From Hanleya hanleyi (taxonomy: Eukaryota > Mollusca > Polyplacophora > Lepidopleurida > Hanleyidae): a stretch of 64,000 bases of DNA. Location of the stretch: assembly GCA_036873755.1 (NCBI GenBank), contig JAVTVY010036995.1, forward strand, positions 62,001 to 126,000, read 5' to 3'. The translations under genes and the position numbers were made by a program. Below are positions 1 to 64,000 of the stretch, piece by piece (position 1 is the first letter of the stretch; every line of letters starts with the position of its first letter). The notes beneath the pieces were generated by a model. That model saw nothing but the letters and a program-made list of their open reading frames with translations. It was not told where the DNA came from and made no database searches.

Positions 1-10
1 ATCTTCTCGA

Positions 11-75
11 TTTCCACCCGGTTGAGAAGGTTTTCACCCGGGTGAAAACGTTTCCACCGGGGTGAGAATGTTTCC
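11..75. repeat. 20-bp palindromic tandem repeat, three units
   Basis: Three 20-bp units (11-30, 31-50, 51-70) follow the pattern TTTYCACCSGGKTGARAANG, and a fourth unit begins at 71. The middle region, 30-49, is a perfect 20-bp palindrome made of two halves, GTTTTCACCC and GGGTGAAAAC. No gene is associated with it, and the array may continue left of the window. Confidence 0.8.
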
Positions 76-134
76 AATGAAACCTAACAGTAAAAAATAA
101 ATAAATTCAAAACTAAAAAAATATAGTATGTCGT

Positions 135-326
135 CTATGAGCCACTGTAGATATGCGGCAGGATGTCACATTGACTGTACAAAAGTATGTTCGCGAAAAG
201 ATGTTTGTCACAAAGTTGTGTATAGCCCCCCCAAATTAAGACCAATCTGTGAAACACTTCGCTTTCAGCCCCTTGGAGTATGAACACGTAACTGCATGGT
301 CGAGCTCTTATAGGGAAGGATAACAA
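135..326 (-). other. Unrecognised 63-codon open frame
   Basis: This minus-strand frame begins with a start codon and is moderately hydrophobic. I recognise no domain. It sits alone between the palindromic repeat and a retroelement fragment and is most likely a chance frame. Confidence 0.1.
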
Positions 327-527
327 AGATAATTCGAACTTACTATGAAATTAAATGCCATGAAGTTCATTTTGAAATTCGAGTAGCGTTTGTGGAAAAC
401 AGTGGTTTCAAGTTCATGAAACTTCTGTTTCACCATGCCTGTATGTGGATTCTTATTAAATTCGGGATGCTAGAACCAAATGTAAGCTTCTCTCTTGTCC
501 TTCAGTCCACCCGAGAGCTTTCATTTT

Positions 528-964
528 TTAAAGGTATTGGACCAAAAAGGATGTTTCATCAGAAGTTTGCTTCAAATCCAGTAAATGGGTGTATATATGC
601 TTCCCAATGTCGCTTATATGATCTAGGGTTAGGAGATCATCTATATAGCGTTTGGTGAATGGGAGATCATCTATATAGCGTTTGGTGAATGGGAGATCAT
701 CTATATAGCGTTTGGTGAATGGGAGATCATCTATATAGCGTTTGGTGAATAGGATAGGACGGGCTTTGAAATGGTTATCTTTTGACAATTTCTGCATATA
801 GGCGTATTCCTTCGAGAACGGATAAAGGTCTGCCAAATGTGGTGCACAATTGTACCCAATGGGATACGTAAATGCTGTTGGCATATGTTACTACCAATTT
901 TAACATAGATACCGTTAATGAGAAATTCCTGATGGTACCGATTTGAAAATTCATACAGATACAA
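528..964 (-). pseudogene. Family P reverse transcriptase fragment with amplified catalytic motif
   Basis: The open part (528-884) encodes 118 residues of a reverse transcriptase. In order it shows a motif-B-like stretch GYNCAPHLADL, a spacer YAYMQKLSKDNHFKARP, then the catalytic block FTKRYIDDL, where YIDD is the motif-C aspartate pair, and the start of the thumb (HIYTHLLDLK). The block is present four times in tandem. The family is widespread in invertebrate genomes. I assign it to Penelope-like elements because copies here are 5-prime-truncated and often inverted against each other, but the class is inference. No start, fingers domain or endonuclease is present, so this is a dead fragment. 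Confidence 0.75.
631..750 (-). repeat. 30-bp tandem repeat, four copies, over RT motif C
   Basis: There are four nearly identical 30-bp units at 631-660, 661-690, 691-720 and 721-750. On the minus strand each encodes ten in-frame residues, FTKRYIDDLP (the last unit ends in L). The repeat unit is therefore the polymerase catalytic motif itself. The only differences seen are at the first base of a unit. Confidence 0.95.
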
Positions 965-1140
965 ATTTAATCGTCGGTGATAAAAATAAAATCATGAACA
1001 TAAATTATCTCCTGCTGGCATCCTTGAAATCAGTAACTACTTCGCCTGGAATTTTCATTCAGCATTTTATTTAATGGTGATTTGGACTTTTTGTTCTCAT
1101 AGTGTATTTAATATTGCCACATAAATTCTTGTATATTGCG

Positions 1141-1985
1141 GGTAGTTGCTTCTCACAGTATGTTGGGTCTGTTCTGTTGGGTTTAATTGATTACCTGTAT
1201 ATGGTGAGATTTTGCGGGTGGACTTTTCGTTCCCGAGGCTTGCCCTCTGTACAAATCATTGTGAATGTAGTTCTATGACTGGTGAACATGGTGGGGAATG
1301 AATCGTTTGTCGGTGTCAGGCCTCACATATATATGTTATAAATAAGAACATTCAGTTCTATTAATTCTCCCTCTTTTGGACCGTTTCTTCTCTAACTGTC
1401 ACATATTTCGTCATTTTTCATCAGATGAGTTCAGAAGGCTATTAGATCATCGCTCTGAAATATTTGTATCTACACTCTCAGAAATATTCAGGGAATACTC
1501 CTGAATAGATCAGGTTGCACATCCTCAAGTCAATTTCCAGGAAAAATCCTCTCATTCAGGGATCTTTTTCCTGAAATTGAGGTAATCAGCCGTGAATTTC
1601 AGCCAAAATCCCTGAAAATTGAGTTGTGGATATACAACCTGATCAGTTCAGGACTTTTACCTGAATATTCCTGAGAGTGTAGTACCGCCCAAGCCGGTGC
1701 TAGTGGCCGCGTGGTCAAGATGTCAAACATGGACTTCAACAATAAAAGCATGGCTGGGATACAAATAATCACAGGGATCACTTTTGGTTATTGTGATGTT
1801 TTTAGAAATATGCAGCCAATATATTTTCCCGTGGGGTTACATGACTTCTTGTCAGTACGCCGGCATCTTTTCCCACCATCATTTATGATGCATTTAATCA
1901 AGTATTCGGTATACATTGGTCCAACCTTATTGCGAGCCTGCGTTTTTCCTTTGCTTGTTGTATTTCCACAGCCCATGTAATTTGG
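1141..1985 (+). repeat. Dispersed repeat family B, copy 1, interrupted by a MITE
   Basis: About 640 bp of this stretch recurs at 26,600-27,110 (plus), 31,130-31,770 (minus), 33,210-33,420 (minus) and 45,850-46,230 (minus). Shared landmarks include CTGTACAAATCATTGTGA and, near the end, CTTCTTGTCAGTA followed by CGCCGGCATC. A 207-bp MITE splits this copy. No coding motif is recognised. Short frames on either strand (1,599-1,980) are not conserved between copies. Confidence 0.8.
1473..1679. mobile_element. 207-bp MITE with TA target site, termini CACTCTCAG
   Basis: The left end begins TA-CACTCTCAGAAATATTC and the right end is its inverted complement, ending CTGAGAGTG-TA. The two halves are complementary over roughly 70 bp, so the element nearly folds back on itself. 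The TA dinucleotides at 1,471-1,472 and 1,680-1,681 are the expected Tc1/mariner-type duplication. Other family B copies lack the insert, which confirms it as a discrete insertion. It has no coding capacity. Confidence 0.85.
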
Positions 1986-2984
1986 CTTTCACAGAAGTAC
2001 TTATGTAGATCGTGATAGATATGGCAGTCAAGTTACAGTTGACACGATTCCGCTATTACCATATCAAAAGCAGACCTTCTTGTACTTCACACCCTCGACA
2101 AGTCAAGACCTTAAACAAATCTGTCGAGATGTGTTTATATTAATAGATGAACTCGCCGCTCCTGGTGAAAAGCTGATACCACAATTTCTCTGTGCCCAAA
2201 ATATCTTTTCCGGCTGGTCAATTCAGAGCGTATTAGTTAAAAGGTTTGAATTATTGAAAGGCCATATGTGTTGTTCCACAGGAAACATTTTCCAAGAAAT
2301 CTACCTTTGTTCCAAAATGATTACACAACGGGGAAGCTATTATATTCATAGATCAAGGCGTTCTCCATCAGACAACCACTGGGATTCATATCAGTTACTA
2401 CATTTGATTTGTCTGTTTGTAAACGTTTTCGTTAATTTTCTGTCTTTCAGCGCAGCAAGAGCTACTCTAATTTCCGGGAGACCATACATGTACAATCTTT
2501 TATAGTAATGGAAATATATTTTTAAGTTGCCGGACAGGAAATAAAGGGGTGCGGTCTTGATATCCCATCTCTCAGGTTTAGCTGTGTGATGACAGAGTAT
2601 CCGAAATTGGCCAAATCTAGATACGCAGCATCCACAAGATATAAAGTGAACGGCACTCCAGGGAATTTATAGATAAATACCAATCTATTTTAGAGCGCAC
2701 GTGTTGAAGGTATGTGAGACACCTGATGGATCCACCCTTATTTTGCTTCAGTGCGACTTCTGGAACTCGTATTATCCGGATTCGTGTGGCTGGCGGGATC
2801 CATTTGGATAAAAGAACATTATTAGAGAAAGATATTTAAATAAGGAACGTGAAATTCCTTAGATTAACATTATTTGCCAGTGGTATTAATGATATGAACT
2901 TCCTTGCTGGCTTTGATACCTTGCTGGCATAACTGGCAACTGTTAAATTGCCTTGGGTTTATTAAATCCACATTGTATATCGGT
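1986..2984 (+). other. Unassigned kilobase with one orphan 141-codon frame
   Basis: Nothing here matches the repeat families elsewhere in the window. An open frame at 2,080-2,505 gives a 141-residue product with a hydrophobic patch (LLHLICLFVNVFVNFLSF) near the end. It has no recognisable domain and no clear splice or promoter context. It could be a transposon remnant, an unusual exon or chance. Confidence 0.2.
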
Positions 2985-3230
2985 TTGGTAGCAACATACG
3001 TGCGTAGCGTGCAAGATCTATGGCGTTACCTTTCGTAATTTGTGTCTAATTCCGCTTAACCCGTATGAACCTGTTACCTTTCGTAACTTGTGTCTAATTC
3101 CGCTTAACCCGTATGAACCTGTTTACTTCAAGATCCTCATGGTGTACATATGAACATGCACAAACAAAGCGTGACTGAGATGCATCATTCTCTAGATAAC
3201 AGCTTTAAAAGAAAATCATATGGTTTAAGA
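2985..3230 (+). mobile_element. Family P 3-prime end, plus strand, with internal 48-bp duplication
   Basis: The segment starts with the last codons of the family P reverse transcriptase (SVQDLWRY-like, from about 3,001) and runs into the 3-prime untranslated region. A 48-bp stretch around TCTAATTCCGCTTAACCC is duplicated in tandem (3,025-3,072 and 3,073-3,120). The piece ends at about 3,230, where it abuts another copy in the opposite orientation. Confidence 0.7.
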
Positions 3231-3890
3231 ATTACAAGCGTCTAGTCCGTCATCCATAATTCAGCCGTCGTCCATTAGAGAATACCCGCGTCCATAATCC
3301 AAAGACCTATTCCATATTCCATATAACAGTATTAACACCAAATTCATAAAAACAATCATAGTATACATAAACATAGGCTTGTTTCCTGCAAGAGAGAAGC
3401 GGTCAACAGTTTTCAATGATGCCGGCAAGACATCATGATGTTCCAAAAATATCAAATCCGTATCGCTGATCAGTACTCTTAATCCATAATATTCGTTGTA
3501 AGGTCGTCATCTAAAGAATGATGTATCTCAGTCAAGCTTTGATTGTGACTGTTCATATGAGTACCATGAGGATCTTGAAGTACATGGGTTCATACGGTCC
3601 CTAGCCCAGGGTTAAGCGGAATTAGACACAAGTTACGAAACGTAGCGCCATAGATCTTGCACGCTACGTTCGTATTTTGCTATCAGCATGCGATATGTAT
3701 CGCCAAATTTGAGAAACTTTGAGTGGAGGCGCTTGGTGGAATAGCCCTGTTTTATAAGTTTCTTGCAACAATGTTTTGTGACGTTGATTAAAATCGTCAC
3801 ATTTAACACAGGATCTAGCAAATGCTACTAAGCGAGATATGTATACGCCATATGCAGGTCCCACTGGAATATTACTGTCCAGAAAGGGAT
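3231..3890 (-). pseudogene. Family P RT C-terminus and 3-prime UTR, minus strand
   Basis: Read on the minus strand, about 3,890 to 3,633 encodes the thumb end of the reverse transcriptase, with AYGVYISRLVAFARSC, CDDFNQRHKTLL and KFGDTYRMLIAKYERS. One frameshift splits this into two overlapping frames. Stops follow, then about 370 bp of untranslated tail to 3,231. The right part is joined at about 3,900 to a plus-strand tail fragment, giving an inverted cluster. Confidence 0.8.
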
Positions 3891-3899
3891 AGTTTACGA

Positions 3900-4075
3900 T
3901 GTCGAATACTGATCAACGATACGAATTTGATATTTTTGGAACATCATGTTGTCTTGCCGGCATCATTGAAAATTGTTCTCTCTTGCTCGAAACTAGCCCA
4001 TGTATGTGTATACTATGATTGTATAGTATCGGGTGAATATGGTATTTCATATTTTATCGACGACAGTTGTTTATG
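3900..4075 (+). mobile_element. Family P 3-prime UTR fragment
   Basis: This matches the untranslated tail at 6,500-6,680 (ATACTGATCA at the left; TCTTGCCGGCATCATTGA inside) but is more diverged and cut off at about 4,060. It carries no coding sequence. Confidence 0.6.
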
Positions 4076-5086
4076 AAAATTCCAGGCAATTCTGAAAATA
4101 AATGTCATTTTTATTATATTTTGAGAAGAGGTAACGTAGACCTTCAGCATTGGAAATAAATGATACAATTAAGTGGTTACCAGGCTTATTTTCACCAAAT
4201 CAAAAATTTAATATGGCCTATTATAATGATTGAACCCTGCTCTATTAAATAGGACTGGATAGTAAATCCATGAAAAATGACTGCATTTATAAAGAAAATC
4301 TGATATTTGTTTTCTCCAAAATACCTCATTTTCTGGAGCAAGGCTGAATCGAAAGAAACCTAATAAATAAAGGGGTAGAGTCTGTTTGCCAGCGTTCCTT
4401 CGCTGCGGTCTTATAACCTCAAAATTTAGATAACACATTATCAAATTCTGAAATGCTTTCACAACTGTTTTCTTCAAAGTTAATTTATAAGTTCCATTAA
4501 ATTTCAAATAAATATTTCCCTTAAGAAATATTATGAATTAATACTGACAGCTCAATAAATAGATACCTTCCAGTTCACCTAGTCATTATTCTAGATATTG
4601 TTACTAACCGTGCAGTAGGACATTTTCGCTCAAAAACATAGTGCTGAATATTTTTTTCTTGGTTCAGGAGGCAATTGGACTGACAAATAAAAAGTTGTGT
4701 TACTCATAGAAAAGAGTATTAAAGCCTGAACAGTTTGATAGGAAAGAGAACACAATATTGAAAAACACTCATCTGAGAAATTCTTGTCCACTTATTTCGC
4801 ATGAGAAATATAGGCGTTGGATAAACTTGACAGCAAACATTTTAATGTCAGAAGTCTCCGTCTATCACTGCACATGGATGTAATTATTAAAATTATTTGT
4901 TGTGGAATTTGTCTTTACCAAATCTCATCGTGCCATTAGGCAAAACTACATATCTTATTCAAATAGGTACACAGTGGGTACAAATCAGTCCCAGGATTTC
5001 CTGCTATATAAAGTGTGTCCCACTTTTGACGTTTTTTAGCTATCATACTTCCATTTCTTATTATCATCCAACAAACGTTATATAGA
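4076..5086. other. AT-rich stretch without recognised features
   Basis: I see no conserved domain, RNA gene or repeat shared with the rest of the window. Only short frames occur (99 codons at 4,208-4,507 minus, 62 at 4,897-5,085 plus), and they lack coding character. Confidence 0.5.
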
Positions 5087-5269
5087 CAAGCGCACTGCTT
5101 TGCACAATCCTAAAACGAATGATGTGTATCCGCTGTCACCTGATTTTGATGAAATTAGTGACAGACCGAATGTAACATTTAGACCAAAAAAAAGACCTTC
5201 GAAACTTCGAAAATCGAGAATTGCAACTTTGACATCAAAGATTGAATCTTTTCCCAGTGTCACAAAATA
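5087..5269 (+). CDS. Candidate terminal exon, product unknown
   Basis: After a weak acceptor (ATATAG at 5,081-5,086, preceded by a pyrimidine-rich stretch), a 60-codon frame runs to a TAA at 5,267-5,269. The predicted tail is hydrophilic and basic (TFRPKKRPSKLRKSRIAT) and rich in Ser, Pro and Asp. It resembles a disordered or cytoplasmic tail more than the nearby hydrophobic chance frames do. The same frame reopens downstream to about 5,470. No domain is recognised and no upstream partner exon was found, so it may not be a gene. Confidence 0.2.
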
Positions 5270-5469
5270 ATATTGCTGACAGTGGTTCGTCAAGACTACT
5301 ATCTCAAATGCCTTCAGTCAAGGTTCATCACGCGGCGATGAAGAAAACAATATTTCCGGATATACGTTTCGTGAAGTCTCTAATTTCGTTTTTCAGGAGA
5401 CTAAGTGCTCTTTGAGCACTGCATTGAGTTGTTCAAGCGGGCACTCACAATCAAGGCGTGACTCGGCGT

Positions 5470-5665
5470 AAGCCGGTCATAGGGGCCTCCTGAATACTTC
5501 ATAGTCTCCACATGAACAGCTGAAATAAAAGCGCGGCTGAGATACTAAGGCTAGGTCCGAGAATCCATAACATTCTCGGGTCTGAATGTGAGGTACCGAG
5601 GGAAGCTTTCCTGTGGAGTCATATGGTTGCTTTTTAGTTCCCACCTGCTGCACATCGCTCATATC
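5470..5665 (-). repeat. Dispersed repeat family F, copy 1
   Basis: On the minus strand this about 190-bp stretch resembles 13,655-13,820 and 49,545-49,660. Shared blocks include GGAAAGCTT, CACATTCAGACCC and GGATTCTCGGAC. It carries a 61-codon frame containing FYFSCSCGDYEVFRRPL. The antisense of family P tails holds a similarly placed FDCDCSYEHHEDLE, so the two families may share a distant origin. Confidence 0.55.
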
Positions 5666-5669
5666 TAGT

Positions 5670-6240
5670 ATTTAGACGGGATTCATTTCCATTGAGAAAT
5701 GTCTACGTTTATGGACATTTGACAGCAGAAATATATTGTTGTCGTACTGTAATCATTAAAACTTTTGGCCGATTCTTTCTTCAAACGAACCAGCACATGT
5801 TTTGTTTATTTGAATCGTTGATGTATACCCATATAAATTTGTATTTTAATTATGCTATAGTAGTGTTTTGATTTTTGATGCGGGAATTCTTTGTCACAGA
5901 CAAGTGTCAACCAAATGTAGTATTGGGGTATCTAAAGTCTCTACACATCAAAAAGTTTAGCTTGCTCCATAGATATTTTCGGCAAACTAAGAAGTCTTTT
6001 TTTAGTTCTAAGGTTTGAATTAATCGACAACACAAAAATATATTTCTGTTAGTTATAGGAATTGTTATTTGCAGAACACTAATGAAGATTTCTATTTGAC
6101 GAGTGCTGAATTAGAAGATGCTTTGTGTGTGTGTGTTTTACCACAGCAGATTCATAAATGAATGTATAAAGATCTGGCAAAATCGAACACAATTTGTTGT
6201 TATTGGAATAACTATATGTTGCTGATAAATTGCGCTGTAT
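5670..6240. other. AT-rich stretch without recognised features
   Basis: There is a short (TG)6 run at about 6,126. No gene, RNA or shared repeat was identified. Confidence 0.5.
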
Positions 6241-6244
6241 TCGG

Positions 6245-6750
6245 TATTAAATTTGTTTCTCAAATTTGGCGATACATATCGCATGCTGATAGCAAAATAC
6301 GAACGTAGCGTGCAAGATCTATGGCGTTACGTTTCGTAACTTGTGTCTAATTCCGCTTAACCCGGGGCTAGGGGCCGTCTGAGCCCATGTACTTCAAGAT
6401 CCTCATGGTGCTCATATGAACAGTCACAATCAAAGCGTGGCTGAGATACATCATTTTTTAGATGACGACTCTATAACGAATATTATGGATTAAGAATACT
6501 GATCAGTGATACGGATTTGATATTTTGGGAACATCATGATGTCTTGCCGGCATCATTGAAAACTGTTGACCGCTTCTCTCTTGCGGGAAACAAGCCTATG
6601 TTTTTGCATACTATGATTGTCTTTTTGAATTTGGTGCTAATACTGTTATATGGAAAATGGAATAGGTCTTTGGATTATGGACGCGGATATTCTCTAATGG
6701 ACGACGGCTGGATTATGAATGACGGACTAGACGCTTGTAATTATATATAA
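6245..6750 (+). mobile_element. Family P RT C-terminus and complete 3-prime tail, plus strand
   Basis: The first 90 bases encode the final reverse transcriptase residues (KFGDTYRMLIAKYERS then VQDLWRYVS) and a TAA at about 6,340. An untranslated tail of about 400 bp follows and ends near GACGCTTGTAATTATA. This is one of the cleanest copies of the tail and a good reference for the others. A 77-codon frame at 6,517-6,750 lies inside the tail and is not supported by other copies. Confidence 0.75.
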
Positions 6751-7680
6751 AAGAAAAGATTGTATAATTTAAACAAATCTTGCTCATAATCCAAGACAAC
6801 GTCGTTGAAAAGTGATATTTCTGTCATTCCAACAAAATATATTTTTACGTCAAGAACGTCGTAAAGATCAAAATACAAAGGTTCAATGTGCAGTGCAGCC
6901 ATGAAGCTCAAAGTAATTTATGGGGTATTTTTTTTGTTTTGAATTTGTCTCCAATCGAATAATATAGCGTTCCACGAGTGCATTTGAAAAATAGTCTCGG
7001 CCCATCGTCAAGGAAGTGGCAAGTACTGCAACAGTGAATTATTGATAAACACGGACACATTTAGGATATAAAATAGGTACGTGAATAAAACGGTTCAGTG
7101 TATTGGTGTAAGAATGGAGTTAATAGCAAGGTTGAAGAGCTTAATGTCTTGGCACCATGTTTATTGAATATCACTGCCAAATGTGACACGTTTGGGAGTG
7201 AAGACAGTGGGAAGAATGTATCTCCATTCTAATCGACAGTGTAAACTTTGCGATTCACCGAGAACACTGACCTACGGAAGTCAGTATTGGGAGTTGCGGT
7301 GCCAGGCGCCAGATGATCTTATTGTTACAATGTGGTGTGGCCCGGTAGACACGTGTGGGTAATACAACACGTACCCCCGAGTCGCTCTGTAGATATTTCC
7401 TGTTGGTTTTATCCACTTAACAACTAATTTAGCAGAGGAATGCCAGGCGGGGTTTGGCATCCTCAGGATATCTAACATACCATTCCCAATCTTCTGTGAA
7501 CAACTTGGACAAATCCCTCGGTGAAGCGGAATGATAGGCTACTTGGAAATGGCACAGGCCTAATACACCTGATAAAAATGAGAACAGGCGGGGGTGGTAA
7601 TGATAATATGCGAGGAATCTAATATCTGGGATAAGGTATTACCTTATCTAGGATACAAGCGTCAGATCCGACATTGAGTA
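6751..7680. other. Stretch without recognised features
   Basis: One minus-strand frame of 65 codons (7,281-7,478) and scattered short frames have no recognisable domain. I see no shared repeats. Confidence 0.45.
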
Positions 7681-8062
7681 GTCAACCGTCGTTAATAAAG
7701 AATCTAAGCGTCCTATATTACCACTAACATCCGAGAAGGCTTATGCAAATATAGCTAGTTTTCTGCAAGAGAGAAGCGACCAAGAGTTTTCAATGATACC
7801 GGCAAGATTCGGTAATATTTGAGGAATATATCGATAGGAAACGTAAGATATATGCATCAGATCTGATATGTTCGCATTTGGGTACTAGATAGATGGCGGA
7901 TACATATCTAGACTAGTAGCTTTTGCTCGATCCTGAGGGAACCTGTCACAAAACATTATCGAAGAAACTAGTCATACAACCAAGCACCTTTCCGATACGA
8001 TCGTATTGTGCAGTATGTAACGCTACTTTCTATATACCGTACCCTGTATCTCACTCTGCTTA
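7681..8062. mobile_element. Degenerate family P fragments in both orientations
   Basis: Positions 7,681-7,815 resemble the family P tail read on the minus strand (TTTTCTGCAAGAGAGAAGCG, then TTTCAATGATACCGGCAAGA). Positions 7,880-8,060 resemble the reverse transcriptase C-terminus and stop region on the plus strand, with many substitutions. This is an old inverted pair. Confidence 0.55.
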
Positions 8063-8071
8063 ACCCTCTAG

Positions 8072-8143
8072 TGAGGACCATTTCAATAGCTCACTAGAGG
8101 ACCATTTCAATAGCTCACTAGAGGACCATTTCAATAGCTCACT
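8072..8143. repeat. 24-bp tandem repeat, three copies
   Basis: Three units of GAGGACCATTTCAATAGCTC plus ACTA follow each other with almost no divergence, which suggests recent expansion. The array lies directly after the family P stop region. Confidence 0.9.
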
Positions 8144-8474
8144 TTTCTCTGGAAACCACATGGAAATTCACTTGGATAAATAATCACTCATTCGTCATAC
8201 ACATTCTAACATGTATGATGCATTTTCGGCACGATTAGAAACATTTGATAGCTACTTCAACGCATCAAAATATCTTGCGTTTATCAAAATTTCTATTCAT
8301 GTCAGTTTGGTGTAATTAGTGTCGCACGAAAGAGGTGTTCGTATTAAGGATGCCGGCTTAATAACGGATTTGTCGGCTATGTCGAAGAGCTCAACCGCAG
8401 TACGAGTGTTGCTACTCAGATAACCATCCACTTCTTTGCCTTCCTGACGATGCATTGTCGCTTCTCATTTACAG

Positions 8475-8527
8475 ATGCGGAATTAGTCGCCTCCGAAATG
8501 TTGGACAGTATTGTTTCGAATAAACAG
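8475..8527 (+). CDS. Weak candidate exon upstream of the LamG exons
   Basis: An acceptor (TTCTCATTTACAG, ending 8,474) is followed by 53 bases that read AELVASEMLDSIVSNKQ after two carried-over bases. It ends in phase 0 at a CAG-GT donor (8,528). The peptide is helical and would suit the coiled coil that precedes LamG domains in laminin alpha chains. At least one more exon would be needed before 9,403. The frame also continues past the donor, so this is only a suggestion. Confidence 0.2.
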
Positions 8528-8859
8528 GTTTTGCCAAATACAAAATGCCAAATTCTAGTCGATTCTTGGTCGATGGTGGGACATAGGCCTACTATATATT
8601 GTTATTAATTAACAAGCTACGCTGGTCACAGCACAATGAGCTGAATTAGCTAATCTAATTGTCCTTTCTCCAGTACGGAGTGTCATTACGCTTAGTGGAA
8701 GAGGAACATATATCATTTGTATTGAGAAAGCAGAAGTGGGTAAGTGGGACCGATCAGCTCACATAGATCAGCCGGAGGGTTTTACATTGTGAGTTATAAT
8801 GAGTGGTCTCGGGAGCATCAAGACCACTAATATGATAAAGTGATCGCTCTTCCAGAAAG

Positions 8860-8960
8860 CTAAATGACGTCATTGAAATACATTGGCGAAGAATGATTGG
8901 CTTTTGATTGGGACGATGTCGTTCTATTGGCTATTTTGGGGATGCGGTTTCTATGAATAT
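8860..8960. promoter_or_regulatory. Possible promoter-like cluster: TGACGTCA and inverted CCAAT boxes
   Basis: A perfect CRE palindrome TGACGTCA occurs at about 8,872. Within the next 70 bp ATTGG occurs four times, twice as GATTGG and once as TATTGG. CRE plus clustered inverted CCAAT is a common housekeeping-promoter arrangement. No TATA box or 5-prime exon could be tied to it. Confidence 0.25.
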
Positions 8961-9402
8961 CCCCCGTGGTCATGTCGGCCGGGTAAAAAACGCAAATTCA
9001 GGAAACCGATCAGGAACCACGCTAAACGAGGTATTCAATGACTAAATGTAAACATAAGTTCGATTTCCATTTTCGCGTTAATGTCTTCCCGTTTTTAGTG
9101 AAGCTGTATAGCATTTTGTCGATTGACTGCTCGCCAAGAACGTAGCGAATTGGTTTTATTCCGCACGGTTCCAAAGCATTAATTTTTAACCCCCATTCAT
9201 CAGTAGCTCTGTGCACTCTTCCCCAGACTTCCCTACCCTTGTAAGCTGCCGGGGACGTTTGTTTATGGCAAGGTCGAGGGCACGCAGAGGTTAATGGCTA
9301 TCAAAAGCCCGACGGACGGAGTATAGAGGAACTATCTTTGGCGATGCGGGGGAGGCCCGGATCGATTACCGCATACTAATATTTACGTTTCCTTCTCTCC
9401 AG

Positions 9403-9503
9403 GCAGATATCGATGCCGTGAGTTACCAGGGATGCGTAAAGATTGAGCCAGTAGAGGGCAGCAGGGTACAGTTCGACTCTTTAGCAAGAGAATTCGGTGA
9501 TGG
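9403..9503 (+). CDS. LamG-domain protein, exon 1 of the visible part
   Basis: A strong acceptor (TTTCCTTCTCTCCAG, ending 9,402) and a strong donor (GG-GTAAGT, GT at 9,504) bound 101 bases. They encode 33 residues, including VSYQGCVKIEPVEGSRV and FDSLAREFGD. The QGCV motif is the cysteine-bearing last strand typical of laminin-G domains (FxGCI in the family), so this exon closes one LamG domain. It ends two bases into a codon (GG) and the next exon supplies A, completing glycine. This phase match across a 3.8-kb intron supports the model. LamG proteins (laminin alpha, agrin, perlecan, neurexin types) are extracellular or cell-surface adhesion proteins. Which one this is cannot be decided. Confidence 0.75.
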
Positions 9504-12500
9504 GTAAGTAAATGGAACAAAATCACCAATACAACTACTGATATAAGCCATACATTACATATATTAATAGCATTCAACACTCACACTATAACAATATATT
9601 CGGAAATAAAATCGTGGTCAAAACCGGCCATTAAATACTCATTTTGATTTAAAGTAATTTCAGTGTTTCGAAATTCTTTCCAAAAATAACAAAAAAGGAG
9701 TGAAATAAAATTAATTGGATAATGACTTTAAGCATCGTATGTGGATATAGTTGATAGGTGCCATGTATCTTCTCAAGTGTTCGGACCCACTGTAAGGAGT
9801 TATATTCTTCTTTCGTTCCAAATCCCTAATCAATTAGCTCTTCAGGTACTCTGATAGTGGTTAATGAAGTATTTGGGCCTGGCAGCCAAGTCCCATTATA
9901 TGCAATGAAATGCAATACTAAAATGAAGATATTTCTGGGATATTGCTGTAGCCGGTGATCAAAATAGCACCGTTTGTTTTATGGCAATCAATCTAGACCA
10001 AATTTGTTTTTCTCCCAAGTCAGTGAAGTCATTTATTTATTTCGAAGGCTAGAATACAGTCATTTAGTCTGATGAAGGAAAATCAGCACTTTCGGCATTG
10101 GTTTCGTACTGAGCAAAAGTTTAAAAATTGACCCACGTCGAACACGACTGTGAATAAATTATATACATCGAAAATCATTGAAGCAACTCATCGAATAAGC
10201 ACTTCAAGAACAACAATAAAACAAGATGAAGATAAACTTGTGACAATGTTTATAATCTACGCGTTAATGACCATATTCAAAAGACACAATCGGCGCAAAA
10301 CTCCAAGCTATATATACTCCATATACAAACACAAACGAGTTTATTGAAAGATGGAATTGGTCAACAGTTTTCAGTGATGCCGATTGCGGTAATTTCCGGC
10401 GCTAATTAACGTTTTTATCGAAAAAGAGTGGCAGATATCATATGAAACTTACAACTCAAGAAGACTATAGTAGGGTTAACACTAAATCAGGTAGAACAAA
10501 TACTGGTCAGAAGTTTACTGGTCAGGCACTTTTCATGAAACTGCAATTTAAAGCTATTAAGATCAGTTTGGACCCGTGAAGAAAGAAAGAATTTTGGGAT
10601 TTTAAAACCCTTCTCTACTACTTTTCGACCCATTTCAAGGCAAAGTGATCCTTGGTCCCTCTCCTTTCCCTCCCCCCCCCCACCCCCCGTTCCGCCGCGT
10701 CTGTATCTAGAGAAAACTCATATTCGTAGACGGTGACTTGCTATTGAATGTCGGATTTAACTCCCTTACTCCAATGAGTGCACATTGTTCACACATTGTG
10801 GAAGACATGTTGTCTCGTGAAATCACTATATGCATAAATGATTTTCCTTAATAAGTGATGCGTGCATGACGAAGGCTGCTAGCATGCATACACAACTGAT
10901 TTTGCTGATGAATCGATTTTGCGGGAATATAAGTTGAAGAAATAAACAAAAAAATATCATTGACCAAACGTTATACAGACGATATCTATGCTTTGAGTAA
11001 TATATTCTTCTTATTGCTTAGAAGGCAGTTCAGATTTGAACGTTTTTCTTCTATGAAATGGAAAGGACCTTTCCTGTGCGGATAGTTGGCATATGCATTT
11101 ATACATAACTCGCCTACGAAAGTTTCTTACGAGACTATATCGTCAAAACTGCATGACGATTACTTCACAATGCTGGCAAGATGCACTTTAGCGTGTATGA
11201 TCTCTCATGGTACGTTTGTGTCCAATTCCCCTATTTTTGGCGAGCCATGCAGGGATTGTTCTAATTTTCCATGAAGTTTAAATATACAGGCACAGTCAAT
11301 CATGGCCAGTATTCAATACACTTTGAAAATAATAATACTTGACAGAAGCCAAGATATCACGAGAGGAATATTTTTCTGTCTTCCTGATATCAGGGTTTAT
11401 ACTCTCACAATTGTTTGGCCTCAGCTAATCCAGATTAGCAAGGGGCAACCAAAGATACCTCATCTGGATTATTTGCAATAAATCGGCTCTCAGGCACATA
11501 TTGCAACTCGTATATAGGAGTCTGAATGAGAGGATTTGTCAGTGATACGGGTTTGAAGATAGAAACTTCATGGTGTCTGACCTGGAATCTGTTGACCTCT
11601 TTTCGCTTGTAAACTGGATTACGCGGAAAATATAGATGGCCGACGACTGATAACTGAATGTCCAATCTGACGTTTGTAATTGATTGTTTTGCCAGGGCTG
11701 GAGGATATATGTTGGCCTTGACGAACATATATCCAAGCATTAATAAGAATTCGTGTGCTGATAATGTCAATTCACGCCGACAACCACAACGCTCTTCATT
11801 GAAAATAGGTATATTTCGTTCTTCACGGTGGAACATGAAACATGAAAAGAGATAGGTGTTAAATAAAATGACGTACTGACAATTCCAAGAACTTAATAGT
11901 TTGGCTCTGCGGCATGACAGACCAGCCTGGCTAATGGGATATATTGGTTCATACTTCATGTAAGGATCACGAGACAATGCATACAATAGCCAAGTCTGGG
12001 GACAACAATGTGTCTAGACTAGAGCCTTTTCAGCTGCACAAAGACTCTGACAATAGCCTCCTACATGAAGTATCTACCGATATATTGCATTTGGACTTAT
12101 CTGCGTTCAAGGCGACATTTATTCTGCAACGCCAGCTGGCGTCGTTATGTAAAGCATAATTTCCTATGTTGATGCCATGATGCTGTCGTCAATCCGAATG
12201 TGGCACAACGTCACAATGCGACGTTGTAGAGAAAATGTGTCAGAATGTAGCAATGCTCCTCTCCAAAGAGATGTATTACCAGCAACCGTAAATGGGCGAA
12301 TAGAGAGTAAATTATCTCCTAAGTGGGTATAGTCCTGTATCACTAATGTCGCTTTTACCTGCAGGATCTATAAGTACATTTTCTTGTAGGTACTTTACGC
12401 TGAGATCCTACAGGAAGGAGTATAACGTACGTCATGGAGTGCCTTACTTTTATTGGGTATCAGCGATAACTAGGCTGACCTAGATGCTCCCTCCCACGCG

Positions 12501-13311
12501 ATTCAACTCAGTGATACTGACTGATGAAGGAGAATTGAAATGTCAGGAAACCATTATTTTTGGTCGTGAGATAACAATGCAGAGGAAATCTGTATTCAGC
12601 AAGCCGGCGAGAGCAAATGGAGAATGCTTCCGGTGAACCGCAGGCAAAAGACGGTGAAACTTTGATGCCGATTTTGCTTAGCCTTTCAACCAGTTATCTT
12701 CTTTATTGAACTGGAGTGTCGGGCGGTTATATTTACTCAGATCCCTCAAATAGAACATGCAAGCCTGATATCAGGAGCATCCTGGATGCCATGCCTTAAA
12801 TCACCTAATTCATCTATGTATACCGCACTGCTGTCTTCATTCAATGACTTCCGTATTGAGGTTTTGCATACAACATTATACATACATATTCCTTCAGAAA
12901 CTCCAATAGAAAAATCTCTGGACTACATCATCAGCGTGAGAAAAAAACGTTTATGTAACATGGCATGTTGTCTACCGCGAATTGTCTTGCGAACATTAAT
13001 GACATTTCCCCCATGTTTCACGACAGTAGAGCTAAAATTTTGTCAATAGTAATCCCAGCCCTCAACCCAGCCGAGCAATTGAGAAAATATGCCAATACCG
13101 TCGTGATAAAATTGCGACAATATTTACTCCATATGTATTCCATTTCATCAAGGGAAATGATCTCCATATATATAATTTGTCATACTGGAACTGGCGTCAT
13201 CAATACAAAAATGGCTGTCTTAGACTGTCGATGTTTTGACATTGAACGTTTGAAGGTCAAACTACTCCGGACAGAACAATTCCAACCGTGTATGTATTTT
13301 TCTCTTTTCAG
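9504..13311 (+). other. Intron of the LamG gene with repeat debris
   Basis: The interval begins GTAAGT and ends TCTTTTCAG. It contains a C-run (10,664-10,687), a short family P tail remnant at about 10,345-10,385, a diverged family P tail at about 11,480-11,650, and a copy of repeat D (11,944-12,090). The longest frame (183 codons, 11,435-11,986 minus) runs through this repeat material. An additional exon for the start of the second LamG domain may lie here, but I could not find one. Confidence 0.6.
11944..12090. repeat. Dispersed repeat D, copy 1
   Basis: About 140 bp recur at 49,018-49,150. The shared core includes CACGAGACAATGCATACAAT and AGCCAAGTCTGGGGACAACA, followed by CTACATGAAGTATC. 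Identity is high in the core and falls toward the end. A 71-codon frame over this copy is not preserved in the other. Confidence 0.7.
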
Positions 13312-13507
13312 ATCGAATCTTAAGGTGCAATTTAAGACTTCTCATGCTTCCGGTCTTATATTTTACGCCACACGTCGCAACGATGACGAGTCCTTAATAT
13401 CTATTCATCTACACAAGGGTTTTCTACGTTATACATTCAAGTGTCGTTACGGCTCCGCATCACTGACGTATACAAAGAGAAAAATGAACGACAATAAGTG
13501 GCATACG
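13312..13507 (+). CDS. LamG-domain protein, exon 2
   Basis: The acceptor TCTCTTTTCAG ends at 13,311 and the donor ACG-GTAAGG begins at 13,508. The exon supplies one base to finish a codon, then 65 codons. The peptide has LamG core strands: KVQFKTSHASGLIFYA (matching the LxFRTxxxxGLLxY pattern), ISIHLHKGFLRYTF, and NDNKWHT, where WHT is the conserved turn. It ends in phase 0. The first strands of a typical domain are missing, so an exon between this one and 9,503 is possible although the phases already fit. An open frame extends upstream of the acceptor but lacks LamG features. Confidence 0.85.
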
Positions 13508-14353
13508 GTAAGGACACAGTGGCTTAGTTTTAATTTGTTTACAATGTTGATGGTAAGATGAAGCTCTATGTCAAAAGCTACCATTACGCAGTTTTGCTTG
13601 ATGGATACATAAATCTGATACGGATTTAATAACATTATCGTGGAACGTAATGCACGCTCATCCATGAATTCGAGCGATATGCAAGAGGTGGGAATAATTG
13701 ACGACGTCTGGCGATTAACAATAAGATCTAACATTAAGACTCGAGAATACGGTGGATTCTCGGACGTAGCCTTAGTATCTCCAACGATCTCACATCAGGG
13801 TAATGAGTAGTAGCATTCCAGATAACTGTACAGAGGAATGGTGAAAATGTAGCATAAAGATGAGCGTGACGAATAGAAAATTGCAGTGTATGTTACTGGG
13901 AGTGTTTTGACCAACCACTGATCTAGTACCATTATGTTACGAATCCAAAAACCTTAGTGGACAGAGACTTCCTACTCAACGTCGCATCTGACCTCTAAAT
14001 CATAATGGAGATTGATATATTGAGCTCTTCACCTGCATGCGACGAGGTGACTTCATCTACGCATTTGCGCAACACTCGACTAGTTACCTTATTTGCGATG
14101 TTGGAATACGAATTAATTACTGGAACTAAAGTTGCCGTTAGTTCAATTTTTAGATCAGTTTCGGATGTGATAACATGTTTCAAGAACAACACCTGCTATT
14201 CTTAGTTCCATTCATCCAATCTCCCTTGTTCAACTGAAACCAAATGATAAAGAAAGATACAAGAAATTCTTGATCGTTACATTTAAAATTATTTACTAAC
14301 CTGAGAGGGAGTCTATCATTGGATGTCTAATTTGTTTTGTTTCCACATTACAG
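13508..14353 (+). other. Intron with family F remnant
   Basis: The intron runs from GTAAGG to CACATTACAG. Positions 13,655-13,820 match repeat family F (GCGATATGCAAGAGGTGGGA and GGATTCTCGGACGTAGCC). Mirror-image short frames at 13,995-14,205 are a strand artefact. Confidence 0.6.
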
Positions 14354-14509
14354 CTGGAATTCCGTCTAGATAAGCGCACTGGTGTGGTCTATATTGACGA
14401 TGAACGGGCCTTTCGAGATTATTATATCAGTTGTCCAGGATTTACAACTATCGTATTTGGAGGAATCAAGCCAAGTCACTTTGGCGCATACAGCGTCAGG
14501 TCGCTGAGG
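14354..14509 (+). CDS. LamG-domain protein, exon 3
   Basis: This exon has 156 bases, exactly 52 codons, and is in phase 0 at both ends. It is bounded by TCCACATTACAG and AGG-GTAAGA. The peptide continues the domain from exon 2: EFRLDKRTGVVYIDDERAF (the LxVDGE strand) and TTIVFGGIKPSHFGAYSVR (the LYLGGxP strand). Joined to exons 1 and 2 it gives about 151 continuous residues without a stop. The closing cysteine strand is expected in the next exon. No signal peptide or membrane segment is visible in this part. Confidence 0.85.
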
Positions 14510-16501
14510 GTAAGACATAAATTCCCAGCTCTTTTAACTCGTTTTGCCAACCATTATTACCAGTTGAAAGTCATGTCTCTCCCGCTTTTAATTTAAAAAA
14601 AATCGAAGCATACAGTGACATCTGCCCGGGGGACCACTCTGTTGCCATAGTGAAATGTGACATGCCGGTCCTTACCCTAGCCACTTCTATAGATTACTTT
14701 ACGAGTGCACCGAAATATTTTGAGTCGGATACAAAAATGATGTTTAAGGTTGCTCTACTTCGGTGGATATTAATTTCGACTTTTCCATTTTTACGTCATT
14801 CTGGACGATCAACTTATTTTTGACATTTCAATAAAAAATGTGTTGACCAAAACGATCCAATCCGCCAAGCAGTTTCATTACAGGATATCCCGTTTCAATA
14901 ACCACTGGCTATACCACTATAGTATACAGACCATTCTGATACAATGTTGCTATCTTCCTGCAATGTTAATTTCTGTTACGATATTTATTTCAACAACTGT
15001 ATTGATTTCAACATGTACTGAATTTGACATTTAAATCAATCTGCGATCGAGCAATTTTGTTCGCAATGTGCTCATACTGCGAAATCTTTGATTTACATAT
15101 ATAAATATAAGGATGGCAGCAAGTGCGATACTATCGTTCCCAGTTTGCATTCATAATATGTCTGGAAATACGCTTCAGATCTGACCTCCAATAGGCAGCC
15201 GGGAATTTGATCTTTTTGATTTCGTTACACGATGGTAGCAGAGCGTGGTTCAGTCAAAATGCTGCAATGCTGATGTGTTCTCTTACATTTTATTCATAAA
15301 TTTCACTCGTCAAGATGAGGATTGAATTTGATTTGATTTGAAGGCAGGAATCGTTCCAGCATTCCTAAAACAATTGAACACATGAACGTTTAAATTATCA
15401 GACATTGTTTTGGAGCTTGCATCATTTATTATCACAAAGGTCTGATTGGCGAGATGGAATTCAGAGTTGGTTCCAATCTGGTGGTCACTGAGCAGCACTT
15501 GCTCATATGAGAGAATAGATCACAACAGTCTCATCTTTTCAGACACTCACTTATACAAAATACTTCACATTATAGTTTATCGTGCATAGTGTTTATCGTG
15601 TACCAATTCATGTTTCAGAGAGCACAATTGGACGGATACATCCGAAGAACGCATATTTCCACAAGATGGACAAAACCACCGAGATATTTCAAAGTGTCGT
15701 CTTGCAGTAAAGAGTGAAGACTGTCTAGTGAGTGAATGTGAAATAACCCTATTTTCCACCTGCGAATATGGATGTTTTCTAATCCGAAAGCAATATCCAC
15801 GTGAACTTGGCAGCAATGATTCCCTCTTGGAATTTGGTCATTGTCGCTGATCCCCGCCTGTGCGTGTAGTGGAAAGCCAAATTCCTGCAGCTGTGGAGAT
15901 TTCGCAATCCTTTTACCGGCTTATCCAAACCAGGAAACCCGTTTTCTGTAAGCGTGTTGTTGATAACTTGTCACAAGGATTGAATCTTGAACAAATAATT
16001 AAGATACCATGACAACGTTGGAACCCACGTGGTTTATGCCGTCCACCAATCGTACGTTAGAAAGTGGATCACTCGCTTTGACCTCTCGCAAGGTATTTTT
16101 GAATCTCATTGTGCGAACTGGGAAGGAACGAAACCCAGCGTGGATTGTGGAACGAGTGTACAGTCTGGTGCGCGTATATCACTCAAACATATTCACACAC
16201 CAGATAATCTACTCCGTCTAGTGGCTAGGACATCGCTGTAGAAGCTGTCATTGGCACCCTAATGCCCACAGAGTGCGATAGTGTCGACACTTGCTAAAAC
16301 AAGGACGCATGTTTGGTTATAAACCAGAGCTGCTAATTTACTCCCCATCCCGGGTTACAGTATGGCTTCCGGTACTAGTTTCCAGATGAGGAGATCGCTC
16401 ACATGGAGAAGCACACGTATGAGGAGATATCTACATCTTCATTCTCTGTAAATATTGTACATAAAGTAAATCACAAATATCAAATGCTATTAGTAATCGC
16501 C
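14510..16501 (+). other. Downstream LamG-gene region, mostly non-coding
   Basis: Apart from the exon candidate at 15,619 I see no clear exon. Overlapping 70-codon frames at 16,009-16,241 and a 64-codon frame at 14,840-15,034 lack domain similarity. Confidence 0.4.
15619..15706 (+). CDS. Candidate fourth LamG exon
   Basis: An acceptor (CATGTTTCAG, ending 15,618) is followed in phase 0, the phase required by exon 3, by RAQLDGYIRRTHISTRW and further residues up to a donor-like A-GTAAAG at 15,707. The segment LDGYIRR sits where the family has FxGCIRx, with tyrosine in place of the usual cysteine. A different frame over the same DNA stays open to 15,850 and is cysteine-rich, so the true frame is uncertain. 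An alternative donor is GTGAGT at 15,728. Confidence 0.35.
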
Positions 16502-16621
16502 ATTACATCGCTTGTAATGTCTACAATTACATCGCTTGTAATGTCTACAATTACATCGCTTGTAATGTCTACAATTACATCGCTTGTAATGTCTACAATT
16601 ACATCGCTTGTAATGTCTACA
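16502..16621. repeat. 24-bp tandem repeat, five copies, each a small hairpin
   Basis: Five essentially identical units of ATTACATCGCTTGTAATGTC plus TACA. Within each unit ATTACA and TGTAAT are inverted repeats separated by five bases, so every unit can form a small stem. Both strands are open through the array; those frames (16,403-16,729) are products of the repeat. Confidence 0.95.
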
Positions 16622-16960
16622 GATACCCATAGGAATATGTATGATACAAACTTTAATTGGATATGAATGCCAACTAGAGCGAGTTTTAATACATATATTC
16701 AATAGTTGAAAAGCGACGCTTGTATTCAACAGCGTAACCCAGTCTTCAACAATCAGCGGAAAAGAGGTTCGTTCTCGCTAGTCCTCGGCGAGCCATGTGA
16801 GTCGAGGATAACGTTTGAGCCTACAAAACAATTTGATTGGTCCATTCGAAGTTTCATGAATGTGTGATAGACGCGTATCTTGCCTTGGCAAAATGTCAGA
16901 CTTCTGGATGACATGCTTCAAAATCAACAAAATAATACATAATTCAACCCATGGTTTCAG

Positions 16961-17227
16961 GATGGCCGCAATAATTCATCCATAGTGAACAGGTCATGCC
17001 GAGGTCAAAGTACGATTCTACATGTAGGTTTGCAAGAGATTCGTCATCTCACTTTGCGGTATATTGAGTTGGAAAAAAATAGCAAATTATTGGATGGATT
17101 TTACAAAAGAAATTATTTCTGGATCCTGTGCGAAATTTCACTGTTGCAATGGAAATTCAATGAGTTGTGTCCTCATTGTATCGTAGAACTTCGCGAGGCT
17201 GAAATGTTTTCAAATTGGCCAATCTAG
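16961..17227 (+). CDS. Candidate last exon with downstream AATAAA
   Basis: After GGTTTCAG (ending 16,960) a frame of 88 residues runs to TAG at 17,225-17,227, starting DGRNNSSIVNRSCRGQ and containing RNYFWILCEISLLQWKF. An AATAAA at 17,599-17,604 is followed by a T/G-rich stretch, consistent with a polyadenylation site. The position fits the 3-prime end of the LamG gene. The peptide has no recognisable domain and the polypyrimidine tract is weak. Confidence 0.25.
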   Translation, partial: DGRNNSSIVNRSCRGQSTILHVGLQEIRHLTLRYIELEKNSKLLDGFYKRNYFWILCEISLLQWKFNELCPHCIVELREAEMFSNWPI

Positions 17228-17598
17228 AAGATACGTCGACACTGACTGAATAATCTTGATTGAGATACATAGCTTCCTCAGATGATTTTAAATACTTAGT
17301 GTTTTGAAGAGATTTTCTTTTTGCTTTTTTGTACTATGATATGTATTGGTTATTCCGATGTTTGATTGCTACTCTGCTCTGTATAAACGTGAAGAAAACG
17401 TAAATATTGCTGTGTTATACATAAGAGAGATATACTGTGTGAATTGTGATAACTATGGAAATGCCTGTAAATATGTTTGCAATTTATTATGACATTTTGT
17501 ACAGCTATGTTATGCTACCTTGTGTAGAAGAATTCTAATGTTGAAAAAATCAAATGAAATGGCTTCCCAAAATGGTATGGCGATGCATGGAAAGGAAC

Positions 17599-17604
17599 AA
17601 TAAA
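17599..17604 (+). promoter_or_regulatory. Possible polyadenylation signal
   Basis: AATAAA is followed within about 40 bases by TTGTTAATTTGTTTTTATTG, which resembles a downstream U/GU element. It is meaningful only if the exon at 16,961 is real. AATAAA is common by chance in AT-rich DNA. Confidence 0.25.
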
Positions 17605-17767
17605 GCATTGTCTACTAAATGCTTATCTGTAACTTGTTAATTTGTTTTTATTGCCGTATAGTTGTGTTAATATATTTGCTATGGTAATTCTCACCCTTTA
17701 TGTTTTCTCCTTTGCTGAGTCATACATTCGTATACAGGTGCGATGAGAGCGACCATTCATAAAAAAA

Positions 17768-17835
17768 ATTATACTGGTCGGCTTGTGGAAGCTTCTCAAT
17801 GATTATACTGGTCGGCTTGTGGAAGCTTCTCAATG
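17768..17835. repeat. 34-bp direct tandem duplication
   Basis: Positions 17,768-17,801 and 17,802-17,835 are identical 34-bp units (ATTATACTGGTCGGCTTGTG, then GAAGCTTCTCAATG). The lack of divergence implies a recent event. Confidence 0.95.
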
Positions 17836-18137
17836 ATTTTATTAGCATGAGTAAGCTTAACACTTCTCCGTGTATAAAACGCACAGGCATACACACAAAA
17901 AAAACATTTGAAAAAATTTCCGCGATTGGCATTTAATGTCAGTATATTGTCAATGAATGTACTGTGCACAATCTGTGCCAAGGTTCTCGAAGCAGATCTC
18001 TGGTCTAGAACATGTACAGCCGATAGAAGCGTAATATAGCAAAAGATATTGTCAAGAGGTTTGATATCAAGTAGTCAACCCTCGTCCATACATATCTTTC
18101 ATAACCAACCTTCAATAGGCATCTCCATAATCGACTG

Positions 18138-18301
18138 GTGTGATGGCTAAGAGTGTTCTGGGGATTAGTGTCCCTTTTCATATGCCTTTCTTTTGCAACT
18201 AAGGACGGTCACTTATCTTAAATGTGGAGAAAAACGTCCTACCTGGGTTAAAAGATAGCAGTCGGACACTCGTAACCACCGGACATTCTTAGCCTCCACA
18301 C
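18138..18301 (-). mobile_element. Family E MITE, copy 1
   Basis: About 164 bp match 39,629-39,791 in reverse orientation. Both ends are related inverted repeats: GTGTGATGGCTAAGAGTGTC at one end, and the complement of the other end is GTGTGGAGGCTAAGAATGTC. There is no coding capacity. The second copy interrupts a family P element, which shows it is a true insertion. Confidence 0.75.
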
Positions 18302-19499
18302 CGGTTCTATTCACAAGATACCAAAATCCTAAAATCCATGCAGACATAAATTAAGAGCATCTGAATATATGTTTTAGGTGCTTGCAAAAAATAACCCGTT
18401 ACCGGTTCAATGGTGCTAACATGAACATTCACATTCAAAGCGCGACTGGGTGACTTGAATACTGATCGACGACAGGGATTTGAATAAAGAAACATCAAGA
18501 TATGAAGTGATACGCATTCTTAATATTCTTATTACACATTTTCATATTTGAAGTTAATATGGTATTCGCCAAAATGGTTGGTGCATCGACAGAAAATTTT
18601 CAAACTTGGACATATAAAATCGATTCTGGTGAACTGATTTTGTGAATATTTTCGGAAAATCCAAAGGATTGTTCATTTTCTTGAGCCTATATTCGTAATC
18701 TACCTGCAACGAACACTTACAATGTTTCGAACCATATTGTATATCATTAACAATTTAACGAACGCCAGTGGGAATCCAGCATACATTTCTCTTGATAAAC
18801 TGACTTAGCAACATTTTCGATTCTACAACAACTGTTTTTGGACCCATTGTGGTTATTTCTCGGTCGTATTCATATGTTGCATTTCTGCCTATAATATCGC
18901 CAACTTATGTAAACAGTATAACATAGTTCCTACGAGGTTTTCGACATATTCGGGATATTGCCAGATTTTTATACAATTACACCATATGTTATGTTTGGGT
19001 ACATATGGTGAGAAACCCATGATGCACTATACGATACACTGGATCACAGACATCTTCCGTGGAGCTCAAATCTGAAGATGTGATATCATGGGCGCTGGTT
19101 TTAAGAAAAACTGAATTTGATGAAAATCCATAATCGTGCGAGTCTTGTGTACAATTGCTTCCCACAGCTCAAACGCTACCCCACTTAAAAATGCTATTTT
19201 GCCGCAATAAATTCCTCAAACGCGCGATAGTGACTTTTGTTGCGGGGTCAGTTTTGCAAGTGGTTTGCATCCCTCACATGCGCTCAGGCTCAGTTTTGGG
19301 AAACTTTCTTGCGTATGTAAGTCATCACTACATCTTCATTATGCAATATGTCGAACACGAAATCTCCCAATCTCTCATAAAAACACAATTAATCGCAACA
19401 TATTTGGCGTAGCACTTCACCAATCATAGTATGAAACCAATGGTCGCCACACAAAACGTCATTCGTGATGATATTAACCTTTGCGGATGTTTCTGTGGT
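18302..19499. other. AT-rich stretch with scattered remnants
   Basis: A family P or F tail remnant (CACATTCAAAGCGCGACTGG) lies at about 18,428-18,447. The rest shows no gene, RNA or shared repeat. The 85-codon frame at 19,155-19,412 has no recognised domain. Confidence 0.4.
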
Positions 19500-19504
19500 G
19501 TTGT

Positions 19505-19920
19505 AAAATATAATGTTGTCGAACGAGTACTGCAAAAACGTTTTGTGACATTGATTGAAATGGTCACATTTATCAGAGGATACAGCATATGCTACTAGAT
19601 AACATATGTATACGCCAATCGCAGGCTCTTCCGTGATGTTACTGTCCGAGTAGGGGTAGTTGACAATGTTAAAATTGTAATCGTTTATGTTGTCATAGAG
19701 TCAACTTTGTAGATTTGTAAGTCTGAAGATGATGAACTATCGGTTGTTTCACAGAAACAGAGTGAAAGTGTATATATATATGTAGCTTTCAGGGTGTCAT
19801 TTAAATAGAGATTATCTAAAGTCAGAAGGTCATCCATATAGCGTTCGATGAATGAAACGGAACGGGCAATGAAGTGATCCCGTTTTTAATAATCTCTGCA
19901 TATAGGCGTATTCAATACTG
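19505..19920 (-). pseudogene. Family P RT fragment, catalytic site YMDD
   Basis: Read from 19,920 leftward, the segment encodes EYAYMQRLLK, then RSVSFIERYMDDLLTLD (19,820-19,870), and after a rearranged middle reaches the thumb region (about 19,505-19,650) with several stops and frameshifts. The catalytic motif is YMDD instead of the YIDD seen in other copies. Confidence 0.65.
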
Positions 19921-20478
19921 AATGTAAGACAAACGAAGAACATTTAATAGGAGCCATGCATGGTTCATGAAGCGATAAAAAGTCATGCATCCAGATGGCC
20001 CATAGAAGACTTTGTTTCACCACAAAAGCCATGTCGGCATTCAGTAATGAAACCAAATATTCCAACGATGAAATTTTACTGACTGACATCAAAATTCCCC
20101 CTTGGATGCTCAAGATGTAAATCCTTCAATGTTGAGCATGTAGCGGTTGGACGGGTGTGAATACATTACAGCATTAGTCGGGTTGTGGAAGATTCCACTA
20201 CGGCCATGAATGATATTTGTCACCTTCAGTTGATGTAATGTTCGACAACTCATCATTATGAGGAGTACACATGTTTGCCTTATATGATAATCGACAATCA
20301 AGTCTATGGGTTGGAGAAAATACAGAAAGATTCTGAAGAAGCCGCCAGACAAGACGTCGAAAAAGTACACACTTAAACCTGAATTAGTCAATCCATGCTT
20401 ACAACCACTGAGGGTTTTACGATGAAGAAATGGTATTTGGTATGGCGTATAGCCCGCCACTGAGCATATAAACATATG

Positions 20479-20598
20479 AAATGATTTTTGAGAGAGAAAG
20501 AATAAATTGGTCTTCAGCGGCATCGGCGCGATAAGCCGGGGTCGTGGGTTCGAATCCTGCTGATGCCCAATTTGTTCTTTCTCTCTCAAAAATCATTT
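20479..20598 (-). ncRNA. tRNA-like core on a 32-bp hairpin stem
   Basis: Arms 20,479-20,510 and 20,567-20,598 are inverted repeats that pair over all 32 positions, one of them a G-U wobble if transcribed from the plus strand. The 56-nt interior looks like part of a tRNA. A 5-bp stem encloses a 7-nt loop GCGATAA that would present anticodon GAU (Ile). It is followed by a T-arm with the B-box GGTTCGAATCC, and TGATGCC in the 3-prime acceptor position. Upstream, TGGTCTTCAGCGG resembles an A-box. The D-arm is not properly formed and the loop lacks U33. This is not a normal tRNA gene. It is a tRNA-derived hairpin, possibly a mobile element. The strand is undetermined; the tRNA-like features read on plus. 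Confidence 0.55.
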
Positions 20599-20599
20599 T

Positions 20600-21060
20600 T
20601 ACGATGATCGTCTGGTCCAGTAATTAACTTTCTACAAAATTTTAACAAATAATATTCATTGAAATTGGTTTAAAAAAGCTATCCGTAATAAGTCGCCCTT
20701 CACTCTCTCTTTTGTAGTGTTTGCTCTTTTTCTCCGTCGAAGATTTTATCACCTTTTTCAGATTGGCCTCCAATTAACTTCCAAATTAGATATTTTTGAG
20801 CTCAACACTATCCCTATGTAGAATTAACAAGCAGCCAGAGGATGCTAGGTCCCCCGCCAAAATGGCAGCAATATTTATAAGTGCTGTCGGTTTCAGAAGA
20901 TATTCACGAGGATGGCAACAGCTACTTCACAGGCGTAAGAAGCAGAGGGGTCTTTCCACCTTCCCAGGTTTTGAGATCAACTCCGAATGGCTGACTGAAT
21001 GTTGATTGCTACTGTAATATATTTTCTTTATCATGTACATGTAGCATGAAAATTATGTAA
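20600..21060. other. Spacer before the satellite
   Basis: A plus-strand frame of 69 codons (20,796-21,005) contains PAKMAAIFISAVGFRRYSRGW but has no recognised domain. Nothing else is seen. Confidence 0.35.
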
Positions 21061-21840
21061 CCGAAATGCAACCCCAAGAGACAACTCATGGCATATTATC
21101 TGCAAACTAAATTTGACAAGAATATGAAGGCATCCTCAACCTATTGCCCAGAAACCAAATTTAGACTTTGCCACAAGGAGTCACCACCTGTAGGTGCAAG
21201 CAGGCAAAACACAATCCCAAATGACATCTCATGTCATGGTATCGGCATATGAACTTTGAGACTCTGAAGAGGGGTCCTCAAGTTATTGCCGGTACTAGAT
21301 GCCCACCGGTGTTCATGTTATTTGGGGCGGGTCACATATGAATACAAAATTTGAGAATAATCTGATGAGCAGTTGCCAAATTATTGCCCGGAAACAAATT
21401 TTTCCACCAGGAGACGCCACCTGTAGGCAGAAGCGGGAAAAATACAATCCCAAGGAACATGGTATCGTGGGGACATCTGCATACCAAATTTGAGAAGAAT
21501 CCGATGAGGGTCCTCAAGTTATTGCCCAGAAACCAAATTTAGATTTTGACACCAGGTGACGCCACCTCTAGGCGCAAGTCAGTGAAATGCATTATCAAGC
21601 GACATCTTATGTCACGGTACATTCATACAAAATTTGAGAAGAATCCGATGGTCAGTTCTCAAGTTATTACCCGGAAACGAATTTGTGATGTTGCCACCAG
21701 GTGGCGCCACCTGTGAGTGCAAGTGAGCGAAAGGCAATCCCAAGCAACAGCTCCTGGCATGGTAAATGCATGCCAAATTTGAGAAGAATCCGATGAGCCG
21801 CAACGTTTCTCATGTTACCCAGAAAGGTACATATGTAGGA
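21060..21840. repeat. Satellite subfamily S1, about 150-bp units
   Basis: About five diverged units share TCAAGTTATTGCC, CAGAAACCAAATTTAGA, the box ACCAGGTGGCGCCACCTGT and AAATTTGAGAAGAATCCGAT. Divergence between units is clearly higher than in the adjoining S2 block, so this part is older. All frames here arise from the repeat. Confidence 0.85.
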
Positions 21841-22890
21841 TATTTCAAAGAAATTCGACCAAGTGTTTCTAGAACTCTAGTGGCGCCACCTCCGGGTGGA
21901 TTTTGCTGAAACGCACCACCAACGGTGTTTTGTCGCAGGGAATGCATTTACTAAACTTCAAAGAAATCCGACAAATTGTTCGAAAGTTATCGCTCGCGAA
22001 GGATTTGAACAAACATGAACGGACATACATTAAAGATTGGAACAAGACCCAGTGGCGCCACCTACAGGCGGATCTTGCTGAAACGTAATACCAGCGACGT
22101 CTTGTCACAAAGAATGCAGATGCCAAATTTCGGAGGAATCCGACAAAGCATTTAGGAGTTATCGCTTACGCAGTATTTGCACGGACATGCACTAAATATT
22201 GGAACAAGACCCAGTGGCGCCACCTACAGGCGGATCTTGCTGAAACGTAATACCAACAGACGTCTTGTCGCAAAGAATGCAGATGCCAAATTTCGGAGGA
22301 ATCCGACAAAGCAGTTAGGAATTATCGCTTATGAAGCATTTGCACGAACATCCACTAAAGATTGGAACAAGACCCAGTGGCGCCACCTACAGGCGGATCT
22401 TGCTGAAACGTAATACCAACAGACGTCTTGTCGCAAAGAATGCAGATGCCAAATTTCGGAGGAATCCGACAAAGCATTTAGGAGTTATCGCTTACGAAGT
22501 ATTTGCACGGACATGAACTAAAGATTGGAACAAGACCCAGTGGCGCCACCTACAAGCGGATCTTGCTGAAACGTAATACCAAGAGACGTATTGTCGCAAA
22601 GAATGCAGATGCCAAATTTCGGAGGAATCCGACAAAGCATTTAGAAGTTATTGCTTACGAAGTATTTGCACGGACATGTCCGTGCATGCACGGACACATA
22701 GAAGCAAGACCCCAGTGGCGCCACCTACAGGCGGATCTTGCTGAAACGTAATACCAAGAGACGTCTTGTCGCAAAGAATGCAGATGCCAAATTTCGGAGG
22801 AATCCGACAAAGCATTTAGAAGTTATTGCTTACGAAGTATTTGCACGGACATGTCCGTGCATGCACGGACACATAGAAGCAAGAACCATT
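21840..22890. repeat. Satellite subfamily S2, 161-175-bp units
   Basis: Six units are marked by GTGGCGCCACCTACAGGCGG at about 21,880, 22,052, 22,213, 22,377, 22,540 and 22,715. They also share ATGCCAAATTTCGGAGGAAT. Units are highly similar. The last two carry an extra perfect 18-bp palindrome, GTCCGTGCATGCACGGAC, at about 22,678 and 22,852. Open frames of 60-96 codons in this block follow the repeat period. Confidence 0.95.
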
Positions 22891-22893
22891 TTA

Positions 22894-22922
22894 AAGTCCC
22901 CGGCCGCGTTGCGGCGGGGGAC
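22894..22922. terminator. GC-rich hairpin at the satellite edge
   Basis: GTCCCCGGCCGC, loop GTTG, CGGCGGGGGAC forms an almost complete stem directly after the last satellite unit, followed by AATAAA. It may be the end structure of the repeat rather than a transcriptional signal; in a eukaryote a terminator role is unproven. Confidence 0.3.
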
Positions 22923-22925
22923 AAT

Positions 22926-24855
22926 AAAATGTGTCATTCCTCTTTTCAATTTTGTTTCTATGTCAGAGAGTATCAATGCCGCATAGTTGAAAAGGTGGTG
23001 CTATTCGGAATTATCCGACTTAATAAACTTTGTACTATCATGAAATCATTAATGATGAAATGTTATACAATGAGATACCTTTTATGGTTTGAAAAGGATT
23101 ATTATAAGAAACGAATATTAAGTCCAAATATTTTGAGATAATTCAAGAAAAATATTAAGATGGCTTCAGAAGTTATCATCGAGGAAATGTGAAGACAAAA
23201 TGATGAACCGTTCAATTTGAATTCAGATTATTCAATTTCAGCTATCAAAATTATATGAATGAACAGCTTTCAGAAAACATGTAACTCTTTTTCATGAGAT
23301 TGTTAAACGCAACCTTATCCAAAAGCGTATCTTATCTTATTTATGTAGTCGTCAACTCCGTCATTCGCAGACTGGCGGCTTTAGTCCAAATTCGTGAGAA
23401 CTTTTCCACATTGATGGCCGCTATGAATCGTTCTTTTGTATATATATATATTTTCTTTTTTCGACATCAGTGACCTCCATTCAGTGGATCACGGCTGTCT
23501 GTTGGGTGTTGATTCGGTGATTTATTACAAGAGACGTCTAAGACGAAGCCTTCTACATTAGATCGTATTTACTGGAAGAACAGAGGGGAATTGTCGAAGA
23601 GGAAAAGCACAATCAAATCATTGTTATCTTTCATTCGCTGCAGTCCGTTGACGAGAGGTAAACTCTGTACGTCTCTGTGTTCTCGAACTATATAGGTGTC
23701 ATCGTATACTTATCACAGCCCTTCTCTCACCTAGATAGGTAATGGGCCTTGTCGGAAGCGCCACTCAGATGGCTCCCTTCACAATAACCGTCAATTTGTT
23801 AACAAACTGTTCTGACTTGCCTCTCTGAAAGTGTCCACGCGGACGTGAGAAAAATTGTACATAAAGATTTCGGCTTTCATTTCGGTAACAGTGCATCTCG
23901 TCAAATCTCTCTCTTTGTTGGCAACATTCAAAAGTTCCTTTATTCCTTATGGACCATTGTTCACCGTTTCTCTGGAGGCAATTAAATCCATAGATATATT
24001 TGTTTATGGTACATCTCTGATCATTGTGCTGGTATAATATAAAGACGACCACCCTAGGGGTGATGACCATTTTACTCATCCTTGGGTAGTCCAGGTAACA
24101 AATCTTTTGTCTAATTCCGATTTTAGGAACTATCGAGCAATATTGCAAAGAAAGCGCATCAGGGGTCGTGAATTTGTGATCAACTCCAGTTAGTGGGAGC
24201 AAAATGCATCTCCATATCCGTTCCAGACGGATAGAAATATGAATAACGTTCTATCGTTGTCTCTTTCTCTCGTTCACACGACCGAAAGAAGATAAAAGTA
24301 GTGAATGAAACCATAAGGTGATGCATTCATACGACGGAAAACCATTCATAAGGACTAGATCAATTATCCCCATATTGTCAATAAATTATGACTCATATTT
24401 TTCTATAATGGATATCTCTTGTACCCTAATTCAAAAGTTCAAATACGTTTTTTTTTTATCCGTTTTGAGGTTTTCATTTGATCCATATGTGACAATAGCG
24501 AACACCGGTCGGCCACCCGATTTTTTCGAACCTGACACACTTCTCAATCTCTTCTTTCCGCTTTTTGTATACAACAATGGCAATTCTGAGGAAAAGAAAA
24601 TAATAATAATGCTTTCATAGTATGCTAAACGTAACACAACTCAAACGCGGTAGATCGTCGACAGTGCAAATTAATAAATTCTCACAACAGTATACTTGTA
24701 CTGTTGGAGAAACATACAATAAGCAAAAGCCAGACTGTCCGACGTAGAATATTCATTATTATGACAAGACGTAAGAATTAGAACTGTGCTGTAGGTTCAA
24801 CAACCGAAATCTATGTGACTCGTTATAGTCCAGGCATAGTCGTCAGATATGACAT
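22926..24855. other. Stretch without recognised features
   Basis: Simple (TA)n sits near 23,440. The longest frames (145 codons at 23,765-24,202 minus, 100 codons at 24,318-24,620 plus) show no domain or repeat relationship that I recognise. Confidence 0.4.
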
Positions 24856-25545
24856 TCGGTCCACGCGGATATTCTCTAATGGACGACGGCTGGATTATGA
24901 ATGACGGACTAGACGCTTGTAATTCAATATTCAGCCGTCGTCCACTGGGCGTGAATGAGATACATACTGTGGGAAACGACTTGGCATTCATTTGGATAAA
25001 GAATAATAGTCACTGATTAGGATTTTATGTATAGAACGTCATCACGTCTTGCGGACATCATTGAAAACTGTTGACCGCTTTTCTCTTGTAGGACACCATC
25101 TTATGTTTCATTATTTTTATTTCATACACATATGGAATTGGTGCTAACTGTCATACGAAATGGATCTTTCAGTTGTTGACACGGAATTTTTTTTTTTTGG
25201 ACGACGGCTGAATATTGAATGTCGAATCTGTCGTTTGCTACAAAAGAATTTCTGCTCCAATAAACGGAAGACCTTTTTCTATATCAATTCAAAATATGCA
25301 CAAGATGGTTTCCTACAAGAGAGAATCGGTCAACAATTTTCAATGATGACAGCAAGACATTATCATGTTCTTTACATAAAATCCTTATCACTGAGCAGTA
25401 TTCTTCATCCAAATGAATTTCCCAGTCGTTTTCAAGAGTATGATATATCTCAATCACGCTTTGATTGTGACTGTTCATTTGAACATCATGGACACGTAAA
25501 ACACATGCAGTTCAAGCGGCCCCTAGCCCACTGTTAAGCGGAATC
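24856..25545. mobile_element. Family P tail fragments in opposed orientations
   Basis: About 24,865-24,925 is the extreme plus-strand tail end (GGATATTCTCTAATGGACGA). A plus-strand tail piece at about 25,010-25,200 follows. From about 25,200 to 25,540 the same tail is read on the minus strand, ending in the stop-region sequence GGCCCCTAGCCCACTGTTAA. A 125-codon frame (25,160-25,537) runs across this junction and is not found in other copies. Confidence 0.65.
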
Positions 25546-26471
25546 CGGTGAAGTGGATGGTTAACCTCTCCCACTTCTCCCCCCCCCCCTCCCCAATATA
25601 TCTCATTCATTCTTTGATTGACACAGATGTGCATAGAATGAAGCCGAGAAAAAAAGAGTACATGATAATAGAAAGTCGATTCAAACAAGCAAAGCTGTTT
25701 TCAGCTCTGTTCAACAAAACAAGAACGTCTTTTAGAACGTGAATATCATATTTCCCTTTAAAAGGCCTATACTGAAGTGACAAATTTCCTCATAAAAGGA
25801 GCTTGTTTTTTTCATATATGCCATGATGTAACCTCTACAGCATTTCAATCCTAAGTTGGCGTTAATAATAAAAAAATGCATTATATATTTTAATGCTATA
25901 ACGAAAGAAGAAGTAAAGAGGCCTGAAATATCTTTCCCATCCCTCTTCCAGCTAGAACAAAGGTATATTGTTTGACTCACTGTTTACAAATGCACAATGG
26001 GTATACATACGTTAGCAATTTGTGTAACATCAGTGTTATAGACAAATTTAGTAACTCTATTAGCAGTGCATATGATATGATTAACACCCAAGTCTATCTA
26101 TCTAAGCAAGTATAAGCATTGTGGGAAAATTTAGTGCTGCGATTTAAAAAATCTGGTATTGAGAGCAAGTTGATACTAAGGAACTCTAAATGCCCTGCGA
26201 AAGAGCTTGATCCGAACGGGCAGATGTCGAACAGGGTCTGGTGGACTGCTTATGTGCATTGTTAATCTCGTTGTTCAAGAAAATTGATCACCGATATATT
26301 AATGTCAGCAACCAAACAGTTTTCTTCCGTTCATGTACATACAAGGGATATCAATAATTGAATTTCTGATTTATACCAACGTTGAATTAAACTGTATATT
26401 TATTTCTTCAACGAGAAATTGAGATTGAGAAACAGGCATTCCCTATATGAAGGCCTCTCTCGTTACGTTTT
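25546..26471. other. Stretch without recognised features
   Basis: A C-run lies at about 25,578-25,594. An 82-codon minus frame at 25,732-25,980 has no recognised domain. Confidence 0.4.
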
Positions 26472-26516
26472 ACCAGAGACGGTATAATAAGACCCTCTCA
26501 TTATACCGTCCCTGGT
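26472..26516. repeat. 17-bp stem hairpin
   Basis: ACCAGAGACGGTATAAT (26,472-26,488) is inverted as ATTATACCGTCCCTGGT (26,500-26,516) with one mismatch and an 11-base loop. It is a small foldback element or the joined ends of a deleted one. Confidence 0.8.
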
Positions 26517-26599
26517 TTTACAGTGCAGAATACAGGATGACAAACATTTATAACCGAAATAATTACTCAAACGTTCCATTCACAATAATGCCATGTGAA

Positions 26600-27110
26600 T
26601 GAGTGAATAATTGCGTTTAATTGTTGCCTGTATATGGTGACATTTTACTGGTAGATGTTTCGTCATCGAAGCTTGGCCCCTGTACAAATCATTGTGATTG
26701 TACTTTTGTGACTGCTAAACAGGGTGGAGATTGATGCGCATGATCGGGGGGTGTCGGGCCTCACAGATATGTGTTCTGAATAAGAAGTTGCATTCTATTA
26801 AAATGTTTTTTTTCTGCCTAACAGTCACAAAGTTCATCATTTTCCTTCAGGTGACTTGAATTTTTCCCCATCATTTGCATATCGCTCCAATTGATAGGGC
26901 TATTATATCATCGCTCTAATACTGCGCAAGCCTGTGTTAGCGGTCGTGTGGTCATTCCATTCAAGATTTCCGCATGAACAGCTACAATGAAATCATCTCA
27001 CGGATCAGTTTTTGTTCTTGTGATGTTTTAGAAATATGCAGTAAGTATATTTGCCCGTGGGGTCAGAGGACTTCTTGTCAGTATGCAGACATCTTTTTCC
27101 ACCACCCTTG
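26600..27110 (+). repeat. Family B, copy 2
   Basis: This copy matches 1,180-1,870 without the MITE and is otherwise diverged by substitutions and small gaps. It provides the uninserted state of the MITE target (CTAATACTGCGCAAGCC at about 26,919). Confidence 0.7.
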
Positions 27111-27286
27111 TTATATTGCGTTTAATAGTAACCAATTGTTTGATAGTTCGCATGCACTAGAATATATATGAATTTGACATAAATATACATGAACATCAAA
27201 TGTGTTGAAGATACAACCCCAGAGACGAAACACCAGAAAATATTCGAGCTTCATTGACTATATAAGACGTTTTATAGGATCGCAAT

Positions 27287-27781
27287 TTAGCATGTACTGT
27301 AAAACAGTTGGTAATGTAAAACAGTTTGTACTGTAAAAGAGTTTGGTCTAACTCCACTGTGTATCCAATACGTGCAACGCTTATCCAGGACTGGAAATCG
27401 ATCGAAGAATGAATACGTTGACCACCTCAAATATTTTACTATTGTCAAGTATAGGAAGTCCACGCTTTTATATAGTAAAACATTGATGTTCGAAAATGTT
27501 TCAGAAGACTTGTGGAAGAGCTGGACAGAACTGGACATAATTTGGACAGAACAGACACAAGTGAGGCGAATCTTCGTTTTCCTTTTACCGCACTGACAGT
27601 TTGTGTTTTCAGATATATGTCGTTCGAACATGTGGGCCTTCAGGGGGCTACAATCCAGTCTAAGCAGAGCATGGATGGTTTGAGTTTGGTTCAGTTTATA
27701 GTAGTAATGTTGTGGTATGATTGGGTCATAATTTTGATGACAGATTTCGACAGAATGAACTATATGACTGTGACTGGCCAA
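27287..27781 (-). pseudogene. Non-LTR retrotransposon C-terminal fragment
   Basis: The minus-strand frame of 164 residues includes QTIHALLRLDCSPLKAHMF and CQCG. This is the pattern that follows RNase H or reverse transcriptase in many LINEs (LxTGHxxLxxHxxR followed by CxCG and a later histidine/cysteine pair). After CQCG the continuation is recognisable only in part (LTCVCSVQIM), so a frameshift or decay is likely. No start or polymerase domain is present. Plus-strand frames over the same DNA are shadows. Confidence 0.6.
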
Positions 27782-27854
27782 TCTGTCTATCTTGTTACTT
27801 GCATATACAAATAACGGAAGGGATCAAAGAACTTGCACACAATATTCGAAATTT

Positions 27855-28320
27855 CCAAGTACGTTTCTTTTCATTCACCAAACGCTATAAAGACGATGTT
27901 CTCGACGTTGACGCCAGGTAGCATATATATACAACCTGACTGGATTTGAAGGAATCTACACCTATATTTATACAATATTTACACCTATAACTCTATAAAG
28001 ATGGAAAGGGCTTTCTCTCACGTGGGCTCTATGGCAAGAGATATGACTACATTTTCGACATTGCTAACCCTTTCCTTGACAGTAAAATCACAGAAAGTGC
28101 ATGTGACGTATAGACATCTAGCCTAGTAGTATTTGGAATATCCTGTGTGTGACGATTTCAATCAATAAACATTTTTGATTCGACAATGTTACAGAAGCAA
28201 ACACCTGCATACAAGGTACAGTGCATACCAGATACACATAGAGGAAACCGGCGATTTTGGAAATTCATCGAGAAAGAAATGAAGGACATCATGATGTATT
28301 GCTGGCATCACTGAATTACA
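27855..28320 (+). pseudogene. Family P RT fragment, catalytic site YKDD
   Basis: The plus strand reads FFSFTKRYKDDVLDVDAR (27,862-27,915), then LDLKEST, then LYKDGKGFLSRGLYGKRYDY and IANPFLDSKITESA, with stops between. Lysine replaces isoleucine next to the catalytic aspartates. The copy ends about 28,320, where an inverted tail copy begins. Confidence 0.75.
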
Positions 28321-28572
28321 AGCGTCTAGTCCGTCATTCATAATTCAGCCGTTATCCATAAAAGAATATCCGCGTCCATAACCCAAAGACCTATTCCATA
28401 TTCCATATAACAGTATTAGCACCAAATTCAAAAAGACAATCATAGTATACATAAACATATGCTAGCTTCCTGCAAGAGAGGAGCGGTCCACATATTTCAA
28501 TGATGCCGGCAAGACATCATGATCTTCCAAAAATATAAAATCCGTATCACTGATGAGTATTCTTAATCCATA
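28318..28572 (-). mobile_element. Family P 3-prime tail, minus strand
   Basis: A complete tail copy runs from the outer end (ACAAGCGTCTAGTCCGTCAT) to ATTCTTAATCCATAATA. It is interrupted at 28,572 by a GC-rich segment, after which the tail sequence restarts. Confidence 0.75.
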
Positions 28573-28712
28573 ATATACCAACTCAACTGCAGCACCTGGC
28601 GAGACAGATGTACCCCGGCCGCACGCGGTTTGCATTGGAAGCCTTTAAAGATGCGACAACCCCTCAGCACGGGTATATGCTCTTTGACAGGAAGCAAACC
28701 ACCCCCGACCCC
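28573..28712. other. 140-bp GC-rich insert between two family P tails
   Basis: The composition changes abruptly: this segment contains CCCCGGCCGCACGCGG and ACCACCCCCGACCCCCGATG, unlike the flanking AT-rich DNA. It has no match elsewhere in the window and may be a captured host fragment or filler DNA at a rearrangement junction. Confidence 0.5.
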
Positions 28713-28870
28713 CGATGATGCCGACAAGACATCGTGATGTTCCAAAATATCAAATCCGTATCGCTGATCAGTATTCTTAATCCATAATAATAGTTCTAAA
28801 GTCGTCATCTAGAGGATGATGTATCTCAGTAACGCTTTGATTGTGACTGTTCATATGAGCACCATGAGGG
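28713..28870 (-). mobile_element. Second partial family P tail, minus strand
   Basis: It repeats the part of the tail from GATGCCGACAAGACATC to the CATATGAGCACCATGAGG landmark, then stops. It is a partial duplicate of the preceding copy. Confidence 0.7.
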
Positions 28871-28944
28871 ATTTCTGATCGCTTCAATCTTGAAAGAAAC
28901 TAGCTTGAGTTTATGATATAATTTCATTCTTCACGTGTTTCCGC

Positions 28945-29178
28945 TTGACCTTCGAGCGTTATAGATCCGAGGTCTGCCGAGAGTCCGAAGGCCAGGAGCC
29001 GATACGGCGTCCGAGACATCCACCTCACGGGGACATAATACCTCAGCCACTAGTCAGATTTTCGGATAGGATTCACGCCAAGCGAAACACCGCTGAAAGT
29101 GACATCATCGAAGTTTTTAGGCGCTTATCGTCGAAGGTTTCAATTTTGTGTTATATATTTCTTGACATAGACACATAA
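28945..29178 (+). CDS. Isolated open frame with exon-like composition
   Basis: A 77-codon frame of hydrophilic, GC-rich character includes YRSEVCRESEGQEPIRRP, HGDIIPQPLVRFSDRIHA and AESDIIEVFRRLSSK. It stands out in composition from the AT-rich surroundings. A possible acceptor (GCGTTATAG) and donor (AAG-GTTTCA) exist. It starts at a TTG, so it is probably an exon or an exon remnant if real. No domain is recognised. Confidence 0.3.
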   Translation: MTFERYRSEVCRESEGQEPIRRPRHPPHGDIIPQPLVRFSDRIHAKRNTAESDIIEVFRRLSSKVSILCYIFLDIDT

Positions 29179-29429
29179 CGAATACTAAAGAGTATTTCCT
29201 CCCTTTGGAAGCGTGTCCCTATACGTCACTTTTGAGTAATGACAATTTTATTACTTGACCCAATTGCTCACTGTTGTTTGTTGTTGTTGCTTTCGCGTTT
29301 TGGACAGTGAGCATAACGCAATTAATCACTAAACCCATATCGGATCCATACCATGGTATGTACAATAGAGTATTCTTCACGTCGTCATTTTGGAGAATTG
29401 TCATATTGTCAGGTTTTCCTGTATTGACC

Positions 29430-29775
29430 GAGCTATCAGTTCCTGGACAGTAATATTCCTGTGTGACCCGCATATGATGTATACATATCTCGCCTAGTAG
29501 CATTTGCTAGATCCTGTGTCAAATGTGACGATTTTAATCAACGTCACAAAACATCATTGCGTAAGCTTATAAAACAGGCTACACCACCAAGCGCCTCAAC
29601 TCAAAGTTTCTCAAATTTGGCTATACATATCGCATGCTGATAACAAAATACGAGAGTAGCGTACAAGATATGGGGCGTTACGTTTCGTATAGCTTGTGTC
29701 CAATTCCGCTTAACCCGGGGCTATGCACCCATGTATTTCAAGATCCCCATGGTGTTCATATGAACACCTGCGTGC
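29430..29775 (+). pseudogene. Family P RT C-terminus, heavily mutated
   Basis: It begins in the thumb region (CATATGATGTATACATATCT), continues through GTCAAATGTGACGATTTTAA and CTCAAATTTGGCTATACATA, then the stop region and tail start, ending near CCCATGGTGTTCATATGAAC. Several frameshifts are evident because the family residues appear in different frames. Confidence 0.65.
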
Positions 29776-30915
29776 AGGTTTACGAATTACGTTTACTATT
29801 GGTAGCTGATTAACAACGTATAATAGTATTGGCTATTCAATTGTGGATGCAAAAAAATTTCATATATGACGCACTGGATTTCGCGTCAGAGTCAAGTATT
29901 ATTCAATGAAAAAGTTGAACAGGGGACAATTTAACAAAATGGCAAAATGCCCCTAAACTAATCGACAGTATTGTTTATTGTGCTTAATCGACGTTTGTAC
30001 GTAGTCAAGTTTTTGGGGTTACTGTTCCGCTTCGTCTTTTAATGCATTCTGACATTGGAACACAATCAACACTCATAGGCACCCCTCCCTTCCATATGTG
30101 CAAATGTATACTTTAATTAGTACACGGACTTATATAAATCAATAAATGTTAAACTCTGACAATAAATTTATCCTGACCTTTGGATGTTTGCAAATATCGT
30201 ATGTGGTTGTCAGACGACCAACAATCTCCCCCTTGTTAAACTCAAGGTTTTGTGGCTATACAATTCTCAGTGTTATCAATGAATACAGTGTTTGGCTGTC
30301 AGATGAATATATTGCTTATTCGTCTTTTCGAGACCATTTACTCTACATCGCCATTGAGGTCCTTGTCTCACACACAACACGTGTGAAAGGTGTCAATTTT
30401 ATCGTCAACCCGTCTATCGTATTGTCCAGCTACATGATTGCCTATTTCCGAGTCGAACCGTTTGCAGGGACAGAGAATCAAGCCTCTGTACTCCGAGTTT
30501 TTATTATTCGTGTCCAATTATTTCGTATACGCTATGCTAATTTTATTTACTCCAATTCTGTTACTTGAACACATTAACCAAGTTTTGCTGGGACATTGTA
30601 AATCACCGACTGAAAATCTGACCTCCATTTTGCTTTCTCTGTCTCATAAAGTAAACAAGTTCCGCATGCGAACTGCGCATCTATTTACCGCTCACCTCCA
30701 CCTGGAAAACATATACATTTAAAGTTAGTTGGCATCTTTAAGGGAAGAATAAATAGAAACTTATTTTCGTACATATTTAAGAGATATCTGTATATCTTAG
30801 ACTGCTAAGGGCTCATTGTCTGTAATATGAAGACCGTGAATCGTAACAGACAGACTATTAAATTTATCAGTGTAGCTTGAAAACAACGAGAAAATTAATG
30901 AAATTAATGGACAGT
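29776..30915 (+). other. Unassigned stretch with an orphan 140-codon frame
   Basis: A frame at 30,146-30,568 gives 140 residues with hydrophobic segments (HLLYIAIEVLVSHTTR, LSSYMIAYFRV). A second, overlapping frame (30,438-30,722) lies in another phase. No family is recognised and no promoter, splice or poly(A) context supports it. Confidence 0.2.
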
Positions 30916-30918
30916 TTG

Positions 30919-31018
30919 TTGAATTCAGCTGTAACAGTTATTGTTGAATTCAGCTGTAACAGTTATTGTTGAATTCAGCTGTAACAGTTATTGTTGAATT
31001 CAGCTGTAACAGTTATTT
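30919..31018. repeat. 25-bp tandem repeat, four copies
   Basis: Four units of TTGAATTCAGCTGTAACAGT plus TATTG, nearly identical and differing only at the final edge. Confidence 0.95.
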
Positions 31019-31129
31019 TCCAATTAGTGTCCAGTACAATATGGAACTGAGATAAATAAAATCTTATTATCGATTAAAGATTCAAACAGCATTTTCATTT
31101 GTTATTATTGAATATTTGGTGAAATGCAC

Positions 31130-31770
31130 ATTCCGCTTAAATTAAACCCAACATTAAAGGGAGGTGGAAAACGATGCCTGCTTACTGACAAGAAGTCATA
31201 AGACCTCACAGGCAAATATACTGACTGTGTATTTCTAAAACATCACAAGAGCCAAAAGTGATCCCTGTGATGATTTGTATCCCAGCCACGCTTTTATTGC
31301 AGCTGTTCATATGGACATATAGAATGGCATGACCACACGGCTCCTAGCACCGGCTTAGACACAAATAAATCAGAGCGATGATATAATAGCCCTATCAAGT
31401 CATCTGTTTGGAAGTGATTAACTATGTGACCTACAGATATTAAAAAACGGTCCAAACAAGGGAGTATTTATTGAATGCAAGTTCGTATTCAGACCAAATA
31501 CCTGTGATGCCCGACGCCGACCAAGTGCTTCATTCTCCACCATGTTTATAGGTCACAAACGTACAACCACAGTGATTTGTACAGAGGGCAATCCTCGGGG
31601 ACGAAACGTTCACCAGAATCTCATCATATACAGGTAACAATTAAACGCAACATTAAAAGGGTGGCAGAAAACGATGCCGGCGTACTGACAAGAGGTCATA
31701 TGATCCCACAGATAAATATACTGACTGACTGCACACCAGTGGTGTCAGCACTGATAAATGAAAGGTCATT
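31130..31770 (-). repeat. Family B, copy 3, with the start of a tandem copy
   Basis: The minus-strand unit starts at about 31,135 (ATTAAACCCAACATTAAAGG) and starts again at about 31,636 (ATTAAACGCAACATTAAAAG), giving a period of about 500 bp. The second unit breaks off at about 31,735. Family B can therefore sit in tandem. Confidence 0.75.
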
Positions 31771-32480
31771 GATAAATATACATTAAATGTCATTCTGCTC
31801 GATCAACTTAGTATTTCACTTAGGGATTGAAGTACCGTTTGACCGAAACATTTTTGGTGTCCGAAGTGGGATTCAATATATACCCTGAATCCAGAGATAA
31901 CCTGCCCAGAGATTTATATCATCTGCATCCAGTGAGACATGCTGGAAAATGTCCACTGGAGACCATGAGACGTGGGATGAAATCTCATGCTTTATCAACG
32001 GAAAATGATACAGCGAGTGTATGAAGCAGAATCTGCTGATGCACAGGCAACCACAGAATGCAGACGAGGTGGATGTGATGACATTATAAATTTAGGCGGG
32101 GTGACAGAGAAGAAGGCATGTTATAATCATATGATGACTGGTAATACTGACAAGCCTATCTCGGATCTAAGAAAAGAGGTGTCGAAACGATGCAGGATGT
32201 CGCCTTCATGATCAAAGGCGGAGTAACAGCAGGTATTTCCAGCATTGAACTGCTCATCTACCGGGTGTGCAGTTCGGCGACTTGCCCGGCAGTCGCCGTG
32301 TGCCCGGCAGTCGCCGTGACCGTTTTACAGGAATAAGAGGGTTAGCAGGAGCAAAGAAGAAATTATTCGAACATCGAGTCAAAGAACGGGCTATTATCGT
32401 GAGCCAAATTTCCATATTTTGGAACTGAGACAAGGGTGGCACAACAAACAAAGACATAGCTAAAATTTCGAGTTAGACTA
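31771..32480 (+). other. Possible gag-proximal region of the downstream gypsy relic
   Basis: Two short plus-strand frames (31,827-32,024 and 31,987-32,211) encode hydrophilic peptides rich in Arg, Glu and Asp. A 19-bp direct repeat around GCCCGGCAGTCGCCGTG occurs at about 32,284-32,322. The position, ahead of a gag zinc knuckle and in the same orientation, is compatible with degenerate gag or leader sequence. Sequence evidence is weak. Confidence 0.25.
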
Positions 32481-32687
32481 CTCTCTAAAAACAGTTGTGT
32501 ACCAAAAGTACACAAACTGTGTACCCTAGGTACACATCGCTGTAACAAAATTGAACAGCTACAATCACGTGTACACACACAATGTAGCTGTGATACACAA
32601 TTTGTTTAGAAAAAGTACACAAATTGTGTACTCCTGATACACATTCTTTGTAGATGTGCAATTTTGTACACAACCGTTTTTTCAGAG
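32481..32687. mobile_element. 207-bp palindromic MITE with TA target site
   Basis: Ends CTCTCTAAAAACAGTTGTG and CACAACCGTTTTTTCAGAG are inverted repeats flanked by TA on both sides (32,479-32,480; 32,688-32,689). The interior is full of smaller inverted pairs built on GTACACAA/TTGTGTAC and related blocks. There is no coding capacity. It is inserted just upstream of, or within, the gag region of the gypsy relic. Confidence 0.75.
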
Positions 32688-32689
32688 TA

Positions 32690-33205
32690 AAGATAAAAAA
32701 TACTGGCTAAAGATCTCCGAAACTTCAAGGCAATGCAGGAGAGTTGCTTATGACCAAATATCCAAACCAGTTCAGGGTAACTACGATGAACTGGAACACA
32801 GATTAAACAGATAGAGACTCGGAAAACATTCGGAGTTGCTTTGAGCAACATAACTGAGAGGAATAGAACGAACGTTCACGCTGTCGAACTGAAGCGATTG
32901 TAAGATGTATGCTAATAGAGACCACACAAACAGACGTAAACATCATTTGGAAGATTGCTAGATTGCTAGATTGCTAGAAACCGAGAAGTGGGAGAATTCA
33001 AAGGAATTATGAGGTTCCTGAAAGAAGGAGTGAAAAAAATCGAGCAAAGCACAAGTAATCATTCCCTCCGAAGAATTTCTCTCAAAAGACTATCTGCGCT
33101 GTGACTCAATGGAATATTTCGCAACCAGCCAGAGTAAGATTCACGGGTTGTTATCGATGTGGCGCCAAAAACTACTTCGCCAGGAAGTGCCAGAATAATA
33201 AATAT
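32690..33205 (+). pseudogene. Ty3/gypsy relic: gag with altered zinc knuckle
   Basis: Frames after 32,700 carry capsid-like fragments (AYDQISKPVQGNYDELEH) with stops. At 33,149-33,190 the sequence reads C-YR-C-GAKN-Y-FARK-C, a CCHC nucleocapsid zinc knuckle in which histidine has become tyrosine. The knuckle binds genomic RNA in functional gag, so this copy is inactive. A 9-bp triplication (GATTGCTAG, about 32,954-32,980) lies in the capsid part. Confidence 0.7.
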
Positions 33206-33420
33206 CCCAGAAGTCATATGATCACACAGACTGCATATTTCCAAAAACATCATACGAACCAAAAGTGATCACTGTGATAATTTTTATCCAGCCACGCTTT
33301 TATTGTTGATGTTCATGTAGACATGATGAATGACATGACCAAGCGGACCCTACCATCGGCTTGAGCGGTATCAGATACAAATATTTCAGAACGATGATGA
33401 ATACCAGGGGCCGCCTCTCG
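33206..33420 (-). repeat. Family B, copy 4, inside the gypsy relic
   Basis: It matches the part of family B around CCAAAAGTGATCACTGTGAT and CCAGCCACGCTTTTATTG. It separates the zinc knuckle from the protease and is either an insertion or evidence that family B is related to the gypsy element itself. Confidence 0.65.
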
Positions 33421-33589
33421 GTCTGGATATTATAGATCTGAAAGAACTACAGATTCACGGATGAAGAACAATAATGTGACCCAGCAGATAGAGCAGAAGG
33501 CATCGGCCCAGTAACACAAGGACGGCCCCTCATCTCGATGACCAAGCTGATACTTCTATGGAAAGGAAAACTACGTGTATACCCACGAT

Positions 33590-33735
33590 GTAAGAAATAT
33601 GATGCGGTATACATTAAAGGAACCTTAAATGTCGTAGACGCTACCAACACCATGATACGGTTACAGGTGCCACACGGACTATAGTTTCTGACAGAATATT
33701 TTTTTCAAATTTCCACTTTCCACCCCCCTGAATTA
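33590..33735 (+). pseudogene. Ty3/gypsy relic: aspartic protease remnant
   Basis: One frame reads VYIKGTLNVVDATNTM, the strand preceding the active site. A neighbouring frame then reads VTGATRTIVSDRIF, matching the family pattern DTGATRTI except that the catalytic aspartate codon is GTT (Val). A frameshift and an active-site change therefore both inactivate it. Confidence 0.65.
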
Positions 33736-34199
33736 AGAAATGTGGGAAACGACATCATATCCTGTTCAGAAGGAAGAACCCACAAATACATGGGTAAAGG
33801 GTATTTTGAAATTACCTTTTGTCCCCTGATGCTAAAGCAGGAATTGGCCAGATATTATTGAGAATTGTTATTTACAGAAAGAACCTGGTGTCGGCTGATA
33901 TACTCTTGAGCGAGAGGAAGATTATAAATAAAGAAGTGATACCCCTTCAACAGAAGGAGAGTACTGGCTGTAGATGATACGAATTGTCAGATGATTATTG
34001 ATACGGTTGTCATAAAGGTTCATGAGGACCATAGCTGTTAATAGAAGGTTCCAGAGAAACATTTGTTTGTATTAGCGCCATATTTAATTGATATTCAGAC
34101 TATCAGAAATCAGGTTCAGAGTATTTAACCCTTTCTCAGAGACCTTTATCCTTCATTTGGAAGAAGATTAAGAAAAAGATAACTTTGATGCAGTTCGAA

Positions 34200-35230
34200 T
34201 AGTTCAGTTAATTAACCCCATATCAGACGTTACACGTCAAGCCTCAGATGTACCCCGACCTAAGAGTAGGGAGACAGCGGATATCTCAACACACATGAGA
34301 GATTTTTATATTGAGACGATAACAAAATGGAACCAACAGGATGATGTTTCTGAAGTACTTAGAGACTATGGGAAATTGTCTTCTAAAGACACCTGGGCCG
34401 TACAGATTGTGGAATATACGATATATTCGGGTGATGCAAACTTCATAAAACAACCACCAAAAATACACATTGCCTTCGCTGGGAAATACAAGAAGTCTCT
34501 AGATAACCTACAGAAGCATGGATCTATCAGACCATCAACGTCACCATGGGCTTTGCCCATCGTGTAGTCAAGAAGAAGAGTGGTTCGGTGAGGCTATGCA
34601 TAGATGTTATCCGCCTTACTCTGGTAACCGATAAAGATACTTTTTTTTACTTTCTAGAATCCAAGATTGTCCAAGATGCTGCAACGTGTTTTTTTTTAAC
34701 CTTGATCTTACTTCAGCCTACAACCGAGTTCCTATCCAGAATGGAGACATTTCAAAAACAGAGTTGGTTTTGCGATAGTTCAGTCAGCTTCCAACGATGC
34801 ATCGAAGTAGATCTATCTGTATTTCAGTGGGTCTCGCGTTCCTTGTACCGGTCTAATCGTCATTTAAGGAAAACACAATAGGTGACTACATGTAGGGGAC
34901 CTTGTTAAACCTGGAAAAGCTACTCAACAAGCTGTATTGCACACGGTGTTCCCGGTTTGAAGATCCTTACATGACGAACTTCCCGCAGGCCTAACCTGGA
35001 TGATGTTGCAATTCTTGGCCGTACGTTTGCGGAACACACGCAGAGACTTTTACATTACTAAAGCTTGCCAAGCTAAAACTTAAGCCAGATAAATGTGGTT
35101 TGATGAAGAAGGAATTGGAGTTCCTTGGACACGTTATTTCTGATAATGGAATTCGCCCAAATGAGGAAAATGTGAAGAAGAAACCTGGCCCTCCCCGAAG
35201 TATGTCGCCGAAGTCAGAGGAATCATGCTT
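34200..35230 (+). pseudogene. Ty3/gypsy relic: reverse transcriptase
   Basis: Recognisable order: linker PDLRVGRQ, then DYGKLSSKDTW, then FIKQPPKIHIAFAGKYKK, RPSTSPWALPIV, VKKKSGSVRLCIDV, LTSAYNRVPIQNGD, LDDVAILGRTF (the YxDD region, with Leu for the aromatic), and LKLKPDKCGLMKKELEFLGH. These blocks are spread over all three frames with stops, so the gene has decayed by frameshifts. The same linker and RT start recur on the minus strand at 44,890-45,390 and 40,110-40,569, so the two relics are one family. Confidence 0.85.
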
Positions 35231-36120
35231 AGGCCCCTATAAAGATAAGGTGTGAAAGATTAACAAGATTAGTGATATGACTGCCTGAGGGGTTTGTACT
35301 GACAGCGGTACACTCGAGAAACTGTTTCAGCAGGCGGGTGTCAAAGTCTAGATTATGGCAGTTGGAAAGTGAAAGCAGAGATCCTTGAGATTCAACCCAA
35401 AGCGACTTGTAAATGTCACAACATTTTCAAATACATTTTCCCAGAAGACAACATAATTAAAGCGGAAATCAACTGTATTGAGAAGATTAGTCTTTAGGTA
35501 GTCGGCCGTCAACACAACGCGATCCATTTGGTGCCTGGTCAGACCAGACGCAACGGAAAGTATATTACAGGCTCAGAGTGAAGACGAGAGAGCGATGGCA
35601 GGCAGGAGAAAGGCTTATGACCAGCCGAGGGAGAATCGTTCTAAGGACAGATTCCCATGTGTCCTGTGAGTAAACAGTAAATTTTGTAAATCGTGTAAAA
35701 CGAGTTGCCTTTCTACAGCAAGAAGTTTGTTCTAAGAAAATCAGCTTGTAGCACCCTGTTTTAATATTTCTATACCAGTGCTGAAGGTATGCTAATTGTT
35801 TGACAACTATTCGGAACTCACAAACCACAGGTACTCATGTAAAGAAGGGTGGTAATACGGAAAGAGGAAGAAGTGTGGAGTAGAAGTCGGGGGAAGCTTA
35901 AAAGTCTTGAATGCAAAAAACTTAAGGTATCCTGGTATCCAGCTATCCAACGAATGACTGAGTATGTCGATCTAATTCGAAACAAGGATAGGGTACCTCG
36001 GCAGCATGAGACAGGCCTTTCCACAAAATATAACCTGAATGAGACGCATCCGGATCGTCCTGAAATGAGCTCGAGTTCTAAAGCAGCTGAGACGCCATGG
36101 GTACAGGGCTATGCTATGTC
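35231..36120 (+). pseudogene. Ty3/gypsy relic: RNase H end and spacer
   Basis: Only the end of RNase H is recognisable, VVGRQHNAIHLVPGQTRR at about 35,498-35,551, corresponding to the GxxHxNADxLSR pattern. Then come an AT-rich stretch (35,655-35,830) and a hydrophilic plus-strand frame (35,849-36,130) that probably belongs to the spacer before the integrase. Confidence 0.5.
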
Positions 36121-36899
36121 GACGCTTTGAAAGAAGCAGTTGGAGGACCCTGCCATAGAACATGTTCCAAGATGGTACGAGGAAGATGGATGGCCCTCTG
36201 TATCAGACGTGTGTGCATCGAGTGCAGCCTTCAGATATTATTGGAATTCATGCGAGTCTCGAGGTAAATGATGGGTATTGTTCCGAAGATTTGCACGCAA
36301 GAACGCGACAGTCAGTCATTGTCAGTTTCTGGTACCCAGAAGTATGAGAGGTGACATACTGAATCAAACGCACGATTCCATCCTTGCAAGGCTTTTAGGG
36401 CGAAAAAAACCTTCCTGAGCAAACAATGCAGATATTTTCATTGGCGGAAACTACGAGAGGATATGGACATCTAGGTACGTCGTTGTGACACTTGACAAGT
36501 CACCCATATCTACTCTTAGAGCACCTCTAGATAGGCTTTCAATAGGCATTTCAGGATGTCTTCCGGAGATGGAGCGAGTGAATTAGTACAGGTGCTCGGG
36601 TAATTCTAAGTAAAGTAATTGGCAGGTATGGTTGTCCTTTAGCTTTGCACAGTGATCCGGGTTCCAATTTTTAGAGAACTCTGTAAACTAGTGGAAATTC
36701 GGAAAACTCGAACGATGTACAGATATCCCAAATGCAACCGAAAAATCGGGCAATTGAACCGAACCATAGTGCGCATGATTAGGACCTAATTAAGAAATGA
36801 ACAAGAAAACTGGGACCTGTTCCTGAGATGTTTGGTCACAGATAATATAGGCACCCCTCGGGGCGGGACAGGGTTGAAACCATACTCATGCTTGGACGA
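36121..36899 (+). pseudogene. Ty3/gypsy relic: integrase N-terminus and core
   Basis: The frame beginning about 36,130 reads KKQLEDPAIEHVPRWYEEDG, YYWNSCESRGK, a TGA stop, then FARKNATVSHCQFLVPRSM and ILARLLGRKKTFL, the zinc-binding N-terminal region. The core follows, with LHSDPGSNF-like residues (the second catalytic aspartate) at about 36,645-36,680 and GQLNRTIVRMIRT further on. Stops and frameshifts are frequent. The coding sequence is cut at 36,899 by a 36-bp repeat array. Confidence 0.75.
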
Positions 36900-37511
36900 A
36901 AAGTAAGACGCGATAGAGGCAGAGGCGATAATCGGTAAGTAAGACGCGATAGAGGCAGAGGCGATATTCGGTAAGTAAGACGCGATAGAGGCAGAGGCGA
37001 TATTCGGTAAGTAAGACGCGATAGAGGCAGAGGCGATATTCGGTAAGTAAGACGCGATAGAGGCAGAGGCGATATTCGGTAAGTAAGACGCGATAGAGGC
37101 AGAGGCGATATTCGGTAAGTAAGACGCGATAGAGGCAGAGGCGATATCGGTAAGTAAGACGCGATAGAGGCAGAGGCGATATTCGGTAAGTAAGACGCGA
37201 TAGAGGCAGAGGCGATATTCGGTAAGTAAGACGCGATAGAGGCAGAGGCGATATTCGGTAAGTAAGACGCGATAGAGGCAGAGGCGATATTCGGTAAGTA
37301 AGACGCGATAGAGGCAGAGGCGATATTCGGTAAGTAAGACGCGATAGAGGCAGAGGCGATATTCGGTAAGTAAGACGCGATAGAGGCAGAGGCCATATTC
37401 GGTAAGTAAGACGCGATAGAGGCAGAGGCGATATTCGGTAAGTAAGACGCGATAGAGGCAGAGGCGATATTCGGTAAGTAAGACGCGATAGAGGCAGAGG
37501 CGATATTCGGT
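36900..37511. repeat. 36-bp minisatellite, seventeen copies, inside the integrase
   Basis: The unit is GTAAGTAAGACGCGATAGAG plus GCAGAGGCGATATTCG. Seventeen copies are nearly perfect; one (about 37,141) lacks a base, and a few single-base variants occur (for example GATAATCG in the first and GGCCATATTC near 37,390). Every plus-strand frame meets a stop in each unit, while two minus frames stay open for 186 and 279 codons. Near-identity implies recent growth in a long-dead gene. Units are contiguous with no spacers, so this is not a CRISPR array. Confidence 0.98.
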
Positions 37512-37715
37512 AAAGCTATTTCCGATAATCAAGATGAGATGACTTCCTATGGCAAATACACAGAAGCAACTGAACTTGTGGTAAACTGTCAAAAGAAGAC
37601 GTATGATGCTAATACCCTGTGGCACAGGTACAAACTAGGAGATTACGTTTGGTACTATCATGAGAAACGAGAGAAGGGAAACAGTGTCGAAATGAAAGTT
37701 CATAGTTGATACCAG
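37512..37715 (+). pseudogene. Ty3/gypsy relic: integrase C-terminus
   Basis: Immediately after the array, one frame reads SYGKYTEATELVVNCQKKTY, then WHRYKLGDYVWYYHEKREKG, the conserved KxGDxVWxYxxxRxKG stretch at the end of gypsy integrases. It stops at about 37,708. The array therefore lies between two parts of one former gene. Confidence 0.75.
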
Positions 37716-37814
37716 GTACCAGGACCCTAGTGATGTGAGAGTACCACACATCCACATCCATGATTGATAACGATGATGGGATCACGGCGATGATAAAGAT
37801 GTTGGGACAACGGA

Positions 37815-37862
37815 TGATGATGATGATGATGACGATGATGAAGACGATGATGATGATGATGA
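37815..37862. repeat. GAT trinucleotide microsatellite
   Basis: An interrupted (GAT)n run with GAC and GAA variants. It causes the hydrophobic minus-strand frame at 37,609-37,914. Confidence 0.9.
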
Positions 37863-37929
37863 TCCCTGGCAGATTCACCATGGTGACCAGAGTAGGATCC
37901 AATGTCCTAACCACGGGTTAACCAGATAA

Positions 37930-38285
37930 GAGATGTGCATAGAGAAGCCAACCTGAAGGAGACATAACAGATATTGAATTAATATTGTCTCGATTGAATG
38001 CACATTGTTGCCGAGAATAGCTGACACTTATGTGGGCGACAGTGTGACGACTTGGTACTTTGATGTAACAAATTTCTCCTGTTAATATTTCCAGTAAAAT
38101 TACTGCTGAAATTGTTGACTAACGTCTGTTCCCGTATATTATTGCATATATCATATGTGACATAATATTGTCACGGTCAACCAGTACTTCGATCCCTGAG
38201 AGAAATACCCTGGTGAACGATCAGGATGACAATTAATATATATATCTATGAATTACCTTTGATTTATCAATTCTGACACCGCCGG
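37930..38285. other. Stretch without recognised features
   Basis: No gene, LTR match or repeat relationship was identified. Confidence 0.4.
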
Positions 38286-38289
38286 TTTT

Positions 38290-38800
38290 CAGTGGAAGGT
38301 GCATTTAACCAAATACACGATTCAGCCGTCGCCGTCGTATTCAGCCGTCGCCCAGTAACACATTCCGCGTCCATAATCCAAAGACTTAATAAAAATAACA
38401 ACTTTAGAACCAAATACAGAGAAAAACTTAGTATACAAAACATAGGCTTGTTTCCTCCAAGAGAGAAACGGTCAACAGTTTTCAATGATGCTGGCAAGAC
38501 ATCATGATGTTCCAAAAATATCAAGTTCGTATCGCTGATCAGTTTTCGTAATCCATATAATTTTCGTTATCTCAGTCACATTTTGATTGGAACTGTTCAT
38601 ATGAACATCATGCGTATGTTGGAGTACATGAGTTCATACGGCCCCTAGCCCAGAGTCAAACGGAATTGGACACAAGTTACGAAACGTAACTCTATAGTTG
38701 TTGATCGCTACGCTCGTATTTTGCTACCAGCATGCGATAGATATCGCAAATTTTGATAAACTTTGAGTGAAGGCGCTTGGTGCTATAGCCATAACTTTTA
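38290..38800 (-). pseudogene. Family P tail and RT end, minus strand
   Basis: The tail runs from about 38,330 (with a small duplication of TTCAGCCGTCGCC) to the stop region GGCCCCTAGCCCAGAGTCAA near 38,640. It continues into the reverse transcriptase end to about 38,800 (thumb residues in broken frames). Confidence 0.7.
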
Positions 38801-38929
38801 TAAGAATCTTAAATCGATGATAATATTTTATTCATCTCAATTGTACTGGAGCAACACCAGGATAAACATCATTATTACTGTAATAATCAATATACTTCAT
38901 AAATATTCATAGGCGAAGGCAGAAATTAC

Positions 38930-39155
38930 AAGCGTCTAGTCCGTCATTCATAATCCAGCCGTCGTCCATTAGAGAATATCCGCGTCCATAATCCAAAGAC
39001 CTATTCCATTTTCCATATAACAGTATTAGCACCTAATTCAAAAAGACAATCATAGTATACATAAACATAGGCTTGTTTCCTGCAAGAGAGAAGCGGTCAA
39101 CAGTTTTCAATGATGACGGCAAGACATCATGATGTTCCAAAAATATCAAATCCGC
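38930..39155 (-). mobile_element. Family P tail, minus strand, joined head-on to an RT fragment
   Basis: The tail begins with ACAAGCGTCTAGTCCGTCAT and ends at ATGATGTTCCAAAAATATCA. The next bases belong to the plus-strand catalytic region of another copy, an inverted junction without spacer. Confidence 0.75.
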
Positions 39156-39625
39156 TACATAGGCGATCTTCTCAGTGTGTATAATCGCCATACAAATGAC
39201 GCAGTGAAGGATATATTTCTACCTTCACTGGATTTGCCGGAAACTACAGATAGCACTGTCATATTTACACCTGTATCTCTCTATAAAATTGAAGCGGGCC
39301 TTCTCACTCGTCGACTTTACGAAAAGAGAAATGATTACAATTTCGACATCGTAAGCTATCCTCTTCTGGACAGTAAAATTTCAGTGAGACCTGCATATGG
39401 CGTATCCATATCGCGCCTAGTAGCATTTGTAAAATGTGACAATTTTAATCAATTTCACAAAACGCTATCGCAAAAACTTATAAAACAGTGCTATACCAGC
39501 AAGAGCCTCAACACAAAGTTTCTTAAATTTAGCGAGACATATCGCATGCTGATAGAACAAAATACGAGAATTGTGTGCAAGATTTATGGCGTTAAGTTTC
39601 GTAACATGTCTAAATCCGCTTAACT
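39156..39625 (+). pseudogene. Family P RT palm-thumb fragment, catalytic site YIGD
   Basis: This is the longest continuous family P coding piece, about 155 residues in one frame: RYIGDLLSVYNRHTNDAVKD, LPETTDSTVIFTPVSLYK, LLTRRLYEKRNDYNFDIVSY, AYGVSISRLVAFVKCDNF and KFSETYRMLIEQNTR. The first catalytic aspartate is glycine (YIGD for YIDD), which should abolish activity, yet the rest of the frame is open. It ends at a TAA near 39,621. The start is supplied by unrelated tail sequence at the inverted junction. Confidence 0.85.
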
Positions 39626-39628
39626 CGA

Positions 39629-39791
39629 TGTGGAGGCTAAGAATGTCCGGTGGCTACGAGTGTCCGGCTCCTATCTTTCAACCCAGTTAAGACATTTTTC
39701 TCCACATTGGAGATAAGTGCCCGTCCTTAGTTGCAATAGAAAATGATATGAAAAGGGACACTAATCTCCAGGACACTTTTATCCATCACAC
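39629..39791 (+). mobile_element. Family E MITE, copy 2, inserted in family P
   Basis: It interrupts family P between the stop region (TAAATCCGCTTAACTCG) and the tail (GCATCACTGAAAACTGTTGA, from 39,794). The copy at 18,138 is in the opposite orientation. The inverted ends are about 20 bp. This dates family E activity after this family P insertion. Confidence 0.8.
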
Positions 39792-39793
39792 CG

Positions 39794-39985
39794 GCATCAC
39801 TGAAAACTGTTGACCGCTGCAGTCTTGCAGAAAACTAGCCTGTGTTCATGTATACTATGATTTTTGTTAATTTGGTTCTAAATTGCTATTATATGAATTA
39901 GGTCTTTGGATTAGAGACTTGGAAATTTTTAACAGACGTCCGCTGAATTTTGAATGACGGAATAGACGCTTACATTTTGCATTAA
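39794..39985 (+). mobile_element. Family P tail after the MITE
   Basis: The tail resumes at GCATCACTGAAAACTG and runs to GACGCTTACATTTTGC with moderate divergence, completing the copy begun at 39,156. Confidence 0.7.
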
Positions 39986-40109
39986 TTTTCTGTGTTGGCG
40001 CTGCTGTACTATCAGTAAGATCTATCCCGTTGTTATCTGACGCTGGTATTCCGCAAGTTTATTCTCCGCTGTTCGTATATAGTTTCGGTCTCGGATTATA
40101 AACCGGCAT

Positions 40110-40569
40110 TCATCTTTGGGCTATCCCATGATAACCGCTCCCCTTAATCGGGTAGAAGAGACACAAGACCAACTTAACCACAGATAGACGTAGTTCGATA
40201 TACATCGCTGGGAGATATTGTGTACACCCAGACGCCAAATTTCGTCACAAATGTGGTTTGGGGAATTTCTTCCTTCTTAATATGAACTTGGTTGTAGGCT
40301 GATCTATGATCTAGGATAGAAAAACATGTCACACCCTCAATCGGGTCAAGTGGAAAGGAATCTCTATGCGTTAAGACGGCGAAAATCTATGCATGGCCTT
40401 ACTGGACCAGATTTCTTCCTAACACTATAGGTGAAAACGGGGATGACGTTGACGGTCTGGCGTTCTGTAGGTTCTCTAGGGCCTTCTTGTCTTTCTCAGC
40501 GAACGCCATGGGTAGTGTTCTTGGTGGCTGCTTGATAAGTTCTGCATTACCTGTCTCATCAAATCGGTA
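40110..40569 (-). pseudogene. Ty3/gypsy pol relic 2, downstream half (RT)
   Basis: Read leftward from 40,569, the minus strand gives YRFDETGNAELIKQPPRTLP, AFAEKDKKALENLQ, RPSTSSPFSPIVL and, after stops, DHRSAYNQVHIKKEEIPQTT and FVTKFGVWVYTIS. This is the start of the reverse transcriptase. Its upstream half (linker ending DEYDLGC) lies at 44,890-45,390, so one pol gene has been split by the LTR element between. Confidence 0.85.
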
Positions 40570-41290
40570 TGTAGGATACTCTAATTATCAGACTACGATA
40601 CAATAAACCAGAGTACACAGAGTTCAGTAGGATTATTAACGATGCATTTATTCTGATTCTATAAACAGGTATGTAGCACACATATGAGATACAATGTACT
40701 TAATGTGCAATGGGTGATGTTATATACCCTAAAACCGTGATCTTACAGTACCCTATTAACCGGTGACCAACCAGTCTATTATGTTGCTATGATGTTATTG
40801 TCGTTGCATGTCTGATAGCAACCAACAAATCACATGGCCAGCAAATTTTATATGTGGTGCCTTGCCCATTCCATCATGTTGCTAGGAATTACTGACATCG
40901 ACATATCCAAAGAAAGATTATTTTCCTTGGAACACACTCCGAATAGCCTCAGCATAATTGTTCAATCAATGAGTAGGTTTTACGGATCAATCCTGATTTC
41001 CAATATTAAATCGCTTTTTATAATACACAGCAGATCAATAGATTTCCCAGGTTAAACCATACTTCCATCTTGGGTCGCTCTCTGAGAAATTCTGCTGTCA
41101 GACCCAAAATATGTTCGGCTTACCTCTGGCACATCACGAACGCAGTGGGTGCATCTCATGATGACCAGAACCGAACGGAGCCTGCACGCAACCCCGCTGC
41201 AAGACAAACCATGTGGGACTATTCGCCTGGTTATAAAGACCTGCCCTCTCACACTAGCCTACCCACCTCACTGGGATGGCTCTATGACCA
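40570..41290 (-). mobile_element. LTR copy 1 (truncated)
   Basis: It begins TGTAGGATACTCTAATTA (plus orientation) and matches the first about 720 bp of the LTRs at 41,434 and 43,866, then breaks off at CTATGACCAT. Next comes sequence matching the element interior (from about 41,304, CTTGATCCTCACTATCACCC). A deletion removed the rest of this LTR and most of an internal region. Frames of 73 and 79 codons recur in all three LTRs and are not evidence of a protein. Confidence 0.85.
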
Positions 41291-41433
41291 TCTGCATCCA
41301 CTGGCTTGATCCTCACTATCACCCTGGAATCCCAGTGGTAGCCTTTCTTGAGACATGGGTGGTCACCGTTAACATTACAGTTTAATATCCTACACCAAAT
41401 TAATATACTCGTTTGTACTCTTGACACCAAAAA
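41291..41433 (-). mobile_element. Internal leader fragment between LTR 1 and LTR 2
   Basis: It matches 43,720-43,865, the leader and primer-binding region next to LTR 3, except that part of the primer-binding sequence is lost (CTTGACACCAAAAA remains). Confidence 0.8.
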
Positions 41434-42533
41434 TGTAGGCTACTCTAATTAGCAGACTACCATAAAATAAACCAGAGTACACAGAGTTCAGTAGGAATAT
41501 TAACGATGCATTTATTCTGATTCTATAAACAGGTATGTAGCACACAGATGAGATACAATGTACTTAATGTGCAATGGGTGATGTTATATACCCTAAAACG
41601 GTGATCTTATGAACCCTATTAAACGGTGACCAACCAGTCTATTATGTTGCTATGATGTTATGTCGTTGCATGTCTGATAGCAACCAACAGATCACATGGC
41701 CAGCAAATTTTATATGTGGTGCCTTGCCCATTCCATCATGTTGCTAGGAATTACTGACATCGACATATCCAAAGAAAGATTATTTTCCTTGGAACACACT
41801 CCGAATAGCCTCAGCATGATTGTTCAATCAATGAGTAGGTTTTACGGATCAATCCTGATTTCCAATATTAAATCGCTTTTTACAATACACAGCAGATCAA
41901 TAGATTTCCCAGGTTAAACCATACTTCCATCTTGGGCCGCTCTCTGAGAAATTCTGCTGTCAGACCCAAACTACGTTCGGCTTACCTCTGGCACATCACG
42001 AACGCAGTGGGTGCATCTCATGATGACCAGAACCGAACGGAGCCTGCACGCAAACCCGCTGCAAGACTAACCATGTGGGACTATTCGCCTGGTTATAAAG
42101 ACCTGCCCTCTCACACTAGCCTATCCCACCTCACTGGGATGGCTCTATGACCATTTCACCTATTTTCTGTTTACAACCGATAAATACTGACCAGGTCATG
42201 TCACCTATACCTATCCTCTACATGCAGTATAAACAGAAGATTTCCTTCTGGTCAACGGTAAACATGAACACCCACAGCATTGATAACACTGTGACAAATC
42301 CTGGTGATAATGATATTTTGAAGAAATCCGGTATCGCCACATACTTTAACACATCTAGATACGGGTCTTTACATGTAAAAACATAGATCACCAATCACCA
42401 ATCTGTATGGTGAAAGCTATATCTAACAGAACTCGGACAAAAAGCAAAATAAAGTACTAGTAACACTAAGCTAATCAAAATATTAAGAAAATGACCTAAC
42501 TATAATTATCAAAAAAAATTAGAGCCGGTCACA
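41434..42533 (-). mobile_element. LTR copy 2 (3-prime LTR of the gag-bearing element)
   Basis: About 1,100 bp, TGTAGGCTAC at the left and GCCGGTCACA at the right, giving TG...CA on either strand. It differs from LTR 3 by scattered substitutions and an extra block around 42,258-42,340 (CATGAACACCCACAGCATTG). On the minus strand it is preceded by a purine-rich stretch (AAAAGTGAGGGTGAG), the expected polypurine tract. Confidence 0.85.
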
Positions 42534-43865
42534 CTCACCCTCACTTTTGTTTACTCTGCCCTCAGATAAACTAAACCCTAATCTTGTCTCCTATCACTTA
42601 CTGGGTAAATCGGACAACAGATGGTTCCGAGAAGAACTTTCCACGTTTTATTTTCAAGTGTTCTGCAAGGCCACCCATCATCATGATAATACCACGCGTT
42701 TCTCAATAACTGACCAGAGCACTCGGGCAACTCATTTTAAGACAGTTGACAGGACTCGCTGTTGCTAACATCGACATTCATCATGCCGTGGTGGCTGATG
42801 GTAATTTCAGTAGTAGTATACTCCAGCTGAACCTCTCCACTTTAAACATCTACAGGTACCATTACTCCAACCCTGGTTCTAGGCTTTAGTCAAACATCCT
42901 TCTTCATAATGTTGACCAGTTTAACGTAAAATGAGCCACTTGTATACAAGTGTGCCCATCTGGAGAGAATTACCTTGCAATAGAGAGGCCAGTGGTTCTA
43001 CCAAATCACAGGGCCCACAGTGTGTCCTACCACGTGGACATCACTAGCGAGTATGTACCGACCAACGGACATCACCGTCTTCAGCGCTGGTACCCCGATC
43101 AACCACAGCAACACGACAAACCACAGCAACACGACAAACTCCGACTGCAACAGAGAGATTCCTGTGGCACAGGAAACAGACCAGCGTACCGTGGCAATTG
43201 CTGCAATACATTAGTCACTATTTTGGACCCTCCCTGCTGCTATTCTCGAACTATCCTATCTATAAGTTTTACAAGTGCATGGGAAAAGCCTGACAAAATT
43301 TCTCCTTCTCTCTGCTATCTTTCGTTAAAAAACCTCAGAATCTCGGAGGGTATCAATCTTTCCCCATATACTTCTCTCAGGGCCTTCAACAATTCCTATG
43401 CAGTATTCATTCTTGAAAAATACCTAACCTCAAACCGGGCAGGGCCATCTAAATGTGATACCAGGAAGTCAACAGTCTCCCTGTACCCTAAACTAAGGGA
43501 CTGAACTACTGACTTGGCGTCCTGTACCAAGTCTTCAATAATAGATTGTCCTGAAAATCTTTTCAACTTTCTCTGTCTTGGAATGTTGACTGTCACGGGG
43601 GTCCGCTCTGCTACAGCCTGGCCCTGCAATGATAGCAGGAGCCCTCTATCATTCTGGCTCCAGCCGAAGTGCCTCCAGCTTCCCTCGGGGATACCTCCAG
43701 GTATTCCACTGATTTTCTTCCACTGCCTTGATCCTCACTATCACCCTAGAATCCCAGTGGTAGCCTTTCTTGAGACATGGTTGGTCACCGTTAACATTAC
43801 AGTTTAATATCCTACACCAAATTAATATATTCTTTTGAGCTCTATCCCACTTCTGACACCAAAAA
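42534..43865 (-). pseudogene. Interior of a short Ty3/gypsy-like element, gag only
   Basis: On the minus strand the primer-binding site TGGTGTCAGAAGTGGGAT lies just inside LTR 3 (about 43,843-43,860). A gag frame starts about 43,629 and reads IPRQRKLKRFSGQS, VDFLVSHLDGPARFEVRYF, then in another frame LLKALREVYGERLIPSEILR with one stop. This is the capsid region of gypsy elements. The interior is only 1.33 kb and I find no reverse transcriptase or integrase, so the element is non-autonomous. The region 42,950-43,250 encodes no recognised domain; two 15-bp repeats (ACCACAGCAACACGACA) cause part of the plus-strand frame. Confidence 0.8.
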
Positions 43866-44889
43866 TGTAGGCTATTCTAATTAGCAGACTACCATAAAAT
43901 AAACCAGAGTACACAGAGTTCAGTAGGAATATTAACGATTTATTTATTCCGATTCTATAAACAGGTATGTAGCATACAGATGAGATACAATGTACTTAAT
44001 GTGCAATGGGTGATGTTATATACCCTAAAACGGTGATCTTATGAACCCTATTAAACGGTGACCAACCAGTCTATTATGTTGCCATGATGTTATTGTCGTT
44101 GCATGTCTGATAGCAACCAACAGATCACATGGCCAGCAAATTTTATATGTGGTGCCTTGCCCATTCCATCATGTTGCTAGGAATTACTGACATCGACATA
44201 ACCAAAGAAAGATTATTCTCCTTGGAACACACTCCGAATAGCCTCAACATAATTGTTCAATCAATGAGTAGGTTTTACGGATCAATCCTGATTTCCAATA
44301 TTAAATCGCTTTTCATAATACACAGCAGATTAATAGATTTCCCAGGTTAAACCATACTTCCATCTTGGGCCGCTCTCTGAGAAATTCTGCTGTCAGACCC
44401 AAACTACGTTCGGCTTACCTCTGGCACATCACGAACGCAGTGGGTGCATCTCATGATGACCAGAACCGAACGGAGCCTGCACGCAACCCCGCTGCAAGAC
44501 TAATTATGTGGGACTATTCGCCTGGTTATAAAAACCTGCCCTCCCACACTAGCCTACCCACCTCACTGGGATGGCTCTATGACCATTTCACCTATTTCCT
44601 GTTTACAACTGATAAATACTGACCAGGTCATGTCACCTATACCTATCCTCTACATATACAGTATATACAGAAGATTTCCTTCTGGTCAACAGTATCGCCA
44701 CATAATTTAACACATCTAGATACAGGTTTTTACGTGTAAAAACATAGACCACCAATCACCAATCTGTATGGTGAAAGCTATATTTAACAGAACTCGGACA
44801 AAAAGCAAAATAAAGTACCAGTAACACTAAACTAATCAAAATATTAGGAAAATGACCTAACTATAATTATCAAAGTAATGCCGGTCACA
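43866..44889 (-). mobile_element. LTR copy 3 (5-prime LTR of the gag-bearing element)
   Basis: About 1,024 bp. On the minus strand it starts TGTGACCGGC and ends AGCCTACA, next to the primer-binding site. The right boundary abuts gypsy pol coding sequence. No clean target duplication is visible between the outer flanks (CGGTA at 40,569; GGTGC at 44,890), in keeping with later rearrangement. Confidence 0.85.
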
Positions 44890-45395
44890 GGTGCACCCCA
44901 GGTCGTATTCGTCTTTGGAAAATACGTTCCCGTAACCTCTCAGCAAATCAGCAACAGCTTTATGTTTGCCTGGTACCAGTCTGTGTACCATCTCATTGTA
45001 CAGGTCCCTAAGATGTGTCGGGACGTCCACTTTCTCCCTACTCTTAGGTCAGGGTACATCTGACGCTTGATATATCGGGTATGGGGTTAAGCATTTGGAT
45101 TCTACGGACTGCCTCAATGTTATCTTTTCGCAATCTTCTTCCATATTAAGGAGGACCTTAATATCAGGATCCACGTATTCTGCATATCCGACACATCTTT
45201 GATGTTAAATGGCCTTGAGCTCAGGGAAAGTGTTAAGTACGATGTTATTGGTACTCTCGGCATCAACAAAACATAAAGCTATAACGAGGGAAGGATTCTC
45301 TGTAAACTCTGGTGAATCTTCCAAACGATTTGTCAGAGGTTCAATAGCGACCACATTTGTTTGATTTGGAGGTAAATACATTGTGTTGCTACAAA
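44890..45395 (-). pseudogene. Ty3/gypsy pol relic 2, upstream half (protease-RT linker)
   Basis: Read leftward from 45,395: MYLPPNQTNVVAIEPLTNRL, EFTENPSLVIALCFVD, a stop, then blocks in shifting frames, NMEEDCEKITLRQ, PDLRVGRKW, YNEMVHRLVPGKHKAVADLL and YGNVFSKDEYDLGC, ending at LTR 3. The plus-strand relic at 34,140-34,400 has the same order. Continuation is found across the LTR element at 40,569. Confidence 0.8.
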
Positions 45396-45849
45396 GTGTA
45401 ATTGGTTAGATGATCGTTCTAGTTGTCTATCCAGTTATTATGATATAACGTTCGCCGTTGTTCTTTAACTGCAAGTTTATTCACAAATCTTGGCGAGCAG
45501 TTTTGTCGATGGTCGCCATTTTTGCCAAGAGATCAATCAGGAGGTTTCGCTTTCGACCAGTTCTAGTTGTATTTTAAAGTAAGTTTCTCTTAGCTTAACT
45601 TCTGGTGCACGACCTTCGTAACACAGAGGTTATGCAAAGGTCGCCGGTGAACTGTAACAGACGGGACACACGAATTTTATTTACTTTGCTTTGAGGCGAA
45701 AACCAAAAACATTCACCCTTCGATGAAATAACAAAGGGAGACTACTAATGGCACTCTCATGACGAAAACACCCTTGGTACCGAACGGAGATATTCTAACA
45801 CAGGGTAAATCAATAGCATAAAGCTCGGGATAATATTTCGAGGTAAAAA
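45396..45849. other. Stretch without recognised features
   Basis: It could be further protease or gag of relic 2, but I recognise no motif. Confidence 0.35.
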
Positions 45850-46230
45850 TAAATCTCGATAAGGGACAATTAAACACAATAGGTCAAGGTGGAGGGGAGG
45901 GGATGCCGGCGTACTGAGAAGAAATCATATAATACCACAGGCCAATTTTCTAACTGCACATTTGAAAACATTACAAAAACAAAAACTGATCCCTGTGATG
46001 ATCTGTATCTCAGTGACACTTTTATTGTAACTGTTCATGTGACCATCTTGAAAGACATGACCACGACATGACCATGACCACACCGGCTTGAGCGGTAGTA
46101 GTTACAAATATCCAAGAGCAATGATGTAATAGCAGCCCTATCAAGCCATCTAATGGAAATTGATGAACTACGGGACCGTTTGATGAAAGAAAGGCCCCAA
46201 CGGGGAAAATGTTAGTATACTGCAAGTCAT
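45850..46230 (-). repeat. Family B, copy 5
   Basis: It matches copies 3 and 4 (AATTAAACACAATAGGTCAA, GATGCCGGCGTACTGAGAAG, TGATCCCTGTGATGATCTGT). It contains a local duplication around CATGACCACGACATGACCA. Confidence 0.7.
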
Positions 46231-47741
46231 TACTTCACCAGCGTACAAAGTCAGCCATCCCACATCGAGCCAACCAAGCTAGAGAGGTTATGCATAAGTT
46301 GTCTCCCTTGATATGATGAGCTTTCCGTGCAGGAATTGTCTGCCTTGATGTGATAAGAAATATCAATTACAGAATTTGCCTTCCTTGACCCAACAGCAGC
46401 ACCCATTCCATTCTAGATACTGCGGCAGACTTACTACAGCAGCCCGAACACTGAAAATCTTACAACATTTTCATCTATACCCGTGAGAGCGTTTTATTTT
46501 CATCTATGTTTAGTTGTGAAATATATATACGGTATTATTGATGTTTATCCTGGTATATTGGTTCAGTTAGTCCAAGGGCCTTGGTCGAAATTGGTACCAG
46601 CTAATAGGTGGTCAATGGTAATGATGGCTTTCAAATAGGTATATTTATCCGGAGATGGAATCTACATGTATCTGTGATAGCAGATTTTTCACCCCTTGCA
46701 TGTACATTTGATGACGCTTTTCTGCTGTTTTTCCCGATTCTGCCGACACCACGATTCGTTGTTTGACTTTAAAGAGGTATTTAAATATAGTTTTTACTCA
46801 TATGTGATAACAGATGTAAATCGACAGATCAGGAGTAGTTTTAACAGATGTTCTGAACCCTACCCCTTTCCCTAATTTGATACCAAACTTGGGGGTGGGG
46901 GAGTGAAGTATGGTCTCCTGAATATTTTTATTATTCTAGCTGCTGGTTTAGTTTCCGGCTATTCAAACATGTTTGATGAATCATGTATCTCACGTAATAC
47001 TCTGATGACGCCACAGTGACCTAATAACGCGAGAAATTAATATTTCCATTTGAATTTTTGTCTATTTTCCATTCGATTTTTTCCTCGATTTCTGCTGGTA
47101 TCACCTGAGATGGCAGATTACGTTGATGGTTCTCCAAAGGGTATTTATATGTAGATGTCCCCCATGTCTTATCTCAACAAATCGGTAACTCAAGGGTAGT
47201 TTCCGAAACCCAATTTTCTGAAACGGACGGACAAAACTCCCACGGACAAAACCCACAGGAAACAAAAAACCCATATTTTTCTAAGCCACTTCAACAAGAA
47301 AAAGATTAAGACATGATAAATGATAACATCTGAAGACAATGTTATTTCATATTGTATGGGGTTTTTTTGTTTTTTTTTTGGTTGGCGGATATGGATCAGT
47401 TGGACGCTAGCTTTGCCTATCAGGCGAAAATCGACGAGTGCAAAGTGCTGATGTTATTCCCGGTCATGCGATCAATGTTTCCGGTGACACTCTTTTGGGC
47501 ATTCGCGTCGTCTTGTTAAACCATATTCTGTCGGAGATGTCAGGTTTGGCAGCAGATGGAGACTGATGGTGGTGATACTATACGTAGAAGTGTGAGCTGA
47601 CTGCGACTGTGGAGAAAACTCCAATATCCTGTTGCGAAGAGGTCGGTTGGAAGTAAGGGAGGTGAGACAGTCCAGACTTGAAGTGCGGAGAAGTGAGGAA
47701 GGTGAGAAGGCGCAGACTGAGGAGAAGGTGCAGACTGTGGA
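46231..47741. other. Stretch without recognised features
   Basis: T-run at 47,361-47,380. From 47,590 to 47,741 the plus strand is rich in GAAGG/GCAGACTG-like purine words with loose direct repeats. This continues after the TIR element at 48,733. No gene is identified. Confidence 0.4.
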
Positions 47742-48732
47742 CAAGGGCGTAGACAAGTTGTGAAGTTTGGGGGGGCTTAGGGGGAGAGTCTGAGAGGGGG
47801 GTCTCCCCCCTCGCAGCGTAGATTTTTTTTTTATAAATTGATGGTAAATTGGCGCTCACTGGGAGCATTTGAGCGGTAAAAGTTGAACTTGTTTTTTGCG
47901 AAAATCTCTATAACAGTGGCGATCACTGCACTGATATACAAGGTGAAATGATCGTTCAATCCGGGGTTTGCACTATATTAATTCAAGTTATTTCTTAGAT
48001 AATACTATTTTGCCTAGATAGCAGGGGCGGGGTTTTGATGCGTGGTTGACCGCATGAGTTCTTGTGGTCGTTCTGAAGTTGCCAAACTTATCAAAAATGT
48101 AAACTTAGGGGTCCTTTCTCGGAATAGTAGCGAAAAGTATCCATATTCATCATATTTACACCAGTTAAATAGTGATTTTGTGTCTGGGTTAGATTTTTTA
48201 CCTATATATTTCTAGGGTTTCTCTGTGAAAATTATTCGAGAGTTCGTATCTCTCGTTTGTGAATAAATAAATACGGAACAAATGACTGGGATCTCAATTA
48301 AAAAAAAGTTTATGGTGAAAAAGTTCTGAAAAAAAACTTTTCAGCCAACGTGTTGACCTTTTTCCTCCAAATGGGCGATATTTGATTGAATTGGAGCACA
48401 TTATTCGTTTCTCGGAGAAAATCACACGGGATCTTTGAGTCCGATATCGCCAAACTGTTGCGTTGTTCTCTGACCGATTACAATTATTCTAGTCCTTCTG
48501 GTAAGCATTGTTGATTTTACTTCCCCTGTAATATGCAACAATTGATAAAGATATGTGACAGGCTAAACATTTACTTCTCTGCTATGTTTCCTTTTTGTTT
48601 CTTTCTTGCTTTCTTTCCTTTTTTCTCCCTTTTTGTTTTTTTTTTTCTTTTCTTTTTGTTATTTTTTTTTGACGGACGCCAATATTTGGGGGGGCTGAAG
48701 CCCCCCCAAGCCCCCCCTTGTCTACGCCCTTG
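47742..48732. mobile_element. 991-bp TIR element with 5-bp target duplication
   Basis: Termini CAAGGGCGTAGACAAG and CTTGTCTACGCCCTTG are perfect 16-bp inverted repeats. GTGGA is present just outside both ends (47,737-47,741 and 48,733-48,737). Inside each end is a run of G or C of about seven bases in opposite orientation (GGGGGGGCTTAGGGGG at the left, CCCCCCCAAGCCCCCCC at the right), with further G/C runs at 47,794-47,812. The interior holds T-rich low-complexity DNA (48,590-48,670) and no transposase, so it is non-autonomous. The superfamily is not identified. Confidence 0.8.
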
Positions 48733-48737
48733 GTGGA

Positions 48738-49017
48738 AGTTGTGCGTAAAGGCTAGATGATTGTTGAAGTCGTGTGTGATGTGTCAAAGTTATGCAGAAA
48801 AGTGAGCAGAGAAGAAATGGATGTTAGAGATCCAGACCATTTAGAGGGTTAGTCTAAACATCATGTGCGGACTCCTCGTCCCACTGGTTCAAAGAAGAAG
48901 ATGATCTCTTGTCTCGAGAGGAAACAGTGTAAGATTCTTCAGATCGTGAATTCACTAAAAAGCTACAAAGAAGCTAGATTGTGTTTTTGAACAACGATAA
49001 TGATGTTATGGCAGAGG
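48738..49017. other. Continuation of host sequence after the TIR element
   Basis: It joins the purine-rich stretch that ends at 47,741. Short frames occur but none is convincing. Confidence 0.3.
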
Positions 49018-49150
49018 GTTCATATTTTACGTAAGAATCACGAGACAATGCATACAATAGCCAAGTCTGGGGACAACAATGTGTCTAGACCTGTGCTTTT
49101 TCAATGACACAAAGACAAAGTACAATAGTTCCTACATGAAGTATCGATCC
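49018..49150. repeat. Dispersed repeat D, copy 2
   Basis: It matches 11,944-12,090 in the same orientation, with the highest identity from AATCACGAGACAATGC to GTGTCTAGAC. Confidence 0.7.
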
Positions 49151-49544
49151 AGTAGAGAGAGACGTTCTTAGAAGTGTTTATAAAGTGCCCGAGTCGGCAA
49201 AACATGAAAGAATTATTTGAGGACGAGTGTGCGGTCCGCTTTGCTAAGTATATGGACATGGTGGTTGATTTGAAAGGGCACCTGGCGAAGAAACATTGAA
49301 GAAGAAAGTCTCACAAGAGATTGTTTGACAACGATTGATTAATGATGTAATTTTTGTTATTAGATATATGTACTCTCATTACGTTTAGAGTATTTATTGG
49401 TAATGTTCTTTGATATAATTTGAGCTTGTCGATATATAGCTGAATTATTGCTGAACGCGAGATTAAATCTAATTATCTCTATCCCTTGTACTGCATGCCA
49501 GATCACTCTTTAAGAACTGGAAAACACACAAGGGGTCGTAATTG

Positions 49545-49655
49545 GGAGCGATATGCAAGAGGTGGGAAAAATTGACAACATCTGGCGACTAAAAAGCAAC
49601 CATATGACACTACAGGAAAGCTTTCCTCGGCACCTAACATTCAGACCCAAGATTA
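49545..49655 (+). repeat. Family F, copy 3, directly upstream of a family P fragment
   Basis: It shares GCGATATGCAAGAGGTGGGA with 13,670 and GGAAAGCTTTCCTCGG with the complement of 5,600. Its contact with RT sequence suggests that family F is the upstream part of family P or of a relative. Confidence 0.55.
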
Positions 49656-49878
49656 TTCAGATTATTTCAAAGCCCGTTCCTTCTCATTCACCAAACGCTA
49701 TATAGACGATCTTCTTGCTGTGGATATTAATCGCTATATAAACGAAGCAATGAAGGATATATATCCACCATCACTGGATTTGAAGGAAACTACAGATGAC
49801 CCTAGCGGCACATCTTATTTAGAACCTATATCTATATACGAGCGTAGCGTGCAAGATCAATGGCGTTACATTTGGTAA
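49656..49878 (+). pseudogene. Family P RT fragment with intact YIDD and internal deletion
   Basis: One open frame reads FKARSFSFTKRYIDDLLAVD, NEAMKDIYPPSLDLKETTDD, SGTSYLEPISIY, then jumps directly to ERSVQDQWRYIW and a TAA. The whole thumb between LEPISIY and ERSVQD (about 100 codons in the 39,156 copy) is missing without loss of frame. The catalytic motif is intact. Confidence 0.85.
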
Positions 49879-50275
49879 CTTGTGTCTAATCCCACTTAAC
49901 TCGGGGCTAGGGGCCGTATGAACCTCTGTATTTCAAGATCCTGATAGTGTTCATATGAACAGTCACAATCAAAGCTTGTCTGAGATACATAATGCTCTAG
50001 ATAACAACTTTACAACGTATATCATATGGATTAAAAATACTGATCAGCGATACGGATTTGATATTTTTGGAACATCACGATGTCTTGCTGGCATCATTGA
50101 AAACTGTTGACCGCTTCTGTCTTGCAGGAAATTAGCCTAGTTTTATGCATACTATGATTTATCCTTTTAATTTGGTGCTAATGTTATTATACGAATTAGG
50201 TCTTTGGATTATGAACACAGAAATTCTTTAATGGACGAAGGCTGAATATTGAATGACGGACTAGACGCTTGCATT
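49879..50275 (+). mobile_element. Family P 3-prime tail, plus strand
   Basis: A full-length tail from the stop region (CCCACTTAACTCGGGGCTAG) to GACTAGACGCTTGCATTG, moderately diverged from 6,345-6,745. Confidence 0.75.
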
Positions 50276-50283
50276 GTATTCCC

Positions 50284-50391
50284 TCAATTCGTTGGAGCGA
50301 GTCTACGGGTGTAGGGCTCAACCTTCCCTCAGGTAGTTGGAGCAAGTCTATGGATGTAGGGCTCAACCTTCCCTCAAGTCGTTGCCTGTTG
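50284..50391. repeat. 54-bp direct duplication
   Basis: TCGTTGGAGCGAGTCTACGG at the start of unit 1 recurs as TAGTTGGAGCAAGTCTATGG in unit 2, each ending GTAGGGCTCAACCTTCCCTC. A few transitions separate the units. Confidence 0.85.
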
Positions 50392-50399
50392 CTGCACTG

Positions 50400-51040
50400 G
50401 TCCTGCCCGGTCCTGCTTGATGAGGAATTAATACTGTCCCGGTGCCGCCCTGGCACTGTCTCGGTGCTGTCCTGTCACTGCTCCGGCGCTGCCCCAACAC
50501 TGTCCTGACACTGTCTCAACACTGTTCCGGTGCGGCCCTAGCACTGTCCTGGCGCTGCGCCGACACTGTCCCAACACTGTCCCGGTGCTGCTCTGGCACT
50601 GTCTCAACACTGTCCTGGCACTGCCCCAACACTGTCCCGGTGCTGCCCTGGCACTGTACTGGCGCTGTCCTGGCGCTGCCCTGACACTGTCCAAACACTG
50701 TCCTGGCACTGTCCCAACACTATCGCAGTGCTGCCCCGGCACTGTCCTGTCGCTGCCCCGGCACTGTCTCTGCGCTGTCCTGGCACTGCCTCGACATCGA
50801 CAAAACACTGTCCCGGCGCTGTCCTGGCACTGTCCCGGCGCTGCCTTGACCCTGCCTTGGTGCTGTACTGGCACTCTCCCGGCGCTATCATGAAACTGTC
50901 TTGTTGCTGCCCTGGCACTACCCGACACTGCCCCAACACTGTCCCAGTGATGCCCTTGCATTGTATCTGCGCTGTCCTGGCGCTGTCCCAACACTGCGAC
51001 CACACTCTCCTGGTACTGTATCGGTCCTACCTGGCGATGC
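50400..51040. repeat. GC-rich minisatellite, 15-18-bp words
   Basis: About 36 degenerate copies of words such as CACTGTCCTGGCGCTG and CACTGTCCCAACACTG. The array is GC-rich in an AT-rich context. Frames of 60-191 codons open on both strands and several phases because the word length is close to a multiple of three; none is a credible protein. Confidence 0.9.
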
Positions 51041-51600
51041 CATAGCTTTGTCGTATATCTATAATATTTTATGGGACGTTATATTAAATATGTTGGGGAC
51101 CTGGCTTTAATTTAGTGTCAGTCGTACACTTCTTCCCGGGATTGTACACCCTCTACCGGTGAAACGACTTGTACTGTCCCTACTTTTAAAGCTAAATCAG
51201 AAAATACGCGGCTTTCTGCTGGCTGACCTTCACAGGGGCATCAAAGATGTCTAAGTTCCAATCAAGTTTGCAGGCAAACGTTGTAAACGATGTCGTATCA
51301 TGAATATTAAAGCGTAGATATATGGTCACATCAGCAAATGGGAAGTACATGTAGCTTCATTTTCAAGTTTGCAAGGGGCAGAAATTGTATGAAATGACCG
51401 GTGCTCGTTCTTTGGAAATGTCTCACAGAAGATTTCATAATGAACCTATTGACGATGTTTTTACTTTTATTGCAAGAGGTCGGACATATTCCGTCATGTT
51501 GAAGGAGGAGGGGGAGCCTAAAACTTGGAGACAGATTTGCAAAATCTCATGTTATTGATGGAAATTACCAGGAAGCAATATTTACAGCTTACGGCTAACT
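51041..51600. other. Stretch without recognised features
   Basis: No gene or shared repeat was identified. Confidence 0.4.
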
Positions 51601-51762
51601 GATTTTGTACCATGGTACAAAATAATCATAGGCATCCTATAAATACGATTTATGGCAGGCTTGGCATTTTTATCCCATGGTACAAAATAATTATAGGCAT
51701 CCGATAAATACGAATTATGGCAGGCTTTGCTATTTTATCCCATGGTACAAAATAATTGTAGG
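51601..51762. repeat. 65-bp satellite, left block
   Basis: CCATGG landmarks at 51,610, 51,675 and 51,740 mark a 65-bp period. The unit contains AATTATAGGCATCC, TAAATACGAATTATGGCAGG and TTATCCCATGGTACAAAAT. The same satellite, same orientation, resumes at 61,962, so all DNA between is inserted. Confidence 0.9.
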
Positions 51763-51795
51763 AGTGAGTGAGTGAGTGAGTGAGTGAATATGATA
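51763..51795 (+). mobile_element. Head of a (GTGA)n SINE
   Basis: AGTGAGTGAGTGAGTGAGTG then AATATGATA. The rest of the SINE lies at 61,767-61,961, beyond the foldback element. A (GTGA)n head is characteristic of a SINE type I recall from mollusc genomes. Confidence 0.65.
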
Positions 51796-52344
51796 CACTC
51801 TTAAAACGCAAATGTTAGATTTAACATCTAGAGTATTGGAGGAGGGATTAAAGCATTTAGAAAGTGTTGTTTCACCACTTTTTAAGTGCTGGATGCAACA
51901 GCTTAAATGTTGCATTTAACACTTGAAAGTGGTGAGTAGTATAGAAAGGTGATTTAAGGTAACATTTTCCAGGGAGGTAACTCTCTGTGGCGACAGGTGG
52001 CGTTGTTGAGGTCACGGGGAGGTCAAGTGCACTATAGTTCCGACAGGGGGCGCCACCAGCCCAAGAGACCAAAAAGCTACCTCCGTACACAGAAGAGTTC
52101 CAATTTTTGCAGGGTATGTAATCCTCCGCGGTGATGCGGTCTGGTGGTGATGCGATCTGCCTCAGCGAAGAGAAAATAGTCCTAAAAACGTGGGGAGCCG
52201 GGTAAAAATTCTCCAGACTTCAAATACGCTGCATGGACGAATTGGGTCGAGTGAAGCTCGCCTTCAGTCATGTCATGGGTGTTTTCATAGAAAAAAAATT
52301 AAATAAATAAATAAATAAAAAGCGGAAAACGGACTCCTACAAAT
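51796..52344 (+). repeat. Terminal part of left arm
   Basis: Mirrors 61,316-61,766. Paired landmarks include TAACATTTTCCAGGGAGGTA, GACCTCCCCGTGACCTCAAC (complement) and CATGACATGACTGAA (complement). The left copy has an extra about 65 bp around 52,055-52,120 and an extra small palindrome near 51,880-51,925 (CACCACTTT/AAAGTGGTG). An A-rich AAAT repeat lies at 52,299-52,318. Confidence 0.8.
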
Positions 52345-53090
52345 ATATGTATTATACAATATACGGGGAATGCCTGTATGGGTATATCCCTATACTGGCT
52401 ATAGGGGTATAGGTCCATCCTGGGAAAATTTTTGTGGGGTTTACCATGGGTTGTTTGGTTTTGGTTTTCTCGTCTCGCCAAGAAAAACACGATGGGAGGG
52501 GTCCCGGAGCTAAGCGGTGAAATTTTTCGAAAAGTACGGGGTAGGTCTGTATATAGCCCCATACTGGCTATGGGGGTATAGGTCCAACCTGGGAAATTTT
52601 TTGTGGGCTTTACTATGGGTTGTTTGGTCTTGTTTTTCCCGGAGCGAAACGGTGAAATTTTTGGAAAAGTACCGGGTAGGTCTGTATATAGCCCCATACT
52701 GGCCATGGGGGTATAGGTCCATCCTGGGAATTTTTTTGTGGGCTTTGCTATGGGTTGTTTGGTCTTGTTTTTCTCATCTCGCCAAGAAAAACACGATGGG
52801 AGGGGTCTCGGAGGTAAGCGGTGACATTTTTCGAAAAGTATCGGGTAGGTCTGTATATAGGCCCATATAGCCCCATACTGGCTATGGAGGTATAGGTCCA
52901 TCCTGGGAAATTTTTTGTGGGCTTTACTATGGGTTGTTTGGTCTTGTTTTTCACGTCTCGTCATTTAGAACACGTTGGGAAGGGCCTCGAAGCTAAACGG
53001 TTAACTTTTTTTTAAAAGTACCGGGTAGGTCTGTATATAGGCCCATATAGGCCTACTGGCTATGGGGGTATAGATCCATACTGGGTGGAC
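52345..53090 (+). repeat. Module A array, left arm
   Basis: About four units are marked by GGTCTGTATATAG at about 52,542, 52,678, 52,847 and 53,027. Each contains ACTGGCTATGGGGGTATAGG, TTTGTGGGCTTTACTATGGG and AAAAGTACCGGGTAGG. Frames of 70-221 codons on the minus strand are products of the repeat. Confidence 0.85.
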
Positions 53091-54110
53091 GTTTTGGGGT
53101 CTAGGTGAGCCCCTGGTGGACCTATGGTGTCGTATGAGGTTTTATTTTGAAGCTCTCGTGAAGGAGCATCCGACTGGGCTAATGTATCGTCCGTTTTTAA
53201 TATTCTGCGCATGCGCAGTCTGGCCGTGTTATAGAAATCCGGCATTTTGGGGGGTGCGTGGGGGTGTGTTTAGGGTAGAGATGGACCACTATGGGTCCAA
53301 AAGGATCGTGGGAGGTGTCCAAGTGAAGCTTGTGTGGGGTAGAGTCAGCATGGCGTGTTTTATATTGCAAGTCGCGTCAATCTGCGCATGCGCAGTTGGA
53401 TGTAGTAAGTAAAGTGGCCATTTTGGGGGGTGCGTGGAGGTGGATTTGGGGTAGAGCGGGACCATCTTGGTCCGAATGCGTCGTGGGAGGTGTCATTTTG
53501 TAGCTCTTGGGGGTGTAGACCCCGATTGGAGGGCTGTCCCCAGCATCTGTGACGTCACCGGTGACGTCATCAGTAGGAGTAGTAACGAAAGTGGACATTT
53601 TGGGGCAGTGAAGGAAGGTGTTTGGGGTAGAGAGGGACCATTCTTGGTCCGCATGCGTTGTGGGAGGTGTCATTTTGTAGTTCTCGGGGTGTACATCCCG
53701 ATTTGAGGGATGTTCACGTCATCGGTGACGTCATCAGTACGAGTAGTAGCGAAAGTGGGCATTTTGGGGTAGTGAAGGAAGGTATTTGGTGTAGAGAGGG
53801 ACCATCCTTGGTCCGAATGCGTCGTGGAAGGTGTCATTTTGTAGTTCTCGGGGTGTAGACCCGATTTGCGGTGTGTCCACAGCATCTGTGACGTCATCTG
53901 TGACGTCATCAGTAGGAGTAGTAGCCAAAGTGGGCATTTTGGGGCAGTAAAGGAAGGTGTATGGTGTAGAGATGGACTCATCCTTGGTCCGAATGGACCG
54001 TGTGGGGTATCAGTGTGAAGCTCTCGTGGGTCAGACTGGTTTGTTTTCATTGGAACTCGCGCCAATCGGCGCATGCGCAGTTGGCCAGTGGGTTTTCCCC
54101 GTCGTTCCTC
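53091..54110 (+). repeat. Module B array, left arm, outer block
   Basis: About six units of 165-190 bp contain TGGACCATCCTTGGTCCGAA, GTCATTTTGTAG, TGACGTCATCAGTAGGAGTA and AAAGTGGGCATTTTGGGG. Five perfect TGACGTCA sites and three TGCGCATGCGCA-type palindromes (about 53,206, 53,382 and a variant at 54,068) lie here. Confidence 0.9.
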
Positions 54111-54849
54111 CGTCTTCCATCCGGATAGTGGTCCGAATGGACCGTGTGGGGTATCAGTGTGAAGCTCTCGTGGGTCAGACTCACTTGTTTTCATTGGAAG
54201 TCGCGCCAATCTGCGCACGTGCAGTTGGCCAGTGGGTTTTCCCTGTCGTTCCTCCGTCTTCCACCCGGCTACTGTGGTTTTACATCCGGGTCCTCGTCTT
54301 AAGACAGGTGGCTTCCATGCACAGAATACAGTGCTCTGCGCATGTCCATGTATTCTGTGCATATCCAGGCACATGATGAGGGGCACATGTTCATTCCTAT
54401 GTACAGAAACCACCACCAACACCACCACACACCACCACCACCACACACCACTACCTCCACCACCGCCATCACCACCACCACCACCACCACACTCCACTAC
54501 CTCCACCTCCATCACTACCACCACCACCACACACCACCGCCACCACACACCACCACAGCCACCACCACCACCACCACCACCACCACCGGGCGTTGACGGG
54601 CGTCAACGCCCGGTGGTGGTGGTGGGAGCTCCCGTGAGGCAGAGCTCTTGGATCGAAGCTCTTGGAACTCAGAGCGTGTGGAGCGCAGAGTGCGGAAGTG
54701 ACGTCATCGTTTTACATCCGCGTCCTCATCTTACATCCGGGTTTTTCCATGTTTACTGTCACGTTTTTCCATGTTTACTGTCAGAGCTCGAAAGTGACGT
54801 CATCGCATGCATGCGCGCGTACCTGTGGTGTACCCTACGGGTATAGGGT
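54111..54849 (+). repeat. Module C, left arm, with CCA microsatellite and long hairpin
   Basis: A duplicated unit (54,040-54,270, TCGTTCCTCCGTCTTCCA) leads into an interrupted (CCA)n/(CAC)n run at about 54,408-54,588. A 19-bp stem, CCACCACCGGGCGTTGACG with its complement, closes the run (54,580-54,620). Then comes CGTGAGGCAGAGCTCTTGG, two TGACGTCA sites and a palindromic GTACCCTACGGGTATAGGGT near 54,832. The His/Thr-rich and Gly/Val-rich frames are microsatellite artefacts. Confidence 0.85.
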
Positions 54850-55860
54850 AGACCAGGGATGCCCCACCATTTTGGGGTGTGAAGGAACGTGTTTGGGGTA
54901 GAAATGGACCATTCGTGGTCCGGATGCGTCGTGGGATGTGTCAAAGTGAAGCCTTCATGGTGTACATGCCGATTTGAGGATGTTCACGTCATCTGTGACG
55001 TCATCAGTACGAGTAGTAGCGAAAGTGGGCATTTTGGAGTTGTGAAGGAAGGTGTTTGGGGTAGAGATGGGCCATCCTTGGTCCAAGTGGGCAGTGTGGG
55101 GTGTCATCTTGGAGTTCTCGCGGTGCAGACCACGATTTGAGGGAAGTTCACGTCATCTGTGACATCATTGGTGACGCCATCAGTACGAGTATTAGACAAA
55201 GTGGGTATCCTGGGGGTGTGAAAGAAGGTGTTTGGGATAGAGAGGGACCATCCGTGGTCCGAATGGGGCGTGGGAGGTGTCAAAGTGAAGCTCTCGTGGT
55301 GTACACCACGATTTATGGGATGTTCACGTCATCTGTGACGTCATTGGTAGAAATACTAGCCGAAGTGGGCGTTTTCGGGGTGTGAAGGAAGGTGTTTGGG
55401 GTAGAGATGGTCCATCCTTGGTCCGAATGCGTCGTGTGGGGTGTCAATTTGTAGCTCTCGGGATGCAGGCCCGATTTGAGAGATGTTTACGTCATCTGTG
55501 GCGTCATCAGTAGGAGTATTAGCAAAGTGGGTATTTTGGGGCACTAAAGGAACGTGTTTGGGGTAGAGATGAACCATGTTTGGTCCAAATGGCCCGGTTG
55601 AGGTATCCAAGTGAAGCTTTCGTGGGGTAGAGTCGGACTGGCGTGTTTTTTATTGCTAATCGCACCAACCTGCGCATGCGCAGTTGGTGTGTAGTAAGTA
55701 AAGTGGTTATTTTGGAGAATCGAAGCTCTCGTGGTACAGACCACGATTTGAGGGATATCCACGTAATCTGTGACGTCATCAGTACGAGTAGTAGCGAAAA
55801 CGGCCATTTTATGTGTGCAATGAAGTGCGTTTGAAAGGGGCCATCTTCGGTCTGGCTACC
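54850..55860 (+). repeat. Module B array, left arm, inner block
   Basis: Units like those of the outer block but less regular (TGACATCA, GGCGTCAT variants). Three perfect TGACGTCA sites and a TGCGCATGCGCA palindrome at about 55,672. Mirrors 58,080-59,065. Confidence 0.85.
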
Positions 55861-55871
55861 TGGTAGAGTTA

Positions 55872-55928
55872 CCTGTGTGTGTGTACGTTTGTGTGTGTAC
55901 GTGCTTGCGTGCGTATGCGTGAGGGTGT

Positions 55929-55972
<44 letters not shown>
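55872..55972 (+). repeat. TG dinucleotide run, left arm
   Basis: (TG)n with GC and AC interruptions, mirrored by the (CA)n run at 57,882-58,075. Vertebrate and invertebrate TG runs can adopt left-handed DNA; no function is claimed. Confidence 0.95.
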
Positions 55973-55973
<1 letters not shown>

Positions 55974-56049
55974 TAGCCACATTGTGCTTAGCCGTCTCTC
56001 TTTCGGAAGATATGGAGCCGTTCTTTTCTGTCGCTGTGAGACGAAACTG

Positions 56050-56300
56050 TCATTGCCACAGCGTCAGGGGCAATAGGGCAAAGACCATTGTGAGACCAAC
56101 GAGCCGTCGCTGGTTCCGGCGTAAGCGCTCGTGGTGCATATCCCAGGCATCACGGATGGCTCTCATAGTCCAGTAGTGGTGGGTGATAGCACACCTCTCC
56201 ATCGAGTCCACTCTATCGAGAACCGCTTCTGTGAACTCTTTCAAGTCTGGCGTCGCCCCTCGGTGTCGTCGCCTTCTCCAAACATGGACCGAACCACTGC
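56050..56300 (-). CDS. Short open frame conserved in both arms, left copy
   Basis: The frame stays open from about 56,316 to a TGA at 56,050-56,052, giving about 84 residues after the preceding stop, with no ATG until DSMERC. It contains [41 protein letters not shown] and ends VFALLPLTLWQ, a basic stretch followed by a hydrophobic segment that could be a membrane helix. The right-arm copy (57,520-57,784) has the same frame with about 95% nucleotide identity. Of about ten differences in 200 bases most change the amino acid, so there is no sign of purifying selection. I do not recognise a family. It may be a captured exon. Confidence 0.35.
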
Positions 56301-56689
56301 TCGGTAACCCGTGAGTGAATTACCACGGTCGCATGCTGTAAAATACGAGTCGCATAGGGATGGGTCTCCGTCATGGCTCTGCAACAGTAGGAATGGGGTG
56401 TGGGGTCCAGGGGGACGTGTTTTTTAGACCATGTTACACATGCGCGCCTACACGTAGCTCTACGTGTGTAGTCCGTGATAAGTACTATTCTGATTGGTGA
56501 GTCCAAAAAGAGAGCAACAACAACAACAACAAAGATTACAGGTTACAGATTATTATCCCTTCATCACAGCACATCCACGCTGGCGGGACCGCTATGGGTG
56601 TGTTTACAATTCACTTATGATATTGTCCGTGTATTCAGAAGTTCATTGTGCTGATCTCAGACTGCTCTTGTCCAATCAGAAGCCGACCC

Positions 56690-56970
56690 TCAGAATAAAT
56701 ATAAGTCATGTTGAAGGATGGAACACAAACTGTGGACGTCTTTCGGATTGATGGGGATCAACTGACTGTGGAGTCTGAAGACTCGACTGCAATGCTGGCA
56801 TTCAGGGCTGGGTGCCTTATGGACCGACCGTTGATGTCACCGTAAATTATCCTTACGATTAAATGACTTCCTGCAGATCGAACATGTATACTCGCCAACA
56901 GCATCTTGAAAAGTAGACTCATGGATGGGGTCAAACATCACGGGTTCCTCAGCCCTCAAGCGTGCATGTC
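56690..56970 (-). pseudogene. C2H2 zinc-finger relic in the element centre
   Basis: A minus-strand frame reads EEPVMFDPIHESTFQDAVGE, then YTCSICRKSFNRKDNLR, a TGA, HQRSVHKAPSPECQHC and SRVFRLHSQL. The first finger has the exact C-x2-C-x12-H-x4-H spacing with linker HKAPSPE, and the stop falls in the finger helix, probably a CGA-to-TGA change. The second finger keeps both cysteines but not the first histidine. It is single-copy in the window and is not part of the mirrored arms, so it may be captured host gene sequence or the last trace of an element gene. Confidence 0.6.
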
Positions 56971-57012
56971 CATGGATTACATGAGGGACACATGTTCATT
57001 CCTATATGTACA

Positions 57013-57118
57013 GACACCACCACCAACACCACCACCACACATTACCACACACCACCACCACCATCACCACACACACACATCACCACCACCACCACCACCA
57101 CACACCACCACTGTCACA
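57013..57118 (+). repeat. Central CCA microsatellite
   Basis: Preceded by ACATGTTCATTCCTATATGT, as in module C at 54,386, so this is another module C fragment in left-arm orientation. The frames through it are artefacts. Confidence 0.9.
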
Positions 57119-57124
57119 AGACAG

Positions 57125-57310
57125 GTGGCGCCCCTCGGAGATCTTGCATATAAACACGACATGCATCACACACACATACCTGGTGCATCCTGTACCCTAT
57201 AGCCCGTAGGGCATAGGGTACACCAGCATGCGGGTGTACCAGGTATGTGTGTGTGTGTGATGCATGTTGTGTTTATATGCTAGAGTTCCGAGGGGCGCCA
57301 CCTGACAACA
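57125..57310. repeat. Central inverted repeat, about 85-bp arms
   Basis: GTGGCGCCCCTCGGAGATCT pairs with the complement of the 57,290-57,307 end (GAGGGGCGCCAC). Between lie matching ATATAAACACGACATGCAT and its complement and CACACACATACCTGGTG and its complement. The innermost palindrome is TGTACCCTATAGCCCGTAGG with GCATAGGGTACA, centred at about 57,206. The related GTACCCTA palindromes at 54,832 and 59,075 show this hairpin was multiplied within the element. Confidence 0.85.
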
Positions 57311-57500
57311 TCCGGTTCCGGTCACGTGACAGTAAACATGAACAAAACCCGGATGTAAGATGAGAACCCGGATGTAAAACGATGACGTCACTTCTCAGCT
57401 CTGAGCTCCACACGCTTTGAGCTCCAAGAGCTCCGATCCAAGAGCTCTGCCACACGGAAGCTCCCACCACCACCGGGCGTTGACGCCCGTCAACGCCTCG
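57311..57500 (-). repeat. Module C fragment, right-arm orientation, in the centre
   Basis: It resembles 59,150-59,340 (GGATGTAAAACGATGACGTC, GAGCTCTGCCACACGG, GGGCGTTGACGCCCGTCAAC). With the fragment at 56,960-57,118 it makes a smaller mirrored pair in the centre. Confidence 0.8.
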
Positions 57501-57509
57501 TATTTTACA

Positions 57510-57786
57510 GCATGCGACAGTGGTTAATTCACTCACGGGTTACCGAGCAGTGGTTCGGTCCATGTTTGGAGATGTCGACGACAACGAGGGGCGACGCCAG
57601 ACCTGAAAGAGTTCACAGAAGCGGTTCTCGACAGAGTGGACTCGATGGAGAGGTGTGCTATCACCCACCACTACTGGACTATGAGAGCCATCCTTGATGC
57701 CCGGGCTATGGACCACGAGCGCTCACGCCGGAACCAGCGACGGCTCGTTGGTTTCACAATGGTCTTTGCCCTATTGACACTGACGC
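57510..57786 (+). CDS. Short open frame conserved in both arms, right copy
   Basis: The right-arm counterpart of the left frame. After TAA at about 57,524 it reads [70 protein letters not shown] and ends [11 protein letters not shown] at a TGA. Overlapping frames in other phases exist (57,512-57,697) and are also similar between arms, as expected for a recent duplication. Confidence 0.35.
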
Positions 57787-57881
57787 TGTGGCAATGACAG
57801 TTTCGTCTTACAGCGACAGAAAAGAATGGCTCTTTAGAGCCTTCATATCTTCCGAAAGAGAGACGGCAAAGCACAACGTTC

Positions 57882-58075
57882 ACACACACACAGGCGCGCG
57901 CGCGCGGACGCACAAACACACACGCACACACACACACACGCACACACACGCACACACACACGCACACACACACGCACACGCACGCACGCCCAGAGGTACA
58001 CACACACACACACACACACACGCACACCCTCACGCACACGCATGCATGCACGTACACACACAAACGCACTCCATT
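57882..58075 (-). repeat. CA dinucleotide run, right arm
   Basis: (CA)n with CG interruptions, mirrors 55,872-55,972 and is about twice as long. It produces open frames on both strands that are not genes. Confidence 0.95.
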
Positions 58076-58079
58076 GCAC

Positions 58080-59065
58080 ACATAAAATGGCCGCTTTCGC
58101 TACTACTCGTACTGATGACATCACAAATGACATGGATATCCCTCAAATCGTGGTCTGTACCACGAGAGCTTCGATTTGACACCCTACACACCACCCTTGG
58201 ATGAGATATAGAACCTCAAACTCTCACATATACCCTTGTGCACCTCCAAAATAATCACTTTACTTACTACACACCAACTGTGCATGCGCAGATTGGTGCG
58301 ACTAGCAATACAAAACACGCCAGTCCGACTCTACCCCACGAAAGCTTCACTTGGATACCTCAACCGGGCCATTTGGACCAAACATAGTTCATCTCTACCC
58401 CAAACACCTTCCTTCACTGCCCCAAAATACCCACTTTGCTAATACTCCTACTGCTGACGTCACCAATGACGTGAACATCCCTCAAATCGAGGTCTGCACT
58501 CCGAGAGCTACAAAATGACATGACACCCCACACGACGCATTCGGCCCAAGGATGGACCATCTCTGCCCCAAACACTTTCCTTCACACCCCGAAAACGCCC
58601 ACTTTGGCTAGTATTCCTACTGATGACGTCACCAATGACGTCACAGATGACGTGAACATCCCACAAATCGTAGTGTACACCACGGGAGCTTCACTTTGAT
58701 GGTCCCTCTCTACCCCAAACACCTTCTTTCACACCCCCAGAATATCCACTTTGGCTAATACTCCTACTGATGACGTCACCAATGGCGTCACAGATGACGT
58801 GAACATCCCTCAAATCGTGGTTTGCACCACGAGAACTACAAGATGACACCCAACACACTCCACTTGGACCACGGATGGTCCATCTCTACCCGAAACACCT
58901 TCCTTCACAACTCCAAAATGCTCACTTTCGCTACTACTCGTACTGATGACGTCACAGATGACGTGAACATCCCTCAAATCGGGATGTACACCATGAAAGC
59001 TTCACTTACCACGGATGGTCCATTTCTACCCCAAACAACTTCCTTCACACCCCAAAATGGCGGGG
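58080..59065 (-). repeat. Module B array, right arm, inner block
   Basis: Reverse-oriented units with five perfect TGACGTCA sites (around 58,455, 58,624, 58,638, 58,767, 58,946) and an NRF1-like TGTGCATGCGCA at 58,281. Mirrors the left inner block. Confidence 0.85.
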
Positions 59066-59720
59066 CATCCCTGGTGTACCCTATATCCGTAGGGTACACC
59101 ACAGATACGCGAGCATGCATCCGATGACGTCACTTCCGAGCTCTGACAGTAAACATGGAAAAACGTGACAGCAAACATGAGAAAACCCGGATGTAAGAGG
59201 ACACGGATGTAAAACGATGACGTCGCTTCCGCGCTCTGAGCCCCACACGCTTTGCGCTCCAAGAGCTTCGATCCAAGAGCTCTGCCACACGGGAACTCCC
59301 ACCACCACCGGGCGTTGACGCCCGTCAACGCCCGATGGTGGTGGTGGTGGTGGTGGTGGTGGCGGCTGTGGTGGTGTGTGGTGGCGGTGGTGTGTGGTGG
59401 TGGTGGTGGTGGAGGTAGTGGTGTGTGATGGTGGTGGTGGAGGTGATGGTAGTGGTGGTGGTGATGGTGGTGGTGATGGTGATGGTGGTGGTGGAGGTAG
59501 TGGTGTGTGGTGGTGGTGGTGGTGTGTGCTGGTGGTGATGTTGGTGGTGGTGACTTCATAGGAATGAACATGTGTCCCTCATCACATGCCTGGATATGCA
59601 CAGAATACATGGACATGCGCAGAGTACATGTATTCTGTGCATGGAAGCCACCTGTCTTAAGACGAGGACCCGGATGTAAAACGACAGTAGCCGGATGGAA
59701 GACGGAGGAACGACGGAAAA
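59066..59720 (-). repeat. Module C, right arm, GGT microsatellite
   Basis: Contains GTACCCTATATCCGTAGGGT (59,076), the stem GGGCGTTGACGCCCGTCAAC (about 59,309), an interrupted (GGT)n run at 59,336-59,560 and the complement of GCACAGAATACATG. The 238-residue His/Pro-rich minus frame spans the array and is an artefact. Confidence 0.85.
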
Positions 59721-60650
59721 AACTCACTGGCCAACTGCACATGCGCAGACTGGCGCGACTTCCAATGAAAACAAGCCAGTCTGACCCACGAGAGCTTCAC
59801 ATTGATACCCCACACGGTCCATTCGGACCACTATCCGGATGGAAGACGGAGGAACGACGGGAAAAACCCACTGGTCAACTGCGCATGCGCCGATTCGCGC
59901 GACTTCCAATGAAAACAAGCCAGTCTGACCCACGAGATCTTCACACTGATACCCCACACGGTCCATTCGGACCAATAATGGTCTATCTCTACACCAAATA
60001 CCTTCCTTCACTGCCACAAAATGCCCGCTTTGGCTACTACTCGTACTGATGACGTCACAGATGACGTGAATATCCCCCAATCGGGATGTACACCCCGAGA
60101 ACTACAAAATGACACCTCCCACGACGCATTCGGACCAAGGATGGTCCCTCTCTACCCCAAACACACCTCCACACACCCCCAAAATGCCCACTTTGGCTAC
60201 AACTCCTACTGATGACGTCATCAATGACGTCACAGATGACGTGAACATCCCTCAAATCGGGATGTACATCCCGAGAGCTACAAAATGACACCTCCCACGA
60301 CGCATTCGGACCAAGGATGGTCCATCTCTACCCCAAATACCTTCCTTCACCGCCCCAAAATGACCCCTTTCGTTACTACTCCTACTGATGACGTCACCAA
60401 TGACGTCCCAGATGACCCGAAACGCCCTCAAATCGGAGTCTGCACCCCGAGAGCTACAAAATGACACCTCCCACGACGCATTCGGACCAAGGATGGTCCA
60501 TCTCTACCCCAAATACCTTCCTTCACCGCCCCAAAATGACCCCTTTCGTTACTACTCCTACTGATGACGTCACCAATGACGTCCCAGATGACCCGAAACG
60601 CCCTCATTGAATATTGAATACCCGAATATTGAAAACGGACGATACATTAG
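59721..60650 (-). repeat. Module B array, right arm, outer block
   Basis: Includes two units with CAAGCCAGTCTGACCCACGA and NRF1-like palindromes (about 59,738 and 59,880), then four units with GGACCAAGGATGGTCC. The last two units (about 60,256-60,430 and 60,437-60,605) are almost identical, a recent tandem duplication. Five perfect TGACGTCA sites. Confidence 0.9.
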
Positions 60651-60704
60651 TCCGGTCGGATGCTCCTCCACGAGAGCTTCAAAATAGGGGCTCACCTAGA
60701 CCCC

Positions 60705-61315
60705 AAAACGTCCACCCAGTATGGACCTATACCCCCATAGCCAGTAGGCCTATATTGGCCTATATACAGACCTACCCGGTACTTTTCAAAACATTTCACC
60801 GCTTAGCTCCGGGACCCCTCCCATGGTGTTTTTCTTGGGGAGACGAGAAAAACAAGACCAAACAACCCATAGTAAAACCCACAAAATATGTCCCAGGTTG
60901 GACCTATACCCCCATAGCCATGCAGTATGGGGCTATATGGACCTATATACAGACCTACCCGGTACTTTTCGAAAAATTTCACCGCTTAGCTCCGGGACCC
61001 CTCCCATCGTGTTTTTCTTGGCGAGACGAGAAAAACAAGACCAAACAACCCATAGTGAAGCCCACAAAAAAAATCCCAGGTTGGACCTATACCCCCATAG
61101 CCAGTATGGGACTATATGGGCCTATATGGGCCTATATACAGATCCACCCGGCACTTTTCGAAAAATTTCACCGCTCAGCTTCGGGACCCCTCCCATCGTG
61201 TTTTTCCTTGGCGAGACGAGAACAACAAGACCAAACAACCCATAGTAAACCCCACAAAAAAATTCCCAGAATGGACCTATACCCCCATAGCCAGTATGGG
61301 GATATACCCATACAG
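60705..61315 (-). repeat. Module A array, right arm
   Basis: Reverse-oriented units with CCCCCATAGCCAGTATGGG, CTACCCGGTACTTTTC and GTGTTTTTCTTGGCGAGACG. The 267-codon plus frame (60,614-61,417) is repeat-derived. Confidence 0.85.
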
Positions 61316-61766
61316 GCATTTCCCGTATATTGTATAATACATATAATTGTAGGATTCCGTGTTCCGCTTTTTATTTTTTTATTTTTATTTTTTTCTGTGA
61401 AAACACCCATGACATGACTGAAGAGAGCTCCACTCGACCCAATCGGTCCATGCAGTGTATTTGAAGTCTGGAGAATTTTCCCCCGGCTCTCCACGTATTT
61501 AGGACCATTTTCTCTTCGCGGTGGCAGACCGCATCACCACTAGACCGCATCACCGCGGAGCTGGTATCGCCCCCTGTCGGAACTATAGTGCACTTGACCT
61601 CCCCGTGACCTCAACAACGTCACCTGTCGCAACAGAGAGTTACCTCCCTGGAAAATGTTACTTTAAATCACCTTTCTATACTACTGTGGTGAATACAACA
61701 CTTTCTAAATGCTTTCCCTCCTTCAATACTCTAGATGTTGAATCTAGCATTTGCGTTGTGAGAGTG
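61316..61766 (-). repeat. Terminal part of right arm
   Basis: Mirrors 51,796-52,344. Ends GAGAGTG-TA. Contains the complement of the left AAAT-rich run as TTTTTATTTT. Confidence 0.8.
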
Positions 61767-61961
61767 TATAATGTCACTTTCAACTATATTTCAGTCATAT
61801 CACGACGTTGGGTCCTATTCCTTTTCACACCCGGGAACCCACAGGTGCCTCAGTTAGTCGCCTCTTACGACAAGCTCTCTGAGGAGCCGAGGTTTATTCT
61901 TACCATGACCTGCGGTGTGCACAACGACATCCCAGGTGAATCCCCGGAAGCCCCACGGGGC
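61767..61961 (+). mobile_element. Body of the interrupted SINE
   Basis: ATGTCACTTTCAACTATATT, then CAGTCATATCACGACG, and further on CCCACAGGTGCCTCAGTTAG and TCGCCTCTTACGACAAG. These words resemble a (GTGA)n-headed SINE I recall from mollusc genomes. The 179-codon frame at 61,521-62,060 crosses the element-SINE boundary and is not a gene. Confidence 0.6.
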
Positions 61962-62155
61962 AATAATTATAGGCATCCTATAAATACGAATTATGGCAGG
62001 CTTGGCTATTTTATCCCATGGTACAAAATAATTATCGGATCCTATAAATATGAATTATGACAGGCTTTGCGATTTTATATCATAGTTCAAAATATTTACA
62101 GGCATCCTATAAGTATTTTATATCATGGTATAAAATGACGAATTGTGGCAGGGAT
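61962..62155. repeat. 65-bp satellite, right block
   Basis: Continues the left block in the same orientation: AATTATAGGCATCCTATAAA, TACGAATTATGGCAGG, TATCCCATGGTACAAAAT, with increasing decay toward 62,150. The SINE is bounded on both sides by AATAATTRTAGG, either its target duplication or neighbouring satellite copies. Confidence 0.85.
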
Positions 62156-63370
62156 GGCCAACCATACTAAAAGCCAATCAACGAGCATGCATCTAGGCCT
62201 ATAGTAGACCATCTTCACCACGTCAAGGTTTCTAATTGTGAGCCAAAGGCGAACTCTAGGATAGAGATACCCCTGGTTTCAGCGAGGATGATAGTAGACT
62301 GGACCCAGCCCCTGTTTCATAATGTATTTTAAAGGGGAAACAAAAGGAAGTAACTCTGCCTATTAAGAAATGCTTAAAACATTTTTATTTTTATTTTTAT
62401 TTATTTTATTTTTTTTTATTTATATATATATATATATTTTTTTTATTTATTTATCAAAACGTATATATTATTAAAGATCATTTTATTATTATTAAATAGT
62501 AGGCCTACATATGACATGGCAGTGTGACTAACGTCACAGGACCTACGAAGTACAGTAGGCATTAGGACTCGAACGCGAACTGAACTCTTGGAAATCCCCA
62601 CCCCCAGTTGAAATCCTGCCTATATTAAGATGGGCATCAAAAATCACCAGAAATTTTCATCAAAATTAGGTCAGCTCAGAACTTGTTGGTAACAGTCTCC
62701 TAATGCGCCTTCATTCCAAAATAAATAACACTCACCGATTTAATTTTACAATTTTTTAATTCAAGGAAACAGATTGAATAATATAGGTTCAGTAGATTTC
62801 AAGCTTTACGTGTGAAAATACATTTACATCTCTTTAATGGTTTTCAGTGCCCTTGTACACGATCAAAACAACTTGTTGAATCACATTATTTTCCCAACAA
62901 TACAACAAATTTTTATATATAGTACTATAGTAGAAAGGTAGCATTTATGTAGTTTACGGTAATTCAACTCAAGGCCAACACCCTCTCAGCACAAGATAAT
63001 AATGATTCTATTTCATTCTCCTGAGCATAACCGGTACAAAGACGAATAAATAGCGTCTCTACATCACGTGGTTATCTAGATATATGAGACAACACATTTT
63101 GGGCATCGGCAATCTGATGAATGTACTATTCCGGTTTTCTTGTTTCACATTATATTCTATGACGGTTGATCGGTGATTTTCTTCATTGATAAACGTTAAA
63201 CCACCTAGCTTTAACTAATTCTGCTAGGCTGTCTTCATTCAGGCTGTACAGCCTACACAGTCCACAGAAAATACACCGCACATTCTTGTACTCCCAGCCT
63301 ACAATAGTATAGTATCTGCTATACAGGACACCGTGACCACTGTAATTTGATGTGACAAGCAGCACGACTA
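62156..63370. other. AT-rich stretch, low-complexity T/A run
   Basis: A T-rich (ATTT)n and (TA)n tract occupies about 62,378-62,455. The word CAGAACTTG followed by TTGGTAACA (62,677-62,695) recurs at 63,615, indicating a diverged direct repeat of about 80 bp (62,645-62,725 and 63,580-63,660). No gene was recognised. Confidence 0.5.
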
Positions 63371-63375
63371 GAAAC

Positions 63376-63503
63376 CAGCCTTATCTCAGTGGGCTTGGAT
63401 ATAAATCACTGTTAAAAACCACAAGGCTCGGATAGAGCCTCTCTCTGTGTTGTTCCAAGGACAAGCCTTAATGACTTTTAAATCCACTGATAAGGCTTCA
63501 TGG
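63376..63503. mobile_element. Possible small foldback element
   Basis: AGCCTTATCTCAGTGG at the left is the imperfect inverted repeat of CCACTGATAAGGCT at the right, giving an about 128-bp unit without coding capacity. No clear target duplication is seen. Confidence 0.45.
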
Positions 63504-63699
63504 TCATAAAAGGAACATGATACTGTTAAAGGCCACATGGATGGTATGTATCTATAAAAAATATACTTAAGTGTTAATTATCAATCTAATTTTAATCAGA
63601 ATTATTTCAGATCAGAACTTGCTGGTAACAATGCCCTAATGCACGTTCATGCCAAAAATCAAGGTTCTAATGTCAACGGTTCTCCTTATTTTGCCGACG

Positions 63700-63742
63700 A
63701 AAGGATTCGGATGGACTGACTGACTGACTCACTCACTCATTA
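63700..63742. repeat. GACT/CACT tetranucleotide run
   Basis: GGACTGACTGACTGACTCAC followed by TCACTCATTACC, a short simple repeat. Confidence 0.8.
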
Positions 63743-63790
63743 CCGGACAATTTGCGATCTGTAGCCTACTTCGTAGGAAAATAGAGACTT

Positions 63791-63908
63791 GACAAAGTTA
63801 TGTTGATCAGTTTTGCATAAATATTGCAAACTGTAATGCGGTATGCAATACTAAATTGCAAAACTGATCAACATACATGTATGTTTTATAACATTACTGA
63901 ACTTTGTC
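63791..63908. repeat. Hairpin with 18-bp perfect stem
   Basis: ATGTTGATCAGTTTTGCA (63,800-63,817) is perfectly inverted at 63,857-63,874. The outer words GACAAAGT (63,791) and ACTTTGTC (63,901-63,908) are also inverted. It is a probable MITE of about 118 bp. Confidence 0.7.
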
Positions 63909-64000
63909 CAATTTTAGTACGCATGATGCCCGTAGGGGGAATATCGGTCTCATTACCAGGGTGAACAGAGCTGTGTGACTGACAGCAGGGTTTCTAATCT

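What the first reader, a model, noticed from the sequence alone, without database searches (positions are those of the whole stretch)
51796..61766. A 10-kb foldback-like element with modular tandem-repeat arms
The element is a near-mirror structure about 9.97 kb long with TA at both ends. Each arm combines several tandem arrays of different period (about 150-180 bp, about 165-190 bp, CCA, CA) in the same order. Known foldback elements have arms of one or two repeat types, so this multi-module design at this size is unusual. No enzyme gene is visible, so it would depend on a transposase encoded elsewhere.
Basis: partly seen in the sequence, partly recalled or inferred. Interest (0 to 1): 0.8.

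Follow-up and report, generated by a model that had tools for sequence, protein, structure and literature searches.

The report
Giant foldback descendant of a Maverick
A 9.75-kb near-mirror-image stretch of an animal genome is most likely a decayed mobile element descended from the virus-like Maverick/Polinton transposons, and some of its relatives in the same genome are almost perfect palindromes with a gene in each half.

Summary
The mirror structure is real, but its ends and class were misread. The TA-flanked outer 133 and 75 bp are parts of a small palindromic MITE; 39 of 39 other scored copies match on both strands within 216 bp. The real element is 51935-61685 (9,751 bp): ends AGTAGT//ACTACT, 6-bp duplication GTGGTG, arms of 4,418 and 4,192 bp, 90.5% identical. 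Ten of 12 complete copies have perfect 6-bp duplications. These ends plus 6-bp duplications are the published Maverick signature (PMC8097293). Same-ended copies carry a Maverick-type packaging ATPase or an ORF like the N-terminal part of Polinton polymerases. Some are near-total palindromes with a gene in each arm: one of 8,140 bp is 98.5% self-complementary, with duplication GTCCGG. A shared hairpin is the symmetry axis in some copies and asymmetric in others. Best reading: a decayed, non-autonomous Maverick foldback, born by hairpin snap-back during replication and integrated by a Maverick's enzymes in trans. Ancestry is well supported; snap-back is inferred; no autonomous partner with these ends was shown. 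New variant of a known kind.

The parts
51602..51762 (+). 65-bp tandem repeat, left remnant of the array (right part at 61962-62116, same strand)
   Evidence: TRF
51762..51793 (+). (GAGT)n head of a SINE-like element; its other part, with GTTAGTCGCCTCTTACGACAAGC at 61853-61875, is about 61769-61961
   Evidence: that it is a SINE is recalled, not tested
51794..51795 (+). TA duplication of the MITE (other copy 61767-61768)
51796..51934 (+). left part of the palindromic MITE, ending in the GTGGTG duplicated by the big element
51929..51934 (+). 6-bp target-site duplication GTGGTG, left copy
51935..61685 (+). the foldback Maverick-derived element, AGTAGTATAG...CTATACTACT
51935..56352 (+). left arm, 4,418 bp
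51935..52380 (+). outer arm module, no tandem array called here; 26 of 40 scored places (2 of them the window's own arms) match from base 51935
   Evidence: inner limit by eye
52502..53085 (+). tandem array, periods 135/179 bp (mirror 60747-61300)
53411..53995 (+). tandem array, period 164 bp (mirror 59964-60606, period 176)
53985..54268 (+). 144-bp unit twice (mirror 59691-59974)
54409..54587 (+). CCA array (mirror 59336-59552)
54588..54611 (+). hairpin-2 GGGCGTTGACG...CGTCAACGCCC (also 57475-57498 and 59310-59333)
54828..54853 (+). hairpin-1 GTGTACCCTA...TAGGGTAGAC in asymmetric flanks (mirror 59074-59099)
54986..55622 (+). second array of period 164-176 bp (partial mirror in 58551-58831)
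55870..55971 (+). TG/CA array (mirror 57908-58042)
56015..56404 (-). decayed coding-like remnant (MFGD...), shared with L018, L028 and L029
   Evidence: tblastn E 4.9e-27
56353..57493 (.). asymmetric core
56756..56917 (-). C2H2 zinc-finger remnant, 44% over 54 aa to the zinc fingers of the 322-aa ORF of relatives
   Evidence: tblastn E 9e-9
57122..57304 (.). small palindrome with hairpin-1 (57190-57223) at its axis
57484..57898 (+). second copy of the MFGD... remnant, mostly in the right arm
   Evidence: tblastn E 4.6e-48 in three pieces
57494..61685 (-). right arm, 4,192 bp
61686..61691 (+). 6-bp target-site duplication GTGGTG, right copy
61692..61766 (+). right part of the palindromic MITE

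Best explanation
The element (51935-61685) is a decayed, non-autonomous foldback member of a Maverick/Polinton-derived family. Shown: Maverick-type ends, 6-bp duplications at different sites, relatives with the same ends that carry Maverick-type genes, and relatives that are near-total palindromes. Inferred: the DNA was copied by a protein-primed, strand-displacing Maverick polymerase supplied in trans. During such synthesis a nascent 3' end folded at a hairpin and copied its own strand, giving an inverted dimer with the same terminus at both ends. Because both ends are functional, the dimer can be replicated and integrated in trans, like a defective interfering genome. Tandem arrays in the arms then grew and shrank by slippage and unequal exchange. 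This copy integrated into a MITE, itself inside a SINE-like element inside a 65-bp array, and has since decayed.
For: Ends and duplications: 12 copies with both ends paired, 10 with a perfect 6-bp duplication; every other length from 4 to 12 bp fits 0 of 12; left and right flanks taken from different copies match in 1 of 132. (AGT)2//(ACT)2 plus 6-bp TSD is published for vertebrate Mavericks (PMC8097293, passages and section 7). Genes in copies with both ends: an ATPase ORF or its pieces in L029/L030 (C41024, TSD AACATA), L032, L033, L034, L035; of the 120 homologues listed for it, 27 bear PF04665. A zinc-finger ORF in L009/L010 and L022/L023 (both ends found) and in L011, L017, L036, L037 matches P0121/P0125/P0127/P0128 in pieces of about 30-71% identity, which I recognise, from recall, as N-terminal regions of Polinton polymerase proteins. 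Palindromes: mirror fraction L032 100%, L033 97%, L034 95%, window 90%, L035 88%, with TSDs GTCCGG, GACACC, GATGTG, GTGGTG and, for L035, 5 of 6. Among the capped lists of 150, all contigs with a close opposite-strand pair of the ATPase (6) or of the polymerase-N ORF (7) have the two genes head to head. Arms carry different genes: ATPase (L032-L035), polymerase-N (L009/L010, L022/L023, L036, L037), MFGD remnant here. Hairpin-1 is an axis in L022, L027, L032, L035 and, over a short stretch, at window 57190; it is asymmetric at window 54828 and 59074, L015, L016, L017.
Against: No copy with these ends and a full set of polymerase, integrase and capsid genes was found. PolB is in the genome (164 PF03175 matches from 84 scored of 1,723 candidates), but I could not show that it shares these ends: in the 1.1 kb behind one PolB ORF (L041) there was no AGTAGTATA even with one mismatch; two one-mismatch hits lie inside the ORF. 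The window copy has only decayed remnants. Pfam did not itself recognise PF04665 in the ATPase ORFs that I scanned (L029 piece, L015, L027), so that name rests on homologues. Copies were found and paired through the end motif, so the motif count is not independent; the duplications are. L009/L010 has no TSD and L035 5 of 6; two further motif pairs that I left out (L026, whose family matches run on past the left hit; L036, whose symmetry runs past both hits) have none, which would make it 10 of 14. The ends of the L036 and L037 palindromes are unresolved. L020 and L024 are hardly mirror-like (12% and 26%). Hairpin-1 evidence rests on 10 places in stretches picked for matching, and the centre of any spacer-free palindrome is trivially a hairpin, so only the shared sequence and its asymmetric occurrences count. 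L033 arms are not each other's closest copy and their ATPase pair has dN/dS 0.86. Pooled pN/pS below 1 (0.38, 0.49, 0.50) may reflect selection in a parent element and the choice of open frames.
Confidence: 0.83

Rival explanations
1. A Tc1/mariner-type (TA) foldback with ends at 51796 and 61766, as first read.
For: TA and an inverted repeat are present at those ends.
Against: These ends form a separate palindrome that is uninterrupted in 39 of 39 other scored places, and outside the window's contig no listed match of the arm extends past 51932.
Confidence: 0.02
2. A foldback of the Mutator or P (Galileo) type, as most known foldbacks are thought to be, that has picked up Maverick genes.
For: Long arms with tandem repeats look the same; most foldbacks seem to be Mutator-related (PMC4079207, passages).
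Against: Duplications are 6 bp in 10 of 12 complete copies, and 7 to 12 bp fit 0 of 12; ends are (AGT)2//(ACT)2.
Confidence: 0.05
3. The Maverick ancestry is right, but the palindromes arose by host repair or recombination between inverted copies (fold-back breakage repair), not by snap-back in element replication.
For: Inverted duplications by fold-back priming are reported in yeast and human genomes (PMC10622511, PMC3907307; titles and abstract starts in the listing). L033b is 98.0% identical to L031 and 95.5% to L033a. The symmetry of L036 runs past an internal terminus-like site.
Against: Several palindromes sit as units between Maverick-type ends with 6-bp duplications, so they integrated as palindromes; the hairpin at the axis is shared by copies with different genes.
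Confidence: 0.3
4. Assembly artefact (false palindromes from sequencing reads).
For: Missed adapters in libraries can give palindromic reads (recalled).
Against: The arms of the palindromes measured differ by about 1.5% (L032, L034) to 10% (window), and 10 of 12 copies lie between matching 6-bp duplications.
Confidence: 0.02

Closest known systems
Mavericks/Polintons (vertebrate set of PMC8097293: passages and section 7 read)
   Same: (AGT)2//(ACT)2 ends, 6-bp duplications, packaging-type ATPase in relatives, polymerase-type N-terminal ORF in relatives
   Different: Published TIRs of intact elements are 46-1,447 bp (mean 402) and elements 12.7-24.6 kb; here arms of over 4 kb up to the whole element, size 0.7-15 kb, and no integrase, capsid or polymerase core recognised in the fetched copies
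Foldback elements with modular arms: Tetris (PMC4079207, passages); TU of sea urchin, Galileo, FB (recalled)
   Same: Long inverted arms of tandem-repeat modules, no enzyme in known complete Tetris copies
   Different: Tetris: 8-10-bp duplications, arms up to 1,735 bp, assigned to Mutator; Galileo: P superfamily
Symmetric recombinant or defective genomes of protein-primed viruses such as adenovirus (recalled)
   Same: Inverted dimers in which one end replaces the other
   Different: Here integrated and multi-copy in an animal genome; the comparison is by analogy only

Membership tests
Maverick/Polinton | 6-bp target-site duplication | tested here: met
   window copy, and 10 of 12 complete copies in all
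Maverick/Polinton | (AGT)2//(ACT)2 or similar end motif | tested here: met
   both ends of the window element; 11 of 12 complete copies, the window's included, have it at both ends, L021 has AGTAGC at one; copies were found through this motif. Motif from PMC8097293
Maverick/Polinton | terminal inverted repeats | tested here: met
   4.4/4.2 kb here, far longer than published
Maverick/Polinton | packaging ATPase | tested here: inconclusive
   absent from the window copy (tblastn); present in same-ended relatives; PF04665 in 27 of 120 listed homologues but not called in the ORFs themselves
Maverick/Polinton | protein-primed DNA polymerase B | tested here: not met
   tblastn with one 286-aa PolB C-terminal piece hits nothing in the window or the other fetched stretches; only an N-terminal-like ORF in relatives. 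The genome has PolB genes, ends not linked. So: a derivative, not an autonomous Maverick
Maverick/Polinton | retroviral-type integrase, capsid and protease genes | tested here: inconclusive
   none recognised among the ORFs looked at; not every ORF was scanned against Pfam
Foldback element | long inverted arms with tandem repeats making up most of the element | tested here: met
Tc1/mariner | TA duplication at the element's own ends | tested here: not met
   TA belongs to the MITE
Mutator foldbacks | 8-10-bp duplication | tested here: not met
   0 of 12 copies with 8, 9 or 10 bp

The most novel reading that the evidence does not exclude
These palindromes are a self-sustaining class of satellites of Mavericks: one-ended inverted dimers that are born by snap-back at a built-in hairpin, replicate and integrate with a Maverick's enzymes, and keep under selection one or two proteins (a zinc-finger packaging ATPase, a zinc-finger polymerase-N-terminal protein) with which they compete for their helper's replication or packaging, much as virophages or defective interfering genomes do.
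Probability: 0.3. Interest if true: 0.9.

Novelty: new variant of a known kind. Interest (0 to 1): 0.77.

Why it matters
Foldback elements have mostly been tied to Mutator (with exceptions such as Galileo), and the enzyme behind Tetris, for one, was not found (PMC4079207, passages); this ties a large foldback family to Mavericks by ends, duplications and genes. It also gives a natural record of palindromic genomes in a virus-like transposon lineage, with arms from about 90% to 98.6% identical, so that the origin of giant inverted repeats and the existence of satellites of Mavericks become directly testable in one animal genome.

Tried and rejected
Rejected: TA-ended element; Mutator/P foldback by duplication length; assembly artefact. 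Led nowhere: exact pattern scans for the SINE tail in viral and bacterial/archaeal contigs and for the TGACGTCA-rich unit and the TA end in viral contigs: none; Rfam scan of the window at gathering thresholds: none; homologues of the second zinc-finger ORF: none at E <= 0.001; Pfam of the five window ORFs scanned: only laminin-G above the cut-off. Literature on palindromic, foldback or non-autonomous Polintons: searches (20 of 34 listed; 20 of 284; 13 of 13; 2 of 2); I saw no title or abstract start that describes them, but papers were not read through and most subscription journals are not held. An adenovirus panhandle search gave nothing used.

Full report
What is there. The mirror structure exists, but it is a nest of elements. 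A 65-bp tandem array (51602-51762 and 61962-62116, same strand) is split by a SINE-like sequence that starts with GAGT repeats and holds a GTTAGTCGCC... tail (its likeness to mollusc SINEs is recalled, not tested). That sequence is split by a small palindrome with TA at both ends, and the palindrome is split by the large element. Removing 51935-61685 and one GTGGTG gives back the small palindrome: 218 bp with both TAs, 192 of 224 alignment columns identical to its reverse complement. The same sequence is common in the genome: of 1,612 first-look candidates 40 were scored, and the 39 outside this locus all match on both strands, overlapping, within at most 216 bp, that is, they are unbroken.

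The element. It is 9,751 bp, 51935-61685, begins AGTAGTATAG and ends in its complement, and is flanked by GTGGTG on both sides. Its arms are 4,418 and 4,192 bp; over 4,000 aligned positions they are 90.5% identical (K2P 0.102). From the end inward an arm holds an outer module, an array of period 135/179, one of 164-176, a 144-bp unit twice, a CCA array, hairpin-2, hairpin-1, a second 164-176-bp array, a CA array and a coding-like remnant. The element has 22 TGACGTCA sites, the other 54 kb of the window one. The core (56353-57493) is asymmetric, with a zinc-finger remnant.

The family. The source genome is held: 2.48 Gb in 52,793 contigs; its name is not given. The outer arm as first bounded gave 6,284 first-look candidates, of which 40 were scored; outside this contig no listed match began before window base 51932. 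With the corrected end as query, 40 of 911 candidates were scored and 26 of 40 (2 of them the window's own arms) match from its first base. I fetched stretches that matched well, so they are not a random sample. In them I could pair both ends of 12 elements, the window's included: 10 have perfect 6-bp duplications (GTGGTG, CAGCTC, CAGGTG, GACGGA, GCTGCA, AACATA, GTCCGG, AACGTC, GACACC, GATGTG), L035 has 5 of 6, L009/L010 none; the other lengths from 4 to 12 bp fit 0 of 12; of 132 left-right pairs taken from different copies one matches. Dropped before this count: L025, the same place as L020 in a second contig (300 of 300 flank bases identical); motif pairs in L026 and L036 without duplication; and stretches in which only one end or none was found. 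Copies with different duplications at different places show mobility.

Class. Intact vertebrate Mavericks most often end in 5'-(AGT)2//(ACT)2-3', with 6-bp duplications (PMC8097293; passages and section 7). The copy at C41024 (ends in L029 and L030, duplication AACATA) has TIRs of 1.28 kb at 97% identity and an ORF for an ATPase; a search with 162 residues of it found 218 proteins at E <= 0.001, and 27 of the 120 listed carry PF04665, a packaging-ATPase family (family meaning recalled). Pfam scans of such ORFs themselves did not call it. An ORF of about 322 aa with C2H2 fingers resembles, in pieces of about 30-71% identity, proteins that I recognise from recall as N-terminal regions of Polinton polymerases; it stops before any polymerase domain. 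A second zinc-finger ORF has no homologue found. Polymerase genes proper exist in the genome (164 PF03175 matches) but their ends are unknown to me; the 1.1 kb behind one PolB ORF showed no AGTAGTATA-type terminus.

Palindromes. L032 is one inverted repeat from end to end, 8,140 bp, 98.5%; L034 has 4.5-kb arms at 98.6%. Mirror fractions of the nine elements measured are 100% (L032), 97% (L033), 95% (L034), 90% (window), 88% (L035), 70% (L016), 42% (L021), 26% (L024) and 12% (L020). In L032, L033, L034 and L035 an ATPase ORF or its pieces lie in both arms, in L036 and L037 the 322-aa ORF. Genome-wide, 150 of 28,586 candidates were scored for the ATPase: all 150 are 95-100% identical and 5 have a stop inside; 150 of 35,772 for the polymerase-N ORF: all at least 99% identical, 94 at 100%, none with a stop. 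These are the best-scoring ones, so the true spread is wider and the copy number is not measured. Close opposite-strand pairs occur on 6 and 7 contigs of these lists and all 13 are head to head. Pooled pN/pS is 0.38 (ATPase, 6 ORFs), 0.49 (polymerase-N, 7) and 0.50 (second finger ORF, 7), with single pairs up to 0.86; I chose frames that were open, which biases this downward.

How it may work. [quoted passage not shown] that it displaces a strand is recalled. A nascent strand that folds at a hairpin and copies itself gives an inverted dimer with one terminus at both ends. Hairpin-1 was found in 10 places: as axis of wide symmetry in L027, L032 and L035 (flank identity 0.94-1.00 from 60 to 1,200 bp), less cleanly in L022 (0.87, 0.72 and 0.89 to 300 bp, then 0.64), over 60 bp at window 57190 (0.90, then 0.35), and in asymmetric flanks (0.44-0.66) at window 54828 and 59074, L015, L016 and L017. 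Control: 200 random centres, 60-160 bp bin only, median 0.57, 95% at 0.66, maximum 0.95. Flanks on one side mostly fall in one related group, while the partner side varies; L017 fits neither. In vertebrates polymerase and ATPase share one gene module and integrase and capsid the other, which fits palindromes made from one end; that is inference.

What speaks against. No autonomous partner with these ends; two palindromes (L036, L037) whose ends are not resolved, one of which runs past a terminus-like site; L033, whose arms are not closest to each other; two copies hardly mirror-like; small and chosen samples; and names that rest partly on recall.

Noticed in passing
L018 6357-9900; L029 3092-5219; L030 1413-2189: Reverse-transcriptase ORFs of Penelope-like look (RVT_1 below the cut-off; GIY-YIG just over the cut-off in L018) inside or beside Maverick-derived copies ('Penelope-like' recalled).
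   Followed up: partly
L036/L038 (C19543), L037/L039/L040 (C21860): Palindromes of at least about 10 and 11 kb with a 322-aa ORF in each arm whose symmetry runs to or beyond the limits of the fetched stretches.
   Followed up: partly
window 51935-61685: 22 TGACGTCA (CRE-like) sites against 1 in the other 54 kb.
   Followed up: no
window 3230-3717, 6255-6742, 28313-28576, 38339-39154, 49828-50271: A dispersed repeat in at least five places, two of them an inverted pair of 488 bp at 94.9%.
   Followed up: no
window 36901-37513: 36-bp tandem repeat, 17 copies, 99% matches.
   Followed up: no
window 40569-44874: Local duplications of 0.7-1 kb at 95-97% identity.
   Followed up: no
window 12959-13561: ORF with a laminin-G match (Pfam E 5.5e-12), probably an exon of a host gene.
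   Followed up: no
window 21098-22888: Tandem arrays of about 145-175 bp.
   Followed up: no
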